Of a stretch of DNA of 64,000 bases, positions 1-64,000 are shown one piece after another. Source of the stretch: Aphelocoma coerulescens (taxonomy: Eukaryota > Chordata > Aves > Passeriformes > Corvidae). Positions within the stretch are counted from its first letter, which is position 1. The number at the start of each line of letters is the position of its first letter. The notes below the pieces were generated by a model. That model was not told the DNA's origin. It searched no databases and saw nothing but the letters and a program-made list of their open reading frames with translations. A program made the position numbers and the translations under genes. Where the stretch lies: positions 186,001 through 250,000 of the forward strand of contig NW_027184064.1 of NCBI RefSeq assembly GCF_041296385.1, in the 5' to 3' direction.

Positions 1-496
1 CCCCCTTTTAGTCCTGCCCCATGTTTTACCACAGGCGGAACAAGATTATCACCCGGGATATGTAGATAATTCATTACATAGACAGCATTTTCCAAACAGG
101 CTTGAGGTGAAAGGGACAATTCTCCCCCTTTTTGTTTGTGAAGCAATTGCTTCAGGGTATGATGGCTACATTCCATGATAGCTTGTCCTGTGGGAGAATG
201 TGGAGTCTCAGTGATATGAGTAATACCCCATAAATTGCAAAAGGTGGCAAAATTATGACTGGTATAACCTGGGCCATTATCAGTTTTCAAGGTTCATGGA
301 ATCCCAAGGGCAGCAATAGCCATGTGTAAATGTTTTAGAACATGTTTTGTGGTTTCTCCTGTTTGTACAGTGGCCCATACTGCAAAAGAAAAACAGTCAA
401 CAGACACGTGAATAAATCAGCCAAACTCTGGAAAATGTGTTACTTCTATTTGCCATAATTCCAAGGGTCTAAGTTTTCTAGGATTAACTGCTGTTC
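1..496 (-). pseudogene. pol: pol remnant: integrase, runs off the window
   Basis: On the minus strand, integrase core motifs can be read in shifted pieces: a strand around 430-400 for the first catalytic Asp, KTDNGPGYTS near 270 for the second, and a stretch around 190-160 that should hold the catalytic Glu. The sequence continues past base 1. In-frame stops (for example near 418) show that it is not functional. Confidence 0.75.
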
Positions 497-2344
497 TTAA
501 TGGCTGATGAAGTTGTTTACAAGATGCCACAATAGTTCATGCATCAGGCCAGGAAATGTGAAATTATCGGTGCAGGACCTTAGCTGATGGATGAAAAAAT
601 TGATGTGACTGTTTGTTGAAACTTTTCTCACAGGAGCAGCCCAGGCAAGAGAAACTAAGTAATCTGCTTGTGCACGGCCTTCTGCTAGGCTACTTTGTAG
701 CTTAGAATGACTACGAATATGAGTAACAAAATAAACACAGTGTCTTTTTGATAAAGCAAAAACCAAGTGGTGAAAAAGCAAATATAGGTCATGGCTATTC
801 AATTCCTTTAACAATGCATGTTTTAAGTGACAAGTTACTCCTGCCACATAAAGTGAATCACATACAACATTAATTGGCTAATCACTCCATTATTCAAATA
901 CTACTGCTACTGCCAATAACTCTAAGTACTGAGTAGAGTGGCCGCTTGTTTCATGTAAAACTTTCTACTGCCCCTTCTCTCTCCGAACATAAGCAGCCTT
1001 TCCAGTTTTGCCACTGGCATCTGTGAAAATCATTATTCCATGAACCGGCTTAGAAGAACAAAGGGATTTTGAAATTATTTCAGTATTTGTTACAAATGTG
1101 AACATTTTATGCCCTGGTGTATGAACACTGAGTTTGCCTGTAAACTCCAAAGCAGCAATTTGCAAGTCTCTGCTATGTCTTAGTATCCAATTTAAATATA
1201 CTCTAGTTGTTGGCACAATAATTTTTGCAGGCTCAGATCTAGATATTTCTATTACCTGGTTTCAGCTTTTCATTAGTATATGACCTAATAATTCCATCAG
1301 TGTCATTATAGTTTTCTTTGGTTGTGCTGGCAAAAAGATCCACTCTAATATACACAATGGATCTGACTATTGAGCCCATTGAAAAACAACTGCAAACACA
1401 TGAGCTCTTTGACTAAATATAGCGATAGCAATATTTAAATCTGGATTCCAGCAGGGCATATAACCTTGTACCATTTTTTGCCTGGTATTTTCAAGAGCCT
1501 TTTGTGCCTCTTCAGTTAAGTTTCAAGGAGCATTAACACCCTCTCCTCCTGACAATAAATTTAACAGGGGTTGTAAATCTGAATTGGTGATGCCACATAT
1601 TGTCCGCACCCAATTAATATCACCTACTATTTTTTGCACATCATTAAGGGTTTTAATAGTAGGGTTTAACTCAATTTTCTGTGGCCTTACTGTGGTTTGA
1701 TCTATTATTGAACCCAAATATTTCCATGGTGGCATGTATTGTATTTTTTCTGGTGCAATAACCAATCCCTTCATTTGTAACTGTTCTAATTCAATAATAA
1801 TTTGTTCTCTATCCAATTGCATTCTTGCACTCAAAAGATCATCCAAATAATGATAAATAACTAATTCTGGATGCTGTTGCCTGAATGGTGCCAATGCTTA
1901 GGCCACAAACAATTGGCACATAGTAGGGGAATTTTTCATACCTTGTGGCAAATCAGTCCATTCATATCTCTTGTAGGGCTCTTGCTTGTTAACAGAGGGA
2001 ACAGAAAAACTGAATTTTTTACGATCTTCTGGGTGCAATGGAATAGTGAAAAAACAGTATTTTAAATCAGTTATCAATATTTCTCAATGCTTTGGAATCA
2101 TATTGGGGGATGGTAATCCTGGCTGAAGTCCTCCTATATCTTCCATTACTTTATTTACTTCTCTTAAATCATGTAACAAACGCCACTTGCTACTCTTTTT
2201 AGGAATAGTAAAAATAGGTGTGTTCCATGGACTTACGGATGGTGCCAAATGTCCTTTCTGGACTTGTTCTTGCACTAGTTCTGTTATGTGAGCCAATTTT
2301 TCTGAACTTAGCAGCCATTGATCTATCCAGATAGGTTCGGTCAC
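497..2344 (-). pseudogene. pol: pol remnant: reverse transcriptase and RNase H
   Basis: Pieces in order on the minus strand are: RT fingers (2344-2084, with WNTPIF, KWRLLHDLREVN and LQPGLPSP), RT palm (1894-1523) with the catalytic box YHYLDD, connection (around 1216), and RNase H (847-497) ending in HIRSHSKLQSSLAEG. The frame is broken at about 2080, 1900, 1500, 1220, 965 and 850. YLDD replaces the more usual YMDD or YVDD of class II elements, which may be natural or decay. It cannot encode a polymerase as it stands. Confidence 0.9.
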
Positions 2345-2394
2345 TTCCCATTTACATTTTAATAGAGGAGGATGCCCACCCTCAATGGCTACCC

Positions 2395-2964
2395 CTAAAA
2401 GGGCGATTTCGTAACCAGGGTTGCACCCAACTGACTTAAAACATCCCTTCTCAATAAATTCAGTGGGATAGGCATAACATATGGCCTAACAGTACAATGG
2501 CTACCATCCAAAAGCTTACAGGATACAATATCAGCACTTATCCAGGTATTTTGCTGTCTACTCACACTCCCAATCACTGTTTCTGCATTTTTTATGGGCT
2601 ATTTTTTAGGCTAGTTGTTAATTCCAATTATAGTAACATCTGCTCTTGTATCAACTAACATTGACAATTTGCAAGTGCTCCCATCTTTCCATGTTAGTAA
2701 AACTTTGCATTGTGGCTTTGAATTTTTTATATCCATTGCTAGACAAATTTGTGGACTACCAGTGGATCCAAAGGCACCTGTGCCACACAGCTGATTTGTT
2801 GTCTTAGGCACCAAAGATTGGAATGGTATTAGTTGCCCAATTTTTTCTCCCTCCAGTATTTGCACTGGAGGATTTGGAGTCCAAACCATGATATGTATGA
2901 TGCCTTGATAGTGTGCGTCAATAACCCCTGGTAACACAAACACTCTTTGACAGGAGATTGACAA
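2395..2964 (-). pseudogene. pro: pro remnant: dUTPase-like domain and aspartic protease
   Basis: The translated minus strand shows the dUTPase motif GVIDAHYQG followed by EGEKIGQLIPF. It then shows the protease active-site strand, here LVDTRADVTI instead of the usual DTGA, and further down the protease C-terminal motif RRDVLSQLGATL. A break near 2580-2610 separates the two ORF pieces. The DTGA-to-DTRA change would remove the catalytic glycine, so this protease is dead. Family role: cleavage of Gag and Pol. The dUTPase-like domain is a common passenger of class II pro frames. Confidence 0.85.
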
Positions 2965-3074
2965 TCATCTTAGCAAATGTGCACTTAATCATTTCTCTAA
3001 TGGTCCCTTTGTGTTGGTAGGGACACACTGCACTTGTGAATCAAGCAGTGTTACTTCCCGGACCATGGAAAAGT

Positions 3075-4340
3075 CTACTCCGACACTCTCTGAGGTGGCG
3101 GTGGAGAGGCAATCCAAGCAGCCCTCTGCTGGGTCCCTGTATTGCTCATTGCACTGCGGCCCCCCATGCTCTTCTTCCAGTTTCCCAGTGGGGTACCATC
3201 CTTTTTAAAATTTGACCTGCACTCAAAGGCCCAATGCCCAGTTTTCTGACAACGATTACAAACTCCAGAAAAGGTAGCTTTTTCAGTTTTAGAAGCTCGG
3301 CACTGTGCTTTTACATGCCCTTTTATCCCACATTTAAAACAACACAGTCCCTTATCTCTTTGACCTTGTTTTACAAGTGGCTTTACAGTTGCGGCAAATG
3401 CTTCAGCCATTAAGATAGCATTTTCTGCCAGTGTCCTGACTTTCTCACATGCCTCCATCGTTGCTGCTACTGAAGCAGTGAGAGGGAGTGCCATCAGAAT
3501 TCTTCTACATGCCAAATTGGCATTTTGAACTGCTAGGGCCATAAGTACTGAATCCCTTGCTGTTTCAGGAATGCCGGACCTTTGAATACTTTCTCACAAT
3601 CCATCCAAAAAGGACATGTATGTTTCGGTTGGTCCTTATGTTACTTTAGTAAAAGGTGGCACTATTCTGCCATCCTCAGGCATTTGCCTCAGAGCCTCTC
3701 GAGCTGCATGGGCTGACTGATGTAAAATTTGTACATGCATTCTGCTCTGTACTTGAGCATCAATAAAATGTGCCTGTTCTTATTAGCACTTCTACAGACA
3801 CAAATTTCAAAGGGTCACCATCATCCCTAAGTTAGCTACAGCAGCTTGTTGACATAAATCAGTCTACTTAGACTTCTACAGTATATATTGCATCCCTGTG
3901 AGCAATAATTGCAGTAATTGTTGACAATCATAAGGGCAAAGAATATTGGACCTAAAGATGTTATCAATAAATGACTGTGTGTAAGGATTCTGCAACCTAC
4001 AATCACAAACTGATTTTCTAGCTTCTTTAATCACTTCCCAAACAAATGGTGTCTAGTGGTTAGGTTTACAGTTCCTGTCACGATTTGTGCCTCCTAACAC
4101 TACTGGATAAGCCCCAGGAACAAATTCTCCCTCTGTTATGGCATTCTGTGTAACTCCTTTCCAGCGTTCTCAAAATAGCTTGGCCCTGACCCATCACTTG
4201 GCCCTGATCCACTGCCTGCTGATCCACCCCCCCTCATTTGTTTTCCTTCTCTCTTCCGTAACTCTTCTGCTTCTGTTTCCTTACGTCGAATCCACTGCAA
4301 ACGATCTCAATCTGACTCTCGCCCCAAACCCTGAGTTACT
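3075..4340 (-). pseudogene. gag: gag remnant: capsid and nucleocapsid
   Basis: The capsid part (about 3543-4340) is legible only in short pieces with stops and shifts, but a major-homology-region-like stretch can be read near 3600. The piece at 3542-3075 is open for 155 codons and carries two CX2CX4HX4C zinc knuckles, CFKCGIKGHVKAQC and CNRCQKTGHWAFEC, the RNA-binding motifs of nucleocapsid. The following protease region is in another frame, so gag and pro were separate frames or have been shifted by decay. Confidence 0.85.
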
Positions 4341-4343
4341 CGA

Positions 4344-5063
4344 TTAAGTCTTTCCTCCCATCTGATGTTCCTTACGTCTCTTTCCTGCATGGTTTGCAGC
4401 AGTCTCTCCCACTCCACATTCTGTTGTTCTCTTAAATGCTGTTCCATTGCCAGCCATGCACGGTCCTGCTTTTCTATCTTCGAAGTATCTCGAGACCCCA
4501 GTCTGCTGCAGGTGGCAGGGGTGGTGCAGGAATAACACCAGGTGGCGGAGGTGGAAAAGAAAATCTCCCCTCAGAGGGGTAGGCAGCAGAGGCAGATACT
4601 CAGTGTCAACTTCCATAGGTGCAACCGGAGGTGGCTCAGATTGCATTGGGGCTGTAGGCACAGCAGGTGCCTCCTCAGGGGCACTTGGATATGGTAAGGG
4701 AGGTTCAAAAGCTGTGACAACTGGACATGCTATGGGAGCTGCTGCACATGCTTGTGTTGCCCCATCGGCAGCTGCCCGCTCCGCTTTCATATCTTGCAAG
4801 GTCACATAAACTAACTTCCATGCTGTAGACAAAGAATGGGCTTCCTTATCCTTGTTGCTAACAGCATCCCACAGGCGGTCACCCACTCCCTTCCAAGTTT
4901 CTAGATTAAAAGCCGTATTTGGCTCGGGTGCATAGCCATTTTGCTGGCACCATAGCAACAATCGTCTCAATGTGGACTCCTCATACTTCACCTCTCTTAT
5001 AGAAAGGATGTTTAACAGTAACTTGACTATGGCCCCTTCTTCTGTAGAAACTTTCTGCCCCAT
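4344..5063 (-). pseudogene. gag: gag remnant: matrix and proline-rich region
   Basis: A minus-strand ORF of 239 codons begins MGQKVSTEEG, a typical class II gag start with an N-myristoylation-type MG. A helical matrix-like domain follows (about residues 1-100, with WCQQNGY and WKGVGDRLWDAV), then an Ala/Pro-rich linker. The ATG at 5063 lies about 150 bases downstream of the primer site, so the start is convincing. The ORF ends where the frame drifts, before capsid. It should produce no working Gag because the capsid downstream is broken. Family role: matrix targets Gag to the membrane. Confidence 0.8.
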
Positions 5064-5213
5064 AGCCGCACCGGCTATTTACCTCAAAGGTACCCCATTG
5101 CGACGTTCTTTGATAAATCCTGGAGCTCCCTTGCTCCCTTGGCTCACAGTCCAGCCGCACCAGAATCTCCAGCCAGTCTTCGTTGGGGTGTCTCCTCCAC
5201 TTCTTTTTGAAGT

Positions 5214-5231
5214 ATCACGTCAGGGTCACCG
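5214..5231 (-). other. Primer-binding site, tRNA-Trp type
   Basis: On the minus strand the 18 bases are CGGTGACCCTGACGTGAT. They match the tRNA-Trp primer site used by avian alpharetroviruses at 16 of 18 positions. The site sits two bases from the LTR end, as expected. Confidence 0.8.
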
Positions 5232-5233
5232 TC

Positions 5234-5780
5234 TGTGAATCAAGCAGAAGCCATTTTATTGATGTCCCTAATACACAATTCTTGCTTTCCCTAGATGCAA
5301 TCGTGCATAATTATTATTGGTTAAGGCCTACTTTCACATGCTAATTTATGCTTTATGATTGGTTCTTGTATGTGTGTCACATCATCTGTCGTGTATGTCA
5401 CAACTATCCTTCAGTTTGCATTTTCTTAGCCTTTTCTTCCTTTGCTTGTTCCTCATTCACGTCCTCCCCAGTGCTGCTTGTTCCTTTCTCACAACCTCCC
5501 CATGGACTCTTTTGTATGTACTTAAGTCCTTCTGTCTTACGTGCTCTGGTTCTTCTGTTTTATGGCTGGTTCACGATATGTCCATTTTCTAGTGAAAACA
5601 TGGTTTCCACAGGTTTGGGCTGGTTTGACGGTCTGAGCAGGATCTTCAGTCATGGTTTCTTCCCCTTGTCAATAGTCCTGCATCATCCTCCCTTTTGCTT
5701 TGGCAAGCGCAATAAATGTTAAGCAAGCAATATGCATTGTTTAGCAAGCAGCTATACTAGCAAAAAATTCAGCAATATTA
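5234..5780 (-). mobile_element. 5' LTR of the antisense provirus (outer edge uncertain)
   Basis: The LTR ends (minus strand) in ...TTCACA two bases before the primer site. Reading into it on the minus strand, there are CCAAT boxes near 5305 and 5357 and an AATAAA near 5256, which leaves a short U5. No partner LTR is in the window, so the outer end, set here before the minisatellite copy at 5838, is only approximate. Confidence 0.5.
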
Positions 5781-5984
5781 GCAATACCGTACCGTGATCA
5801 ATAGTTAATTTTTAAAATTCTAAGCCCCCTGTATCAGGACAGCCAGACCTGTCAGTCTTGCAGCTTTCATCTTGGAACAATCCTTGAATATATGGAATTT
5901 TGGAGGCAGAATACAAATTTCGACCATGGATACCTAAACCATAAGCACAGTTCTACCCTCCAGGTAGGAAAGCATGGCTGTTAT

Positions 5985-6560
5985 CATCCACTTAAAGCAC
6001 AGAAGAGCAAAGAAAACTAACTCTCTGTGAATAAAAAGGAAAGCACTTTGAAGGTTCAAAATATTCCCAAAAATGAGACAAATACCTAACAAAATTAAAT
6101 GATGATACAAAAAAATTGATATATTTTATTTAACAGTAAAAGAGGCAAAGACAATAAAAGGGAAAAGTAGAGGAAAGTTAGAAAAAGCTAAGGTTACTTT
6201 AAAAAACTTAGAATAGGTCACCACCACACTGTTGCTACCTTTGTTGCTGCTGAGACGGTGGTGGGGGTTGGAGGTTGGGAGCAAAGCAGTTTGTGCCTTT
6301 TTTTTTTCTGCCGCTTGAAATGTCTTATCTGCCTTCTCTAATCTCAGGAGCAGTTTGGCTGGAATGCAGCAATGAAATGCAGGCATGGTGCCTGATCTCC
6401 GTGGTTGAAACCCAGTACACTTGCAGTGAAGGAGGCCTCAGGGTGTCCTGCAGGAGGTGATGGGGGGGGTGAAGACAAAAATCAGGGATTCTGTCCCTTC
6501 CTTTCCCCTCCACCTTTAGCATCGATTTTTCATTCCTTTTTATGGGACTCAAGGTGGGCT
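5985..6560 (-). repeat. LTR-like dispersed repeat, copy A
   Basis: The block 6016-6155, including AAATTGATATATTTTATTTAAC and CTCTGTGAATAAAA, recurs at 11981-12130 and in part near 12957. On the minus strand it has an AATAAA polyadenylation-type signal close to one end, as an LTR would. Boundaries and family are not determined. Confidence 0.35.
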
Positions 6561-7210
6561 ACTCACAGTCCATCCTGCACATAGTTTTTAAGTATTCAAG
6601 GGTGATTATGATAAGCAGACATAATGATGAAGCACTTTTTGAAGCCTCTGTCTTATTATCAGGCTCTTACAACAGCACCCAAGTGTTCCCATGGCAGATG
6701 AGAAGCAGCCGATGGGTGGCTAAGGCCAGCCAGACCTGTTGGCCCTGGTAGCTTTTATCTGGGAGCAATCCTTAGATATATGGAATTTTGGAGGCACAAT
6801 CCCAGTTTCTGTCATGGGTACTTGGACCTGAAGTATTATTCTTTACCACAGGGAGGAAAACTTGATGCCCCAGTGTCTCAGGGCAGATGAGATGTGGCCC
6901 TCAGGAGGACACGCTAGCCAGAGTTGTCTGTCCTGGCAGCCTTCATCAGTGATCAAACCCTGGATATACAGAATTTTGGAAGCAGAATCCCAGTTTTGGC
7001 CATGGATGCCTGGACGGAGAGAGATTTTTCACAGGTGAAGGATGCCTGGCACACCAGTGTTTCAGGGTCAGCTGAAAGGTGGACTCTGCTGTGCGTGGTG
7101 TTCGGGTGGAGGGGAGTTCACTGTGTTTTCCCTGAAGCTTCTCTGGCAAGAGACCGCTCAGGTGGTGCAGTGTGGCATGCTTGCACGCTTACTCCTTCCC
7201 CCTGTACAGC

Positions 7211-7630
7211 TGTTTAAACGTGAATCACACACACACGCACGTAAGCCAGATAGCTCAGCATTACCAGAGGTAAAAAGTCAAGGAGGGCTCTCCCACATTG
7301 CATATCCACGGATGAGGTTTATTTCATCCTGCTGCAAAAGGCAGGCCAGAGATGAAAGAGCCCAAGCACATGTGGGGTCCAGCTTTTTGTACTGGATCTG
7401 AACCAATGAACTGAGAGCACGGGGTGGTACAAACACAGGACTAGGGGAAGGAAACCAATCAGGAGAAGGAAGGGGCGGAGTGGGGGACCAGGCCAGGCAT
7501 ACAGCCACACAGGCAGATGGGAAATGTAGTTTTCCTTGTATCCTGAGTCTGGTGAGCTATTTACACTTTGCTATCCCACCAGTGAGTGGTCTCACCAGAG
7601 CTCTCTAGTTCCTCAGCCTTCACTACAACA
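7211..7630 (-). mobile_element. LTR-like insertion in the tandem array
   Basis: The segment has possible TG...CA ends (TGTTTAAACG at 7211, CACTACAACA ending at 7630), a minus-strand AATAAA in GATGAAATAAACC near 7320, and two CCAAT-type motifs. It replaces repeat units, so it is probably an insertion. No convincing target duplication was found, so the call is tentative. Confidence 0.35.
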
Positions 7631-8660
7631 GGACTCCAGGAGGCCAAGGCCAGCCAGAGCTGTCAGTCTGGGTAGCTTTTGTCTAGGAGAAACTCTTGGA
7701 TTTAGAGAATTGTTGAGATGGAATCCAAATTTTGGAAATTGGCACCTGGATGAACAGGACAGTTCTTCTACCCAGGGAGGAAAGCTCAGCATCCCAGTGT
7801 TTTGAAATACAATGAGTAGTGGTGCCCAGGAGGCCATGGCCAGCAAGACTTGTGGGTCCTGGCAGCTTTCATCTGGGAGTAATTCTTGGATATATGGAGT
7901 TTAAGAGGCAGAATCCCAATTTCATCCATGGGTGCCTGGACGAGAATGACCATTCTTACCACTGGGGAGGAAAGCCTGATGCCCCAGTGTTTTGGGACAG
8001 AGGAGAGGTGGCTTCTGGGAGGTAAAGGCCAGCCAAACCTTTTGTTGCTAGCAGATTTTGTTAGTGAAAAACTTTGGAAGGTGGAATCCCAATTTGTGCC
8101 ATGAGTGCGTGGACCAGGAGGACCCCTCTTTCTGCCAGGGTGGGAAGCGTGGTGCCCCAGTGTTTCAGGGAAAGTTAGAGACAGACACCCAGAGGCTGCA
8201 GCCAGCCAGAGCTGTCAATCTTGGCTGCTTTCATCTCGGAGCCATCCTTGGATGTACTGCATTTTGGAGACAGAATCCCGATTTCCACCATGGGCACCTG
8301 AAGGAGCAGCACTATTCTTTCCCCCAGGAAGGAAAGCTCGGCGCCCCAGTGTTTCAGTGGCAGAGGAAAGGCAGCCCTTGGGTGTCCAAGACCAGCCAGA
8401 CCTGTCAGTCCTGGCAGCTTTTGTCTGGGAGTCATTCTTGGCCATATGGAATTTTGGAGATGGAATCCCAATTTTGGCTATGGGAGCCTGGACCAGAAGG
8501 AGGGTTCTTTCCCCAGGGAGGAAAGCCCAGCTCCCCAGTGTTTTGGGGACAGAAGAGAGGTAGCCCTGGGGAGGACAAGGCCAGCTAGACCTATAGTTCC
8601 TGGCAGCTTTCATTTGGGAGCAATCCTTGGTCTTCAGAAAATGAACTATTTCCTCTGATC

Positions 8661-9494
8661 TATGGTGCCCTTGAGGCCAGTGCTTCTTTCCATTGGTTCT
8701 ACAGAAAAATAAAAAAAAAAAAAAAGAGAGAAAAAGAAGACAGGAAATAATTTTAATTGCTGCATGTTATTTCTACAATACATTTTCTGTGGCTTTTATT
8801 AATTCACAGACATCAGTACTTCTATAACAATATTGGTATTCTTTTATTTATTATACTCTTGTAAACTTTCTTATTGTATCCCCTGTCCATAACTCCAGCG
8901 TAACTGTCATCAGTTGCAGTGCATGCAAGTCTCAGTGAGTGAGTCTCCATGTTTGGAGTCAGTGGTTTGGAGTCTCAGTGAGTCTCCATGTTTGGCTTTT
9001 ATTACTTAGAGTTTAATCTAATAGAAATAAGTATGTTCATTTGCCCTTCATGTAATTAGCTTCAGAGATTGAAAGCTGCAAGTAATTTTGTACTTACTGT
9101 AAGTGAATACATTTAACAGTACGATTACCAAGTTGTTAAATCTGAAATACTAGAACCTGAAATTTTATAGCATATGCATGATTCATAGCCTTATCTGCAC
9201 TAAAAGAAACATTTGTGTTATTTCATACCAATATGATGCCCAAAGATGGTACAGGCTTTTGGGGTCATAAGTCTCTGAAAAGTGTTTTATCTGGCTGTTC
9301 AGTTGCAAAAATGTAACAAATTAATGCTGCATTTGATCATTTGCCATTTTACTGCTTCCTTCAGCAATGAAGAATTCGAGTTTTTTTGGTTAGATATAGA
9401 CGTGCATGTAAACTGCTCAAAACCGCCAGACATTATGGTAGTGTATAACAAGTCTATGACTCGCTCTTGAACTACCAATTCGGAAGTCTTTCTG
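8661..9494. other. No gene seen; AT-rich unique sequence
   Basis: The stretch contains an A-rich run (8706-8724) and a short duplication around GTCTCAGTGAGTCTCCATGTTTGG at 8930-9000. No coding or transposon signature was recognised. Confidence 0.5.
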
Positions 9495-10076
9495 GCATCT
9501 TGATACAACCAACTGCCATCAGAAGACACACGCTACACTCTTTTCACCGACGCTTCTTGTCGCATCGTAGGGATGAAACGAAAGTGGAAAGCAGCCGTAT
9601 GGAGTCCCACACGACGGGTTGCCGAAGCTACTGAAGGAGAAGGTGGATCAAGCCAACTCGCTGAACTCAAAGCTGTTCAACTAGCCCTGGACATTGCTGA
9701 AAGAGAGAAGTGGCCAAAGCTCTACCTCTACACTGATTCATGGATGGTAGCCAATGCTCTGTGGGGATGGTTAGAAAAGTGGGAAAAAGCTAATTGGCAG
9801 CGTAGGGGAAATCCAATCTGGGCTGCTGAAGAGTGGAAAAACATTGCTGCCCGAGTAAGAAAGCTGGTTGTGAAAGTCCTCCATGTAGATGCCCATGTCC
9901 CCAAGAGTAGGGCTAATGAAGAACACCAAAACAACAAGCAGGTAGATCAGGCTGCAATGATAGAAGTGTCACAGGTAGACTTGGACTGGAAACACAAGGG
10001 AGAGTTGTTCCTGGCTCGATGGGCCCATGATGCCTCAGGCCATCAGGGCAGAGATGCCACCTATAAGTGGGCATGA
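9495..10076 (+). pseudogene. pol: ERVL-type pol fragment: RNase H and start of integrase
   Basis: The 167-codon ORF from 9573, with its upstream in-frame part containing FTDAS near 9541, reads as class III (ERVL) RNase H. Landmarks are SSQLAELKAVQLA (catalytic Glu), LYTDSWMVANAL (Asp) and NNKQVDQAA (Asp), followed by ARWAHDASGHQGRDATYKWA from an integrase zinc-finger region. Reverse transcriptase, the integrase core and both ends are missing. The frame is well kept for a fragment, so it is not very old. The first 230 bp are repeated in inverted orientation at 10107-10331. Confidence 0.85.
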
Positions 10077-10106
10077 GATCGAGGGGTGGATCTGACCATG
10101 GACAGT

Positions 10107-10331
10107 GTAGAGGTAGAGCTTTGGCCACTTCTCTCTTTCAGCAATGTCCAGGGCTAGTTGAACAGCTTTGAGTTCAGCGAGTTGGCTTGATCCACCTTCT
10201 CCTTCAGTAGCTTCGGCAACCCGTCATGTGGGACTCCATATGGCTGCTTTCCACTTTCGTTTCATCCCTACGATGCGACAAGAACCGTCGATGAAAAGAG
10301 CGTAGCGTGTGTCTTCTGATGGCAGTTGGTT
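10107..10331 (-). repeat. Inverted copy of the ERVL pol segment
   Basis: This stretch is the reverse complement of about 9501-9735, nearly perfect: 10108-10178 matches exactly by eye and the rest has only scattered differences. It forms a fold-back with a loop of about 370 bp. The copy ends exactly at the first bases of the LTR that starts at 10331. Confidence 0.85.
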
Positions 10332-10985
10332 GTCCTAAATTTGTACCGGTTTGGCCAAATTTAGAAATATATACTCTGAGAGAAGGCACAACCACCCCTC
10401 CCCCACCAGGTTCAGGAAAATAAAAAATCTTCCTCGAAGGAAAGTGAAGAAGATAAAACTATTTATTTAACAAACACACGGGAAAGGAAAATGAGGTGAA
10501 ATGGTAAAATCTTTCGCTGTGGAGGAAAAACCTGGGAAAGCGTTAGAGTCCTCCCTTTGGTCTCCTTGGAGCTGGGGCTTGGCCCAGGGCCAGGCCCTCT
10601 GTGCCCGATGAAAAGTCCTCCCGATGTGCTCTGAGGTTGAAAGCAGTCCAGTAGAAAAGGGAGAAAATCCGGAATTCTAGAGAAGGAAAAAGCAAGGTCC
10701 AACTCTCAGTCTCTCTCTGGAGAACCAGAAACTGAAAACAACTGGCCAAAAGCTGACTGGAACACAGCAAGCTGGGTGCTTCCTCGCTCCCCTGCCGTGG
10801 CTGGGGAAAAAAAACCTCCTATCTTTATGTGACCTTGAACAAGCTGCAAACTGCTTTGAGAAAGTTTTGCTCAGTTTTTTTCTTCTCCCTCTCAGGCTCA
10901 GTTTAGAGGCATAGAAAGGCACAAAAATTAATTTCTGGGCATAGGCAGCGACATGGGATACACATCATAACGTCACCCCAAGACA
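10331..10985 (-). mobile_element. ERVL-type LTR, minus strand
   Basis: The ends TGTCCTAAATTTG and ...CCCCAAGACA give an LTR whose minus-strand start is TGTCTTGGGG. A minus-strand AATAAA occurs in GTTAAATAAATAG (about 10460) near the LTR 3' end. The flanking pentamers TTGGT and TTCCA do not match, so this LTR is not a simple solo insertion; one side may have been rearranged together with the adjoining pol inverted repeat. Confidence 0.5.
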
Positions 10986-11054
10986 TTCCACCCCTTATCC
11001 CATATTGTTGGCTCAATGCCCAAACTAAGATATTCTAATTCTACACACACATTA

Positions 11055-11058
<4 letters not shown>

Positions 11059-11087
<29 letters not shown>
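11059..11087. repeat. (AT)n microsatellite
   Basis: About 14 uninterrupted AT units. Confidence 0.95.
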
Positions 11088-11092
<5 letters not shown>

Positions 11093-11944
11093 CTATATAC
11101 GAACAGTGACAGTGACAATCAGCAAGCATCAGGTGATCACATCTGAGCCGTGTTTTCAGTACTACTCAAGAGTCCCAAGCATTAGGGATGTACTGTCAGC
11201 CTGAAGGAAGAGGGAAAAGGGCAGTCGCTAAATATAGCTGTCCCTGTCTCTCCTGCCACCTGTACTCTAGTCCCAGAATTTTGCCTGACTTGGAATGACT
11301 GATATGGCAAAAGAAAGGTCCTCACTTCACGTTCAGATTCTGCAGGAATACTGCAGCTGAACAAAGAAAGCAAACATTTTTAATATAGTTGACTTTAACA
11401 AAATTATGATTCTCTTCTTCCCTGTGATGCTTGGATGAAAGGCACCATCTTGGCGAGTCTGAGGAATTGAGCAGTCTGTATCTGGTGGTTGTTTACTGTT
11501 GTTTCCTGACTGTTGCTGTTCTGCTTGTTAGTAAAGAGTTATGTTTTTCACTTAATCTGCTTGCATTCATTCCTTATTTGCAACTATAAGGGAGACACCT
11601 CAACCCAGAGGTTTTCTCCTTTAAACTATTGCAAATCAAGACAATAATGTACAAAACACCATGCAGGGCATTCTTCCTGCCATAGCTGTTTCAAAGCCTT
11701 CCCAGCCTTAGTCACACTGAGTCTTAAAACATAACCTAAAGATCACCAGTGTTTCAGCTGAACTGATGCCCGCAAGTGATGTCTTTACAGTGTGTCAGCT
11801 GCTGCCCTTCAGGGATGGGGCCCAGAGCAAGAAGTTGCTGCCCACTTGGAACAGTGTACCCCAGTGCAAGGGGCTCCTTCTGGATCAGCCTGAGGTGTGC
11901 AGTCATTGCCTTCAGGTCCAGGGAGATGGTAGGGGGTGTAGGAG
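11088..11944. other. No gene seen
   Basis: Unique-looking sequence. The stretch 11410-11620 (with TTAGTAAAGAGTTATG) has the feel of an LTR U5 region, but no ends could be placed. Confidence 0.35.
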
Positions 11945-12760
11945 GTTGTTACAAACTGGTTTAACACAGAAGACCAAAGGAAACTAAGCCTCTGTGAATA
12001 AAATGGATTGGACACAGAAAGGTTCGAGATAATACCCAAAAAAAGTGATTAAAACCAAATGAGGTTTAGATTTTGGTGCCAAAAAATTGATATATTTTAT
12101 TTAATAGTAAAAGAAGCAAAGAGAAAGAAAGAGAAATAAAAGAAAGAAATAGAAAAAGAAATGTGTGTGTGGGGTGGGGGGACAGGGAGAGAGTGACAGG
12201 CATTAGGTAGAAACATATTACCCATCTGAGGGTCCCAACAACATCTCATGGCTTCCCTCCATCTGGTCTTCTTGGTGGTGAGGGTTCCCGGCTGCCGCAT
12301 AGCGCCATGCCACACCATGCCATGCCACACCAGAAAGTATAGGATCCAGTGGATTAATATACGTTTGGGCCAGGTGGGAATGCCCAGGTGCATCCCCTAA
12401 GGGGGCTACCTTTGACACTGTTCCCTGCAACACTGTGGATCTGTTGTATCATGTTGCAGTGCTCTGGTGCAGGGTCTGGGGACCCCTTTGTGGGGGACCT
12501 TTGACGGGCCATGACACCCCCTCTGCTGTGGATAAGCTTTTCCCGGGGTGAAGGGCCCCACAGCTGGGCTCCTCTGCACAGTGGAGGATGGGTGGTCATT
12601 GCCTCTGACCAGAGGTTTTTTACCACAGACCCAAAACCTCTCCCCCCTACCCTTTGGTGTGAGGGTCTCTGCAAGTCTGGCAGCAGATAGCCCTGGGGCT
12701 GCAGTCTCCAGTCCAAAGGTGTTAAGCTTGATCACTCTGTGAATGTATTTTCTCCCCAGA
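11945..12760 (-). repeat. LTR-like dispersed repeat, copy B
   Basis: Shares 11981-12130 with the repeat at 5985-6560. It starts TGTTACAAACTGGTTTAACACAG; a related start, CAAATGGGTTGAACACAGAGAAG, recurs at 12980. A minus-strand AATAAA lies near 12095. A minus-strand LTR is likely, but the far end was not located. Confidence 0.4.
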
Positions 12761-14811
12761 CCCGAGTTTATCTCATCTCCATCAGCGAGCAGTGTAGGGC
12801 CTCAGTCAGAAGGCCTATTCAGGGTGTACTGGTCTTCTCTGTGATTTTTGTAATACAGTTTTGCTATAATAGGCAGAAGTCCTTCATGAAGATGTTTAAG
12901 TCATAAACTATAATATTTCAGTCTCTGACAGAGGTGCAGGTGGCTGACAGGATTGTAAAAAATATATTGCAAATGGGTTGAACACAGAGAAGCAAAATGA
13001 ATCAGGTAGATGGCTTGGCATTTTTCTTTTTTAACTTATCAGTCCTAGATGGTTATATTACAAAGAAGCCCAAGTTTGACCCTAGGATGAGCAGACCTGC
13101 AAGCTCTTCTCCCAAGGTATTAGCTGTGGATGACTTCCCTTTGAATGCACCCAGAGGCACATTTTATAGGAGCAAACCATCAGGGCTCTGGCACTCTTTG
13201 TCTTTGATGACTGGGTTCTCCACTCCTTGGTTATCCCAGTAGTCCCAGTGATGGATCAGGGCTTTAAACATTTTGTTTCAGCTAAAGGCTCATTGGCCGC
13301 CTGAAAGATTGACATGTGCCCTTCTCTTCATGTCTTAAGGGTAGCAGTGCATAATGTTCCCAAGGGCCTCATTGAGGGTATCTTATTAGCATGGATTTGT
13401 ACTATTAAGTACAGTTTTGACTTTGATGGAGTTGTGCCATTAGTATTTAGTGGCATTTTTTAAGCACTTTATCTGCTCATATACAGAAGAGTGACACAAC
13501 TTCTTTACGACCCAGGTCAACATTTTTGACTTGCTATTTCCCAGGTTTTTGTGTTACTCACTGGCCTTGTGAGCACAAGTAATGTACAGAGTCTTCAACT
13601 GTGAACAACAAATGACTTGTCAACAGACTCAGCAAGAGAGTGGCATCTTTGTTGGACAGTTTGCTTTTTTCACTCTATAATATCTAAAACTGTTCAGCTC
13701 GGCAGGTTAAAATTTTCAATCACAAACAAAAGAGCAGGGAGAAAAAAGCTCAGGCATGGTAGTAGGAAATGTGTCTGGAGCAGTGGAAAGCCTTGGATTT
13801 CTTTAATTTTATGGCTTTTTCATTCTTTACTGCAGGGCTCAAGGAAAGCAGGGAATATCAAAAGCTATATTTTGTTTTCTTATAGTAAATTTTAATGATA
13901 AGCATCTGGAATGTGCACAGAGCATCATGTTGCTTCAGAAGGTCCTGTACTGGAAGTAGCAGCTGATCAGGAGGCTCGCCTGGCAGCTGGAGTTTTGAGA
14001 AGGGGGTTAGGGGGATTAGCTAATTTCTAAGATGAGGCACAAAAAACTGTCACCTTTTAACCTTCCCTTCCTTTCTTCCTGTTTCAGGGAAGTATAAGGA
14101 AGAAAATAGGAGGAAGCAGAGAAATTACTATCCTTTTATTTACTGGTCATGGAACCAGATGAAAGAGGGCAAGCACTGAAAGAACGTACTTTCTACGCTT
14201 TGCTGTGTTTGCAGAATGTATTGCACATGATTTCTGCCATAATTTGTGACAGAAACAAATGCAACTGGGACAATCAATCGGAAGACCTGTGCTGTACTGC
14301 TATTCCTTCTCAGGACCATCCTCAGGGTTAGCTAGTCCTCTCTTCACACCAAGGCTTTCCTCTTCCTTAATTTGTGACTATGTGAAATATGCAGCCTTAT
14401 TTTTTTGCTTAATTTTATAAACAAGAGCTTTTTTTCAGAGTGATATTTGATGTCTGGATAGTGGAAACAGAAAACCAGAAGAGGATTAACAATAATGTTA
14501 TATTTATTACTGGTTTTAAACTTCCAACATTCTTGTGGAGGTAATGTTTATGATACCTGCAAAACTGGGTTGGCAAAAGCAAGAAACCTCCAACGGTTTG
14601 GAATTCTAGTTTATTGCCTCTAGCCTGACTTTCCAAGTACTCCCTACTTTTTGGATACAATCTATATGAAAGGACTGTGGGACTACATTGTAACCTATGT
14701 GTGGTTAAGTCCTGTTATTTCAATAGAAATGCATACAGGGAAATTGTGGAGGGACAGGATTCCGTGCTTTCTCCCTGTCAGTTCTGTATAGTGTAAAAAT
14801 TAAAAGCCAGT
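12761..14811. other. No gene seen; contains part of a third LTR-like copy
   Basis: About 12952-13260 resembles the start of the repeat at 11945. The rest is unassigned. Short ORFs here (for example 12997-13242 and 14149-14331) have no recognisable domain and no supporting context. Confidence 0.4.
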
Positions 14812-15819
14812 GTATTGGTTTTGCAGGCCTGGTAGCAGGGGAGCTTGCAGGGGTGGCTTCTGTGAGAAGCTGCTAGAAGCTTCTTCCATGTCCAGCAGAG
14901 CCAATCCCTGGTGGCTCCAAATATGGACGTGCCACTGGCGAAGGGTGGGCCAATTAGAAATGGTGATAATGCCTCTGTGATAACATATTTAAGAAGAAGG
15001 AAAAACAAAAGTTGTGGTGCAGTTGTAATTTCAGCTAGAGAAGAGAGGAGTGAGAACATGTGAGAAGAACTGTGCAGACACCGAGGACAGTGGAGAAGGA
15101 TGGGGAGGAGGTGCTCCAGGCACCAGAATTGAGATTCACTTGCAGCCTCTGGTGAGGACCATGGTGAAGCAGCTGTCCCCCTGCAGCCCATGGAAATCCA
15201 TGGGGATGCAGAGATCCACCCACAGCCCATGGAGGAGCCCCCACCAGAGCAGGTGGATGCCTAAGAGGAGGTTGTGACCCTGTGGGAGACTTGTGGAGAG
15301 AAGGGCCCTGCTTCCAGGCTGGAGCAGCCTGTCCTTGAAGGACTCATACCTCGTGGAAGAGTGACCAGCACCACAGTAGTTTTGGGAGGACTGTTGCCCA
15401 TGGGATGGACTTATGTTGCAGCAGGTCGCAGAGAGCTGTTGTTTGTGAGATGGACTCACACTGGAGAAGTTAGTGGACAATCCCATGAAGCCATGGGTGA
15501 TGAAGTGACCATAACCCCTATTTCCTGTCTCCTTGCACCACTGGGGTACGAGGTAGAGCTGGAAGGAGGGAGGGGTGGGGGGAAGATGTTTCTAATGGTT
15601 TAATTTTAGTTCTCATTATCCTGATCTGATTTTGTTAGTACTAAACAATTCATATCCCTAAGTTTTGCCTGTGACAGTATTTGGTGAGTGATCTTTCCTG
15701 GTCCTTACCTCCAACCATGAACCCATTGTTATATTTTCTCTCCTCTGTCCAGTTGCGGAGGGGAGTGAGTGAATGGCTTTTGTGTGTGCCTGACATTGGG
15801 CCAGTATCAACCCACGACA
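14812..15819 (+). mobile_element. Solo LTR, ERVL type, with 5-bp target duplication
   Basis: The LTR runs from TGTATTGGTTTTGCAGG to ...CAACCCACGACA and is flanked by GCCAG at 14807-14811 and GCCAG at 15820-15824. Inside are a TATA-like ACATATTTAAGAAG (about 14984) and a GC-rich R region. The size (1008 bp), TG...CA ends and 5-bp duplication fit an avian ERVL-class LTR, in plus orientation. ORFs within it are incidental. Confidence 0.9.
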
Positions 15820-15824
15820 GCCAG

Positions 15825-16774
15825 GTTGAACCCCATCCAGGCATAAACCGCTTATTCCATGATCATGGCTGACACTAAGGGAAGTGCTGGCCTTCATTTC
15901 CTGGTTATTGACCCCCTGAGAAGTAGCTAACGCTGACTCATAGGAATTCTAGTGCCCCATCAAACACTGAGTATTCTTCAGTGAATACTGCACCCTCTGC
16001 TTCTGGCCTCATCAACAAGTTCTTCCTTTCTCCTGTTCTCCCAAACCTTCTTCAGTTTTAGCCCCAGATTCCTTCCCTGTCAATGTTTTCTCTCCCTCAG
16101 CTCTAGGCTCATTCTTTGTGGGTCATTAGGGAGTGTTACTGGGACCAGAAAGGGGATGGCTGAGAGCACAGGACAAACACTTGTGCAGTCTACAAGCTGC
16201 AGTTGGAGATGTCATGCTGAAGGAACTACCCTAGGGCATAATCCACAGCAGATGGAATGAACAGAGGTTAGCAGATGCTCTGATGAGCAATATGGACAGA
16301 AGTTTGCAAATGCCCAAATTTTGGCTAAACTTGGATAAGACTTTGCAGGTAAGATCCACAGGGTATGAATCCTTCTGAACCTCTAAACTTGTAGCTCCAA
16401 AAATGCTAGAACTATCACATGCAGTATTCTATAGGAAAATTTTAGTTTAAACCAGGCAACATCTTTGCTCTGAATCTCCTTAGAAATAATTGAGTGATTC
16501 TAAATGGTCACGTGTGGGGGACAAGTAAACAGCACAGCATGTTTCAGCCCAGAAGGTTTAAATATACCAATACTGTGGTGCAGAATTACCTTATACTTAA
16601 AAATATGCCTACCTCAAAAACCTGGGCTACTGAATTCAAGTGCTTTACTTCATTACATCTAATGAGTCTTTATGCAGTTAAAAAGCATTAATGCTTAGGA
16701 AACCGATCTAATTCTTTGGGGTGGGATCCACCTGTTTCGCTGTCTTGGAGTTCAGTGTTGATCTGTTAGCCAAG
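15825..16774. other. No gene seen
   Basis: Anonymous sequence with no coding signature or recognised repeat. Confidence 0.4.
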
Positions 16775-17700
16775 TGTAGTGGTTGGTTTGAAATATCCAT
16801 TACTTACTTATTTTCCTTGTGAGACAAGAATTGGGAGAAAGCAAAGCAAGCACAAAACTTAAAAGAATATAAAGAAGTTTATTAACAGACCTAAAAGAAA
16901 GAAAAAAAGTCAGACTAAACCTTCAGAACACTTCTCTTCCCCCCACCTTTCTCCCTTCTCCCACTGACAACGTAAAAAGACAACCCTTGAGATTTTTTGA
17001 GTCAGTTTACCACCTCTATAATAATCTCTTTTTCAGTTCACTTAGGGAGAGAAGTCTCTCTTGCTCATGCTATGGAAACATCTCCACAAGAAACAGTTTT
17101 CTCATGGCTTCAATGTCACAGCAAGACAGCCACCCAGATTGGTTCTCTGCTGACATGTGAAAGTCCCTTCCCTCATATTACAGCTTTCTCCACAACTGTT
17201 TTCGAGGGTCCAATCTTGAGCTAATGGGGTACCATTTTAAGGCTGAGCTGTTCAGAAGCAAAGGATCTCTTCACCTATCTCTGGGAGCATCTTCATCTCT
17301 AGGAACAGAGCTCTTTTTCTTCCCTGGGAGCAAGGGTCTTCATCACTTTCATTTCTCTCTGTTCAAGCTTTTCATCAAATAACAGCTACTTCAATATTTG
17401 CTTATTTCAGCACAGGTACTTTTGCTCACAGTTGCAGTCTGAACACTCCAGCCCCCATGCTTTCATGAAATTACAGCAGGTTCTCTGATGTATCATAGTC
17501 CATCACCATAGCTTTACAACAGAATTTCAGCTTCTAGGCTTGAAGCATCTCCTCTTTCTCTTCCCTCAGGGTTTCAGCTCTTCCTTCTTCACTGACTTTG
17601 GTGTCTTTATGGTGTTTTCTTCACGTGTCCTCACCCTTCCTTTTCTTTTGACTTGGGAGAGGATTGATGTCTGCAGGCTTCATCTGTTCTGGAGGAAACA
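16775..17700 (-). mobile_element. LTR-like element, minus strand (far end uncertain)
   Basis: Starts on the plus strand with TGTAGTGGTTGGTTTGAAATA, which would be the LTR 3' end on the minus strand. An AATAAA lies on the minus strand at about 16880 (GTTAATAAACTTC). A possible far end is GGAGGAAACA at 17700. No target duplication was found there. Could be an LTR with some internal sequence. Confidence 0.45.
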
Positions 17701-18304
17701 ACACTAAAAGGGTTCCAGCTGCACCCGGGCCGTGCAGCTGGAATTTGCTTATCACTGTAGGTCACGTGATCTTTGCCAGCCTCAGATGAATTTTGGCTGC
17801 ATTAGGTGAGGGCCGGCCTGGCTGAACCACGCCGTGGGGCCACCTGCACGGAGCAGGGCTGCAGATGGAACAGGGCCGCACGGCTCCAGGATGGCTGTCT
17901 CCCGGCTGGCCCGGGCCACACTGAGGGGGCTGTGCTGGGTGTCCAGCAAGCTGAAGTGTCTGAGATCTTAGCCAAGCCATGCTGCAGCTGACCTGGCTGA
18001 CCCAGCCGAGCAGGGCCCGGCCTGGCCCTGCTGGGCCACGCTCTAGGCCCCCAAATTACCTGTCCAAAAGCCAGAAGCAAGAGAGCTTTCCCAGGCTTTG
18101 CTCGTTCTTAAATGTGGATCACAGAGGCGTGTCAAGCTTCTTAAATGGCTTAAAAAAGTTGCCAATATTCAGACTAGCCTAGGTTCTATTGGGTCTAGAG
18201 GAAGCTGTAAGCATCTCTTTGCAAAGAATCACTTCTGTGGCTGATGGAGTCCTCTAACTAAAAACTCAAACTATGCTAAACACCAAGGAAGAAATAAGGA
18301 CATG
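17701..18304. other. GC-rich segment, no gene seen
   Basis: 17710-18060 is GC-rich and low in complexity (GGCCCGG and CTGGCCCTG blocks) and gives ORFs on both strands without domains. The remainder is unassigned. Confidence 0.4.
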
Positions 18305-18646
18305 TGTGGATACAAAAATGCTGTTAGCAACAAATTTTCCTGCTTCTTTCTAAGCCTGTGAGATACTTTTCTCTCTCACGAAGATATTTGCAGAGTTCTG
18401 TAAACTATGAATACCTGTGACCTTGTAGAACTACGTTTATGGTACAGTAGAAAAATATTTTGACAATGGATGTTTTAGGATTCTAGCCAATCACCCCAGG
18501 GGGTGGCTGATCCATTGCCTAATTAGACTATGAGGAAAAAAGTCTATAAAAGAGTTTGTAAAATAATTTTAAAAATCAATCTTGCTGCATAGTTCCTGCC
18601 TGTTGGATGTCTCTCCTCCTCCCTACGGCTGCGGGATACAGTAATA
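18305..18646 (+). mobile_element. Solo LTR, same family as the LTRs of the 45-50 kb provirus
   Basis: TGTGGATACAAAAATGCTG ... CAGTAATA aligns along its length with the LTRs at 44969 and 49540, sharing GTAGAAAAATATTTTGACAA, TGGCTGATCC and TCTATAAAAGAG. It lacks about 25 bp near the 3' end. Flanks GACATG and GATGTG may be a decayed 6-bp duplication. No internal sequence remains. Confidence 0.85.
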
Positions 18647-19074
18647 GATGTGGGCATCCATCCTCTAGAAACACCTTATGTCTTCACAGCCAGCATCTCA
18701 GTCATGAGGATGAAGTCCTCCTTGAGTGCTGCCTGTCCCTATCTAACTGACCATAGCAGGAACTTAGGCAGTGGGCATGGTTAGAATCTAATGTGATGAC
18801 TATCGGAAGCGAGATAAGATAAATCCTGGCAGAGGAACTTTCTATTAACACATCTGAGTTGAAACCAGCACTATAATACATTCTTGCTTTTCATCTAAGC
18901 TTATAACACTTGAAATCTCAGTCTCATAACTAACTGCAGTAAAACCCGAAGCAGATCCTAAGAGGAGGGTGAAGAAGGCAGACTTTCTGTACCAGAAAGC
19001 AGCCTGGTACATCTTGTGTGATGACGAAGCCAAGCCGAAATCTGTATCAGTCCTGCTGGCTTGGTAGGGAAAGG
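18647..19074. other. No gene seen
   Basis: Anonymous sequence between the solo LTR and the older provirus. Confidence 0.4.
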
Positions 19075-20036
19075 TGTGGCAGGGTGTAGAGGCCTATTTT
19101 TCATTATTCTACTAAAGAAGCTTGTATGCTAAACCAATAGGAGATGGTTACAGCTTTCTTCTAATATAGGGCCAAAGAAGATTACCTTTCCTCGGGCAAG
19201 TGACAAAGAAAGAAAAGAAGTTTAGGACTTCTACCCTTCCACGTAGGAGACACCACCCTTACCACACAGTTGCCACTGAGGAAGAGTGTTGGTCTCTAGG
19301 ACTTCAGATGCAATTGGGATGCTAAGATGAAAAGGATTCAGTACATTGGCACATATTCTGGATGAACTATAATATACTCAAAAGAGTAATTTCTTTTAAT
19401 TGTGGGTTTTGATTTGTTTTTAAAGTTTAAGGCATTATGAAAGAACATTAATTGAGTTCAGAATACTTAATCTCTGCATAAGAGTATATGAGTCATGTTT
19501 CTTTTTAGCTAAGAGAAGCTCAGTCTCAACTATGACCAAAAAATCAAGTGGTCTCTGTTGCTGCCTGCTCAGAGAGAGCTGCCCCTCCCCTTCCCCGAGA
19601 CTGGTCAAACAGCCAGGTGCTCTGAAACCCCTTTGTTCCAAAGTGCGGGCAAAACTGAAGGCAACTCAAACTCTGGAGCAGTGTCTGATTGGCCAGTTAC
19701 CCCGGGTCTGCCCCTAGCTCTCCCCTTTCCCTTCTCCTGAATAAAAGAGAGAGCTCAGTGTGGGCCCGCCCTCTTTCGCTCTGCTCCCTTCTGCTAACAT
19801 CTCCTGTGTGTCTCTGTCTCTGACTGAAATCATCTAATTGCAGGATTAAGGCATAATCCACGGGCTATATTTCTCCTCTTTGCTTCTACTTGAGGTATTG
19901 GCTTCGCAGCTACCATTTGCCACTTTTAGAGCTATTGAAGTGCCAGATTGCCTGTGCTGTCCCTTTAGACGGCTCAAGGTTTTCTGAGGCACTGAACTGA
20001 GAACCTAGCTGGTTAAATGCTGTGAGTATTTCCACA
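19075..20036 (+). mobile_element. 5' LTR of the older provirus
   Basis: The 3' end is well placed: ...TATTTCCACA at 20036, two bases before the primer site. A TATA-like AATAAAAG lies at 19740. The 5' end is a guess: TGTGGCAGGG at 19075 forms a 5-bp inverted match with CCACA. Without a second LTR the length (about 960 bp) is unverified. Confidence 0.5.
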
Positions 20037-20038
20037 TT

Positions 20039-20056
20039 TGGCGCACAACGTGCTAT
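20039..20056 (+). other. Primer-binding site, tRNA-Lys1,2-like
   Basis: TGGCGCACAACGTGCTAT resembles the lysine-1,2 primer site of betaretroviruses (TGGCGCCCAACGTGGGGC), matching through the first 14 bases except one. Confidence 0.65.
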
Positions 20057-20427
20057 CTCTGAACCTCGGTTCTTGAGAGACTTTTAGGGTGTCATGGCAG
20101 CCACGTGTCTGCTGGAGTTATCCGTGTACGTCCTGCCGTGCCAGCTCTTTTGTAGCCAGCTGTTACTTTCTGCGTAACAGCGAGCTCAGAGCTTCAGCCT
20201 ATCTCCTCTCCTACACCACGTGCCAAGGGAACAGCTAGAAAGTAGGAGATCCACTTCGCTTATTTTTTCTCCGGACCTGCTTTCCTGTGGTGAATCCAGA
20301 ATTCTGGTGAGAATTTCCCCGCTGGTTTGGGGGGGTCATGTCTTAAGCTGGTTTCGGTGCAATTTTTTTCTCTTTTTTTTCCTATTTTTCGTGATTTGGG
20401 GCTGAGATTTGTGGTATTGCTTTCATA

Positions 20428-22107
20428 ATGGGATCTGAAGTTTCTGCACACCACAGAGAAATATACTATCAAGTTCAAAGCTACCTTTCTTGTACTGGGC
20501 ATAAGTACCCTAAAATCCAGTTCAACCTTTTGTGCGATGGCTTTTCCAGTACTTTCTTAATCTGACCTCCGAGGATATGAGATCTCCTGAATTTTGGGAT
20601 AGTGTGGGGAGAAAACTCTCCTCTCTCAGACGATCGGGAGATGAAACAGTTTCAAAATTTTTTCCTCCCCTGTTACTAAGTTACACTTCACCAGAGAAAA
20701 ACACAGTACATGAAAAGCCACTGCAAAAACACCCTGTTAATTCCCTTATACCCTCTCCCAACCCCTGTGTCCCTGACCCCTCTTCCCTATGCTGGAAAAC
20801 ACAGCTAGAGCAGACTTCTTTTTAGCACAGGAGAGCTACTGACCTCCTGGCCCAGCCGTGTCTTCTCAGCACCCTGCCTCGGACGGGAATCCGGAGCCAG
20901 TCCCAGGACCTTTCCAACCCCTCTTTTCCACTCCTTTGTCCCCAGTTTCTAGCCCTCATGTTTTAAGCGAAAACGAAAAAACCCCTTCTCCCCTGATCTC
21001 TTTGTCCCCAGGGACAGCCATTGCCATGTGCCCACAGCCCTGGTAAAACCCCCTCCCCCCAATCCCTTTTCTCCGAATTTATTTGTCTCCAATAATGGCA
21101 GATGCCACATTTCTTCACCTCTGAACTACCGCCTCCCACAATCCCTTTCTCCCCATCCCACAAATCCCTTCTTGTCCCCACCCCTTCCCACTCCTGTGTT
21201 GAAACCTAACCCCACCCCCAACCCCACCCCCACAGCGTTGTGTTTCACCCTTCCCTCTGTTCCTGCCCATGATGCAAGTACCGCCCCTGCCTCCCACAAC
21301 CCCACCCCCAACCCCTCCCCTCCTCCTGCTGCCTCCGCCCCTCCACTCCCTGCCCCTGCCCCTCCACTCTCTGCCCCTGCCCCTCCACTCCCCGGCCCTG
21401 CTTCCCATTTTCCCCCTCCAGGTTCCCACAGTCATGTGACTACCCCTTTACATCTGGGAACCCATAGTTACCAGGAAGTGTCTCCACTTGTAACAACATG
21501 GGAGCTAATCCTGGCTGGACACCTTTCCCTTATTCTAATATCAAAGATTTGTGCAAGGCAATTAAGGAGTTTTGGATGCATAGTAACTATTTTAAGAGCC
21601 TTTAAGCTACTTTTTCAACACATTTGCTCATACCTCATGATTTGATTACAATAATGCAAACTTCTCACAGCTGGTGAATTTGTGTTGTGGAAACAAAAAT
21701 GGAAATTAATTTTATCTGATTTATTGCAAATTCTGTGGCAAACTCCAGATAATTATCTGGACTTTGATGACAATTATATCACATTAGACCTTTTATCTGG
21801 TGACAATAATATGGCAAATCCTCAAAAACAAAGCAAGCTTGTTCCTCGTCCAGTTCTTACTGAAATGACATGTGCTGATGAAAAGGCCTTAACGTTACTA
21901 CCATCTCAGACTCCTGAATCTCATTATACCAACATCAAACAATTGCCAAATGACAATATTATTCAGTTTTATAACCATTTGCATGAAACAATCTTTCCCA
22001 GGTCCCTAATCCTGACCTCCAACAAGCGTTCCCACTTGAACTTCTCCAGGCAAATACGAATGATGCTTGCAAACAAGTAATCCTGAGTCTTCCCTTGCGT
22101 CCACCCC
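20428..22107 (+). pseudogene. gag: gag of the older provirus, 5' part
   Basis: The ATG at 20428 (MGSEVSAHHR) opens a matrix-like domain that shifts frame by about 20560. FWDSVGRKLSS parallels FWDSVGNKLYS in the younger gag. A long Pro-rich linker follows (20860-21430, repeated CCCCTGCCCCTCCACTC-type units). Capsid follows from about 21460, with a major-homology-region-like NIIQFYNHLHE near 21955. Frames change several times. The segment ends at the CACCCC target site of the younger provirus. Confidence 0.85.
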
Positions 22108-22255
22108 TGTGGGATATGCCCAGCCCTTGCCCTGGAGGGATCTCTGCTGAGACAAGAGATTTCGCAATTGCCCAGCAGGACTCCCTGAAAGGGGCAGCCG
22201 CTTCTTGGGTCAGGGCGAGGAAAAGTGGTCCCACAATCCTTTGAGAGACACTATG

Positions 22256-22338
22256 CAGACCCTCTGTAACCCATTGGTCCGTCCCAGACCCTCTGTAACC
22301 CATTGGTCCGTCCCAGACCCTCTGTAACCCATTGGTCC
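22256..22338 (+). repeat. 29-bp tandem repeat in U3, nearly three copies
   Basis: Units start at 22256, 22285 and 22314 (the last partial). Each contains CCCATTGGTCC, an inverted CCAAT box. The same array is at 30668-30750 in the 3' LTR. Stacked CCAAT boxes about 20-100 bp upstream of TATA suggest an NF-Y-type enhancer array; this is inference. Confidence 0.9.
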
Positions 22339-22359
22339 CCTGCTGATCCCCTGTATCCC

Positions 22360-22437
22360 TATAAAAGAAAGCCACCTGGCTCTGTGGGGGAGAGCTCGTC
22401 CTTGGCTTCCCCTTCGCCGGAGGGAGCCGACAATAAA
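22360..22437 (+). promoter_or_regulatory. LTR promoter and poly(A) signal
   Basis: TATAAAAG at 22360-22367 and AATAAA at 22432-22437. The counterparts in the 3' LTR are at 30772-30779 and 30844-30849. Transcription should start about 25-30 bp after TATA. Confidence 0.85.
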
Positions 22438-22701
22438 GCTACCTCTGTGCGGAACCAGCCACACGGGCCTTCTCGTCTCTCTCTGGTCTGGTTTGGCCTG
22501 GAGGATGCCCTGCAGAGCTGAGCTGAAATCACGAGCTGATAATCACTAAAGAGCTGATAGCCTCTGCAAGGGCCCTCCTTTGCCAGCAGCTGAGAGGAAG
22601 ACACTGGGCCTCGGGAAGGCGATCCCTTTCGGGACCATCTCTCCGGACCAGTCACCTCTTCCTGGGTCAGAGCCACGGACCCCACCACCAGCTGAAATAA
22701 C

Positions 22702-22719
22702 TGGCGCCCGAACAGCCTT
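22702..22719 (+). other. Primer-binding site, tRNA-Lys3-like
   Basis: TGGCGCCCGAACAGCCTT: the first 14 bases equal the lysine-3 primer site (TGGCGCCCGAACAGGGAC). Two bases (AC) separate it from the LTR end. Confidence 0.75.
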
Positions 22720-22949
22720 GGATCCCGGATCCCGGACCTGGCCTGAGCTGCGTCTTGATCACCAAGACAGAACCAGCCGTTCGTGTGCTGACCCTCTGAA
22801 GATAGGCCTACGTTTTAGCAGGACTTTTCGACGAGGACAGTTCGAGACCCTCACCTCCCACCAAGGACTGAAGTCCCTGAGGATCGAACTGCCAGACCAC
22901 CCCCCCAGCAGACCTTTCCAGGAGCCAGCCCCATCAGAAAACAGGATTT

Positions 22950-22955
22950 GTAAGT
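22950..22955 (+). promoter_or_regulatory. Candidate splice donor for env mRNA
   Basis: GTAAGT in the leader between the primer site and the gag ATG, a strong donor consensus and the position expected for the retroviral major splice donor. Confidence 0.5.
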
Positions 22956-23041
22956 TTAAGTTTCGGGCTCTCCTTCCTTTGCGCGCATTTTACTTTTGGT
23001 TTGTTTTTTTTTTCTCTTTTTCTGCTGAGGGAGGGACCAAG

Positions 23042-25652
23042 ATGGGACAAAGGCAAGCTAAACCCAGCCTTTCCCATCCTGAGAGAGACCTATACCCCTT
23101 TCTTCTAACTCTTCTCTTAAAATCTGACTTTAAATTCTCTAAAGGTATTCTTTCTAAGAAAAAGCTTAAATCTTTCAGTAATTGGATAGCTCTAAATTTC
23201 CCTGATGCTACTACAAATTCTGTTCTTTCTAATTCATTCTGGGACAGTGTCGGAAACAAACTGTATTCTTCTCAAGCCTCGGGAAACCTTTCCGTTTCCA
23301 AATTCATTCCTTTATTTCATTTACTAGTTAAAACGTGTCGTGCGAACCCCCCCCCTCAGCCAAAGCCCTTCTCTGCCCTTCCCCCCTCCCACCCCCCCTC
23401 TCCGCCTCTGGAAACGGCCAGCCAGAGCGCGGACTCGGCCGGCCGCCCCGACCCTGGCCCGGCCGGGGCGCCGGCCCTCCCACTTCCTTCCCCCAACCCC
23501 CTGTTCCCGGCGGTCCTCCCGTGCCCGCCCCCCCCCGCTCGCCCCCTCGGTTCCGCTGCCACCCCCCAGGCAGCGCGCGCGGGATCCATCCCAGACCCAT
23601 CCCCGCTCCCCGGGATGGATGCCCCTGAGCCGCCCCCAGCCCCGTCTCCCTGTGCCCCTGGTATCTCGCAGCCCTCCCCGCACGGCACCACCCTTCCCCC
23701 TCTCGCACCGGCCCGCGGTGCCTCCGACCCCCCCCCACCCCACCGCGTCCCAGCCTCCTGCCATATCCCTGCCACACGCGGCCCTGTTCTCCCCCCACCC
23801 CAGCACGGCGGCCCCGTCCCAGCGAGCCGCCCCGCCGCCGCTGCCCCCCCCTGCACCCACGGAGCAGCCATGGTACAACACGGGGCCCGTCCCGCAGAGC
23901 CCCGCGCATGCACTGTGGAGCCCGGAACAGGCGTCACGCCCCCCGCCAGCATCTGCCCCTCTCGCCGCTGGCGGGACCCAGCTATCCGCGGCACCGCCCC
24001 AGGCTATCGCCCATAGACCCTTGCAGGCGCCGGCACATCCGCTCCCCCCCTCCCCAGCTGCATCTTGCGCGATTCCTGCTGATGTTCCCCCTCTCCCTGC
24101 ACCCCGCCCTCCCCCTACCACGGGTTCTTGCGCAATCCCCATTCCCCCCGCTGCTGCGCTAGAGCCCACCACCCCCCCCCACCCTCCTTTCGCCCATCCC
24201 TACTCCACATGGAATTGCGAAACCGGCACTACCTGTAACCCGACCTCTCCCCAAACGACCTGCTGCTGTACAACCTCTCCACCCCCATGCTGCCATAACG
24301 GGACCCCTTCCCACCCCTCAAACCACCCCCGACCCCCCGCTATTCCCGACCTAGGTAAAGGAAAGTCGGCATTTCAAAAACGCCGCGCTACGCCCCCTGT
24401 ATCCCAGCCCCGCCCTGCCGCAGCTTATTCCTCCTATTCAGATGACAGTAGCAGTGGCTCTGACTCTGAATCGGAGGACCGATGGGCACAGACACGCAGG
24501 GAAGCGAACCGAGAGGGAGATTGGGAATTGGCTCAGAAAATTTCAGCCTTTCCAGTCATTATAGGAAAAGGGAGGAGGGGTGGTCCAACTACAAAAATAT
24601 GGGAACCTATCCCATACAAAGAAATCAAAGAGCTTTGCAAGGCAGCAAAAGAACATGGGAGAGGGTCACATTTCTTTAGAAACCTCTTGGAAGCCACTTT
24701 CTCTGCCTATACATTCGTACCACATGATATTAAAAACCTTATTAATTGCATCCTTTCCCCTGCTGAATATATGTTATGGGAAAGACATTGGAAAAGACAT
24801 TTAAAAACACTGTCTGACACTTATGCTAAAGATGCAAATCAGACAGATTGGACAATAGAACAACTGGCTGGAGAAGGTGACCTCCAAAAACCCCTAGATC
24901 AAGCTACAACCTTACCTGAAGTAGCATTACAAGACATAGCTACTGCAGCTAAGACATCACTGTTTCTTACCCCTGATGATTCTGTTCCTACACAATATTT
25001 CTCTAACATCAAACAGTCAGCAAATGAAAGCTTCATTCAGTTTGTTGATCGTTTAAAAGCTAGCTTAGAAAAACAGATAGAAAGTCCAGATGGACGAAAG
25101 GAACTGTTGAGCAAACTTGCCATGGTAAATGCTAATGAACAATGTAAGAATATCTTGAGGGCCCTACCCATGAACACAGAACCTACAATAGAACAAATGA
25201 TAGAGAGCTGTACTAGACACACATCCACAGAGAACGCAATGACCCAAACAGTTGTAAAGGGCATCACAGAGGGAGTTTCTGGTGCATTTGCTGCAGCAGT
25301 CTCTAAGGAAAACACCCGCTGTTTCTATTGTGGTGAACTTGGACACTTTATAAAGGACTGCCCACAAAGGTCACCCACCCAGGACCGTCGTGCTACCTAC
25401 CAAAGGCACCAGAGACAGCAACAGCACCAGCAGCGTCCAAAAAACTTCTATCGGAGCGCGGTGTCAAGGCCCCGCGCCCAGACAACAAATCAAAGGCCAT
25501 ACTACCCCGCCCCGGCTGTGAACTCCACATCGGACCACCGACAGCAGACAACTGGACCTCACCCGGCACCATCATCCCAGGCGATCCCAGAACACATGAG
25601 AAGGATCCAACACACGGAGCTCTACCGATCGGGACCAGACGCCAACTGGTAA
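23042..25652 (+). CDS. gag: gag of the young provirus (one frame change near 23728-23736)
   Basis: The ATG at 23042 (MGQRQAK, good Kozak context) opens matrix: FSNWIALNFPDA and FWDSVGNKLYS. A very Pro/Ala-rich, GC-rich linker of about 330 codons follows. The matrix frame stays open to a stop at 24016. Capsid and nucleocapsid lie in the +1 frame, open from about 23328 to the stop at 25652. Judged by composition, the natural switch is at the run of nine C at 23728-23736, where a one-base length change would account for it. Capsid has a major-homology-region stretch QSANESFIQFVDRLKASL (about 25014). Nucleocapsid has a single knuckle CFYCGELGHFIKDC. If the shift is real, capsid is not made; if it is a sequencing or assembly slip, gag is intact. 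Confidence 0.85.
25439..25477 (+). promoter_or_regulatory. gag-pro -1 frameshift site with downstream stem
   Basis: A AAA AAC at 25439-25445 is in the gag frame exactly as a tandem-slippage site requires, and the -1 frame is pro, open from here on. Ten bases on, GCGCGG (25456-25461) can pair with CCGCGC (25472-25477). The same heptamer serves gag-pro slippage in mouse mammary tumour virus. Confidence 0.8.
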
Positions 25653-26290
25653 CATCACTGCCATTTAACTTTGTTGACAAGCGTTTTTATCGTATTCCCA
25701 CAGGAAAGTATGGACCGCATGATGGCCCACGGGACATTCTTATCCTAAGCGATACCATCCATAGTCCAGAACAACTCTTTGTATTACCTGAGATACAAAC
25801 AGTGCAACCTGGACAAGAGATTCTTGTCCAGCTTTGCTGCACAGACATACCTTTCTTTCTCCCACAGGGAACACCAATTGCTCAAGCCTTTTTACTTCCA
25901 CAGAACCGCCCAGAACAGCTTCCTCTCAATCCTACAGCAATGTGGATAGAGATTGTGGGCTCAAATAAACCAACCATCGAGTGCAGCTTGTTCTGTAAAG
26001 GAGAGAGGGTCTACCGCCCAGGGATGCTGGACACCGGAGCAGACGTGACCATCATCGCCCGCTCCGAGTGGCCAGGGAATTGGGAACTGGAGCCAGTGGC
26101 AGGTATGATCTCCGGGATTGGTGGAGTTGCAGTGTCCATGAGAAGCAAACGAAATGTTGTCATTGAAGGACCTGAGGGCAAGATAGCGACCACCCGACCA
26201 TTCGTGGTAAGAGCCCCCATCACCCTATGGGGCAGAGACCTTCTATCCCAATGGGGTGCCACTCTTACCATTCCCAGCCAGGATTTCTGA
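25445..26290 (+). CDS. pro: pro of the young provirus: dUTPase-like domain and protease
   Basis: There is no start codon of its own. It is read by -1 slippage at 25439-25445 and is open to TGA at 26290. The first half ends in a dUTPase-like strand, LPQGTPIAQAFLLP (about 25865), but the motif-3 signature seen in the other proviruses is not clear, so the enzyme may be inactive. The second half is a retroviral aspartic protease: MLDTGADVTI with active-site Asp codon at 26030, a flap region rich in Gly (SGIGGVAVS) and the C-terminal LWGRDLLSQWGA. All catalytic residues of the protease are present. It would cleave Gag and Gag-Pro-Pol during particle maturation. Confidence 0.9.
   Translation, partial: LLSERGVKAPRPDNKSKAILPRPGCELHIGPPTADNWTSPGTIIPGDPRTHEKDPTHGALPIGTRRQLVTSLPFNFVDKRFYRIPTGKYGPHDGPRDILILSDTIHSPEQLFVLPEIQTVQPGQEILVQLCCTDIPFFLPQGTPIAQAFLLPQNRPEQLPLNPTAMWIEIVGSNKPTIECSLFCKGERVYRPGMLDTGADVTIIARSEWPGNWELEPVAGMISGIGGVAVSMRSKRNVVIEGPEGKIATTRPFVVRAPITLWGRDLLSQWGATLTIPSQDF
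26281..26287 (+). promoter_or_regulatory. pro-pol -1 frameshift site
   Basis: G GAT TTC in pro frame is followed directly by the pro stop TGA (26288-26290). A -1 slip puts ribosomes in the pol frame. It is the counterpart of the G GAU UUA pro-pol site of mouse mammary tumour virus, differing in the last base. Confidence 0.75.
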
Positions 26291-29118
26291 CTGGGGCCAC
26301 TGAGAAACGCGCGCTGCCATCTACTCCCCCGCTCACCTGGAAGACTGACAACCCAAAATGGACAAGGCAGTGGCCCCTTGAAAAAGAAAAACTCAGCGCG
26401 CTGGAAGCCCTGGTGGAAGAGCAACTTGCCAAAGGTCATATCACCGAGACCACCAGCCCTTGGAATTCCCCTGTCTTTGTGCTAAAAAAGCCCGGCACAA
26501 ACAAATGGAGACTACTCCATGACCTACGAAAGATCAATGAGGTCATTGAACACATGGGCCCCCTCCAACCCGGCCTGCCATCACCAGCGATGCTGCCCCG
26601 AGACTGGCTGCTTGCCATCATAGACATTAAAGACTGTTTCTTTAACATCCCACTCCATCCCAAGGATGCACCACGGTTCGCCTTCTCCATCCCCTCTCTT
26701 AACGATGAAGCCCCACTCAGAAGATACCATTGGCTCGTCCTCCCACAAGGCATGAAGAACAGCCCGACCATCTGCCAGTGGTACGTCGCCCACATTCTGT
26801 CCCCCATCAGGAGCCTGTTCACAGAGGCAATCATTTACCACTACATGGATGACATACTAATCTGTGCATCAGAAAAGACTTACTTGGACAGAACTCTTAA
26901 AAAGACAATTGAGGCCATAGAAGAAGCAGGATTTGAGATTCGTGAAGACAAAGTGCAGCACTCCAGCCCATGGACTTACCTCGGCCTCCAGATCCGGGAG
27001 AGAACCATCGTACCCCAGCAACTCGCCATCAAAAAGGACCCTAAAACCCTAAGGGACTTACACAGCCTGTGCGGATCCATAAATTGGATACGCCCCCTAC
27101 TGGGAGTCACAACAGAAGACCTTGCTCCTCTCTTCAACCTCCTCCATGGCAGCAAAGATTTGGACTCTCCATGCGCCCTCACACCTGAAGCCCGAGGTAC
27201 CATCGCCAAAGTCCAGGAAGCCCTGTCTTCACGCCAAGCCCATCGCGTTGAACCCAGCCTGCCTCTTCAGTTTGCAGTTTTGGGTAAAGCTCCCCGTTTC
27301 CATGGACTGATCTTCCAATGGGACCCTAAACTCAGAGACCCCTTGCTGATACTTGAATGGGTCTTCACAAGCCATCAACCTACAAAGACATTAACCACCT
27401 TCCAAGAAGTAATGGCACATTTAATAAAAAAGGCCAGAACTCGTCTCCGCTCTCTTGCAGGGTGTGAGTTCACATGCATATACTTGCCATTGACCACTGG
27501 AGATCTGAAGCTGTTGCTCCAGACCAATGAGAGCCTCCAGTTAGCCCTAGATAGCTACACAGGCCAAATTTCCATTCACATGCCAAAACATAGACTTTTC
27601 TACCGTGATGCAGCTTTTAATTTCATTCCAAAATTAATCCAAAGTAGAAAACCTCTTAAAGCTCTGACCGTCTTTACCGATGGGTCAGGTTCGTCACATC
27701 GGTCTGTCCTGACATGGAGACAACCCAATACCCAAAAATGGGAATCTGATATCCAAATAGTAGAGGGATCTCCACAGATTGCTGAGTTAGCAGCTGTCGT
27801 CAGAGCCTTTGAGAAGTTTAAAGATGAACCTTTTAATTTGGTCACCGATTCGGCTTATGTCGCTGGTATAGCTATGAGGGCTGAACATGCTTTTCTAAAG
27901 GAGGTCTCCAACAAAAAATTATATCAATTGGTCTCTACATTAATCCATTTAATCTCACACAGAAAACAGCCTTACTACATTATGCATGTGAGGTCACACA
28001 CCGACCTCCCTGGTCCCATTGCCGAAGGGAACAGGAGAGCAGATGCACTGGCCATGCCAGCAGAGACTGCAAACGTCCCTGACATCTTTGCCCAGGCGAA
28101 GTTGTCACATGCATTTTTTCACCAAAATATTCCTGCCCTCGTCAGAATGTTCAAGCTTTCAAAAGATCAAGCAAAAGCGATCATTGCAACGTGCCCGAAC
28201 TGCCAGAACTACCAAATACCATCTATGGGTACCGGAGTCAACCCCCGTGGTCTGAACAGCTGCCAATTGTGGCAAACTGATGTAACACACTTCCCATCCT
28301 TTGGGAGATCCAAATATGTGCACGTGTCAGTTGACACATTTTCTGGGGCAGTGTTTGCATCAGCCCATGCAGGGGAAAGTGCCGTCCACGTCATCAAGCA
28401 TTTCCTCCTTGCCTTCGCCACCCTGGGAGTCCCTGAAGAAGTCAAAACAGATAATGGGCCTGCCTACACCTCTCATAAGCTAAAAGATTTCTTCAACCAA
28501 TGGGGAATAAAACACAAGACAGGCATACCCAGCAATCCCACAGGACAATACATTGTAGAAAGGACCCACCAAACCCTAAAAAGAGTCCTCAACCAGCAAC
28601 GGAGAGAAACAGAAATCTTGTCTCCTGTTGAAAGACTCTGTAAGGCTCTCTATGTCATTAACTTTCTAAATGGTACATCGTCAGAGCCTGACCCCCCAGT
28701 ACTCCGCCACTTCTCAAACTCAACCCAAGCTAAGCTCACGGAGAAGCCTCCAGTGCTGGTAAAGGACCCTGAATCACACCAGGTCTCTGGGCCTTTCCAA
28801 TTGATTACCTGGGGGAGAGGCTACGCCTGTGTCCAGCTACCATCCGGCCCGAAGTGGTTCCCAGGAAAAAGTATAAAACCATACTTAGGCCCTACAAACA
28901 CTGCTACCACAAACACAAAGAACTCTCCTGAGACAAATACAGGACCTCCCCAAAACCAGACCAGCTCGGCATGGAGACGAAAACGTCGCCAGATGCCCAC
29001 CAACCAAGAAAAAGATCGTCCCACCACACGGCAGCAGACGAAACAGAAAGCTGAACAAGAAGCTACAGCAAAAAGTCAGGCCGTAGGCCAGACACAGCCT
29101 GAAAAAACTGATCCTTAG
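26287..29118 (+). CDS. pol: pol of the young provirus: RT, RNase H, integrase
   Basis: Open to TAG at 29118, and open upstream to 26227 (codons numbered from 26227). [35 protein letters not shown] and catalytic YMDD at 26842. RNase H: acidic residues at codons 485 (FTDGS), 520 (IAELA), 541 (TDSAY) and 606 (RADAL). Integrase: zinc finger H628-X3-H632-X23-C656-X2-C659 and catalytic D685, D742 and E778 with 35 residues between the last two, then a C-terminal domain (GPFQLITWGRGY) and a Lys/Gln-rich tail. Every expected catalytic residue is present. It would copy RNA to DNA and integrate it. Family affinity by motifs: class II, betaretrovirus-like. Confidence 0.95.
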   Translation: MTGATEKRALPSTPPLTWKTDNPKWTRQWPLEKEKLSALEALVEEQLAKGHITETTSPWNSPVFVLKKPGTNKWRLLHDLRKINEVIEHMGPLQPGLPSPAMLPRDWLLAIIDIKDCFFNIPLHPKDAPRFAFSIPSLNDEAPLRRYHWLVLPQGMKNSPTICQWYVAHILSPIRSLFTEAIIYHYMDDILICASEKTYLDRTLKKTIEAIEEAGFEIREDKVQHSSPWTYLGLQIRERTIVPQQLAIKKDPKTLRDLHSLCGSINWIRPLLGVTTEDLAPLFNLLHGSKDLDSPCALTPEARGTIAKVQEALSSRQAHRVEPSLPLQFAVLGKAPRFHGLIFQWDPKLRDPLLILEWVFTSHQPTKTLTTFQEVMAHLIKKARTRLRSLAGCEFTCIYLPLTTGDLKLLLQTNESLQLALDSYTGQISIHMPKHRLFYRDAAFNFIPKLIQSRKPLKALTVFTDGSGSSHRSVLTWRQPNTQKWESDIQIVEGSPQIAELAAVVRAFEKFKDEPFNLVTDSAYVAGIAMRAEHAFLKEVSNKKLYQLVSTLIHLISHRKQPYYIMHVRSHTDLPGPIAEGNRRADALAMPAETANVPDIFAQAKLSHAFFHQNIPALVRMFKLSKDQAKAIIATCPNCQNYQIPSMGTGVNPRGLNSCQLWQTDVTHFPSFGRSKYVHVSVDTFSGAVFASAHAGESAVHVIKHFLLAFATLGVPEEVKTDNGPAYTSHKLKDFFNQWGIKHKTGIPSNPTGQYIVERTHQTLKRVLNQQRRETEILSPVERLCKALYVINFLNGTSSEPDPPVLRHFSNSTQAKLTEKPPVLVKDPESHQVSGPFQLITWGRGYACVQLPSGPKWFPGKSIKPYLGPTNTATTNTKNSPETNTGPPQNQTSSAWRRKRRQMPTNQEKDRPTTRQQTKQKAEQEATAKSQAVGQTQPEKTDP

Positions 29119-29194
29119 TTTATATGTTATCACCCCTTGTTACCCCAAAATACCCCCTTCCCTCAACCTTTGTCAAACCTCCCTAAACCCCAAA

Positions 29195-29213
29195 ACCTCC
29201 CCTCCCTCCACAG
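29195..29213 (+). promoter_or_regulatory. Candidate splice acceptor for env mRNA
   Basis: A pyrimidine-rich run ends in CCTCCCTCCACAG just upstream of the env ATG at 29267, as expected for a spliced env message joined to the 22950 donor. Confidence 0.45.
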
Positions 29214-29266
29214 AGCTAACAAATCTTGCTTATATTCCCTCTCAGAAGCCCCATCCCTGCCCAAAG

Positions 29267-30562
29267 ATGAAATTTATCTACGTTGATGCTGTCCTCACCG
29301 CTGCCTCGATGTTCTTCGCCGTGCCACACGCCTTCAGCTGGCTTGTCCCACAGCCTAGCCATAATGTTTGGGTGACCTTAGCAAAGACACTCAATCAAGA
29401 CAATCTGTGCCTGTCCATGGGAAGCGTAGACAACCCACTCTCTACGTGCCTGGTAGGAATTCCCTTAGTAGCAGATGATTGGCCCATCACTAACTCAGAA
29501 CTCCTCCGCACCACAGGTAAGAGGCCCAACCCGGTAGATACTTGGGATGAGTGGACAAAGGTTCTGCCAAATGCCCGAGATGAACCCCAAGAATTAAACC
29601 TGCTGGGGTCCTCCAAAGCAACATATTGTGTCAAATTTTACTTTAGACTGCAAAGCCAACGCTGGCCAGAGATTGACCAAGCAAAAAACACATACAGGAA
29701 AGACATATCGCCATTTAACAAAGCCTATAATAGTCAAGATTGGTGCAATTACACCAGCCAAGTACTCTCTGTGTCCACTCTCCACCCAAAAGTGTTGCCC
29801 CGGGGAGTCTTTCTTATCTGTGGTGACAGAGTATGGGCCGGGATCCCCTCACGCCTCCAAGGAGGCCCCTGTAGCCTTGGCAAGCTTTCTACTCTCACCC
29901 CAAATATTACATTGTTACATAATTGGAGACAAACAAACACATCAACACGTCGAAAGAGATCCTTTTCTGAGTTTGACGAAAGTTGTGACAGCCACATTTA
30001 CAACTGGAATAAGGCAGGACAAGTTGCAGCTTCCGTATTCACCCCTTGGTTAGCTGCACTCAAGGCCCTTGGGGATATCAATCACCTAGGGTGTTGGCTA
30101 AGCAAACAAGCTAATGCGACATCTGCCGCCTTGAGCGATCTTTTAAGAGATGAGGAGACTACCAGACACGCAACCCTACAGAATCGAGCAGCGATAGACT
30201 ACCTACTGCTCGCCCACGGACATGGCTGCCAAGACTTTGAAGGGATGTGCTGCTTCAATCTTTCTTCACACTCAACATCCATCCAGGCAAACATCCAGAA
30301 ACTACAAGAACTAGTAAAAGACCTAAAAGTAGATAAGAGCCTAGACTGGGTCAAAGACCTTTTTGGACGATGGGGAATAACGGGATGGATTGCATCTCTG
30401 ATTAAGGGAGTTTTGTGGGTATTCATTGTAATTATTATTGTGTTACTTATGTTCTCTTGCCTCCTACGTTGCTGCAGAAAGACTGCTGGGAATGCCTTTT
30501 TAAATACAGAAGGGGGAGTTGTGGGATATGCCCAGCCCTTGCCCTGGAGGGATCTCTGCTGA
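29267..30562 (+). CDS. env: env of the young provirus, alpharetrovirus-type envelope
   Basis: 431 codons from an ATG in good context to a stop 43 bp inside the 3' LTR. Order: hydrophobic N-terminal signal (about residues 8-24), a short surface subunit, furin-type site RRKR (228-231), then the transmembrane subunit. Cys240 and Cys276 flank a hydrophobic stretch, the internal fusion segment arrangement of avian alpharetroviruses. Next come an immunosuppressive-domain-like LQNRAAIDYLLLAHGHG (from 304), CX6CC at 321-329, a helix-rich region and a membrane anchor (about 381-402). N-glycosylation motifs occur at NYT, NIT, NTS, NAT and NLS. The surface subunit is clearly shorter than in exogenous alpharetroviruses; no break marks a deletion. 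It is class-mismatched to the beta-like pol, so env was probably acquired by recombination. Confidence 0.92.
   Translation: MKFIYVDAVLTAASMFFAVPHAFSWLVPQPSHNVWVTLAKTLNQDNLCLSMGSVDNPLSTCLVGIPLVADDWPITNSELLRTTGKRPNPVDTWDEWTKVLPNARDEPQELNLLGSSKATYCVKFYFRLQSQRWPEIDQAKNTYRKDISPFNKAYNSQDWCNYTSQVLSVSTLHPKVLPRGVFLICGDRVWAGIPSRLQGGPCSLGKLSTLTPNITLLHNWRQTNTSTRRKRSFSEFDESCDSHIYNWNKAGQVAASVFTPWLAALKALGDINHLGCWLSKQANATSAALSDLLRDEETTRHATLQNRAAIDYLLLAHGHGCQDFEGMCCFNLSSHSTSIQANIQKLQELVKDLKVDKSLDWVKDLFGRWGITGWIASLIKGVLWVFIVIIIVLLMFSCLLRCCRKTAGNAFLNTEGGVVGYAQPLPWRDLC
30508..30518 (+). other. Polypurine tract
   Basis: AGAAGGGGGAG directly before the 3' LTR, the primer for plus-strand DNA synthesis. It lies inside the env frame. 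Confidence 0.8.
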
Positions 30563-31111
30563 GACAAGAGATTTCGCAATTGCCCAGCAGGACTCCCTGA
30601 AAGGGGCAGCCGCTTCTTGGGTCAGGGCGAGGAAAAGTGGTCCCACAATCCTTTGAGAGACACTATGCAGACCCTCTGTAACCCATTGGTCCGTCCCAGA
30701 CCCTCTGTAACCCATTGGTCCGTCCCAGACCCTCTGTAACCCATTGGTCCCCTGCTGATCCCCTGTATCCCTATAAAAGAAAGCCACCTGGCTCTGTGGG
30801 GGAGAGCTCGTCCTTGGCTTCCCCTTCGCCGGAGGGAGCCGACAATAAAGCTACCTCTGTGCGGAACCAGCCACACGGGCCTTCTCGTCTCTCTCTGGTC
30901 TGGTTTGGCCTGGAGGATGCCCTGCAGAGCTGAGCTGAAATCACGAGCTGATAATCACTAAAGAGCTGATAGCCTCTGCAAGGGCCCTCCTTTGCCAGCA
31001 GCTGAGAGGAAGACACTGGGCCTCGGGAAGGCGATCCCTTTCGGGACCATCTCTCCGGACCAGTCACCTCTTCCTGGGTCAGAGCCACGGACCCCACCAC
31101 CAGCTGAAATA
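30520..31111 (+). mobile_element. 3' LTR of the young provirus
   Basis: 592 bp, no difference from the 5' LTR found by eye. It is followed by the target duplication CACCCC (31112-31117) and the resumed gag of the older provirus. Confidence 0.95.
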
Positions 31112-31117
31112 CACCCC

Positions 31118-31374
31118 CAACTGTTTAAACCATCCTCAAAGTTTGTACAAAGAAGGTGCAGCTGAACACAGCTGTTCCTTTTTTGAAAAAAGTGGGGATG
31201 GTGGGGGAGGTTGTAGAGAACATGATGGGTACAGGGGAAACTCAATCTCGAGGTAACCTTATATGCTATCGTTGTCAGAAAAAGGGACATGTAGCTCGCA
31301 ATTGCAGAGCAATTATAACTGCTGATAAAAACTCTCCAAAGACTGTTTCCCCAGGTCAACAGCAGGGAAACTAA
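31118..31374 (+). pseudogene. gag: gag of the older provirus, 3' part (nucleocapsid)
   Basis: Continues the capsid end that stops at 22107, in the same frame apart from one stop codon near 31126. Contains one zinc knuckle, CYRCQKKGHVARNC (about 31264). The original gag is physically split by 9 kb. Confidence 0.85.
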
Positions 31375-31529
31375 CGACTCAACGTGTCTTAACAGTTCCG
31401 CGTTCAGACAAAAATAGAGCTGCAGACAAAGCAACTTGGACTTCTGGACTTAGGTTTAAGGTAACCTGTGATGAAACACACCATTTCAACAACAACAAAC
31501 AGACTGCAATACCCATCTCATTCCAAAAT

Positions 31530-32150
31530 GTGGACCACACGCCAGACTTTACATACCTTTTTGTTATTGGGGACACTCGAGAAACACTTTCTGGGATAGA
31601 GGTTACACCCACACTCATGAAAGTGCATCAGAATGGCGGTTCTAACCTAATGGTACAATGGAAATGTCCACCATACTTTATGTCAAAAGGTCAAGTCATC
31701 GCACAAGCCATTCCACTGCTCAAATACCTGCCCACAGATGGTCATATCCCGGCCATCTGTTGGACTGAAGTTTTGGGAAACGATAAACCTATAGTGGAAT
31801 GTAAGCTCCGTTACGAATCACATAAAATCGGTATCATGGGAATGATAGACACAGGTGCTGATGTCTCTGTCATTCCATTTGATAAGTGGCATGCACAATG
31901 GGAATTGCAATCTCAGGGTATCATACAAGGGATTGGAGGTACCCAAATTGCGAAGCAATCCAAAAACACCATTCAAATTGAAGGTCCTGAAGGACAAATA
32001 GCGACACTTCGTCCATATGTCCTAGACACCAAATTCACCCTGTGGGGAAGGGATGCCATGTCTCAATGGGGAACAAAAATTGATATCACCCCTAGACATC
32101 AAAATTTTCCCTTGCAGCCACTGGAGCTGAGTGCCAACCACAAAAGTTAA
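31530..32150 (+). pseudogene. pro: pro of the older provirus: dUTPase-like region and protease
   Basis: 206 codons open. The region before the protease parallels the dUTPase-like part of the younger pro (SKGQVIAQAIPLL). The protease active site MIDTGADVSVIP is intact, as are GIGG and the C-terminal LWGRDAMSQWG. As an isolated frame without gag upstream or pol downstream it has no route to expression, but the protease domain itself is unbroken. Confidence 0.85.
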
Positions 32151-32560
32151 CTTGGAAAACAGATGAACCAGTGTGGGTTAACCAGTGGTCACTAAAAGAA
32201 GAAAACTTAGAGGCACTCAAAACACTAGTAGATGAACAATTGGCTAAAGGGAACATTGTACCAACTAACAGCCGCTGGAATACACCCGTGTTTGTAATAC
32301 AAAAACCGGGAAAGAACAAATATAGGCTTCTCCAAGATCTTAGAGAAATCAATAAAGTTGTTGAAGACATGGGACCCCTTCAACCAGGTATGCCATCACC
32401 TTCAATGCTCCCACAACATTGGCATTTGGCTGTCCTTGATATTAAAGATTGCTTCTTTCATATTCCACTCCACCCTGCAGATGCCCCTCGATTTGCATTT
32501 TCTGTGCCCTCTATTAATCGTGAAGCTCCCATGAAATGTTACTATTGGCTTGTGCTTGCC
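32151..32560 (+). pseudogene. pol: pol of the older provirus: RT fingers only
   Basis: WVNQWSLKEENLEALKTL, RWNTPVFVIQKPGKNKYRLLQ, LQPGMPSPSMLP and DIKDCFFHIPLHP follow the younger RT closely. Homology ends just after YYWLVL, before the YMDD box, and unrelated sequence follows. The truncation removed the rest of pol, env and the 3' LTR. Confidence 0.9.
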
Positions 32561-33011
32561 TTATGGTTTTCTTCATTCAGATTTCAAAAGAGTTTGACCT
32601 ATAAGCGTAATAATTCTATCAAAGTTTATGTTTGACCCTTCAAAAAATTCAGCTCCACATTTACCCCTTGTATTGTAATGAGCAGTGACTCAGCTAACAT
32701 TTAGCAGAGCAATTCCTTCCTTTGGATTTATTATCATTTGAGAATTACAGGCCATCAGCCATTAACTGCTCATGGGTGAAAGCCTGAATGTCTTGCTGAT
32801 GTTTGGTGGCAGACAGGATCTTCAAATAGCAGAACATGGTGACATCAACATTACTGAGGTACAGCTGAGTGCTCTGAGCACTTGAGCATTGCAGGTGGAA
32901 TCAAGGGCACACAGTTTTCACTGGAGCAATGTCAGTTATGGCTAATAAACTTTCCTAGAGGCTTAAGTGTTATAAACTGTTTAATAGGGATGTTATAAAC
33001 AGTTTCATAAA
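32561..33011. other. No gene seen
   Basis: Anonymous sequence beyond the truncation of the older provirus. Confidence 0.4.
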
Positions 33012-33125
33012 TTATAGAATCATAGAACCATTTAAGTTGGAAAAAACTCCAAAATCATCATGTTTGACTGATCACCACCTTGCCAACTAAACCATAGCAC
33101 TAAGTAGCACACCCAGTCATTTCTT
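33012..33125 (-). mobile_element. CR1 LINE 3'-end fragment
   Basis: ATAGAATCATAGAACCATTTAAG and CACCACCTTGCCAACTAAACC are the reverse complement of the CR1 3' end. Confidence 0.85.
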
Positions 33126-36100
33126 TTAAACTATACTTTACATTTTTTACCAAATGCACTGAAAATAAGCGTATAAATAATATTGATAAAATAGTTACAG
33201 CTAAATAGAAACATTGGGTCATAAAACTCTGGTTTTCATAACTGCTATTTGTACAATACACAGAAGCCTTTTTTGCCTATAAAGAAATGTTTCCTTACAG
33301 TTTGGATCAGAAGATCCAGTATTGCCATCCTGAGATTTTTGTTTTGAAAGTGATAATCTGTGGTCAGTGCTTTGTGTATATTCTTTGCTGTGCCTTGTAT
33401 ATATTATGGATATAAAGCCAGTATAGATGATGTCCTTGCTTCAGTAGCAATACTAAATAAGGCAGAGGCTCTGGCTGGAGTATTGGAGCTGTAGACTATC
33501 CTCCACTGCCTTGAGGTGGGGGGGATCTCTAAAGAAATATAATATTGGCCATGCTCTGGGAGTATAACAGAAAGATCCTCATAGCTCTAAGGATTTGTCT
33601 CCTGGAACTCTGAGGAATATATTGTAAAGAAGAAGGCTGCTATCTTTTCCAACAATCTCCTGTGCATTCAAGAGGATAATTTAAGTTCTTGTCTGAGAAT
33701 GAAACAAATAATAGTGGTAATTAGTTCTTTTCCTCTGTCTGCACATCACTCATTGAGTTTGGGTAGGTTTATATTTTATTTATTTTTTTCCTTTAAGTAT
33801 TACATAGTAAGGTCTTCCAAATTCCCAAATTCTGCTTCACTTTATTTTGTAGGCCAGACTGGTTCATCTTCTATCGGCTGTGTTATTGCAGACCATGTCT
33901 GAATGGATTTTATTTTTCATCTTGAACATTATTACATTCAAACTGTATGAACCGAACATTTTATTTTATCATTATTTTACCAATTTGCAAAGGAATACAC
34001 AATTCTGAAGACAAGTCATGTGACTCCATTTGCGCTTTTCAGTGGAAGAGAAGATTTACAATGTCCTACATTCACAGCATTATTACAGTAATATTGCACC
34101 TAGTTTTCAGTAAGATAGGTCAGGTTCTGGAAGCAGGTAACCATGATAGCATAGAGGTCCAAGAGTTCCAGTTCGGTTGTTTTTTCTTGAAAAATAGCTA
34201 ATGTGTCTCAACATTGTGCTGAAACTTGTTGTACAGACACTGACATCTGAACTCCTTGCTGGACTTCTGTATCTCAAAATCAGATACAGTAAACCTGTGT
34301 TTCCTTATAGCTTTAAGAATTTGGTTCAAATCTATAAGAGCAAGAAAAGGGTGCCATATTAACACAAGATAAAGAATATGTTAATAAAGCGGTTAAGGGA
34401 CTGCTTTTTTATACAAATTGGAACAGCGATTTGGTTGTTTGGTGGTTTTTTTTTTTTTGCTTCTCAAAAGGATTTTAGAAGTGGTGGGGTAAGAAACTGT
34501 ATTTTTTAATAGGTTGGCCTTAAAAGAAGAATTACAGGGGAAATAAAATGTGGAAAATAGTTAATCTAGAATTATATGTCTTTTTTATACAGAGTTTCAG
34601 AACTGAAAACCAAGAGGAGAGAGTCCAGACAAGATGATTTAACATAATGAATTCAAAATACCATTCTTTTCTCTCTGGATTACAGCTCTATACCTCAGGA
34701 TATTAATAGGAAATACATAACAATTAATCTCTAACTCTTAAAAATGGATTATGAAGTTTTATATGCAGTAAACTGTAAGACTTCACATTTTAATCTGACT
34801 TGCATTTTGGTGAAAGCCTGGAATCTTCTGCAATTTGCCAGATGTCAAGGGATTTAGAACAATAAGTACGCAAGTAATATTTTGGATCCTTCATCTCTCT
34901 TCTTACGACAATTAATGCATTTATTTTGCTCCTATTTTTATTCCATCAGGGTATTTGATCATAAAAATGTATAGTCATTCTTTTCTTGTTTTCAACCACT
35001 CAAAGAGCATTAATCAAAACTATTCAGAACTTCTTGATCTGCAGCAGTGACAAGCACTATATTGGTAAAGTCAGTGGGCATCAGCAGATCCCCTTTGATA
35101 GCACATGGAGGGGTGTTCCAGCAGGACTGATGTTTGCATGGTTCTAATTCTGTGAAATACACCATTCTAGTGATGGAAAAAAATGGAAACAGATTCTGAA
35201 CTTTCAACCCAACACATAAAAAAATAATAGGGCAGATAATTTTCAGTGGAAATTTCTTTAGCCCCAGTGCTGTGGATGATGATTACTCTTCCTACATCAT
35301 TTGGCCAGCTACCAATGCAGACGCGTGTTACTCCGCTTATGGACAAGAAAACCAGAACAAGTGATTTTTCAACAAAACACTTATCAGGACCTTAGAGTGC
35401 TTTGTGCTGCAAATGTTGCATGGGAGATAGGGAAACAATTCCATTTTAGAGTATGCGCTAAGAAGACAAGGTTAAAAGTTACAAACCCTGGGTTCTGTTT
35501 CTAGATATGTTACTGATTTTGCTTATTATCTCAGTCATGTAATACTTGCTGCTTCCTTTTTTTTGCATGCTTCCTTGAGATATTAAAGCATAACTCAGAA
35601 AGGTACTATAAGGTTAAAGTACTTTTGAGATGCCTGGTGCTGAAAAACTTGTAGCTATTGTTAAGGCCCATTGGCCTATTCCTGCTTCTTTTCTGAGAAG
35701 CTATGAAATTCTCATCTGTATTTTAGTGGTCTAACAATCTGTTGTTATGGGGGAGAGGCATAATAATAAAAATTTTTGAATCTGTAGGGATGTATTTACC
35801 ATTTTGTAGCTGCCTTTCAGTCTCTGAGCCATTAATGAGAAAAAGGAGAAGTATCAACCCTGTTTTCAACTGGTGGCCCGTACACTACTGTCCACGTGCT
35901 CAGATTTGAAGGCAAACAATCCTCGCTGGGCTCATAGTGAGGAATTACTTGGATTCAAAATACTAGACTAGTATTTTATTTCTACCAGGACAGTCCATTG
36001 GGCAGTCTCTATCATGTGCATTTCAATATTTAATCCTTCTCTATGTTTGCTGTGCAAAGCTCTTTCAGAATTATGGTGTGCCCACTATTTTACCACCTAT

Positions 36101-36284
36101 GATGTTTGCACTAAGCCTCCCATGGAAAAGAACTGTAGAAAAGGCAAGTCAGGACAGTGATTTCTGATGCTTGCTTGCAATACCCAGAAATAAAAGATAT
36201 TTACCCTAATTTAAGGCTGAAAAACAATTAAAATATCTTAAAAGGATTTAAAAAAATCTTAATTCAACACTGCAATTCAGTATT
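33126..36284. other. No gene seen; AT-rich
   Basis: Three kilobases of AT-rich sequence with short ORFs lacking any domain. Nothing in it was assigned. Confidence 0.45.
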
Positions 36285-37619
36285 CAGGACTAGAGCACCT
36301 CTCACAGGCTGAGAGAATTGGGGCTGCTCAGCCTGGTGAAGAGAAGGTTGCATGGAGACCTCACAGTATCTTCCAGTATCTGAAAGGAAGCAGGAGAGGG
36401 ACTCTTCATTAGGAACTGTAGAGACAGGACAATGGGGAATGGCTTCTGTTGGGGTTTTAGTTTAGTTCTAGTTTTTTTCCTGTTAAAGGAATTTTTTCCC
36501 ATATGCATGTTGCTAAGGGACAAATGGATGTACTTAAGAAAGACAAAAGAGCTGCCCATTGGGGGTGGGGTGGGCCTGGCTACTCTTGTTTCGCCTGGGT
36601 GTGGGGCCAGTTCGCTCTCGGCGTTTGGAGAGAAAGGAGCTGCTGGTTCTTTCTTCAGACGTTTTTCTTTTCTGCTGGAAACAACGCTGAGATCCCAAAG
36701 CTGCTTTCCCTGCCCTGCTGGAGGCCGGGCTGTGGCTGCCCTGCCCCGCTGCTGCTTCGAGCCTTTGCTACGCTGTAGCCGTGCTCGCCCTGCCTGCCCG
36801 ACCTCCGGGGGGTTCCCTGTTTGGATACATCTCATCTGTCCTCTGGGATCTGTGCTCGTCCCTGCCGCTCCAGCCTGCCACTCCAGCCCGCCGTTCCAGC
36901 CTGCCATTCCAGCCTGCTGTTCCCGAGAGTCCGGCCAGACACTGGGATCAGCTGCCCAGCACTTTGTGAAGCCCTTGTTCCATCCTCCCCCGGGACCCCA
37001 GGCCACTGGTGCCGCGTGCTCCCCGAGCTTGCTCCGGAGCGCCCCCTGCAGCCGTGAGGAAACCATCACACCTGCCCTGCTCACCGGGAGCTGCCAGCGC
37101 CCCTGCCGGCTGCAAGTAGAACTGCACCCGAGGGGAAAGGGCCTGACAGCTGAGAAGGCTGGGACTGTGTTTGTGATTGTTTGCTGTTACTGCCATAGTT
37201 ATTGTTGTTTTGTTTGACTGGTTATATATAATAGTAAAGAACTGTTATTCCTATTTCCCACATCTTTGCCTAAAAGCCCTTGATTTCAAAATTATAACTC
37301 GGAGGGAAAGGGGTTACATCTGCCATTCCAAGGGAGGCTTCTGCCTTCCTTAGCAGACACCTGTCTTTCAAACCAAGACAGCTTCAAACTGAAAGAGGGC
37401 AGATTTAAATTAGATACTAGGAAGAAATTCTTCCCTGTGAGCGTGGTAAGACACTGGCACAGGTTGCCCAGAGAAGTTATGGACACCCCAACCCTGTGTT
37501 AAAGGCATGGTTGGATGGGCAACCTGGGCAAGTAGAAGGTGTCATGTCAGCAGGTTGGAACTAGATGGCCTTTAAGGTCCTTTTCAACTCTGGACATTCT
37601 ATGATTCTGTGATTCTATT
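36285..37619 (+). mobile_element. CR1 LINE 3' end, interrupted by a solo LTR
   Basis: The first part (GGGGCTGCTCAGCCTGGTGAAG ... AGGACAATGGGGAATGGCTTC) and the second (CTTCAAACTGAAAGAGGGCAG ... TTCTATGATTCTGTGATTCTA) are consecutive in CR1. The terminal ATTCTATG-type repeats mark the 3' end. The gap is filled by the LTR at 36447-37380. Confidence 0.92.
36447..37380 (+). mobile_element. Solo LTR, ERVL type, inserted in CR1
   Basis: TGTTGGGGTTTTAG ... CAAACCAAGACA, flanked by GCTTC at 36442-36446 and 37381-37385. Length 934 bp. The 260-codon ORFs on both strands inside it lie in GC-rich LTR sequence and carry no domain. Confidence 0.92.
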
Positions 37620-38560
37620 ATGGTGGTGTTTAGGATAAAACATGTTCTGCATGTTGGCCATTTCCAATACACCATCGACTCCTGGTGCCATGCATTAGCT
37701 TGTTACCTGATAATTCCGTCTGAATAAACAGCATAGTTATACACAGAATAAATGAACAAAAGGGCTTACACATCTGTCCACTAAGTTTTTTATGAGATTT
37801 TTGTGAAGTTTCTCTTGCTTATGAGGCTGACTGTCCTTGTGTCAGCTGCTTCAAAGGCAGCTTGTGCCTCCTCCTCCCTCTTCAATGGTAACAATTTCTT
37901 TCCATCAACAATATAATGTCATTTTCCCTTTCATACCTAAAAAGCCCTTCATGCTTCTGGGTTTTCTCCCTTTTCATACAGATCTTCTTCTATCCTTTAC
38001 CATCCATGCTTTTCATAATGTAAAGGCATGTTTGTAGGCACAAAATACTTTGATTCCTTATTATAACTATGGAAATTTAGTTAATGGCTTCATACCTTTT
38101 CATAAAATCAGTGGGGAATTGATACCTTGTTCCCTGAAAAGCAGTACATTAGGAAGACAAATCAGAAATTATTAGTGTGGAGTGGAAAAATTGCTATCTA
38201 CTTTCTTCCAAGAACTACCCCAAAAGAAGCAGGGGGCAATGAAGCCTGGCAATATGAGTTTCCCTTCTAACAGAAGGAATAAGGGCTAGCCATGGGAATA
38301 AGGGCTCCATGCTGAGGTCTCAGAAGAATAGGGCAGCATATGTGTTTGTAAAGAGGAATGTCTGGTAGGCACTTCCCTCTTCAAAGCAGCATGTTCCATG
38401 CCAAGCATGCAACAAGTAAACAAACAAAGGGTGAGTGTGACTCCGCATTAAAATCATACAATGTTCCCATGCGTTATGTTAGTGGGGTGTGCATAAAGAA
38501 ATATATGTTATCCATCATGGCATAAAAGTCTTAATGTGAGAAATGAGACAACTCTTAGTT
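37620..38560. other. No gene seen
   Basis: AT-rich anonymous sequence. Confidence 0.4.
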
Positions 38561-39120
38561 AAAAAAAAAATTAAAATAATTTCTTGAAAACGGAAAAATG
38601 GAAAAATTACAGAAATTAGAAAAATATAAAAATTTGGGATCCTATGGCTCGATAGATGGTATGCCCGAGGAGCGCAGGGATTTTAGATCTTCTGGCTGAG
38701 ACAGCACTGGACCTCAGGTAGAGAAAAAGGACTTGCAGTGCTGGGTTGGGCTGGCTTTTGGCTGGTCCAAAAGTAAAAAAATTACTAAAGGCTCCTTAAT
38801 AGGAGTAAGGCTTTCCCAGCACTGATGTCCACCACGGCTAGCCTGCAGAGTGAGAGTGGGCGTGTCTCTGTCTCTCCTTGTTTTATAGTACCTTTGCTCC
38901 TCCCCAGTCTGCCCACAGCCCGCCCACAGCCCTCCCCTTTGGTTTAAAGTGATTGGTGCTTTCCCTTTGACAGATCATCTCCGTCCACCAATGGCTCATC
39001 GTTGTCAGAGGGGTGGTATTAGTTGAGATAAGGGTGCTAAAATGCCTTCATTAAAATTCAGGGTGCCATGGAGCTTGCCTACAGGATAATGGCTATGGGG
39101 CTAAAAATAGCTGCTGGCTG
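38561..39120 (-). repeat. Possible LTR-like block
   Basis: GC-richer than its surroundings, with CCAATGG (38990), TTTATAG near 38883 and pyrimidine-rich stretches, arranged like a U3/R region. No ends or target duplication could be placed. Confidence 0.25.
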
Positions 39121-39904
39121 TTAGAACTGAGGCTTTTGGAGTTAGCCTTGGAACCAAAGTACGAGTAAAAACACCTAGAAAAAGTATTAAAATACCTCCA
39201 ACACATCTTAAAACACTTGTAAAAGTATACAGTAAACGCAGGAAAGATAACTCTTATGGTGTACAGGTGGTTTGAAGTTTGAAAAGGGAGCACTAAGTTG
39301 GGAATTTTTAACTGGGGAATTTTTAACTGGGAAGGGTGAAACTCTCTTAATAAACTACTTTGAACAATTGAAAACACTGATAATGGAACTTGATTTTTGT
39401 ACCTGGGCTGATGGGTTAATTTTAGCATTCAATTTAAAAATATTTAACTCAAAATTAATTAATTAAAGCACTTAATATGCAAAGACCAAGCACAAATAGG
39501 GATTTCATGTATGACACTTAAGAATAAAAAAAAATTGCATCTAGGATACATCACTTACCTTCTGCCTGTTGCTGCCATTCTTGGGACTGTTCCAAGCTTC
39601 CCAAACCCCTACCATGAAAACTAAATCAGCATTTTGACAGTTATAAAAATCTGCTACGAAAATAATTTGCCTTAATGAGAATGATATATAAGTATATGGT
39701 ATTTCCATCCTGACTAATGACAAGATAAATACACAATAGCTATACTACTCATACAGCTCATAGTAGTTGGATGTGAAAGCTTTACACTATAAAAAACATC
39801 CCAGGTTTTCCATTTGCTTTTAGGGCCATTTCATGGAATCCCATATGAATGAAATTAATTCTTATCCAGCAAATACTTGCACATGTTTTCTTCCTTTGAA
39901 GTGA
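39121..39904. other. No gene seen
   Basis: Anonymous sequence; a tandem GGGAATTTTTAACT doublet lies at about 39299-39328. Confidence 0.4.
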
Positions 39905-40075
39905 ACCAACAATAGGCACAGGCTGCCCCATTCCTGGAAGTGTTCAAGACTGGGATGAATAAGTCTTGGAGAAACCTGGTCTAGTGGAGGCTAACACTGC
40001 CCATGGCAGGAGGGGTGGAACAAGAGGGTCTTTAAGATTCCTTCCAACCCAAACCATTCCAGATTCTGTGATTAA
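39905..40075 (+). mobile_element. CR1 LINE 3'-end fragment
   Basis: CACAGGCTGCCCCATTCCTGG, TGGCAGGAGGGGTGGAACAAG and CCAACCCAAACCATTC are CR1 3'-end landmarks, with a degenerate end at GATTCTGTGAT. Confidence 0.85.
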
Positions 40076-41567
40076 GGATGGGTTTAAGAGCCCTGCTTAA
40101 GCATGTTCTCAGTCTTACCAATTTTGAAAACATCAAAACTAACAAGTGATCTCTTCTGAATAAGTTCTAGAAATTTCTAAAAAGTTTTTATTTCATTTTG
40201 TGTGCTATGCATGCAATTAAAAAATGCCTTAAAATGCAACTTAAATAGTGTAATTTTCTATAAAATATCCCAGACCACCATGTAAATCAATTGGTCCAGG
40301 AGCAGTGATCTGTAAAAGTAAACAATCCAGTGGAAGTTCTAACTTTTAGGTCTCGATCCAGAAATGCTTCTATGCACATGGTAAACTTTACGACACAACT
40401 ATTCCCATACTAGATGATGTGATGAGACTATTCATAGAAATACAAAAAATGCGTTTTTTATAATTTTAGTTTTGTACAGAAGAGTAAGCCCAAACTGACA
40501 AATGCCCACTTCATCATATCCCAGATACCTGTAAACGGCTTACAACAATTAGTAAAGTTTCATTTTAATTTTCATTTATTTTCAATCATTTTCAATCACA
40601 ATAAGCCACATGGTCACACTCACACGGCGGTGTTCCGCTGAGAAATGAGATTCCATAGCAGACTTCATCAATCACACAATTTAGCAGGGCCCTTAGGCTT
40701 AACATTTTCTTGTTATCATCTTGGTCAGGATGCCAGGTGTTTGGCACTGTTCCCACAGTGCTGATTCTCCTTCCTCTAAGTAACAAACAGTCTTGGATAC
40801 ATTCAACTATGTTCCAGCCTTCAGATGTGGATGCTACCATGATCTATGCATTCATGTGTGAAGCATATTAATAAATACTTCTTTTATCCTGGTACAATAA
40901 TGGGGAAAAAAATCAAGGAAAATTTAAAAAGCTTTTCCCCCACATTCTCTGGTGGCAAGTGACTAAGATTTTTCTTCAGTGAATTTTGGTTATGATATTT
41001 CTTACTATAGTGTGATTTTATCAGCAATCTTTGTATTATAAAAAAGAAGTCTTTCTTTTACCATCATTGACACAGCAAAAATATTTTACATTTAAATTTA
41101 CTACTTTTTCATTTATTATACCCGTAGAATTTAAACCTTACTATTACCATAGATGCTATAAATTCCCTTCTATTGCAGCTTCTGTTGATGGTATTCAATG
41201 TAACTCGCAAAACAATAGTGAACTAAACTCTGTGTGGGTAGCTGTTATTGTCCAGTTTAATTTATGTTTTTATAAACAAGAAACACAAAGGCTAGGAAGC
41301 TTACAAAGGAACTCCTTGCCACTTCTAAAAATAACTCCCACTTCCTACTTTCATTCCTCTGTTTCAGATATTATTTTTGTTTCTCATTGTGGCTTCCAAA
41401 AAATAATTTGGCTTTGATCCTGTGATTCAATACCTTCCTAGTTTATGAGTTTGCATTTGTATTTTTGTGAAATTGCCTCTTCTACAAGCTTTGTGCATAA
41501 ACATGATGAATCCAATTCCTATTTGCTGCAGACTGGTCTAACTGCTCAGATTCCAGTGGCTCAACAG
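40076..41567. other. No established gene; one isolated minus-strand ORF
   Basis: AT-rich. The only item of note is the 82-codon minus-strand ORF at 40592-40840, listed separately. Confidence 0.4.
40592..40840 (-). CDS. Unassigned 82-codon ORF followed by AATAAA
   Basis: Starts at an ATG directly after an in-frame TAG and ends with TGA. On the minus strand AATAAA follows about 25 bases after the stop. The translation (begins MVASTSEGWN, ends CDHVAYCD) has balanced composition with six Cys and no low complexity, unlike the random ORFs around it. No domain is recognised. It could be a last exon of an unseen gene, a retrocopy remnant or chance. Confidence 0.2.
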   Translation of the reverse strand: MVASTSEGWNIVECIQDCLLLRGRRISTVGTVPNTWHPDQDDNKKMLSLRALLNCVIDEVCYGISFLSGTPPCECDHVAYCD

Positions 41568-41928
41568 TTTAGCGGCGGGGGGGGGGGGGGGGGGAATCCA
41601 AGTGCAGGGGAGCCGGCCGAAGTCACGACATGAACACTGATACAATTTGAGCATCGTGCTTCCCTTATTGTTTACTTACACTCACTTATATCTACTTTAC
41701 AAAGATTCACGCCCTATTCCCACAGGACAGCCTCTAAGCAGCGGGGGAGCCAACCAGTGTGTAACTTTGCCAAGGGTTCTCAAGGCTGCCTGCTGCCAGG
41801 TGTCTTTCAGGCCTGTCTGCAGCCTGAGGCCCCTTCAGGGGTTCTTCCCTAGCAGCCCTGGGCTGCCCAGACTGCCCAGACTGTCCTGGGGTATCATATG
41901 CCCCTGTTCCACAAGGAATCCCTCTACA
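41568..41928 (-). mobile_element. Class II-type solo LTR, minus strand
   Basis: Read on the minus strand: TGTAGAGGGATTCC ... CCGCTAAA (the final CA appears lost), flanked by CAACAG at 41562-41567 and 41929-41934, a 6-bp duplication. A minus-strand AATAA lies in GTAAACAATAAGG (about 41670). A run of 18 G lies near one end (41577-41594). It is related to the LTR at 42166-42510 in opposite orientation. Confidence 0.75.
41577..41594 (+). repeat. G18 homopolymer
   Basis: Eighteen G in a row inside the LTR. The paired LTR has CCCACCCCCCCTCCC at the same place. Confidence 0.95.
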
Positions 41929-42165
41929 CAACAGCAGTTTGCAACAGCAAAGGCTCTAGTCATGAATTCCAAATATAAACGGCATCTTTCAAATATCATC
42001 CATTAATTTAGTGGGTTTTTAAAATCTGAGTGCTAAAGCAGGATTTATATAATCCTCAACAACACTGATTTTTTTAATGGGAATTTTCTTTTTTTTTTCT
42101 TTTTTTTTTTTTTCATTATCCCAAGAGACATCATGGTCTGTAAGAAAGTCTTTGTCAAGCAGGAG
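41929..42165. other. Spacer between inverted LTRs
   Basis: 237 bp, AT-rich with T-runs at 42085-42113. No gene. Confidence 0.6.
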
Positions 42166-42510
42166 TGTAGAGGAATTCCTTGTGGAACGGGGGCATAGGA
42201 TACCCCAGGAGAGCTTGGGCATCCCAGGGCTGTTGCAGAAGTACCCCTGACAGGGCCTCAGGCTGAAGATAGGCTTGCAAGGCACCTGCTAGCCAGCAGC
42301 CTTGAACAGCCTTGGGAAAAGGTATACACTGGTCAGCTCCCCTGCTGCTTAGAGGCTTTCTCGTGGGAAAGAGGTGTGAACTTTGCAAAGTATAACTTGG
42401 TGAAGGTAAACAATAAAACTGAAGCACAATGTTCAAATCATATCAGTGTTCATGTCGTGACTCTGGCTGGCTCTCCTGCACCCGGGACCCACCCCCCCTC
42501 CCGCTAAACA
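42166..42510 (+). mobile_element. Class II-type LTR, plus strand, inverted relative to its neighbour
   Basis: TGTAGAGGAATTCCTTG ... CCGCTAAACA, with AACAATAAAACTG (about 42411) as the poly(A) region. Same family as 41568-41928. The flanks (CAGGAG and GAAATT) do not match. Confidence 0.7.
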
Positions 42511-43056
42511 GAAATTAGAATATTACTATTTCCTGAAGGGGTCACTCCTTCACTGCTTGTGATACAGACACAGATATTATGTACCAACACTATTGCCTTT
42601 AGGAAGGAAAAACAGTATTTCTTTTGTGAATTATGGTTGTGAGCACATATATATTAAATGTGCCAACTTACTTTTTAATGTTTTAGTAAGGCTGATTGTG
42701 GCTAAGTGATGTAACAGAGTGGTTAAAATGAAGTAGTCAGCTTTTTATATAGGTAGAAATATTTTCTGTTTTGCACAGAGAAAATAGCAGTCATTGTGTG
42801 ACAATTGTCTGGGAACCTGAATTTTCATTGGCAATCACTTTACTGTAACTAATGACATGTAAATTTATGCATAGGCTCTGAAGCATATTTGAGATTATTT
42901 TTATTAATTGCTAGCTTTTTTATTAATCAGCGTTGCATTACTAGCTGAGTGTACAACCAAAATTAAGAGACCATTGGAGATCTTCAGGAGAAGAATAAAT
43001 AAAGAATGACCTTTTGTACCTTCAATTTTCCAGCTGATTTCCCTGAAGTGATCCTC
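42511..43056. other. No gene seen
   Basis: AT-rich anonymous sequence. Confidence 0.4.
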
Positions 43057-43507
43057 ACAGAACCACATAATCAACTAGGTTGGAAAAATCCTTTGAGATC
43101 ATCAAGTCCAACCTATGACTGAGATCATCAAGTCCAACCTATGACCACCTTGCCAACTAGACCATGCACATCCAGTCATTTCTTAAATACCTTCATTTCT
43201 TAAATACCTTCACCACCTCCCTAGGCAGCCCATTCCAATGCCCAATCACTCCTTCTGTGAAGAACTTCTTCCTAATGTCCAGCTTAAACCTCCCCTGGTG
43301 CAGCTTAAAACTGTGTCCTGTCACTGGTTGCCTGAGAGAAGAGACCCTCACCTGTCTACAATCTCCTTTCAGGTAGTTGTAGATAGTGATAAGGTCTCCC
43401 CTGAGCTTCCTTGTCTCCGGGCTAAACAACTCCAGCTTCCTCAGCTGCTTCTCATAGGACTTGTTCTCCAGGCTCTTCAGTAGCCTTGTTGCCCTTTTAT
43501 GGATGCA

Positions 43508-44062
43508 TGTACTAGTTTGAAAGCAAACCAGTGAAAGATTCCAAGTCAGAACTACAATTTAATAGGAAAATTAAAATAAATGCAATAGTACAGAAACATT
43601 GACAGAGTCAGAATACAACCTGACACCCTGTCAGTCAGGGTGGTGGTAGCAGTCCAGTGAAATGGTGGCTACAGTCCTGGTCTTGGACATCACTCCAACA
43701 AGTGGTTTGACAGAGGTGCTGTCAAAGCTGTGATCCTGTAGAAAGATCTGGTGCTTCTCCAGTGGTGATTGTCAAGCTCTTATCCTCTGGGAATCCAGTG
43801 GTAGACGCTCCTCTGGTGTTCCAGGCCTCAGATTATATATGGGTAGGAATGTTTGGCTCCTCCCCCTGGGTGGAGCATCTCACAATGAGATGATGTGAGA
43901 TGATTCTATGAGTCATGCTGGAAGACCTTGATGGCTCATTAGCGGAGATAGTACTCTAGAAGGAGTTATCAGGGATGAGTCATGGTGAGGATAAAGAACA
44001 CTGCCTACATAGATGGTAATAGGAATACATTTTGGTTACATCTTACATTGTAACCTAAGACA
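43508..44062 (-). mobile_element. Solo LTR, ERVL type, inserted in CR1
   Basis: TGTACTAGTTTGAAAGC ... GTAACCTAAGACA, flanked by ATGCA at 43503-43507 and 44063-44067. A minus-strand poly(A) region lies at about 43575 (ATTTATTTTAATT). Length 555 bp. Confidence 0.9.
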
Positions 44063-44290
44063 ATGCATTTGAGCATCTCAACATCCTTCCTAAATTGAGG
44101 GGCCCAAAACTGAACACAGTACTCAAGGTGTGCCCTAACCAGTGCTGAGTACAGGGGAAGAATCACTTCATTAGTGACCACTATTGATCACACTATTACT
44201 GATGCAGGCCAGGATGCCTTTGGCCTTCTTGGCCACATGGGCACACTGCTGGCTCATGTTCAGTTGGCTGTTCAGTACCCCTAGGTCTCT

Positions 44291-44568
44291 GCTACAGTGG
44301 GGATACTGTAACACGCCTATATCAAACCAGGAATCTCGTGGAAAAGAAATATATATATAGACGGATTCTTGCTAGATGTTTCAGAGATGTTTATTTCCCC
44401 AGCCGCATGGCCGGGATCTGCCGAGGAACTGTTACAGTCATGGGACCCGAGCTCCTTTGCCCGCGCAGGAAACACCAACCAATGGGGAACAAGGCTGACC
44501 AGGGGCAGGGAAACCCCGTGCCTCCCCTCAGGGCTCCCAGGGCTACATGGTGGGGGAGGGACCCCGAC
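44291..44568 (+). mobile_element. 278-bp element with 8-bp target duplication, copy 1
   Basis: Starts GCTACAGTGGGGATACTG and ends GGGACCCCGAC. It is flanked by AGGTCTCT at 44283-44290 and 44569-44576. CR1 sequence reads through if the element and one duplication are removed. An 8-bp duplication is usual for hAT-type DNA transposons; the ends are only weakly inverted (CAGTGGGG against CCCCGAC). No coding capacity. A second copy lies at 55146-55435. Confidence 0.75.
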
Positions 44569-44576
44569 AGGTCTCT

Positions 44577-44968
44577 TTCTGCCTGGCTGCTGTCCAGATA
44601 CTCTGTCCCCAGGCTGTAGCACTGCAGGGGATTGTTGTGACCAAAATGCAGGACCCAGCACTTGGTCTTGTTAAACTGCATAACGTTGGATTTGGAGGCC
44701 CATCTATCCAGCCTGTCCATATCCTTCTGCAGAGCCCTCTTACTCTCCAGCAGATCGACGCATGCTCCCAGCTTGGTGTCATCTGCAAATTTACTGTTGG
44801 TGGACTCAATCCCCTCATCAGGATCATCAATGAAGATATTGAACAGGACTGGACCCAGCACTGACCTCTGGGTCACTAGTGAATGGCCGCCAACTGGATG
44901 TAGCACCACTCACCACCACTCTCTGGGCCTGGCCATCCAGCCAGTTCTTAACGCAGCAAAGAGTACAC
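44577..44968 (-). pseudogene. CR1 ORF2, C-terminal half of reverse transcriptase
   Basis: The minus-strand translation gives [14 protein letters not shown], the catalytic FADDTKLG and [14 protein letters not shown], the usual non-LTR RT landmarks. It continues in CR1 register from 49915 across the provirus insertion. Stops are present. Confidence 0.9.
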
Positions 44969-45344
44969 TGTAGATACAAAAATGCTGCTAGCAAGGATTT
45001 TCTTGCTATTTTCTAAGTCCGTGAGAGACTTTTCTCTCACGCAGAAGAGGTAGCAGGGAATGTAAACAACCAAGCCACCTGCAACCTTGAAAAGTCTTGT
45101 TTATGGTATAGTAGAAAAATATTTTGACAATGGATGTTTTAGGATTTTAGCCAATCACCCCCAAGGGGTGGCTGATCCTTTGTCCAATTAGACTATGAAG
45201 AAAAAGGTCTATAAAAGAGTTTGTAAAATAATTAAATCAATCAATCTTGCTGCACAATTCCTGCCTGCTGGATCTTCTCCTCCTCCTCCTCCCTATGGCT
45301 ACGGGACATGGTGATATACCCTAGGGCCTAGGGCAGCAGTAATA
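44969..45344 (+). mobile_element. 5' LTR of the deleted provirus
   Basis: TGTAGATACAAAAATGC ... GCAGTAATA: TG...TA ends. CCAAT at about 45150 and TATAAAAG at 45210-45217. Confidence 0.92.
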
Positions 45345-45346
45345 TT

Positions 45347-45364
45347 TGGTGACCCCTACGTGAT
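45347..45364 (+). other. Primer-binding site, tRNA-Trp type
   Basis: TGGTGACCCCTACGTGAT matches the alpharetroviral tRNA-Trp site at 17 of 18 bases. It sits two bases after the LTR. Confidence 0.88.
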
Positions 45365-45471
45365 CTGCGCGCTGCGATGTGTCCTGCTGCTGCGAGCCAA
45401 GCTGAATTTCTCTAGAAGTACGCTGTTCCCCTTCCCACCCCCGGGACCAGGAGGTCTGATGGGACTGAGAA

Positions 45472-48086
45472 ATGGCGAACAGCGGCTCACAAACCAACGC
45501 TGTGGCACTGGTCTGGAAAGGTGTTTTCAGTATATTGCACACCTCCATTCCTGAAAACTCACTTCGGGAATTATTAACTTGGGCTGCCTTGCAAGGGATT
45601 TCCATGGACAGAGAGACTGCCCTGGACTGCCTTATGGCAGGAACTTGGCTGTGCTGTCCGGCACGAGCTCCCGTCTGGGGACCCAGCAGTGTTAAAATTA
45701 TACTGAACCTGGCGCTCATTATTTATTCTGCTAACCGGCCTTGACTGTGGCAGCAGAGCTGGCTCACCTGTTTAGGTAATGAGTGATGGAGGAATGTGCG
45801 AGGGGGACCCCACTGACCAGGCTCCAGGGGCAAGTGATGGTGAATCCAAAAAAACACCCTCAGCTCCACAGGCAGAACCTGTGCCGCCTCACCCTGCACA
45901 GTCGCAGGGACCCCGCGCAGGCAGTGGCGGGGGTGTTGGGGCAGTGGGAAGCCATGCAGTATGCCTTGCTGCTTGGCTTGGCGGTGGCCATGACTTATCC
46001 AGGGCCACGAATTAGCGATTTAGTGAATTGGACCGTGGCGGCTCCTAGCTCGTTTGTGTATGCGCCAGCAGAGCCAAAACCGCCCGGATGTCCCTTCTTG
46101 GCCGGCGTAGCGCCAGGCGTGACTGCACCGAGACTGGCTGGGTGTGGTCTGCTGCCCTCCTTGATGCTGGACTGTTCTGCAGCGCTGCAGAACCGAGCCA
46201 TTGACCTTTTAATACAGCATCTGCCTTTGCTGACAGAGCTGCTGAACATATCACAGAAGCTGGAGGAAATTCTCAGCTTGCAAAAGCAGCTACTGCAGAT
46301 GCCAGAGGCACCCCGCTGTGCGGGGTGTGCTGGACCTGTGCCGCCCGCAGGAGACGCGGCTCCGAACCAGGAAGCAGCGCAGCCAGCAGCAAACCCGGAA
46401 GTAGCGCTGCCATGAGAAAACCTGGAAGTGGCGGCAGTGGTGGCCGCGCTCCGGCTGGCGGCGGTGCCAAACATGGCCGCAGAGCAAGGGCCAGCAGCGG
46501 CACCGGGTGCCGGTGCGGTGGAAGAGACGAGTGCAGTGCCGGGCACAGCTGCAGTGTGGGGGCCAGCGGCACCAACCGCTGCCGCAGTGCAAGAGATGAG
46601 CGCAGTGCCAGGCATGGCTGCAGCCCTGGAGACAGCTGCAGCAGCTCCAGTACCAGTTCAGTCAGGACCGGCCGAGACGGCATCCCGTAAAGAGGCTGCT
46701 GTTCAAACTGCAGTGGAGCCAGCTGTAGTCTGCGCTGTCTGTTCTGCTGCTAGCCAACCTAGCCAATCTGCCCCTCTCCACCTACCTCTGTTCGCTCCCA
46801 GCGTCTCAGAGTTGCCCTTGCCTGGTGATTCCTTGTCGGGAAATGAGGCAGATGAGGTTCTGGCGCCGGGGTGTAAAGCTGCCGTAGCCAGGCAGTGAAG
46901 GAAAAGGCTGCTCCGGTCTCGCCCCTGGACCTTTCAGGACTGCATGGTAACAGTGCATCTGACCCACTACAGTTGCTTCTTAGAGTCAGTTAAGATGCGA
47001 GCTTTGGAGGTTATTGGAAACACTTGGAATGCCAAATAGATCTGAGGATTCTAGGGGTAATCGGGAAGCTGTTACACTCCATCCACAGGCTATGCCAGAA
47101 GTTCAGGATGGTAGTGACTCCCCAAAAGGGGAGATCCAAGCTTTCCCAGTGTATAAGGCTCTCCCAGATTCAGGGGAGCATGACAAGCATGAGGTGATTG
47201 CTTGGAAGGTTGCCCAGGATCTGCAATGCAAGGTGGCACAATATGGGCTAGGTTCTGCTGAAGTTATGCAGATAATAAAGGTGATAAATACAGATTTGCT
47301 TGCTCCATTTGATATTAGACACTTAGGTCAAATTCTATTTCAATCTATACCATTTACAGTTTTTGAGACTACCTGGAGAAAGCTGGATGACAAGGCTACA
47401 TCAGGGAATATGCAGCTCCCTGCTACCAATCCTAGACAGACCGTGGGGACGGATGCTCTTACGGGGACTGGTCCCTTCTCTGATCCCAGCCTACAGGGTA
47501 CTTTGTCCTCTAGCATCCTGCAGCAAGCTCAACAGGTCGGCATGGCTGCCATGTTGAAAACCATGGAGTTGTCTGCTCCTAGAAAGCAATATACTGAAAT
47601 AGCTCAAGGGAAATCAGAGTCATTCCTCTCTTTTGTAGAGAAAATTGCTGCTTCTCTTGAGAAGCAGGTTGAGGATGACGGGTTAAGGCAGATGGTGTTA
47701 AGGCAGTTAGTGAGAGATAACGCAAATGAAGAGTACAGAAAAGTCATAGATGTCTTGCCAGGAGAACCTGAGGTAACATGGTCGAAGCCTGCGCTAAGGT
47801 GTGATCTGGGAACCAGAAAAGGTCTGCTTTGGCTGCATTCCTGCAGACTGTTCATGCATCTTCTGATAGTGAACTAAAGCAACCCAAACGTGCGAAAAAA
47901 CGGAAGCAGCCTAAGCCAAGCCAAAAAGAAAACACACTGATCCCCCAGTGCAAGAGGTGTGACAGACCAGGGCATTGCTCAGACTATTGTAGATCCCTGA
48001 CTCATGCCAATGGTCGGCCTTTGTTGGGAAACTTCCGCCGGGGTGCAAGGAGGGGGAATTGCTCTCCGATGCAGTCGCTCCCCTAG
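45472..48086 (+). pseudogene. gag: gag of the deleted provirus
   Basis: The ATG at 45472 opens a matrix-like stretch (ALVWKGVFSILH) of 90 codons. A Pro/Ala-rich, GC-rich region in changing frames follows (45783-46900). The ORF at 47014-47877 contains capsid (FPVYKALPDS, and a major homology region GKSESFLSFVEKIAASLEKQ near 47610). Nucleocapsid follows in another frame from 47829, with a basic stretch (KRAKKRKQPK) and one knuckle CKRCDRPGHCSDYC. The nucleocapsid frame ends at TAG 48084-48086, directly followed in the same frame by pro. At least three frame changes make it non-functional. Confidence 0.88.
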
Positions 48087-48839
48087 AGAGTGGCACAGGT
48101 ACAGGCACAGGCCTACTCAGCCTCCCTAGAAACGGCACCCAGGGGATCAGATGGTTTTGACGTCCATACCTCAGCCGCAATCGTCTTAGACTCTAGCAGT
48201 ATTTATAAGGTTCCCTTGGATGCATACGGACCCTTAGCCCAGGGATCCAGTGCAATGCTGGGGGGAAAACCTGACATTGCCCATCAAGGAATCTTAGTGC
48301 ACTCAGGAGTTATTGACGCTGACTTTAAAGGTCAAATTTGCGCTATGGTCTCCATGCAAAAACCCCCTGTAACTATTCCTGAAAAGACCTGCCTTGCTAA
48401 ATTAGTGCCTTTTAAGTCTTGTGTCCCCAGGATAGAACAACCAACTCACGAAGATAGCGGCAGTGGATCTACGGGACTTCCGCAGGCCTTCTGGACTGCA
48501 GACATCTCTGACCAAAGGCCACAGATGACATGTACCCTGATCCTGCCGAACGCCCGTCCACCCTGGATTCAGCTTCGAGGTTTGATTGATATAGGTGCTG
48601 ATGTAACTATTATCTCCTTCTCTGCATGGCCTCCCTCATGGCCTTTAGCCCCGGTGGGATCGACCATCGCAGGGTTAGGAGGAACCACACAGAGCTATTT
48701 AAGCAAACGGCCTGTGGTGGGGAAGGACTCAGAGGGGTACACAGCTACAATTAGGCTTTATGTTACTACCACTTCCCTTAACCTTTGGGGACAGGATGTG
48801 TTGGCAGCTTGGGGGGTATGGATTGGGACAAATTTTTAG
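48087..48839 (+). pseudogene. pro: pro of the deleted provirus: dUTPase-like domain and protease
   Basis: In the same frame as nucleocapsid, separated by one TAG. The dUTPase motif 3 is GVIDADFKG, with PEKTCLAKLVPF as the following strand. The protease site reads LIDIGADVTII, with Ile replacing the Thr of DTGA, and ends with NLWGQDVLAAWG. 249 codons remain open, the longest intact frame of this element. The Thr-to-Ile change at the active site probably inactivates the protease. Confidence 0.88.
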
Positions 48840-49415
48840 CAGGGGTCACTGTGTGTAAGAGCGCACAATATCCTACACTGCCTTTGTGGTGGCTGACTAA
48901 CATACCAATCCGAGTACGGCTCTGCTTAGTTAGTTGAATTAATTATCATGGCTTTTCAACAATTCTCACAGGAACCTTTGAATTTGGTTACTGAAGACAA
49001 CTAGAAAAAGCTTTGTATACAATCAATCACCTTACAGTACCACAAAATTCAAATAATCCTATTATTCTGAATCATTTTCTCTCATTGCAGTCTTCAGGTG
49101 AGACACAACTTCCCCGGGGCAAAAGTCTGGGCACAGAATTTACTTACTAACCAGTGGGAAGACCCGCATGAGCTTATCGTTCGGGCTTGTGGGTATACTT
49201 GCATTTCCACAGATACTGGGGTACGATGGTTACCTTCAAAATGCGTTCACCCTGACCTACGGCACCAGAGGCAGAACTGGCAACCTCCAAATGATGACCA
49301 GAACGCCAACCATCCAAATGGCGACCAGAATGTAGATCACCAGCCTAATGACTCTTCTGATGATGACCAAGATGTCAACCATCAGGCATATGGTCCCTCC
49401 ACAAGCAGAGACTGA
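48840..49415 (+). pseudogene. pol: pol scraps: RT start, RNase H scrap, integrase C-terminus
   Basis: LPLWWLTNIPIRV (about 48880) looks like the start of RT, EPLNLVTEDN (about 48970) like an RNase H strand, and ALYTINHLTVPQ (about 49010) like the end of the integrase core. The ORF at 49098-49415 holds the integrase C-terminal domain (DPHELIVRACGYTCIS, GVRWLPSKCVHP) and an Asn/Asp/His/Gln-rich tail with repeated DDQN and NHQ motifs. About 2.3 kb of pol has been lost in at least two deletions. Env is gone. Confidence 0.8.
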
Positions 49416-49539
49416 ACTTTAAATTTCTTGCTATGGAGTCAGATAGTTAAAGCCTTAGGGACATATTTAGAATTAATAACTGATGTAAATTTCTATTTAA
49501 GATTAATAGTAGAGTTGTTATCAAACAAAAAGGGGGAAT
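49416..49539 (+). other. Short tail and polypurine tract
   Basis: A non-coding tail ends in AAAAAGGGGGAAT next to the 3' LTR. No env sequence could be read. Confidence 0.7.
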
Positions 49540-49914
49540 TGTAGATACAAATATGCTGCTAGCAAGGATTTTCTTGCTATTTTCTCAGTCTGTGAGAGAC
49601 TGTTCTCTCTCACAGAAGAGGTAGCAGAGTTATGTAAACAACCAAACACCTGCAGCCTTGAGAAGTCTGGTTTATAGTATAGTAGAAAAATATTTTGACA
49701 GTGGATGTTTTAGGATTTTAGCCAATCACCCCCAAGGGGTGGCTGATTCTTTGTCCAATTAGACTATGAAGAAAAAGGTCTATAAAAGAGTTTGTAAAAT
49801 AATTAAATCAATCAATCTTGCTGCACAATTCCTGCCTGCTGGATCTTCTCTCCTCCTCCTCCCTATGGCTGCAGGACATGGTAATATACCCTAGGGCCTA
49901 GGACGGCAGTAATA
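49540..49914 (+). mobile_element. 3' LTR of the deleted provirus
   Basis: TGTAGATACAAATATGC ... GGCAGTAATA, with TATAAAAG at 49781-49788. Confidence 0.92.
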
Positions 49915-51780
49915 AGTACACCTCTCCAAGCCATGGGCTTACAGCTTTTCCAGGAGTATGCTGTGGAGATGTCAAAAGGCTTTGCTGACATCCAGGTAGA
50001 CAACATCCAGAGCCTTCCCTGCATCCACCAGGTGGATCACCTGGTCATAAAAGGAGAGCAGGTTTATCAAGCATGACCTGCCTCTCCTAAACCCATGCTG
50101 GCTTGTCTGATCCCCTGGCCATCCTGTAGGTGCCCTGTGATGGCACTCAACATGATCTGTTCTGTAATCTTGCCAGGGACTGAGGTCAGGCTGACAGGCC
50201 TGTAGTTTTCTGGATCCTCCTTCCGGCCCTTCTTGTGGATAGGTGTCACACTGGCCAGCTTCCAGTCATCTGGGACCTCCCCAGTGAGCCAAGACTGATG
50301 AGAAATGATGGAGAGCATCTTTGTAAGCTCATCTGCCAGCTCCCTCATCACCCTAGGAGGGATCCCATCTGGTCCCATAGATTTGTGAGGATCCAAGTGG
50401 CTCAGCAGGTCTCTGACTGCTTCCTCCTGGATAATACGAGGGCTATTCTGCTCCCTGACACCATCTACCAGCACAGAAGGACAGTCGTCCTGAGGACAAC
50501 CTTTCTGTTGAAAGTTTAGGCAAAAAGGTGTTAAGTACCTCTGCCTTTTCCTCATCTTCAGTTACTAAATTCCCTCCTGCATCCAATAAAGAATGGAGGT
50601 TGTCCTTGCCCCTCCTTTTGCCATTAATGTATTCTTAAAAATATTTTTATTGTCCTTCACAGAAGTGGCCAGATTGAGTTCTAACTGGGTTTTTGCCTCT
50701 CTAGTTTTTTTTTTTCCCACATGACCTAGCAACTCCCTTAAACGTTTCCTGAGATACCTGACCCTCTTTACAAAGATGATACACCTTTTTTTCCTTAGTT
50801 CCTTCAAAAGTTCCTTGCCCATCCAGGCTGATCGTTTTCTTTGTTGGCTCATCTTTCGGCACATAGGGACAGTCTGTTCCTGTGCCTTCAAGATTTCCAT
50901 TTTGAAGATGCTCATCCTTCCTGGACTCCTTTATTTTTAAGGGCTGCTTCCCAAGGTACTCTCCAAATGAGTCTCTTGAACAGGCCAAAGTCTGTCCTCT
51001 GGAAATCCAGTGTGGAAGTTTTATTGATGCCCCTCCTTGTTTCACCAAATATTGAAAACTCTGTAATTTCATGATCACTATGCCCTAGACGGCCTCCAAC
51101 CACCACATCTCCCACCAGCCCTTCTCTGTTTACAAACTGCGGGTCTAGTGTAGTCCCTCCCCTGGTAGGCTTGCTTACCAGCTGTGACAAGAAGTTGTCC
51201 TCCACACTAAGAACCTCCTGGACTGCCTCTTCTCTGCTGTGTTAAGTTCCCAGCAGACATCTGCCAGGTTAAAGTCACCTACAAGAACAAGCGCTGGTGA
51301 TCTTGAAACATCCTCCATCTGCTTGTAGAATAAGTCATCCACCTCTTCATCCTGGTTAGGTGGTCTATAACAGAATCCCACCAGGATGTCAGCCTTGTTG
51401 GCCTTCCCCCTGATTCTTACCCATAGGCACTCACCTTATCATCATTAATCTTATTTCCATGGCATCGAGAGACTCCCTAATATACAGAGCCACCCCTCCA
51501 CCTCTTCTCCCTCTCTTGTCTCTTCTGAAGAGCTTGTAGCCATCCATTGCAGCATTCCAGTTATACAAGTCATCCCACCACGTTACTGTGATGGTAATTT
51601 GCTGTACCATGGCTTCCAGCTCGTCTGGTTTGTTACCCCTGCTGCGTGCATTAGCATACACACACTTCAACTGGGCTGCTGATTTCACCCCTGACTCTGG
51701 CTTACCACCCTTGGGCTTGTTTCTGGAGAGCCCAGTTGCATCCTCTTCCCCCTTCAAACCTGGTTTAAAGTCCTCTCAAT
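49915..51780 (-). pseudogene. CR1 ORF2: endonuclease and N-terminal reverse transcriptase
   Basis: Minus strand. Endonuclease pieces are at 51757-50912 (CVYANARSRGNKPDELEAM, MGFCYRPPNQDEEVDD, LVGDFNLADVCW, SDHEITEFSI, the APE-type metal and base residues). RT begins at about 50500 (MGPDGIPPRVMRELA, IPHKKGRKEDPENYRPVSLT-like near 50200) and reaches VYLDVSKAF near 49970. Several frameshifts and stops. Family role: nicks target DNA and primes reverse transcription. Confidence 0.9.
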
Positions 51781-52727
51781 GACTTCTGCCAGTTGATGTG
51801 CTAAAATCCTTTTGCCCTTAACAGATAGATGAAGCCTGTCTGGCTCCAGCAGGCCAGGTGCCGTGAAAATTGCCCCATGATCAAAGAACCCAAAATTCTA
51901 CCAATGACACCAACCCTTGAGCCACTTGTTGATAATGTGGGCTCTCCTGTTCCTTTCATCATTTGTCCCTGCCACTGAAGGGACTGAGCAGAACACCACC
52001 TGTGCTCCTGCCCCATCAACCAATCAACCCAGAGCCCTGAAGTCCCTTTTAATTGCCCTGGTGCTCTTCTTTTCAATTTCATCACTGCCAGACTGGAGTA
52101 TCAACAATGGGTAATAATCAGAGGGCTGAATCAGCCCAGGGAGTCTCCTGGTGATTTTCCCATACTTGGGATCCAGGGAAGCAGCAGACCCCCCTGTGGG
52201 ATGGGTCCAGTTGGCATATGGGGCCCTCTCTTCCCCTCAGAAGGGAGTAACCTACTATGACGACCCTTCTTTTCTTTTTTAATGCTAGAGGTAGTGATCT
52301 GTCTGACAGACAAAGTAGAATTGGGAGGCTCTCTGGGCAGATTATTTTCTTCTGTGTCATCTGGCTGGCCCTCTGGATCCAGAGCCTCATACCTATTCTG
52401 AAGTGGCACCTGGATAGGTGATGGGGGTCGGGAGGAATTTTTATTAACTCCTGGAGTAGGGACTCATTTCCATTCCCCTTCATCGACCAGGTCTCCTCCT
52501 TCTGCCTGTTGGTAGGAGGCATGGGAGTCCTCTGACTCCTGGTGGGCTTCTCTCAGGGAGGGAAGTGTGAAACTCCACCAGTCTATTTCCCTTTCACTTT
52601 CCCTAATACTCCTTAGTCTTTCTATTTCCTCCTTAAGCTCAGCCACCAGACAGAGGATATCATTCACCTGTTTGCACCTCATGCAGGTGTCTTTTGCACC
52701 ATCCCCTGGTACTACTGACAGTCTCAA
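51781..52727 (-). pseudogene. CR1 ORF1 remnant with esterase-like domain
   Basis: Minus strand. CMRCKQVNDILCLVAELKEEIERL is a Cys-pair plus coiled-coil start, followed by NRYEALDPEG, VVIVGYSLLRGREG (an SGNH-esterase block I with the catalytic Ser retained after a Gly-to-Tyr-type change nearby) and a decayed C-terminal part near 51860. Frames overlap and shift, so it is inactive. In avian CR1 this protein accompanies ORF2. Confidence 0.8.
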
Positions 52728-53170
52728 ACACTCCTTACAGGAAGGGATCTGGACAGATGCATCCTTCTTGGGGGGGTTCTGTTTGGGTTGGTACTCTTTT
52801 ACTAGCTGTACCTTTTGGTCATTTGGAGACCATCACTGAAAAAACCCCCAAAAACGAAGAAACCAACCAAACCTCAACACAAAATAAAAACCCCACTAGC
52901 AGGAGGACGGCTGCAACCGTGCCTGCTTGCCCTGCCCATGCAAACTGCCATGCAAACTGCCATGTCATACCCCTATTTGCCTACTTCGAGTCACCACTCT
53001 CCCTAGAGCCTTCTTTAAAATCACCTCCAATAGCCAGAGGAAGCCCCTCCCAGCGCCTGAATGGCTAATGAAAGGAAGGGAACCATATGCTCAGCTCCCT
53101 TTTAAAATCACCTCCGATGGCCGGATGAAGCCCCGCCTAGCACCTGAATGGCTAATGAGAGGGAATTGTG
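52728..53170 (-). repeat. CR1 5' region with a two-unit tandem repeat
   Basis: The unit TTTAAAATCACCTCC..AT.GCC ... GCGCCTGAATGGCTAATGA occurs at about 53008-53090 and 53098-53165. It lies directly upstream (minus strand) of CR1 ORF1, so it is probably the internal promoter region. Confidence 0.5.
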
Positions 53171-53437
53171 ATTATTATAGTTCGCTATCTTTCTCTTCTC
53201 TAGCTCACAAACTTCTCATCTACCACAGGCGTCCCTCATATCAATTTATGTAAGAATTTGAGGTGTAGACATATAGATGAAAAGAATTTTGAAAGGCAAG
53301 GCACTGAGTCCAGTTAATAGGGGTTGTGTTCTTTCTTGTGGGAGTTAAAAAAAATAATGCTATCAAATATCACTCTCCTGTTTAAATACATGGAAATAGG
53401 ATACTGAAGGGAATGACCAGGGCTCATTAGGATATCT
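53171..53437. other. No gene seen
   Basis: AT-rich flank of the CR1. Confidence 0.4.
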
Positions 53438-54020
53438 GTTGGACTATCTGTTGGACTAGTTACATTCTGATGACTAGGCAAAGAAATATGCTTGAGCTAA
53501 GCAAAAAGAAGCTACTTGAGCTATGCAGAAAGAAGTAGTTATTTTGTAACAGGATTTGTAAATGAAACACATTTTAGAAATCAGCAAGCTTAGTAGAACA
53601 AGCTAACTACAAAGCAGTAGAACCAGATAAAACTGGCTATTCGAGCAAACAATTTCATAAAGAATGTGCAAAAAGCAAAGGTAAAAAGTTCAAGCCTGAG
53701 GAAGACTGCTAGAGCCTTCATCAAACGACCACCAGGAGGCTGATGACCACTTCATCAGGAGGTGGATGTGCAGGAACTGTGCATGTGTTACAATGACTTA
53801 CATAATGATGTGATTAGTAAATATGTTGCAATATGAAGATTATGAAGTTTTAATATGCCAATTGAATAGAGAATGCATAAAAGCTAGTGCTGTGCAAGGG
53901 ATGGATGATTGAGGTTGGGGAGTGATCCCCCTCACTCCCAGCGCTGAATGAACAAATACCTGCTCTATAGCCACTAGACTCTGGAGTTTTATTTTCTTGC
54001 CTAGTTTTTCGGCATCAATT
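53438..54020 (+). mobile_element. LTR-like element, plus strand
   Basis: TGTTGGACTATCTGTTGGACTAG at the start, GCATAAAAGCTAG (TATA-like, about 53875) and GTTTTATTTTCTTGCC near the end (TTTCGGCATCA). Arrangement and size suit a solo LTR. A clear target duplication was not found. Confidence 0.45.
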
Positions 54021-54487
54021 CCACCACTGTTTCCATGAGCAGCATACTGGACTGAAGCCCCTAGGCTTCAAAAGGAAAAATTAAACTTTCTCTGATGCAG
54101 TGGTTCCTCTCCAGTCATGCAATGCTGAGACTGGGAGTCACATATATTTTGTTGAGGATTAAAAGGCTGTTATACAAAAGATGGTCTTTCAAAAACAGCA
54201 AAAAGCTATCTTTGCCTAGGCAAATATTTAAGAACATAGCACTACAAATGTCTATGTATTCTAACCCTTATAACTACAGACCGGGAACTAAAGGATCAGC
54301 AGAATAACTATTTTCTCCCTCCTAAATATAGAATAACTATTTTCTCCCTCCTATATATACAATAACTATTTCCTCCTTCCTAAATACTACAAACTACAAT
54401 TCACACCCATGTGCTCCTCTTCATTTGCCACCAGACTTAGCTGGTTTCTGTTACTTGCTATTTCATCTTTATTCATCTACGTAAGTT
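54021..54487. other. No gene seen; local triplication
   Basis: A segment AGAATAACTATTTTCTCCCTCCTAAATAT is repeated three times, increasingly changed, at 54299-54385. Nothing else recognised. Confidence 0.5.
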
Positions 54488-54600
54488 TCATTGGATGTGG
54501 CACTTAGTGCCATGGTCTAGTTAACAAGATGGGGTTAGGTCATAGATCAGACTCAATGATCTCTAAGGTCTTCCAACATAGCTGATGATGTGATTCTGCA
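54488..54600 (+). mobile_element. CR1 LINE 3'-end fragment
   Basis: TTGGATGTGGCACTTAGTGCCATGGTCTAG and GATGTGATTCTGC are the plus-strand CR1 3' end. Confidence 0.85.
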
Positions 54601-55137
54601 TATTAATTTGTAGTCCAGTTTACCAGCAGACTGCAATGTATAATCTATAGTATGGTGTTTTTTTCTCTGAAACATTTTCCTATATAGATCTTAGCAAAGA
54701 AGAAAACTAAATTTAGTGATGTTTTTCACAAAGTTCTCTGAAAGTCACAAATACCAGCCAAGCATCAGTAATTACAACAAACAGGAACTTGAGGCTACTC
54801 GCTCAGTGCAGGACATTGCAGGAAAAGGTGACATTTGGCTGTTTTCACTGTACATTCCTCTGGAAAAATAATTTCAGTAGGTTCATTATATAAGGAGGAA
54901 AAAAAATTCCAAAATCCAGACACCTTCCTACTACCCCACCATTCCACTCTTTCATAGATGCTAAATGACAAAAACCAAACGGAGATATTACACAATGTAT
55001 TGGGAAGGCACAAGCTAGAGCAGACCTTGTGAGAGAAAAATGTACCATACCAGAGCTCTTTGGACTTTAATGCATCCTTCACCAGCAACTGCTGGTACAA
55101 TGAAGCCTTCTTTTAGCCATCCTCAACATAAGCTTTT
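54601..55137. other. No gene seen
   Basis: Anonymous AT-rich sequence. Confidence 0.4.
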
Positions 55138-55145
55138 AAAATTCT

Positions 55146-55435
55146 GTTGGAGTCCCTTCCCCCCTGCCATGTGGTCCTGGGAGAGAGGCTCTGGGGGGGA
55201 GACATGGGGTTTCCCTAGCCTCTGGTCAACCTCGTTTCCCCATTGGTTGTTTTGTGTTCCCCTGCGAGGGGAAGGACCCTCGGGTCCCATGATTGCAGCA
55301 GTTTTCCTCAGCATCCTCAGTCATGCGGCTGGGAAAAGAAACCGCTCTGAAAATATCTACCAAGAATCAGTCCATATATATTCTTTCCATGGGCCTCATT
55401 GTCTGATACAGGTGTTGCAGTATCCCCACTGTAAC
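55146..55435 (-). mobile_element. 290-bp element with 8-bp target duplication, copy 2
   Basis: On the minus strand it starts GTTACAGTGGGGATACTG and ends GGGACTCCAAC, aligning along its length with the element at 44291-44568 (shared CAGCCGCATG, TGGGACCCGAG, CCAATGGGGAA). Flanks are AAAATTCT (55138-55145) and AAAATTCC (55436-55443), an 8-bp duplication with one change. Confidence 0.75.
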
Positions 55436-55443
55436 AAAATTCC

Positions 55444-55969
55444 ACTCAGCATTGAATGGTGGAGACATCATGATTGTGCTCTGAATGATTCTGCTTTAAA
55501 CTAAAGAATTCTGTTTGGACCAGAAGTTCACTGAGTTCATTGCTAAAGTGAGGCTATTCATCTGCTTCTCAGAAACAGTCTTTTAAAGTTACTCTCTACC
55601 ATGTCTTGCTTTGTTTGAATCGAATCTGACACAGGCTAATACTTCCTATGAAGTTCACAGCACAGGAATATATACTTGTAAAAAATCAACCTGAAGAGGA
55701 GATAAAATTTAGCATTTTCTAAATATTTTCTACAAGTATATTATGTAATTTTAAAAGTCCATGAAATTCTTGAGTGTGGCATCCCTGAATCAATGTGAGA
55801 GAAAGATCTTTAGGTCATATTCATGGTTCCCTGACTCCTGGGCTGCTGGATTTTAATGAAAGCATGAAACCAAATATTAGAATAATACTAAATCTTGGCT
55901 GCTGGTAATAGGCTTTGACAAACTATGGGGATTTACTGGTTTCTTGGGTACATGACTTTTCCTGGCTCT
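55444..55969. other. No gene seen
   Basis: Anonymous AT-rich sequence. Confidence 0.4.
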
Positions 55970-56310
55970 GAGATCACAGAGTCATGGATGTTGGAAAAGA
56001 CCTCCAAGATCATCAGATGCAACCTGTAACCAATCTTCACCTTGTCAACCAGGCCAGAGCACTGAATGCCATGTCCAGTCGTGTCTTGAACACCTCCGGG
56101 TATGGTGACTTTGCCACCTCCCTAGGCAGCCTGTTCCAATGCCTTATAACCCTCTCTGTGAAAAAAAATCCTTCTGATGTGCAACCTGAACATCCTCTGG
56201 TGCAACTTGAGACTATTTCCTCTTGTCCTGTTGTTGGTTGCCTGGAAGCAGAGCCTGACCCCCACTTGGCTACACTCCTTTTAGGGAGTTGTAGAAAGTG
56301 ATAAGATACT
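55970..56310 (-). mobile_element. CR1 LINE 3'-end fragment
   Basis: AGAGTCATGGATGTTGGAAAAGACC, CCACCTCCCTAGGCAGCCTGTTCC and GTCCTGTTGTTGGTTGCC are antisense CR1 landmarks. Confidence 0.9.
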
Positions 56311-59300
56311 TTGGTACAGGGCTCTCCATACTGTTTCAATTCTTCCCAGCAAAACTGAAGGTTTGGCTGATCATTTAAAATGCTCTGTAGCAGGAATGTG
56401 GAAAACAACAGATACCAGCACACTGATGCAACATTCTAGCTTAGTAATATCCAGCCTGTTGCTCATCCCCTTGCATACATGCCTCACTGGCTGTCATAAT
56501 AAAAAAGGATGTTGTTCACAAAAACATTAACTATTGCGCCCTAAAACAATGATCAAAATAAAATTTTCAAAACGAATGCCCTGAAATTTAAATGATATTA
56601 AAAAAAAAGACTATTATAAGCTAGCTGTAGCTGTCCTGGTACCTTGTATGTTGACAGTTAACTCACTTCAACCAAGAATTTGATGTCATGACTGCTTAAT
56701 GGCTAATGCTTAGTTTGAAAAAGGAAATAAAAGTCTTGTTTGAATGAAGTTATTTTGATTTTGATTCATACTTCTTCACAAGCAATATAAACATTTAAGA
56801 AAGACCATTTAATTACTCCGATTCCAAACTCTCATACCAAATGATGAAAAAAGAATTTGATTGATTGATTGATTGATTGATTGGGAGGGAGAGGGTTTGG
56901 AAGAGAAAAAACATCAATGCTAATGCCTTAACCCAAGCTTTCAGTGATTAATTAATTTTTTCCAGATGTTTCTACTGTTTGCTAAGCTTCACCAAAGACT
57001 ACTGATTAGTTTATTAAACAAATGTTTCATTAATGAAACCAATAAAGCACACAAGTCCCAAGTTTTGTGTTTGTAAAAATACACAGAACGGTATTTTTAA
57101 ATACTGTTTATCAAGTCAGCAGATGCCTACAGGTAGCATAGGTTTATAAATCACTCTCTGGTTCTCTACCAGAAAGGATACAACATTTCTGAAACTCTCC
57201 TTGTTCTTAAAATAAATAATGCCAAAGATGTTCCACTATTTATTTCCCTTCCTGTAAACAAATGCATGCAGATGATAGAACAGGGAAACTTCTGTCTTGC
57301 AAATAATTTAAAAAATCCCTTCCACCTTCTCTGCTGCTTTGATCTTTTCTGGAGACAAAATGTAGGTAAAGATTTTGTAGATAAAGCTTTCATGCAAATC
57401 TACAAAAAAAAATGCTTTTCTACCTGTAGATTTAGAATAATTTTGTAGAATGTAACTGCTACACTGTAGACATTTCATCTGCCTTGAATGGTAGATATAA
57501 GTGAGGGGTCCATAACTGATGTTCTTTGCTGCCTAGGATTAATGGCATTATTATATGAAGCCTTTTGCCAGCTTTACTCAGCAACAGGCAGGAGTGTTGA
57601 GTACATTCCTCCTGTGACAGAGACCTGCAGTCTGTGCAGAGAGGAAAAAGACTGTCTTGTAGCCTTCTAGGAGTTCAGTGATAAATTCCCCAGTGCCAAA
57701 GATACTGTCAGAGATCAGAAAACCTGAATGACATAATAAAGTAGCTTATGTGGAGACAAATGGCAGTGTAACCATAGAAAATATTTTTGAAAAAGAGAAA
57801 GCAAAAATGTATATAAAAATACTGTATATTTTTTTATTATAGTCAATAAAAGCGTATGTGTAACTATGCCAATACTAAAATAGACCTCATACCAATGCAG
57901 TAGTCAGGAAAAATCATGGTACTCTGTCAAAGGAGGATAGAGTTTGATATTAAGAATCCATTTAAATATTGCATTAGTATTCAGGCCATCCTCAGAAAAA
58001 GATTTAGCAGAAAGAGTATCTTGAAGTGGAAATGTTACTGATTAGAAGTGCAAAAAAATTTCTGTTTAACAGAGGAGAAAAGATAAGAGTCACTTTTGAC
58101 TAGTGGTAGAATAAGTAAAGGGAGACAGAAGGGAATCAGAAGTTAAAACCCCAGTCCAGCTAAGAGTATTGCCATTGGGAAGCCTTTCATTAATTTCAGC
58201 AGTAGTTGGAGTATGCCCTCTGTCAGCTAATCCTGTTTTTTCTGTCATAGTGTAGGAAAAGAGAAGATACTGAATGATATGCAATGAAGTTATATGTGCT
58301 AAGGGGATAACAGCCACTGGGAGCTGGCAGAAAGGGGGTCTTACCCCTTGCGTGCCGACACAAGGATGCCCGGAGGTCAACGCTGAAACCCCTCTGGAAG
58401 GTGGCACTCAGCGCCCATCAAGCAATGAAAAAGGGGTAGAGCTCCTCACCCAGTAGGGGCTGTATCTTCCTGTCGCTGTTAAGCAGGCACGCAGGTGAAG
58501 GCAAAGAAGAAAGAGGGGGGACTCTCCATACGTGTTCCATGCAGGTTTACTCCGGTGAAGTGACAGGGATGAAAAGGCCAATTGGTAGGAGGGTCCAGGG
58601 ATCTTAGACTGGGTACAGAACAGTCAGGGAAAGGAATCACAGCCAATGGGATAGGGGCGAGTAGGCGGGGTTGACAGCAAGGGAACCTTGGGAACAACAC
58701 ATAGGAGGGACTTAGGGAAGGATCCAATGGGGCATCGAGGAACAAAGAACTCTCTAGAATTGATACATATTAAAGAAGGGAAATGAATAGACATGATATC
58801 ATACATAAATCAGGGAGGGGAAAACATTAACCAATTGAGAGAAAACATGCAAAAGGCAGAAGAAGGGAATCATGGGTTCTCACCATGACTGTAAGTTACG
58901 GGCTACACTTGGGTTGCTGACCACCACAGCTGGTTGCCTGAGTTCTATTCAGGAGACAGAGTGGCTGGAGCCACCTGCACTGCCACAATGTGCCACTGGA
59001 AGTACAATATATATTTTGTACTCTCTAGCTCTGGACACTGATACAAAGAACCCACAGAAAAAGAAAGGGGATGTTTATGTTTCTGCTGTGTACAAGAGCA
59101 CATATAGGCACTGCCTCTGACTGAGAGACAGAAGATAAGTGGTGCTCAGAGGTGGCAAATACTCAGAAGATGAGACTACCCCTCCACGCCATTACAGGAC
59201 AACATGGAGCAGAACTGAACAGCCAACATCTGGCTGCCTGTCTTTCTAGAACCAGGGGTTTGCCCATCTCAGCAGCTGCCCTGCTGCTGCAAAGAGCACT

Positions 59301-61499
59301 CAAGGCTCTTTTGGAGAAGCTCAAAAGTTGATTGGCTTGATATACGCTGGAAAACACATAGAAGACTTATCATTCCTCGTGTTGAGCCAATTAGCAGCTA
59401 GAGTTCAACAAGAGACAGTCTTTAGCATGTGCATAAGATATCCTGTTAATTGCTTTGAAGTGATTTCTCTAGAGGTAATTTAGAGGTAAAGAGGTTTAAA
59501 TGCTTAAGTATGTGCCCTTTCCTCTATTAAGTTTTCTCTAGTGGTCTGTGTATGATAATTACTGTTTCTAAACTGCTAATTAAGCTTCTGGAGACAGAGA
59601 TGCCTGATTACAGTGAGTTTCAAAATACTAGTGCACTGGGAGCAGGATTTTCTTCTTGAACTGTGCCTGAAGATTAGCACTTGAGAGCTTGTATACTCAA
59701 CAGGATGTTACCAATCCTGCATTCTTTTGAAAACCATCTTTCAAACCATTTCTGATAAGAGATGATTTGGGCATGATGTGGTGCTGTTACAGAGTTTTAT
59801 AAGGAGTATCATTGTGGCTAGAACCTTAGCTCCAGTCTCCTGATGTTCTTTGCTATGAATTAGTCTTCCTTCAAAACATCCTTCTGAGAAAACTAAATGG
59901 TTTTTGGTCCCAGAAGGACCTCAGCCCAGCAGAACCAGATGACACTGCCCTGACATTGTTCTCCTTCTTCTCAGCTTTCTACAAAAGTGTTCCATGATGC
60001 TGGGAAGAGTAGGAGACAAGCACATGTTCTTCCAGCAGATTTCTTCATTTTCAGAGCAGACAGTAGAGCTGGAATGACAGGCAGGCCCACGACTACACTT
60101 CCTCTTCTGGGTGTCCTTATGTGGGCAGGGGATAAGAGCAGCCTGTGACAACCTGTAACAGGCTCTGCTTACCTGTGCAAGTTGGTTAAAGGCTGATAAC
60201 CCAATGCCAGAGGATAAATTTTGTGATTTCCCCACCTCCACCCCTCTCTCTTCAAAGGAAAATCCACAGGAGGAAGAAGGTAAAACCTTGGATTGAAAGC
60301 TTCTTGTGGATTGTTTTAAACATTAACACGAAGATGTATTTCCCTTTGTCAGCTGCACCTTTCAGTGCTTTGTCCAAGGGGCAGTACTTGGGAAGTAACA
60401 ATTAGGGTTGCGGAGTTTTAGAAAGGTTCAGTCAACTTATCCCTTGCAGACAGAAAAAAAAAAGTACTACAAAAGATCCATAAAGTTGTTAAGTGCAAAT
60501 CAGTATGGAATTCAAGCATGCTGGCCAACAACTCTGGGGCAACTTTACTCAAAAATTTTGGGAAATACTGAAATGTGACTTGCCAAGACATATGGGAAGG
60601 GGAGGGGACTGCAAGGGAAGGAATCAACAACAAAACCTGAAGAACATAAATACCAACAAAAGGCTTGTCTAGAGACAGGCTGGCATGGTGATCAAACATG
60701 ATTAAAATCAAAAGCCTGGAGATGTCAGAATTTCTGGGAGTGGTCTACAGATCATAGGCTCCTTTATCTGCTATTTTTTGTTCCTTTACTACCAATACTA
60801 TCTATTGGCAAAGCTGTATTATTTTTGCAAGCCTTTTTTCAGACACATCTGTGGCCTGTGACTGGAGTAAGACACAGGAAGCAGATGCAAAGTTTTACTC
60901 TCAGCAGCTACATATAACAGAAATTTCGTTTTATATGTTTCATTTGGGCTGTTGTATAAACTAAGAGATACACACTGCAGGGTAGTTAAAAACATGTAAA
61001 GTTGTTTTTCTTTGTTAACAGGCTGGTTCTGGCATACATTTGAAAAAATATCACTCAGCTATGTGTTGATAAATAAAAACACTGGCTTTCAAGTGATTTG
61101 GTGTGGTGGTTTGGGGTTTTGTTGTTGTCATTGTAGAATAGTGAAATCCTGAAAAAAGAAATTCATTGTATGTTTCTGTGTCAGCCTTCCCCTCTGAGCT
61201 GCCAACAGCAGGAGACCTTTTATGAGCAGAAACACCTGTGGATGTTTCTCATTTTTTTGTGTGTGTATTTCAGCCTTCCAAAGCACATTCCTAGACCTGC
61301 GGCTCTTCACGTAAAGTCAGAGCTAACCCTTCTCTTCTGTGCGACCGCAAGGCAAATATTTTGGCCTCTCGGCCCCATCTGTGGAAATTCTCACACGGGC
61401 TGAGTTACGGCAGCATTTAAATAGTTATAAAAAATCACTCTTGAAGAACACTTAAGAGCATTGTTCTGGCCTGGTCACGGAAAATATTTTTTGCTGGGC
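56311..61499. other. Five kilobases without a recognised gene
   Basis: Mostly AT-rich. A (TTGA)n microsatellite lies at 56856-56884. 58290-58800 is GC-richer with CCAATTGG and CCAATGGG motifs and may be an old LTR on the minus strand, but no ends were found. Short ORFs (for example 57488-57670 and 59921-60241) have no domain or context. Confidence 0.4.
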
Positions 61500-62130
61500 A
61501 GCGCGGACAAACCCATCTGAGGTTTGGAAACACGCCGTGACTCCACGGCAGCCACCCCAGCACCGCCGCTCGCCTGCGTTTACAGACCATGGCTCTGATC
61601 TCAGTTTACAAGCAATCACAATTGCAACCCCACTTTACAGACAATCTCGACTTTAACCACGGTAGGAACCCCCTCGAACGCCGCACTAGCCAAGGCGGCG
61701 CAAACAACACCGGTTCTGTCTTTCACACCACTCCGGGTCTCCCTGCGCCTGCCGAGCAGGATAAATGCACCGGGAGGCGGGGAAAAGAGAGCTGCCGGCC
61801 CGGCTTGGGGGCGGTCGCGGGGGGCAGGGGGCTCGGCCCAGATCCCGCCTGCCCCCGCTCCCCATACTGACCCGCCCTCGCTATGAGGCGGACGGTGGCT
61901 CTGCGCGTGCAGCCAGGATGGAGCGAGTGAGGCGGTGCGGCCGGACGGAGGGGTACCCCGCCTGGGGTGTACTGCTTCTCTCTTTCCTCCTCCTCCTTCT
62001 GGCAGGTCAGGGGGGCCGGCGTGGGGCGGGGGACGGGCGCAAAGCCGCGGACAGCGGGTGTGTACGGGGCCGGCGGTTTAGGACACATGTGGGAGCTTTT
62101 CCTCGTCGGCGATTGAATTGCATCCGGTGT
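61500..62130 (+). promoter_or_regulatory. CpG-rich block, possible promoter island
   Basis: The density of CG dinucleotides rises sharply compared with the flanks (GCGGTCGCGGGGGGC, CGCGGACAGCGG and so on). It covers the candidate first exon at 61918-62005. No TATA box is obvious, which is common for island promoters. Confidence 0.55.
61918..62005 (+). CDS. Candidate first coding exon: signal peptide then splice donor
   Basis: The ATG at 61918 has a good start context (AGGATGG, A at -3 and G at +4). It encodes a basic N-region (MERVRRCGRT), then a strongly hydrophobic core (WGVLLLSFLLLLLA), after which CAG|GTCAGG forms a splice donor (GT at 62006-62007), leaving phase 1. That is the usual form of a first exon for a secreted or type I membrane protein. 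The reading frame past the donor stays open into GC-rich sequence but loses protein-like composition, which supports splicing. Later exons would lie beyond the window. Gene identity is unknown. Confidence 0.45.
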
Positions 62131-62209
62131 TAGAAAGGGTTCCCCGGGGTGTCCCAGCAGAGCGCTCCCGGGCGGGGTGTGGTGTGCGGAAGCCCCCCTC
62201 TGGCTGCAG

Positions 62210-62578
62210 GGAGAGTAAATTTTGAGAAGGCAGGACTGAAAGAGGACCTCATTAACGTGTATAAATATCTGAAGGGGGTGTGCCAAGAGCATGGAGCTCG
62301 GTGGTATTGAGCAATGGAACGGGGGGGCAACGTGCAGAAACTGATGCACAAGGAGTTACACCTGATTATGAGGAACAGCTTTACTGTGAGGGTGTTCACA
62401 CACTGGAACAGATAGCCCAGAGTGGTTGCGAAGTCTCCCTCAATAGAGATACTCAGGAACCCTCTGGACGCAATCCCGTACCACATGTGCTCTAGGATGA
62501 CTCAGCTTGAGCAGTGAGGTTGGACCAGATGACCCACTGTGGTCCCTTCCCACCTGACCCATTCTATGATTCTGTGAA
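62210..62578 (+). mobile_element. CR1-type LINE 3' end
   Basis: ACCTCATTAACGTGTATAAATATCTGAAGGG, TTTACTGTGAGGGTGTTCACACACTGGAACAG, GGTTGGACCAGATGACC and the terminal TTCTATGATTCTGTGAA are CR1 3' landmarks. It lies just downstream of the candidate exon, inside what would be its intron. Confidence 0.88.
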
Positions 62579-64000
62579 CCCACCTGTGTGGGATAAACCT
62601 GTGATGTGCAGGGTGAAGGCACCTTGGTGCTCTCCCACCAGGACAGAGCCAGACAATGTACTGGCCTGGCACAGCTGGAGCCACGAATACTCATGCCAAA
62701 AAAGAGGTGACATTGCAAAAGCCTGTAGCTGCTGGCACGGGGGTGTGCCAAAGCCTTGTCATGGGGTGTCCGGGGAGAGCAGCCCCTTGCCAAAGCCTTG
62801 GTATGGGGTGTCGTATGCGGGGGTTGTCCTGCACTGCTGTTCCCTATAGCAGTGCCTGTGCTGCCCATGAGCTGCTGCTCTCCTTGTGGAGATGGGTGTC
62901 TTGCTGACTACCCTGATTCACTTGTTGGTGGGGCTGGTTGGCAGAATGATGGTTTGGTTTTTCAGTTTTTTCATGTGTTTCTTTAATCCAGGGGGCATCT
63001 CACAGCGTTAGGGTGCAGTTTCCCAGGCTGACCCACGTGCTGCATTGCACAGCCCTCTCTGGCCCTCGCTTGATGCTTATTTTCAAGCAGAAACCAAGTG
63101 TGAGCAGGTTCAGAGAGCTGACCTGCTAAAATCCTGTGACCAATCAGGCTGTGAGATGAGTCAGAAGCATGAGTCAGTGAGCAAAGGAGTTTCAGTGCAA
63201 GGTGGGAACTTTCACCCACTTGGGGCAGGAATGGCAGCATGGCAGAAGCTGAGATGAGGTGGGGTTGCCTGGATCCTTGCACACCAGCCAAAAGGGTCAG
63301 TACAGATGAAAGGCAGTAATGGCAATGGGAGAGTGAGAACCTCCCAGGTGAGTTGCAGCCTGGGAAGCGGAAGCTACAGTGCATTGGGAATGCAGAAGCG
63401 TGGTTTGCAATCTTCAAGTCTCTGCCACTGCAGTATGTGACCAAATACGTCACCAAGGGTGATGGTGTATGGAACATGGAGTCTGTTTGAATTCATCTGG
63501 GCTGCAGCTGCAGCCTTGACAGTGGGGAAGGTGATCCCTGAGAATGTTTTTACAGTGCAGTGGCAGTACAGTGTTATCTTCTTGGGGGAACCTGATTTTG
63601 AAAACACTAAATGTCATGACAGCACAAGAGGTTGATACTATTAAAATAGCTTTTCACAGGAATAAAAGGATAAATGCTCTTCCATGCTTCTTAATAAAGA
63701 GCTCTCTTACTGTTGTTTCACAGTTTGCTTTGTCTGGCAGGGCATTGTGGCTGGGAACTCAGTGGGGCAGAGAGGGCACTGCTGGCTCCTGTGCCAGGCA
63801 CTGCCATGCCACACTGGCCATGGCCCTGATGCTGGAGCACAGCCAGGGGAGAAGCTGCCAGATGGCAGGGGGCAAGAGAGCCCCAGGCAGCTCTGATTTG
63901 CGCCCCAGGCTGGGACTGGGGGTGGTAGCCTGTTCCCAGACAGCTTCCTTCTCCTCTCCTGCCACCCTCCAGATCAATAAGACGGGCAGCCCAGACTCAG
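62579..64000. other. No exon recognised
   Basis: Moderately GC-rich. Tandem copies of GCCAAAGCCTTG.TATGGGGTGTC lie at 62748-62815. ORFs here lack domains and splice context. It may be intron of the gene starting at 61918. Confidence 0.35.

What the first reader, a model, noticed from the sequence alone, without database searches (positions are those of the whole stretch)
22102..31117. Very young, nearly intact provirus
Both 592-bp LTRs read identically by eye and the 6-bp duplication CACCCC is perfect. Pro, pol and env are open with all expected catalytic residues, and gag has only one frame change. Such an element may be polymorphic in the host population and could still be expressed. The identity of the LTRs is seen; the recent age is inferred.
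Basis: partly seen in the sequence, partly recalled or inferred. Interest (0 to 1): 0.85.

Follow-up and report, generated by a model that had tools for sequence, protein, structure and literature searches.

The report
Recently inserted scrub-jay endogenous retrovirus
A nearly complete retrovirus sits in the DNA of a Florida scrub-jay with matching ends, so it got there recently by evolutionary standards, but the same genome holds several equally young relatives, so it is one member of a recently active family rather than a one-off.

Summary
In detail: LTRs 22108-22699 and 30520-31111 match at 592 of 592 bases, with CACCCC on both sides. Pro, pol and env are open; gag lies in two frames. The host is taken to be a Florida scrub-jay (scaffold lengths). 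The provirus split an older endogenous retrovirus and joins class II (ERVK-like) gag-pro-pol to an alpharetrovirus-type env.

"Very young" means at most about 0.5 million generations (95% bound, zebra-finch rate), and is not exceptional: 9 of 19 related proviruses dated here also have substitution-free LTR pairs. Polymorphism and expression could not be tested.

And all 40 LTR rows examined end TG...TA, not TG...CA; 25 are solo LTRs with perfect 6-bp duplications. The gag break is a private one-base length change in a C-run, a kind of break that recurs in sister copies.

The parts
22102..22107 (.). left copy of target-site duplication CACCCC
   Evidence: single copy at paralogous empty sites
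22108..22699 (+). 5' LTR, 592 bp, TG...TA ends
   Evidence: (identical to 3' LTR)
22256..22338 (+). 29-bp tandem repeat, 2.9 units, upstream of the TATA-like box; LTR lengths in 19 dated copies run from 562 to 682 bp, in steps close to this unit
22360..22365 (+). TATA-like box (TATAAA)
22432..22437 (+). polyadenylation-like signal (AATAAA)
22702..22715 (+). primer binding site TGGCGCCCGAACAG, Lys3-type (type name recalled)
23042..24016 (+). gag part 1: matrix frame from ATG, 324 aa, starts MGQ, runs into a proline-rich GC-rich stretch
23328..25652 (+). gag part 2: open frame (stop to stop) with Gag_p24, Gag_p24_C and one CCHC zinc knuckle
25439..25445 (+). AAAAAAC heptamer, in frame for a -1 shift gag to pro; the RNA after it does not fold better than shuffles (z -1.0)
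25337..26290 (+). pro open frame, retroviral aspartyl protease with DTGAD; no dUTPase match
26176..29118 (+). pol open frame: RT, thumb, RNase H, integrase (YMDD at 26842, HHCC at 28108, D,D35E from 28279)
29267..30562 (+). env, 431 aa: Avian_gp85/TLV_coat match, RRKR at 29948, TM cysteines 9 and 45, CX6CC at 30227, membrane span near 30390-30460
30508..30519 (+). polypurine tract (agaagggggagt)
30520..31111 (+). 3' LTR, 592 bp
31112..31117 (.). right copy of target-site duplication CACCCC
21516..22097 (+). left part (gag homology) of the older ERV that the provirus split
31557..32557 (+). right part (pro and start of pol homology) of the older ERV

Best explanation
This is a recently integrated provirus of a class II (ERVK/betaretrovirus-like) endogenous retrovirus family of the Florida scrub-jay that carries an alpharetrovirus-type envelope. 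Shown: its insertion with a 6-bp duplication into an older ERV, identical LTRs, open pro/pol/env, a gag split by a private one-base length change, and 18 full-length sister env copies 98-99% alike in the same assembly. Inferred: the family spreads through env-dependent germline reinfection (env and pol show a deficit of nonsynonymous changes across copies), and this copy came from a lineage not otherwise found among the scored copies, because its LTR carries private changes present in both LTRs, hence older than the integration. Also inferred: its integrase joins a U5 end that terminates in TA.
For: LTR identity and duplication; paralogous empty sites; domain matches; host from scaffold lengths C34 20,979,278 and C37 3,429,207, equal to the contigs of two env proteins named Aphelocoma coerulescens, and from assembly statistics in PMC11631490 (passages); dated sister copies; env open in 19 of 21 copies, window included; env 27 nonsynonymous: 33 synonymous codon changes against a neutral expectation of 76% nonsynonymous, P 2e-7, and 7:7 on this copy alone, P 0.03; largest mean env distance of 18 copies, 1.6% against 0.7-1.2%; nearest LTR 14 substitutions off and the largest nearest-neighbour LTR distance of 18 (2.7% against 0.5-1.9%); LTR branch 0.031 although its LTR pair is identical; TG...TA in 40 of 40 LTR rows and 19 of 19 dated proviruses.
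Against: A deficit of nonsynonymous changes can also come from cis-acting retrotransposition (for pol) or, for env, from host use. Changes were counted per distinct codon against the majority, not per tree event, so P values are approximate. In the 1.6-kb pol piece this copy is ordinary (rank 5 of 18 by mean distance), and by mean LTR distance it is third of 18, in the leader piece second of 18 (one leader alignment, C36:4250832, looks misaligned); so the signal is uneven and could partly be recombination. Node support around the LTR branch is weak (16-49 at the seven inner nodes with a value). Each own-genome DNA search scored only 40 candidates of 225 to 1397 (except), so a closer copy could have been missed. 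LTR identity could arise by gene conversion.
Confidence: 0.75

Rival explanations
1. The copy arose by retrotransposition inside the germline from an endogenous master copy, without infection; the master lies in an unassembled region, in the other haplotype, among unscored candidates, or was lost.
For: Many sister copies in the same genome; only 40 candidates scored per search; W sequence is about 90% interspersed repeats (PMC11631490 passages); the window contig itself is unplaced.
Against: Env stays open in 19 of 21 copies and shows a deficit of nonsynonymous changes, including on this copy alone, which is not needed for retrotransposition in cis.
Confidence: 0.3
2. The LTRs are older and have been made identical by gene conversion, so the provirus is not young.
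For: Possible in principle (general knowledge); nothing in the calls points to it.
Against: 9 of 19 other proviruses at other places also have substitution-free pairs, and 18 of the 19 have their own perfect 6-bp duplication, which fits recent activity of the whole family; pro, pol and env are open.
Confidence: 0.07
3. The gag frame change is a sequencing or assembly error in a long C-run, so the copy is fully open.
For: All 8 single-base length differences among 20 gag pieces lie in C-runs, at different places and in 1 to 4 copies each; the assembly is HiFi-based and the passages read name no polishing step.
Against: Real slippage in long C-runs is expected to outpace point mutation (general knowledge, no rate from a call); read data are not held here, so neither side was tested.
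Confidence: 0.35
4. Misassembly or contamination.
For: Unplaced 1.9-Mb contig.
Against: Flanks belong to a bird: CR1-like remnant near 33.0 kb (recognised from memory), and the older ERV has 39 other scored places in the same assembly for each flank; flank 33150-35950 is single-copy in this assembly; mean read length 14.55 kb exceeds the element (PMC11631490).
Confidence: 0.02

Closest known systems
Songbird ERVK/ERV2 endogenous retroviruses (e.g. Corvus moneduloides Pol protein P0158, Ifrita kowaldi P0185)
   Same: RT-RNase H part of Pol 94.3% identical to the New Caledonian crow protein over 530 residues and 85.2% to Ifrita over 521; 6-bp duplications
   Different: LTRs end TG...TA in all 40 rows examined; best env identities in the protein collection are 73-75%, to finch, thrush, warbler and indigobird proteins
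Human endogenous retrovirus K (HML-2) and betaretroviruses
   Same: Pol best PDB match 7sr6 (496 bits; labelled 'Polymerase', HERV-K RT recalled); Gag matches include ERVK member 8 and 24 entries; gag, pro and pol in successive -1 frames; Lys-type primer site (recalled)
   Different: no dUTPase match in pro; one zinc knuckle found; envelope not of beta type
Avian leukosis/sarcoma viruses (alpharetroviruses), envelope only
   Same: Env matches Avian_gp85 and the ASLV fusion subunit entries 4jpr and 5h9c; cysteines at TM positions 9 and 45, CX6CC
   Different: separate pro frame; longer LTR than ALV (recalled); pol closer to ERVK
W-chromosome ERV refugium of birds (Peona et al. 2021, PMC8310711; passages read)
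   Same: 15 of 19 dated sister proviruses lie on scaffolds C34-C38, taken as W by size
   Different: the window contig itself is not assigned to W

Membership tests
Class II ERV (ERVK/betaretrovirus-like) | 6-bp target-site duplication | tested here: met
   CACCCC; 18 of 19 sister proviruses; 25 of 40 LTR rows are solo LTRs with a perfect 6-bp repeat (two of these, L005 and L006, may be one insertion assembled twice)
Class II ERV (ERVK/betaretrovirus-like) | gag, pro, pol in three frames joined by two -1 shifts | tested here: met
   frames 0, 2, 1; heptamer for gag-pro found, none of the XXXYYYZ kind in the pro-pol overlap
Class II ERV (ERVK/betaretrovirus-like) | Pol and Gag closest to ERVK/betaretroviruses | tested here: met
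Class II ERV (ERVK/betaretrovirus-like) | dUTPase in pro | tested here: not met
   no Pfam dUTPase match at E 0.1 in 25337-26290, while the ERV at 48090-48839 has one
Class II ERV (ERVK/betaretrovirus-like) | beta-type envelope | tested here: not met
   Env is Avian_gp85/TLV_coat type with CX6CC
Retroviruses in general | LTR termini TG...CA | tested here: not met
   TG...TA in 40 of 40 LTR rows and in both window LTRs; boundaries fixed by adjacent duplications
Alpharetrovirus (genus) | alpha-type Env with Cys9-Cys45 fusion loop | tested here: met
   meaning of these positions recalled
Alpharetrovirus (genus) | pro in the gag frame and pol closest to RSV/ALV | tested here: not met
   pro in its own frame; 7sr6 496 bits against integrase entry 7jn3 158 bits (identity of both entries recalled, and they cover different domains)
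Polymorphic (unfixed) provirus | empty allele in the population | not testable with these tools
   only one primary assembly held; no second allele found in it

The most novel reading that the evidence does not exclude
The provirus is a recent germline entry of a circulating retrovirus lineage, distinct from the one that seeded the other scrub-jay copies, belonging to a songbird group whose integrase has shifted from the textbook CA to a TA end on the U5 side.
Probability: 0.3. Interest if true: 0.7.

Novelty: new member of a known kind. Interest (0 to 1): 0.42.

Why it matters
A retrovirus family with many identical-LTR copies and open env genes in a threatened bird with a pedigree and resequenced individuals gives a direct way to watch endogenization: the published parents and resequenced birds could show whether this insertion is fixed, segregating or new. 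The TG...TA ends, if general in songbirds, mean that annotation that requires TG...CA misses such elements, and they offer a natural test of how strictly integrases need CA. The recurrent gag breaks in C-runs show which part of such proviruses decays, or is misread, first.

Tried and rejected
Rejected: that the element stands alone in youth. Rejected: that the gag frame change is an inherited two-frame arrangement; copies sharing the same two deletions (C1, C38, C34:3308424, C3:155362843) include both one-frame and broken members, and this copy's change is private among 20 compared. Rejected: a dUTPase in pro. No tRNA gene and no Rfam family reached the threshold in the window. Not decided: W linkage of contig C644 (end pieces without tandem repeats; one flank single-copy). 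A source in crows was considered: the crow Pol is no closer to this copy (94.3%) than to the other 17 copies compared (93.0-95.1%), so no sign of it. Literature: search listings and passages only (PMC11631490, PMC12047795, PMC8310711, PMC6523648, PMC2615046, PMC5408687); no paper was read in full. No paper on this family was seen in the listings, and none on a vertebrate TG...TA retrovirus. These searches are few and no repeat library is held, so absence from print is not shown.
Full report
Observation. The two LTRs were compared base by base: 592 of 592 identical, no gaps, at 22108-22699 and 30520-31111. The flanks carry CACCCC at 22102-22107 and 31112-31117. The given coordinates 22102-31117 are therefore exact. 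The primer site TGGCGCCCGAACAG starts at 22702, two bases after the LTR, and a purine tract precedes the 3' LTR.

Host. Env hits with an organism name are birds, mostly passerines (best 120 of 266 listed). Two of them, named Aphelocoma coerulescens, lie on contigs of 20,979,278 and 3,429,207 bases; the window's own assembly has scaffolds C34 and C37 of exactly these lengths. PMC11631490 (passages) describes a female Florida scrub-jay assembly of 1.33 Gb with longest scaffold 168.97 Mb and N50 68.05 Mb, which match C3 and C7; its table gives 659 scaffolds and 1,330,898,477 bases against 660 contigs and 1,330,612,911 bases held here, a small difference. The source is taken to be GCA_041296385.1. 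By size, C34 is the W scaffold of about 21 Mb and C36 the 4.7-Mb unlocalised W scaffold; C35-C38 together give 20.5 Mb, the amount the paper states for additional W sequence (it says five additional scaffolds, I count four). This W assignment is inference. The window lies on C644 (1.9 Mb), which I could not place.

Anatomy. Gag_p24 and one CCHC knuckle, aspartyl protease with DTGAD, reverse transcriptase with YMDD, RNase H, and integrase with HHCC and D,D35E are present. Gag, pro and pol lie in frames 0, 2 and 1, with an in-frame AAAAAAC heptamer in the gag-pro overlap; the RNA after it does not fold better than shuffled sequence, and no such heptamer was found in the pro-pol overlap. Env (431 aa) matches Avian_gp85 and the ASLV fusion subunit and has RRKR, cysteines at positions 9 and 45 of the transmembrane subunit, CX6CC and a membrane span. 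It is an ERVK-like core with an alpharetrovirus-type envelope.

Insertion site. The provirus lies inside an older class II element: gag homology runs up to 22097 and pro-pol homology resumes from 31557 to 32557. In the assembly, the matches to the left flank and to the right flank overlap by exactly 6 bases in paralogs on C34 (13.29 Mb) and C37 (1.345 Mb): the undisturbed site in sister copies of the older element. Apart from the window itself the best places reach 91% (left) and 93% (right), and flank 33150-35950 has no other match than 144 bases at 81%, so no empty allele was found in this primary assembly.

Age. At 5.0e-9 changes per base per generation (zebra finch, PMC12047795 passages) zero differences has probability 0.5 at about 117,000 and 0.05 at about 506,000 generations; at 2.0e-9 per year the 95% bound is 1.27 million years. 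Scrub-jay rate and generation time were not found in the calls, and a W-linked place would mutate more slowly (general knowledge). 'Very young' is an upper bound only.

Family context. The LTR search scored 40 of 1397 candidates, all matches; after the window's own pair the best is 96%. Env DNA gave 41 match rows from 40 scored of 945 candidates; 18 other places are full-length at 98-99%, and two partial ones at 98%. For the 20 places nearest in env I fetched LTR pieces; 19 gave both LTRs (C3:59631727 did not). Nine of 19 have no substitution between LTRs, the other ten have 1 to 7. Eighteen of 19 have a perfect 6-bp duplication; in C34:19411930 the repeat is out of step. Three pairs differ by one 29-bp unit, and 15 of 19 are on C34-C38. 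Against 41.5 of 1330.6 Mb this W excess is large (P about 1e-19), though the 19 were picked by env similarity; it agrees with the W refugium of PMC8310711 (passages). Two of the 19 (C34:714197, C34:2847599) are more divergent in env and pol.

A source not among the copies scored. This copy's env differs from 17 other open, equal-length env copies by 16 to 24 bases. Its mean env distance is the largest of 18 (1.6% against 0.7-1.2%, which leaves out C3:59631727 and the two divergent copies). Its LTR is at least 14 substitutions from each of the others compared, and its nearest-neighbour LTR distance, 2.7%, is the largest of 18 (others 0.5-1.9%); by mean LTR distance it is third, in the leader piece second, in the pol piece fifth of 18. 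Seven LTR changes are private among these 18 and present in both LTRs, so they predate integration. Distinct codon changes in env number 27 nonsynonymous to 33 synonymous, and 7:7 on this copy alone, against a neutral expectation of 76% nonsynonymous (P 2e-7 and 0.03). The pol piece shows the same deficit (29:33 private with C34:714197 left out, P 8e-7; 7:8 shared, P 0.01). I read this as replication under selection for working proteins, envelope included, before integration, which favours reinfection over retrotransposition in cis; host use of env, and recombination, are not excluded. Node support in the LTR tree is low.

Gag. Matrix and capsid sides lie in different frames in 14 of 20 copies (window included), in one frame with a stop in 1, and in one frame without a stop in 5; C3:59631727 lacked both parts in its piece and is not counted. 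Among 23 length differences in these 20 pieces, 8 are single bases, and all 8 lie in C-runs, at different places. In 9 of the 14 broken copies, the window's among them, one such single-base difference is the only one that changes the frame; one further copy has two of them; four have longer differences as well or instead. That of the window copy is private. Copies sharing the same two deletions are partly broken, partly not, so breaks recur. Slippage in the run and HiFi error are both possible without reads. Copies with gag in one frame across this stretch exist.

LTR termini. All 40 LTR rows begin TGTGG and end AAATA (37) or TAATA (3). Twenty-five are solo LTRs with a perfect 6-bp repeat directly adjacent to both ends (L005 and L006 may be one insertion assembled twice); of the other 15, 12 are parts of proviruses and 3 have an imperfect or shorter repeat. 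The terminus is therefore TG...TA. The rows are the best matches to the window LTR, so family members with other ends could lie lower in the ranking. A second element in the window, LTRs 44969-45344 and 49540-49914, also ends TAATA, whereas the older element split by the provirus appears to end in CA. PMC2615046 states for HIV-1 that mutations of the CA abolish 3'-processing activity, and PMC5408687 that the terminal dinucleotides are highly conserved in vertebrate retroviruses (passages); PMC6523648 used TG...CA ends in curating songbird LTRs (passages). Two searches listed no vertebrate TG...TA retrovirus; this is not an exhaustive check.

Verdict. The element is a new, recent member of a known kind, in a family with many equally young members. 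The surprising parts are the TA end (well supported as description) and the missing source lineage (plausible inference).

Noticed in passing
window 44969-45344 and 49540-49914: A second, older ERV (LTRs about 93-94% alike, AGTACAC on both sides, dUTPase and protease at 48090-48839) whose LTRs also end in TA; a related LTR lies at 18298-18646.
   Followed up: partly
window 21-3725: A third class II ERV on the minus strand (gag, pro and pol pieces, 25-46% identical at protein level to the provirus).
   Followed up: no
L005 and L006 (C3 near 38.63 and 31.58 Mb): The same solo LTR with identical sequence and the same flanking bases occurs twice, 7,055,340 bases apart; a left-flank match pair on C3 has exactly the same offset. 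C3 may hold a multi-megabase false duplication or an unpurged haplotype.
   Followed up: no
window 23328-24016: Long open frames in several frames on both strands over the same GC-rich (about 66-79%) stretch of gag, probably a composition effect.
   Followed up: partly
L054/L074, L064/L084 and L068/L088: Three proviruses differ between their own two LTRs by one 29-bp unit, so the unit number changes within or after one replication cycle.
   Followed up: partly
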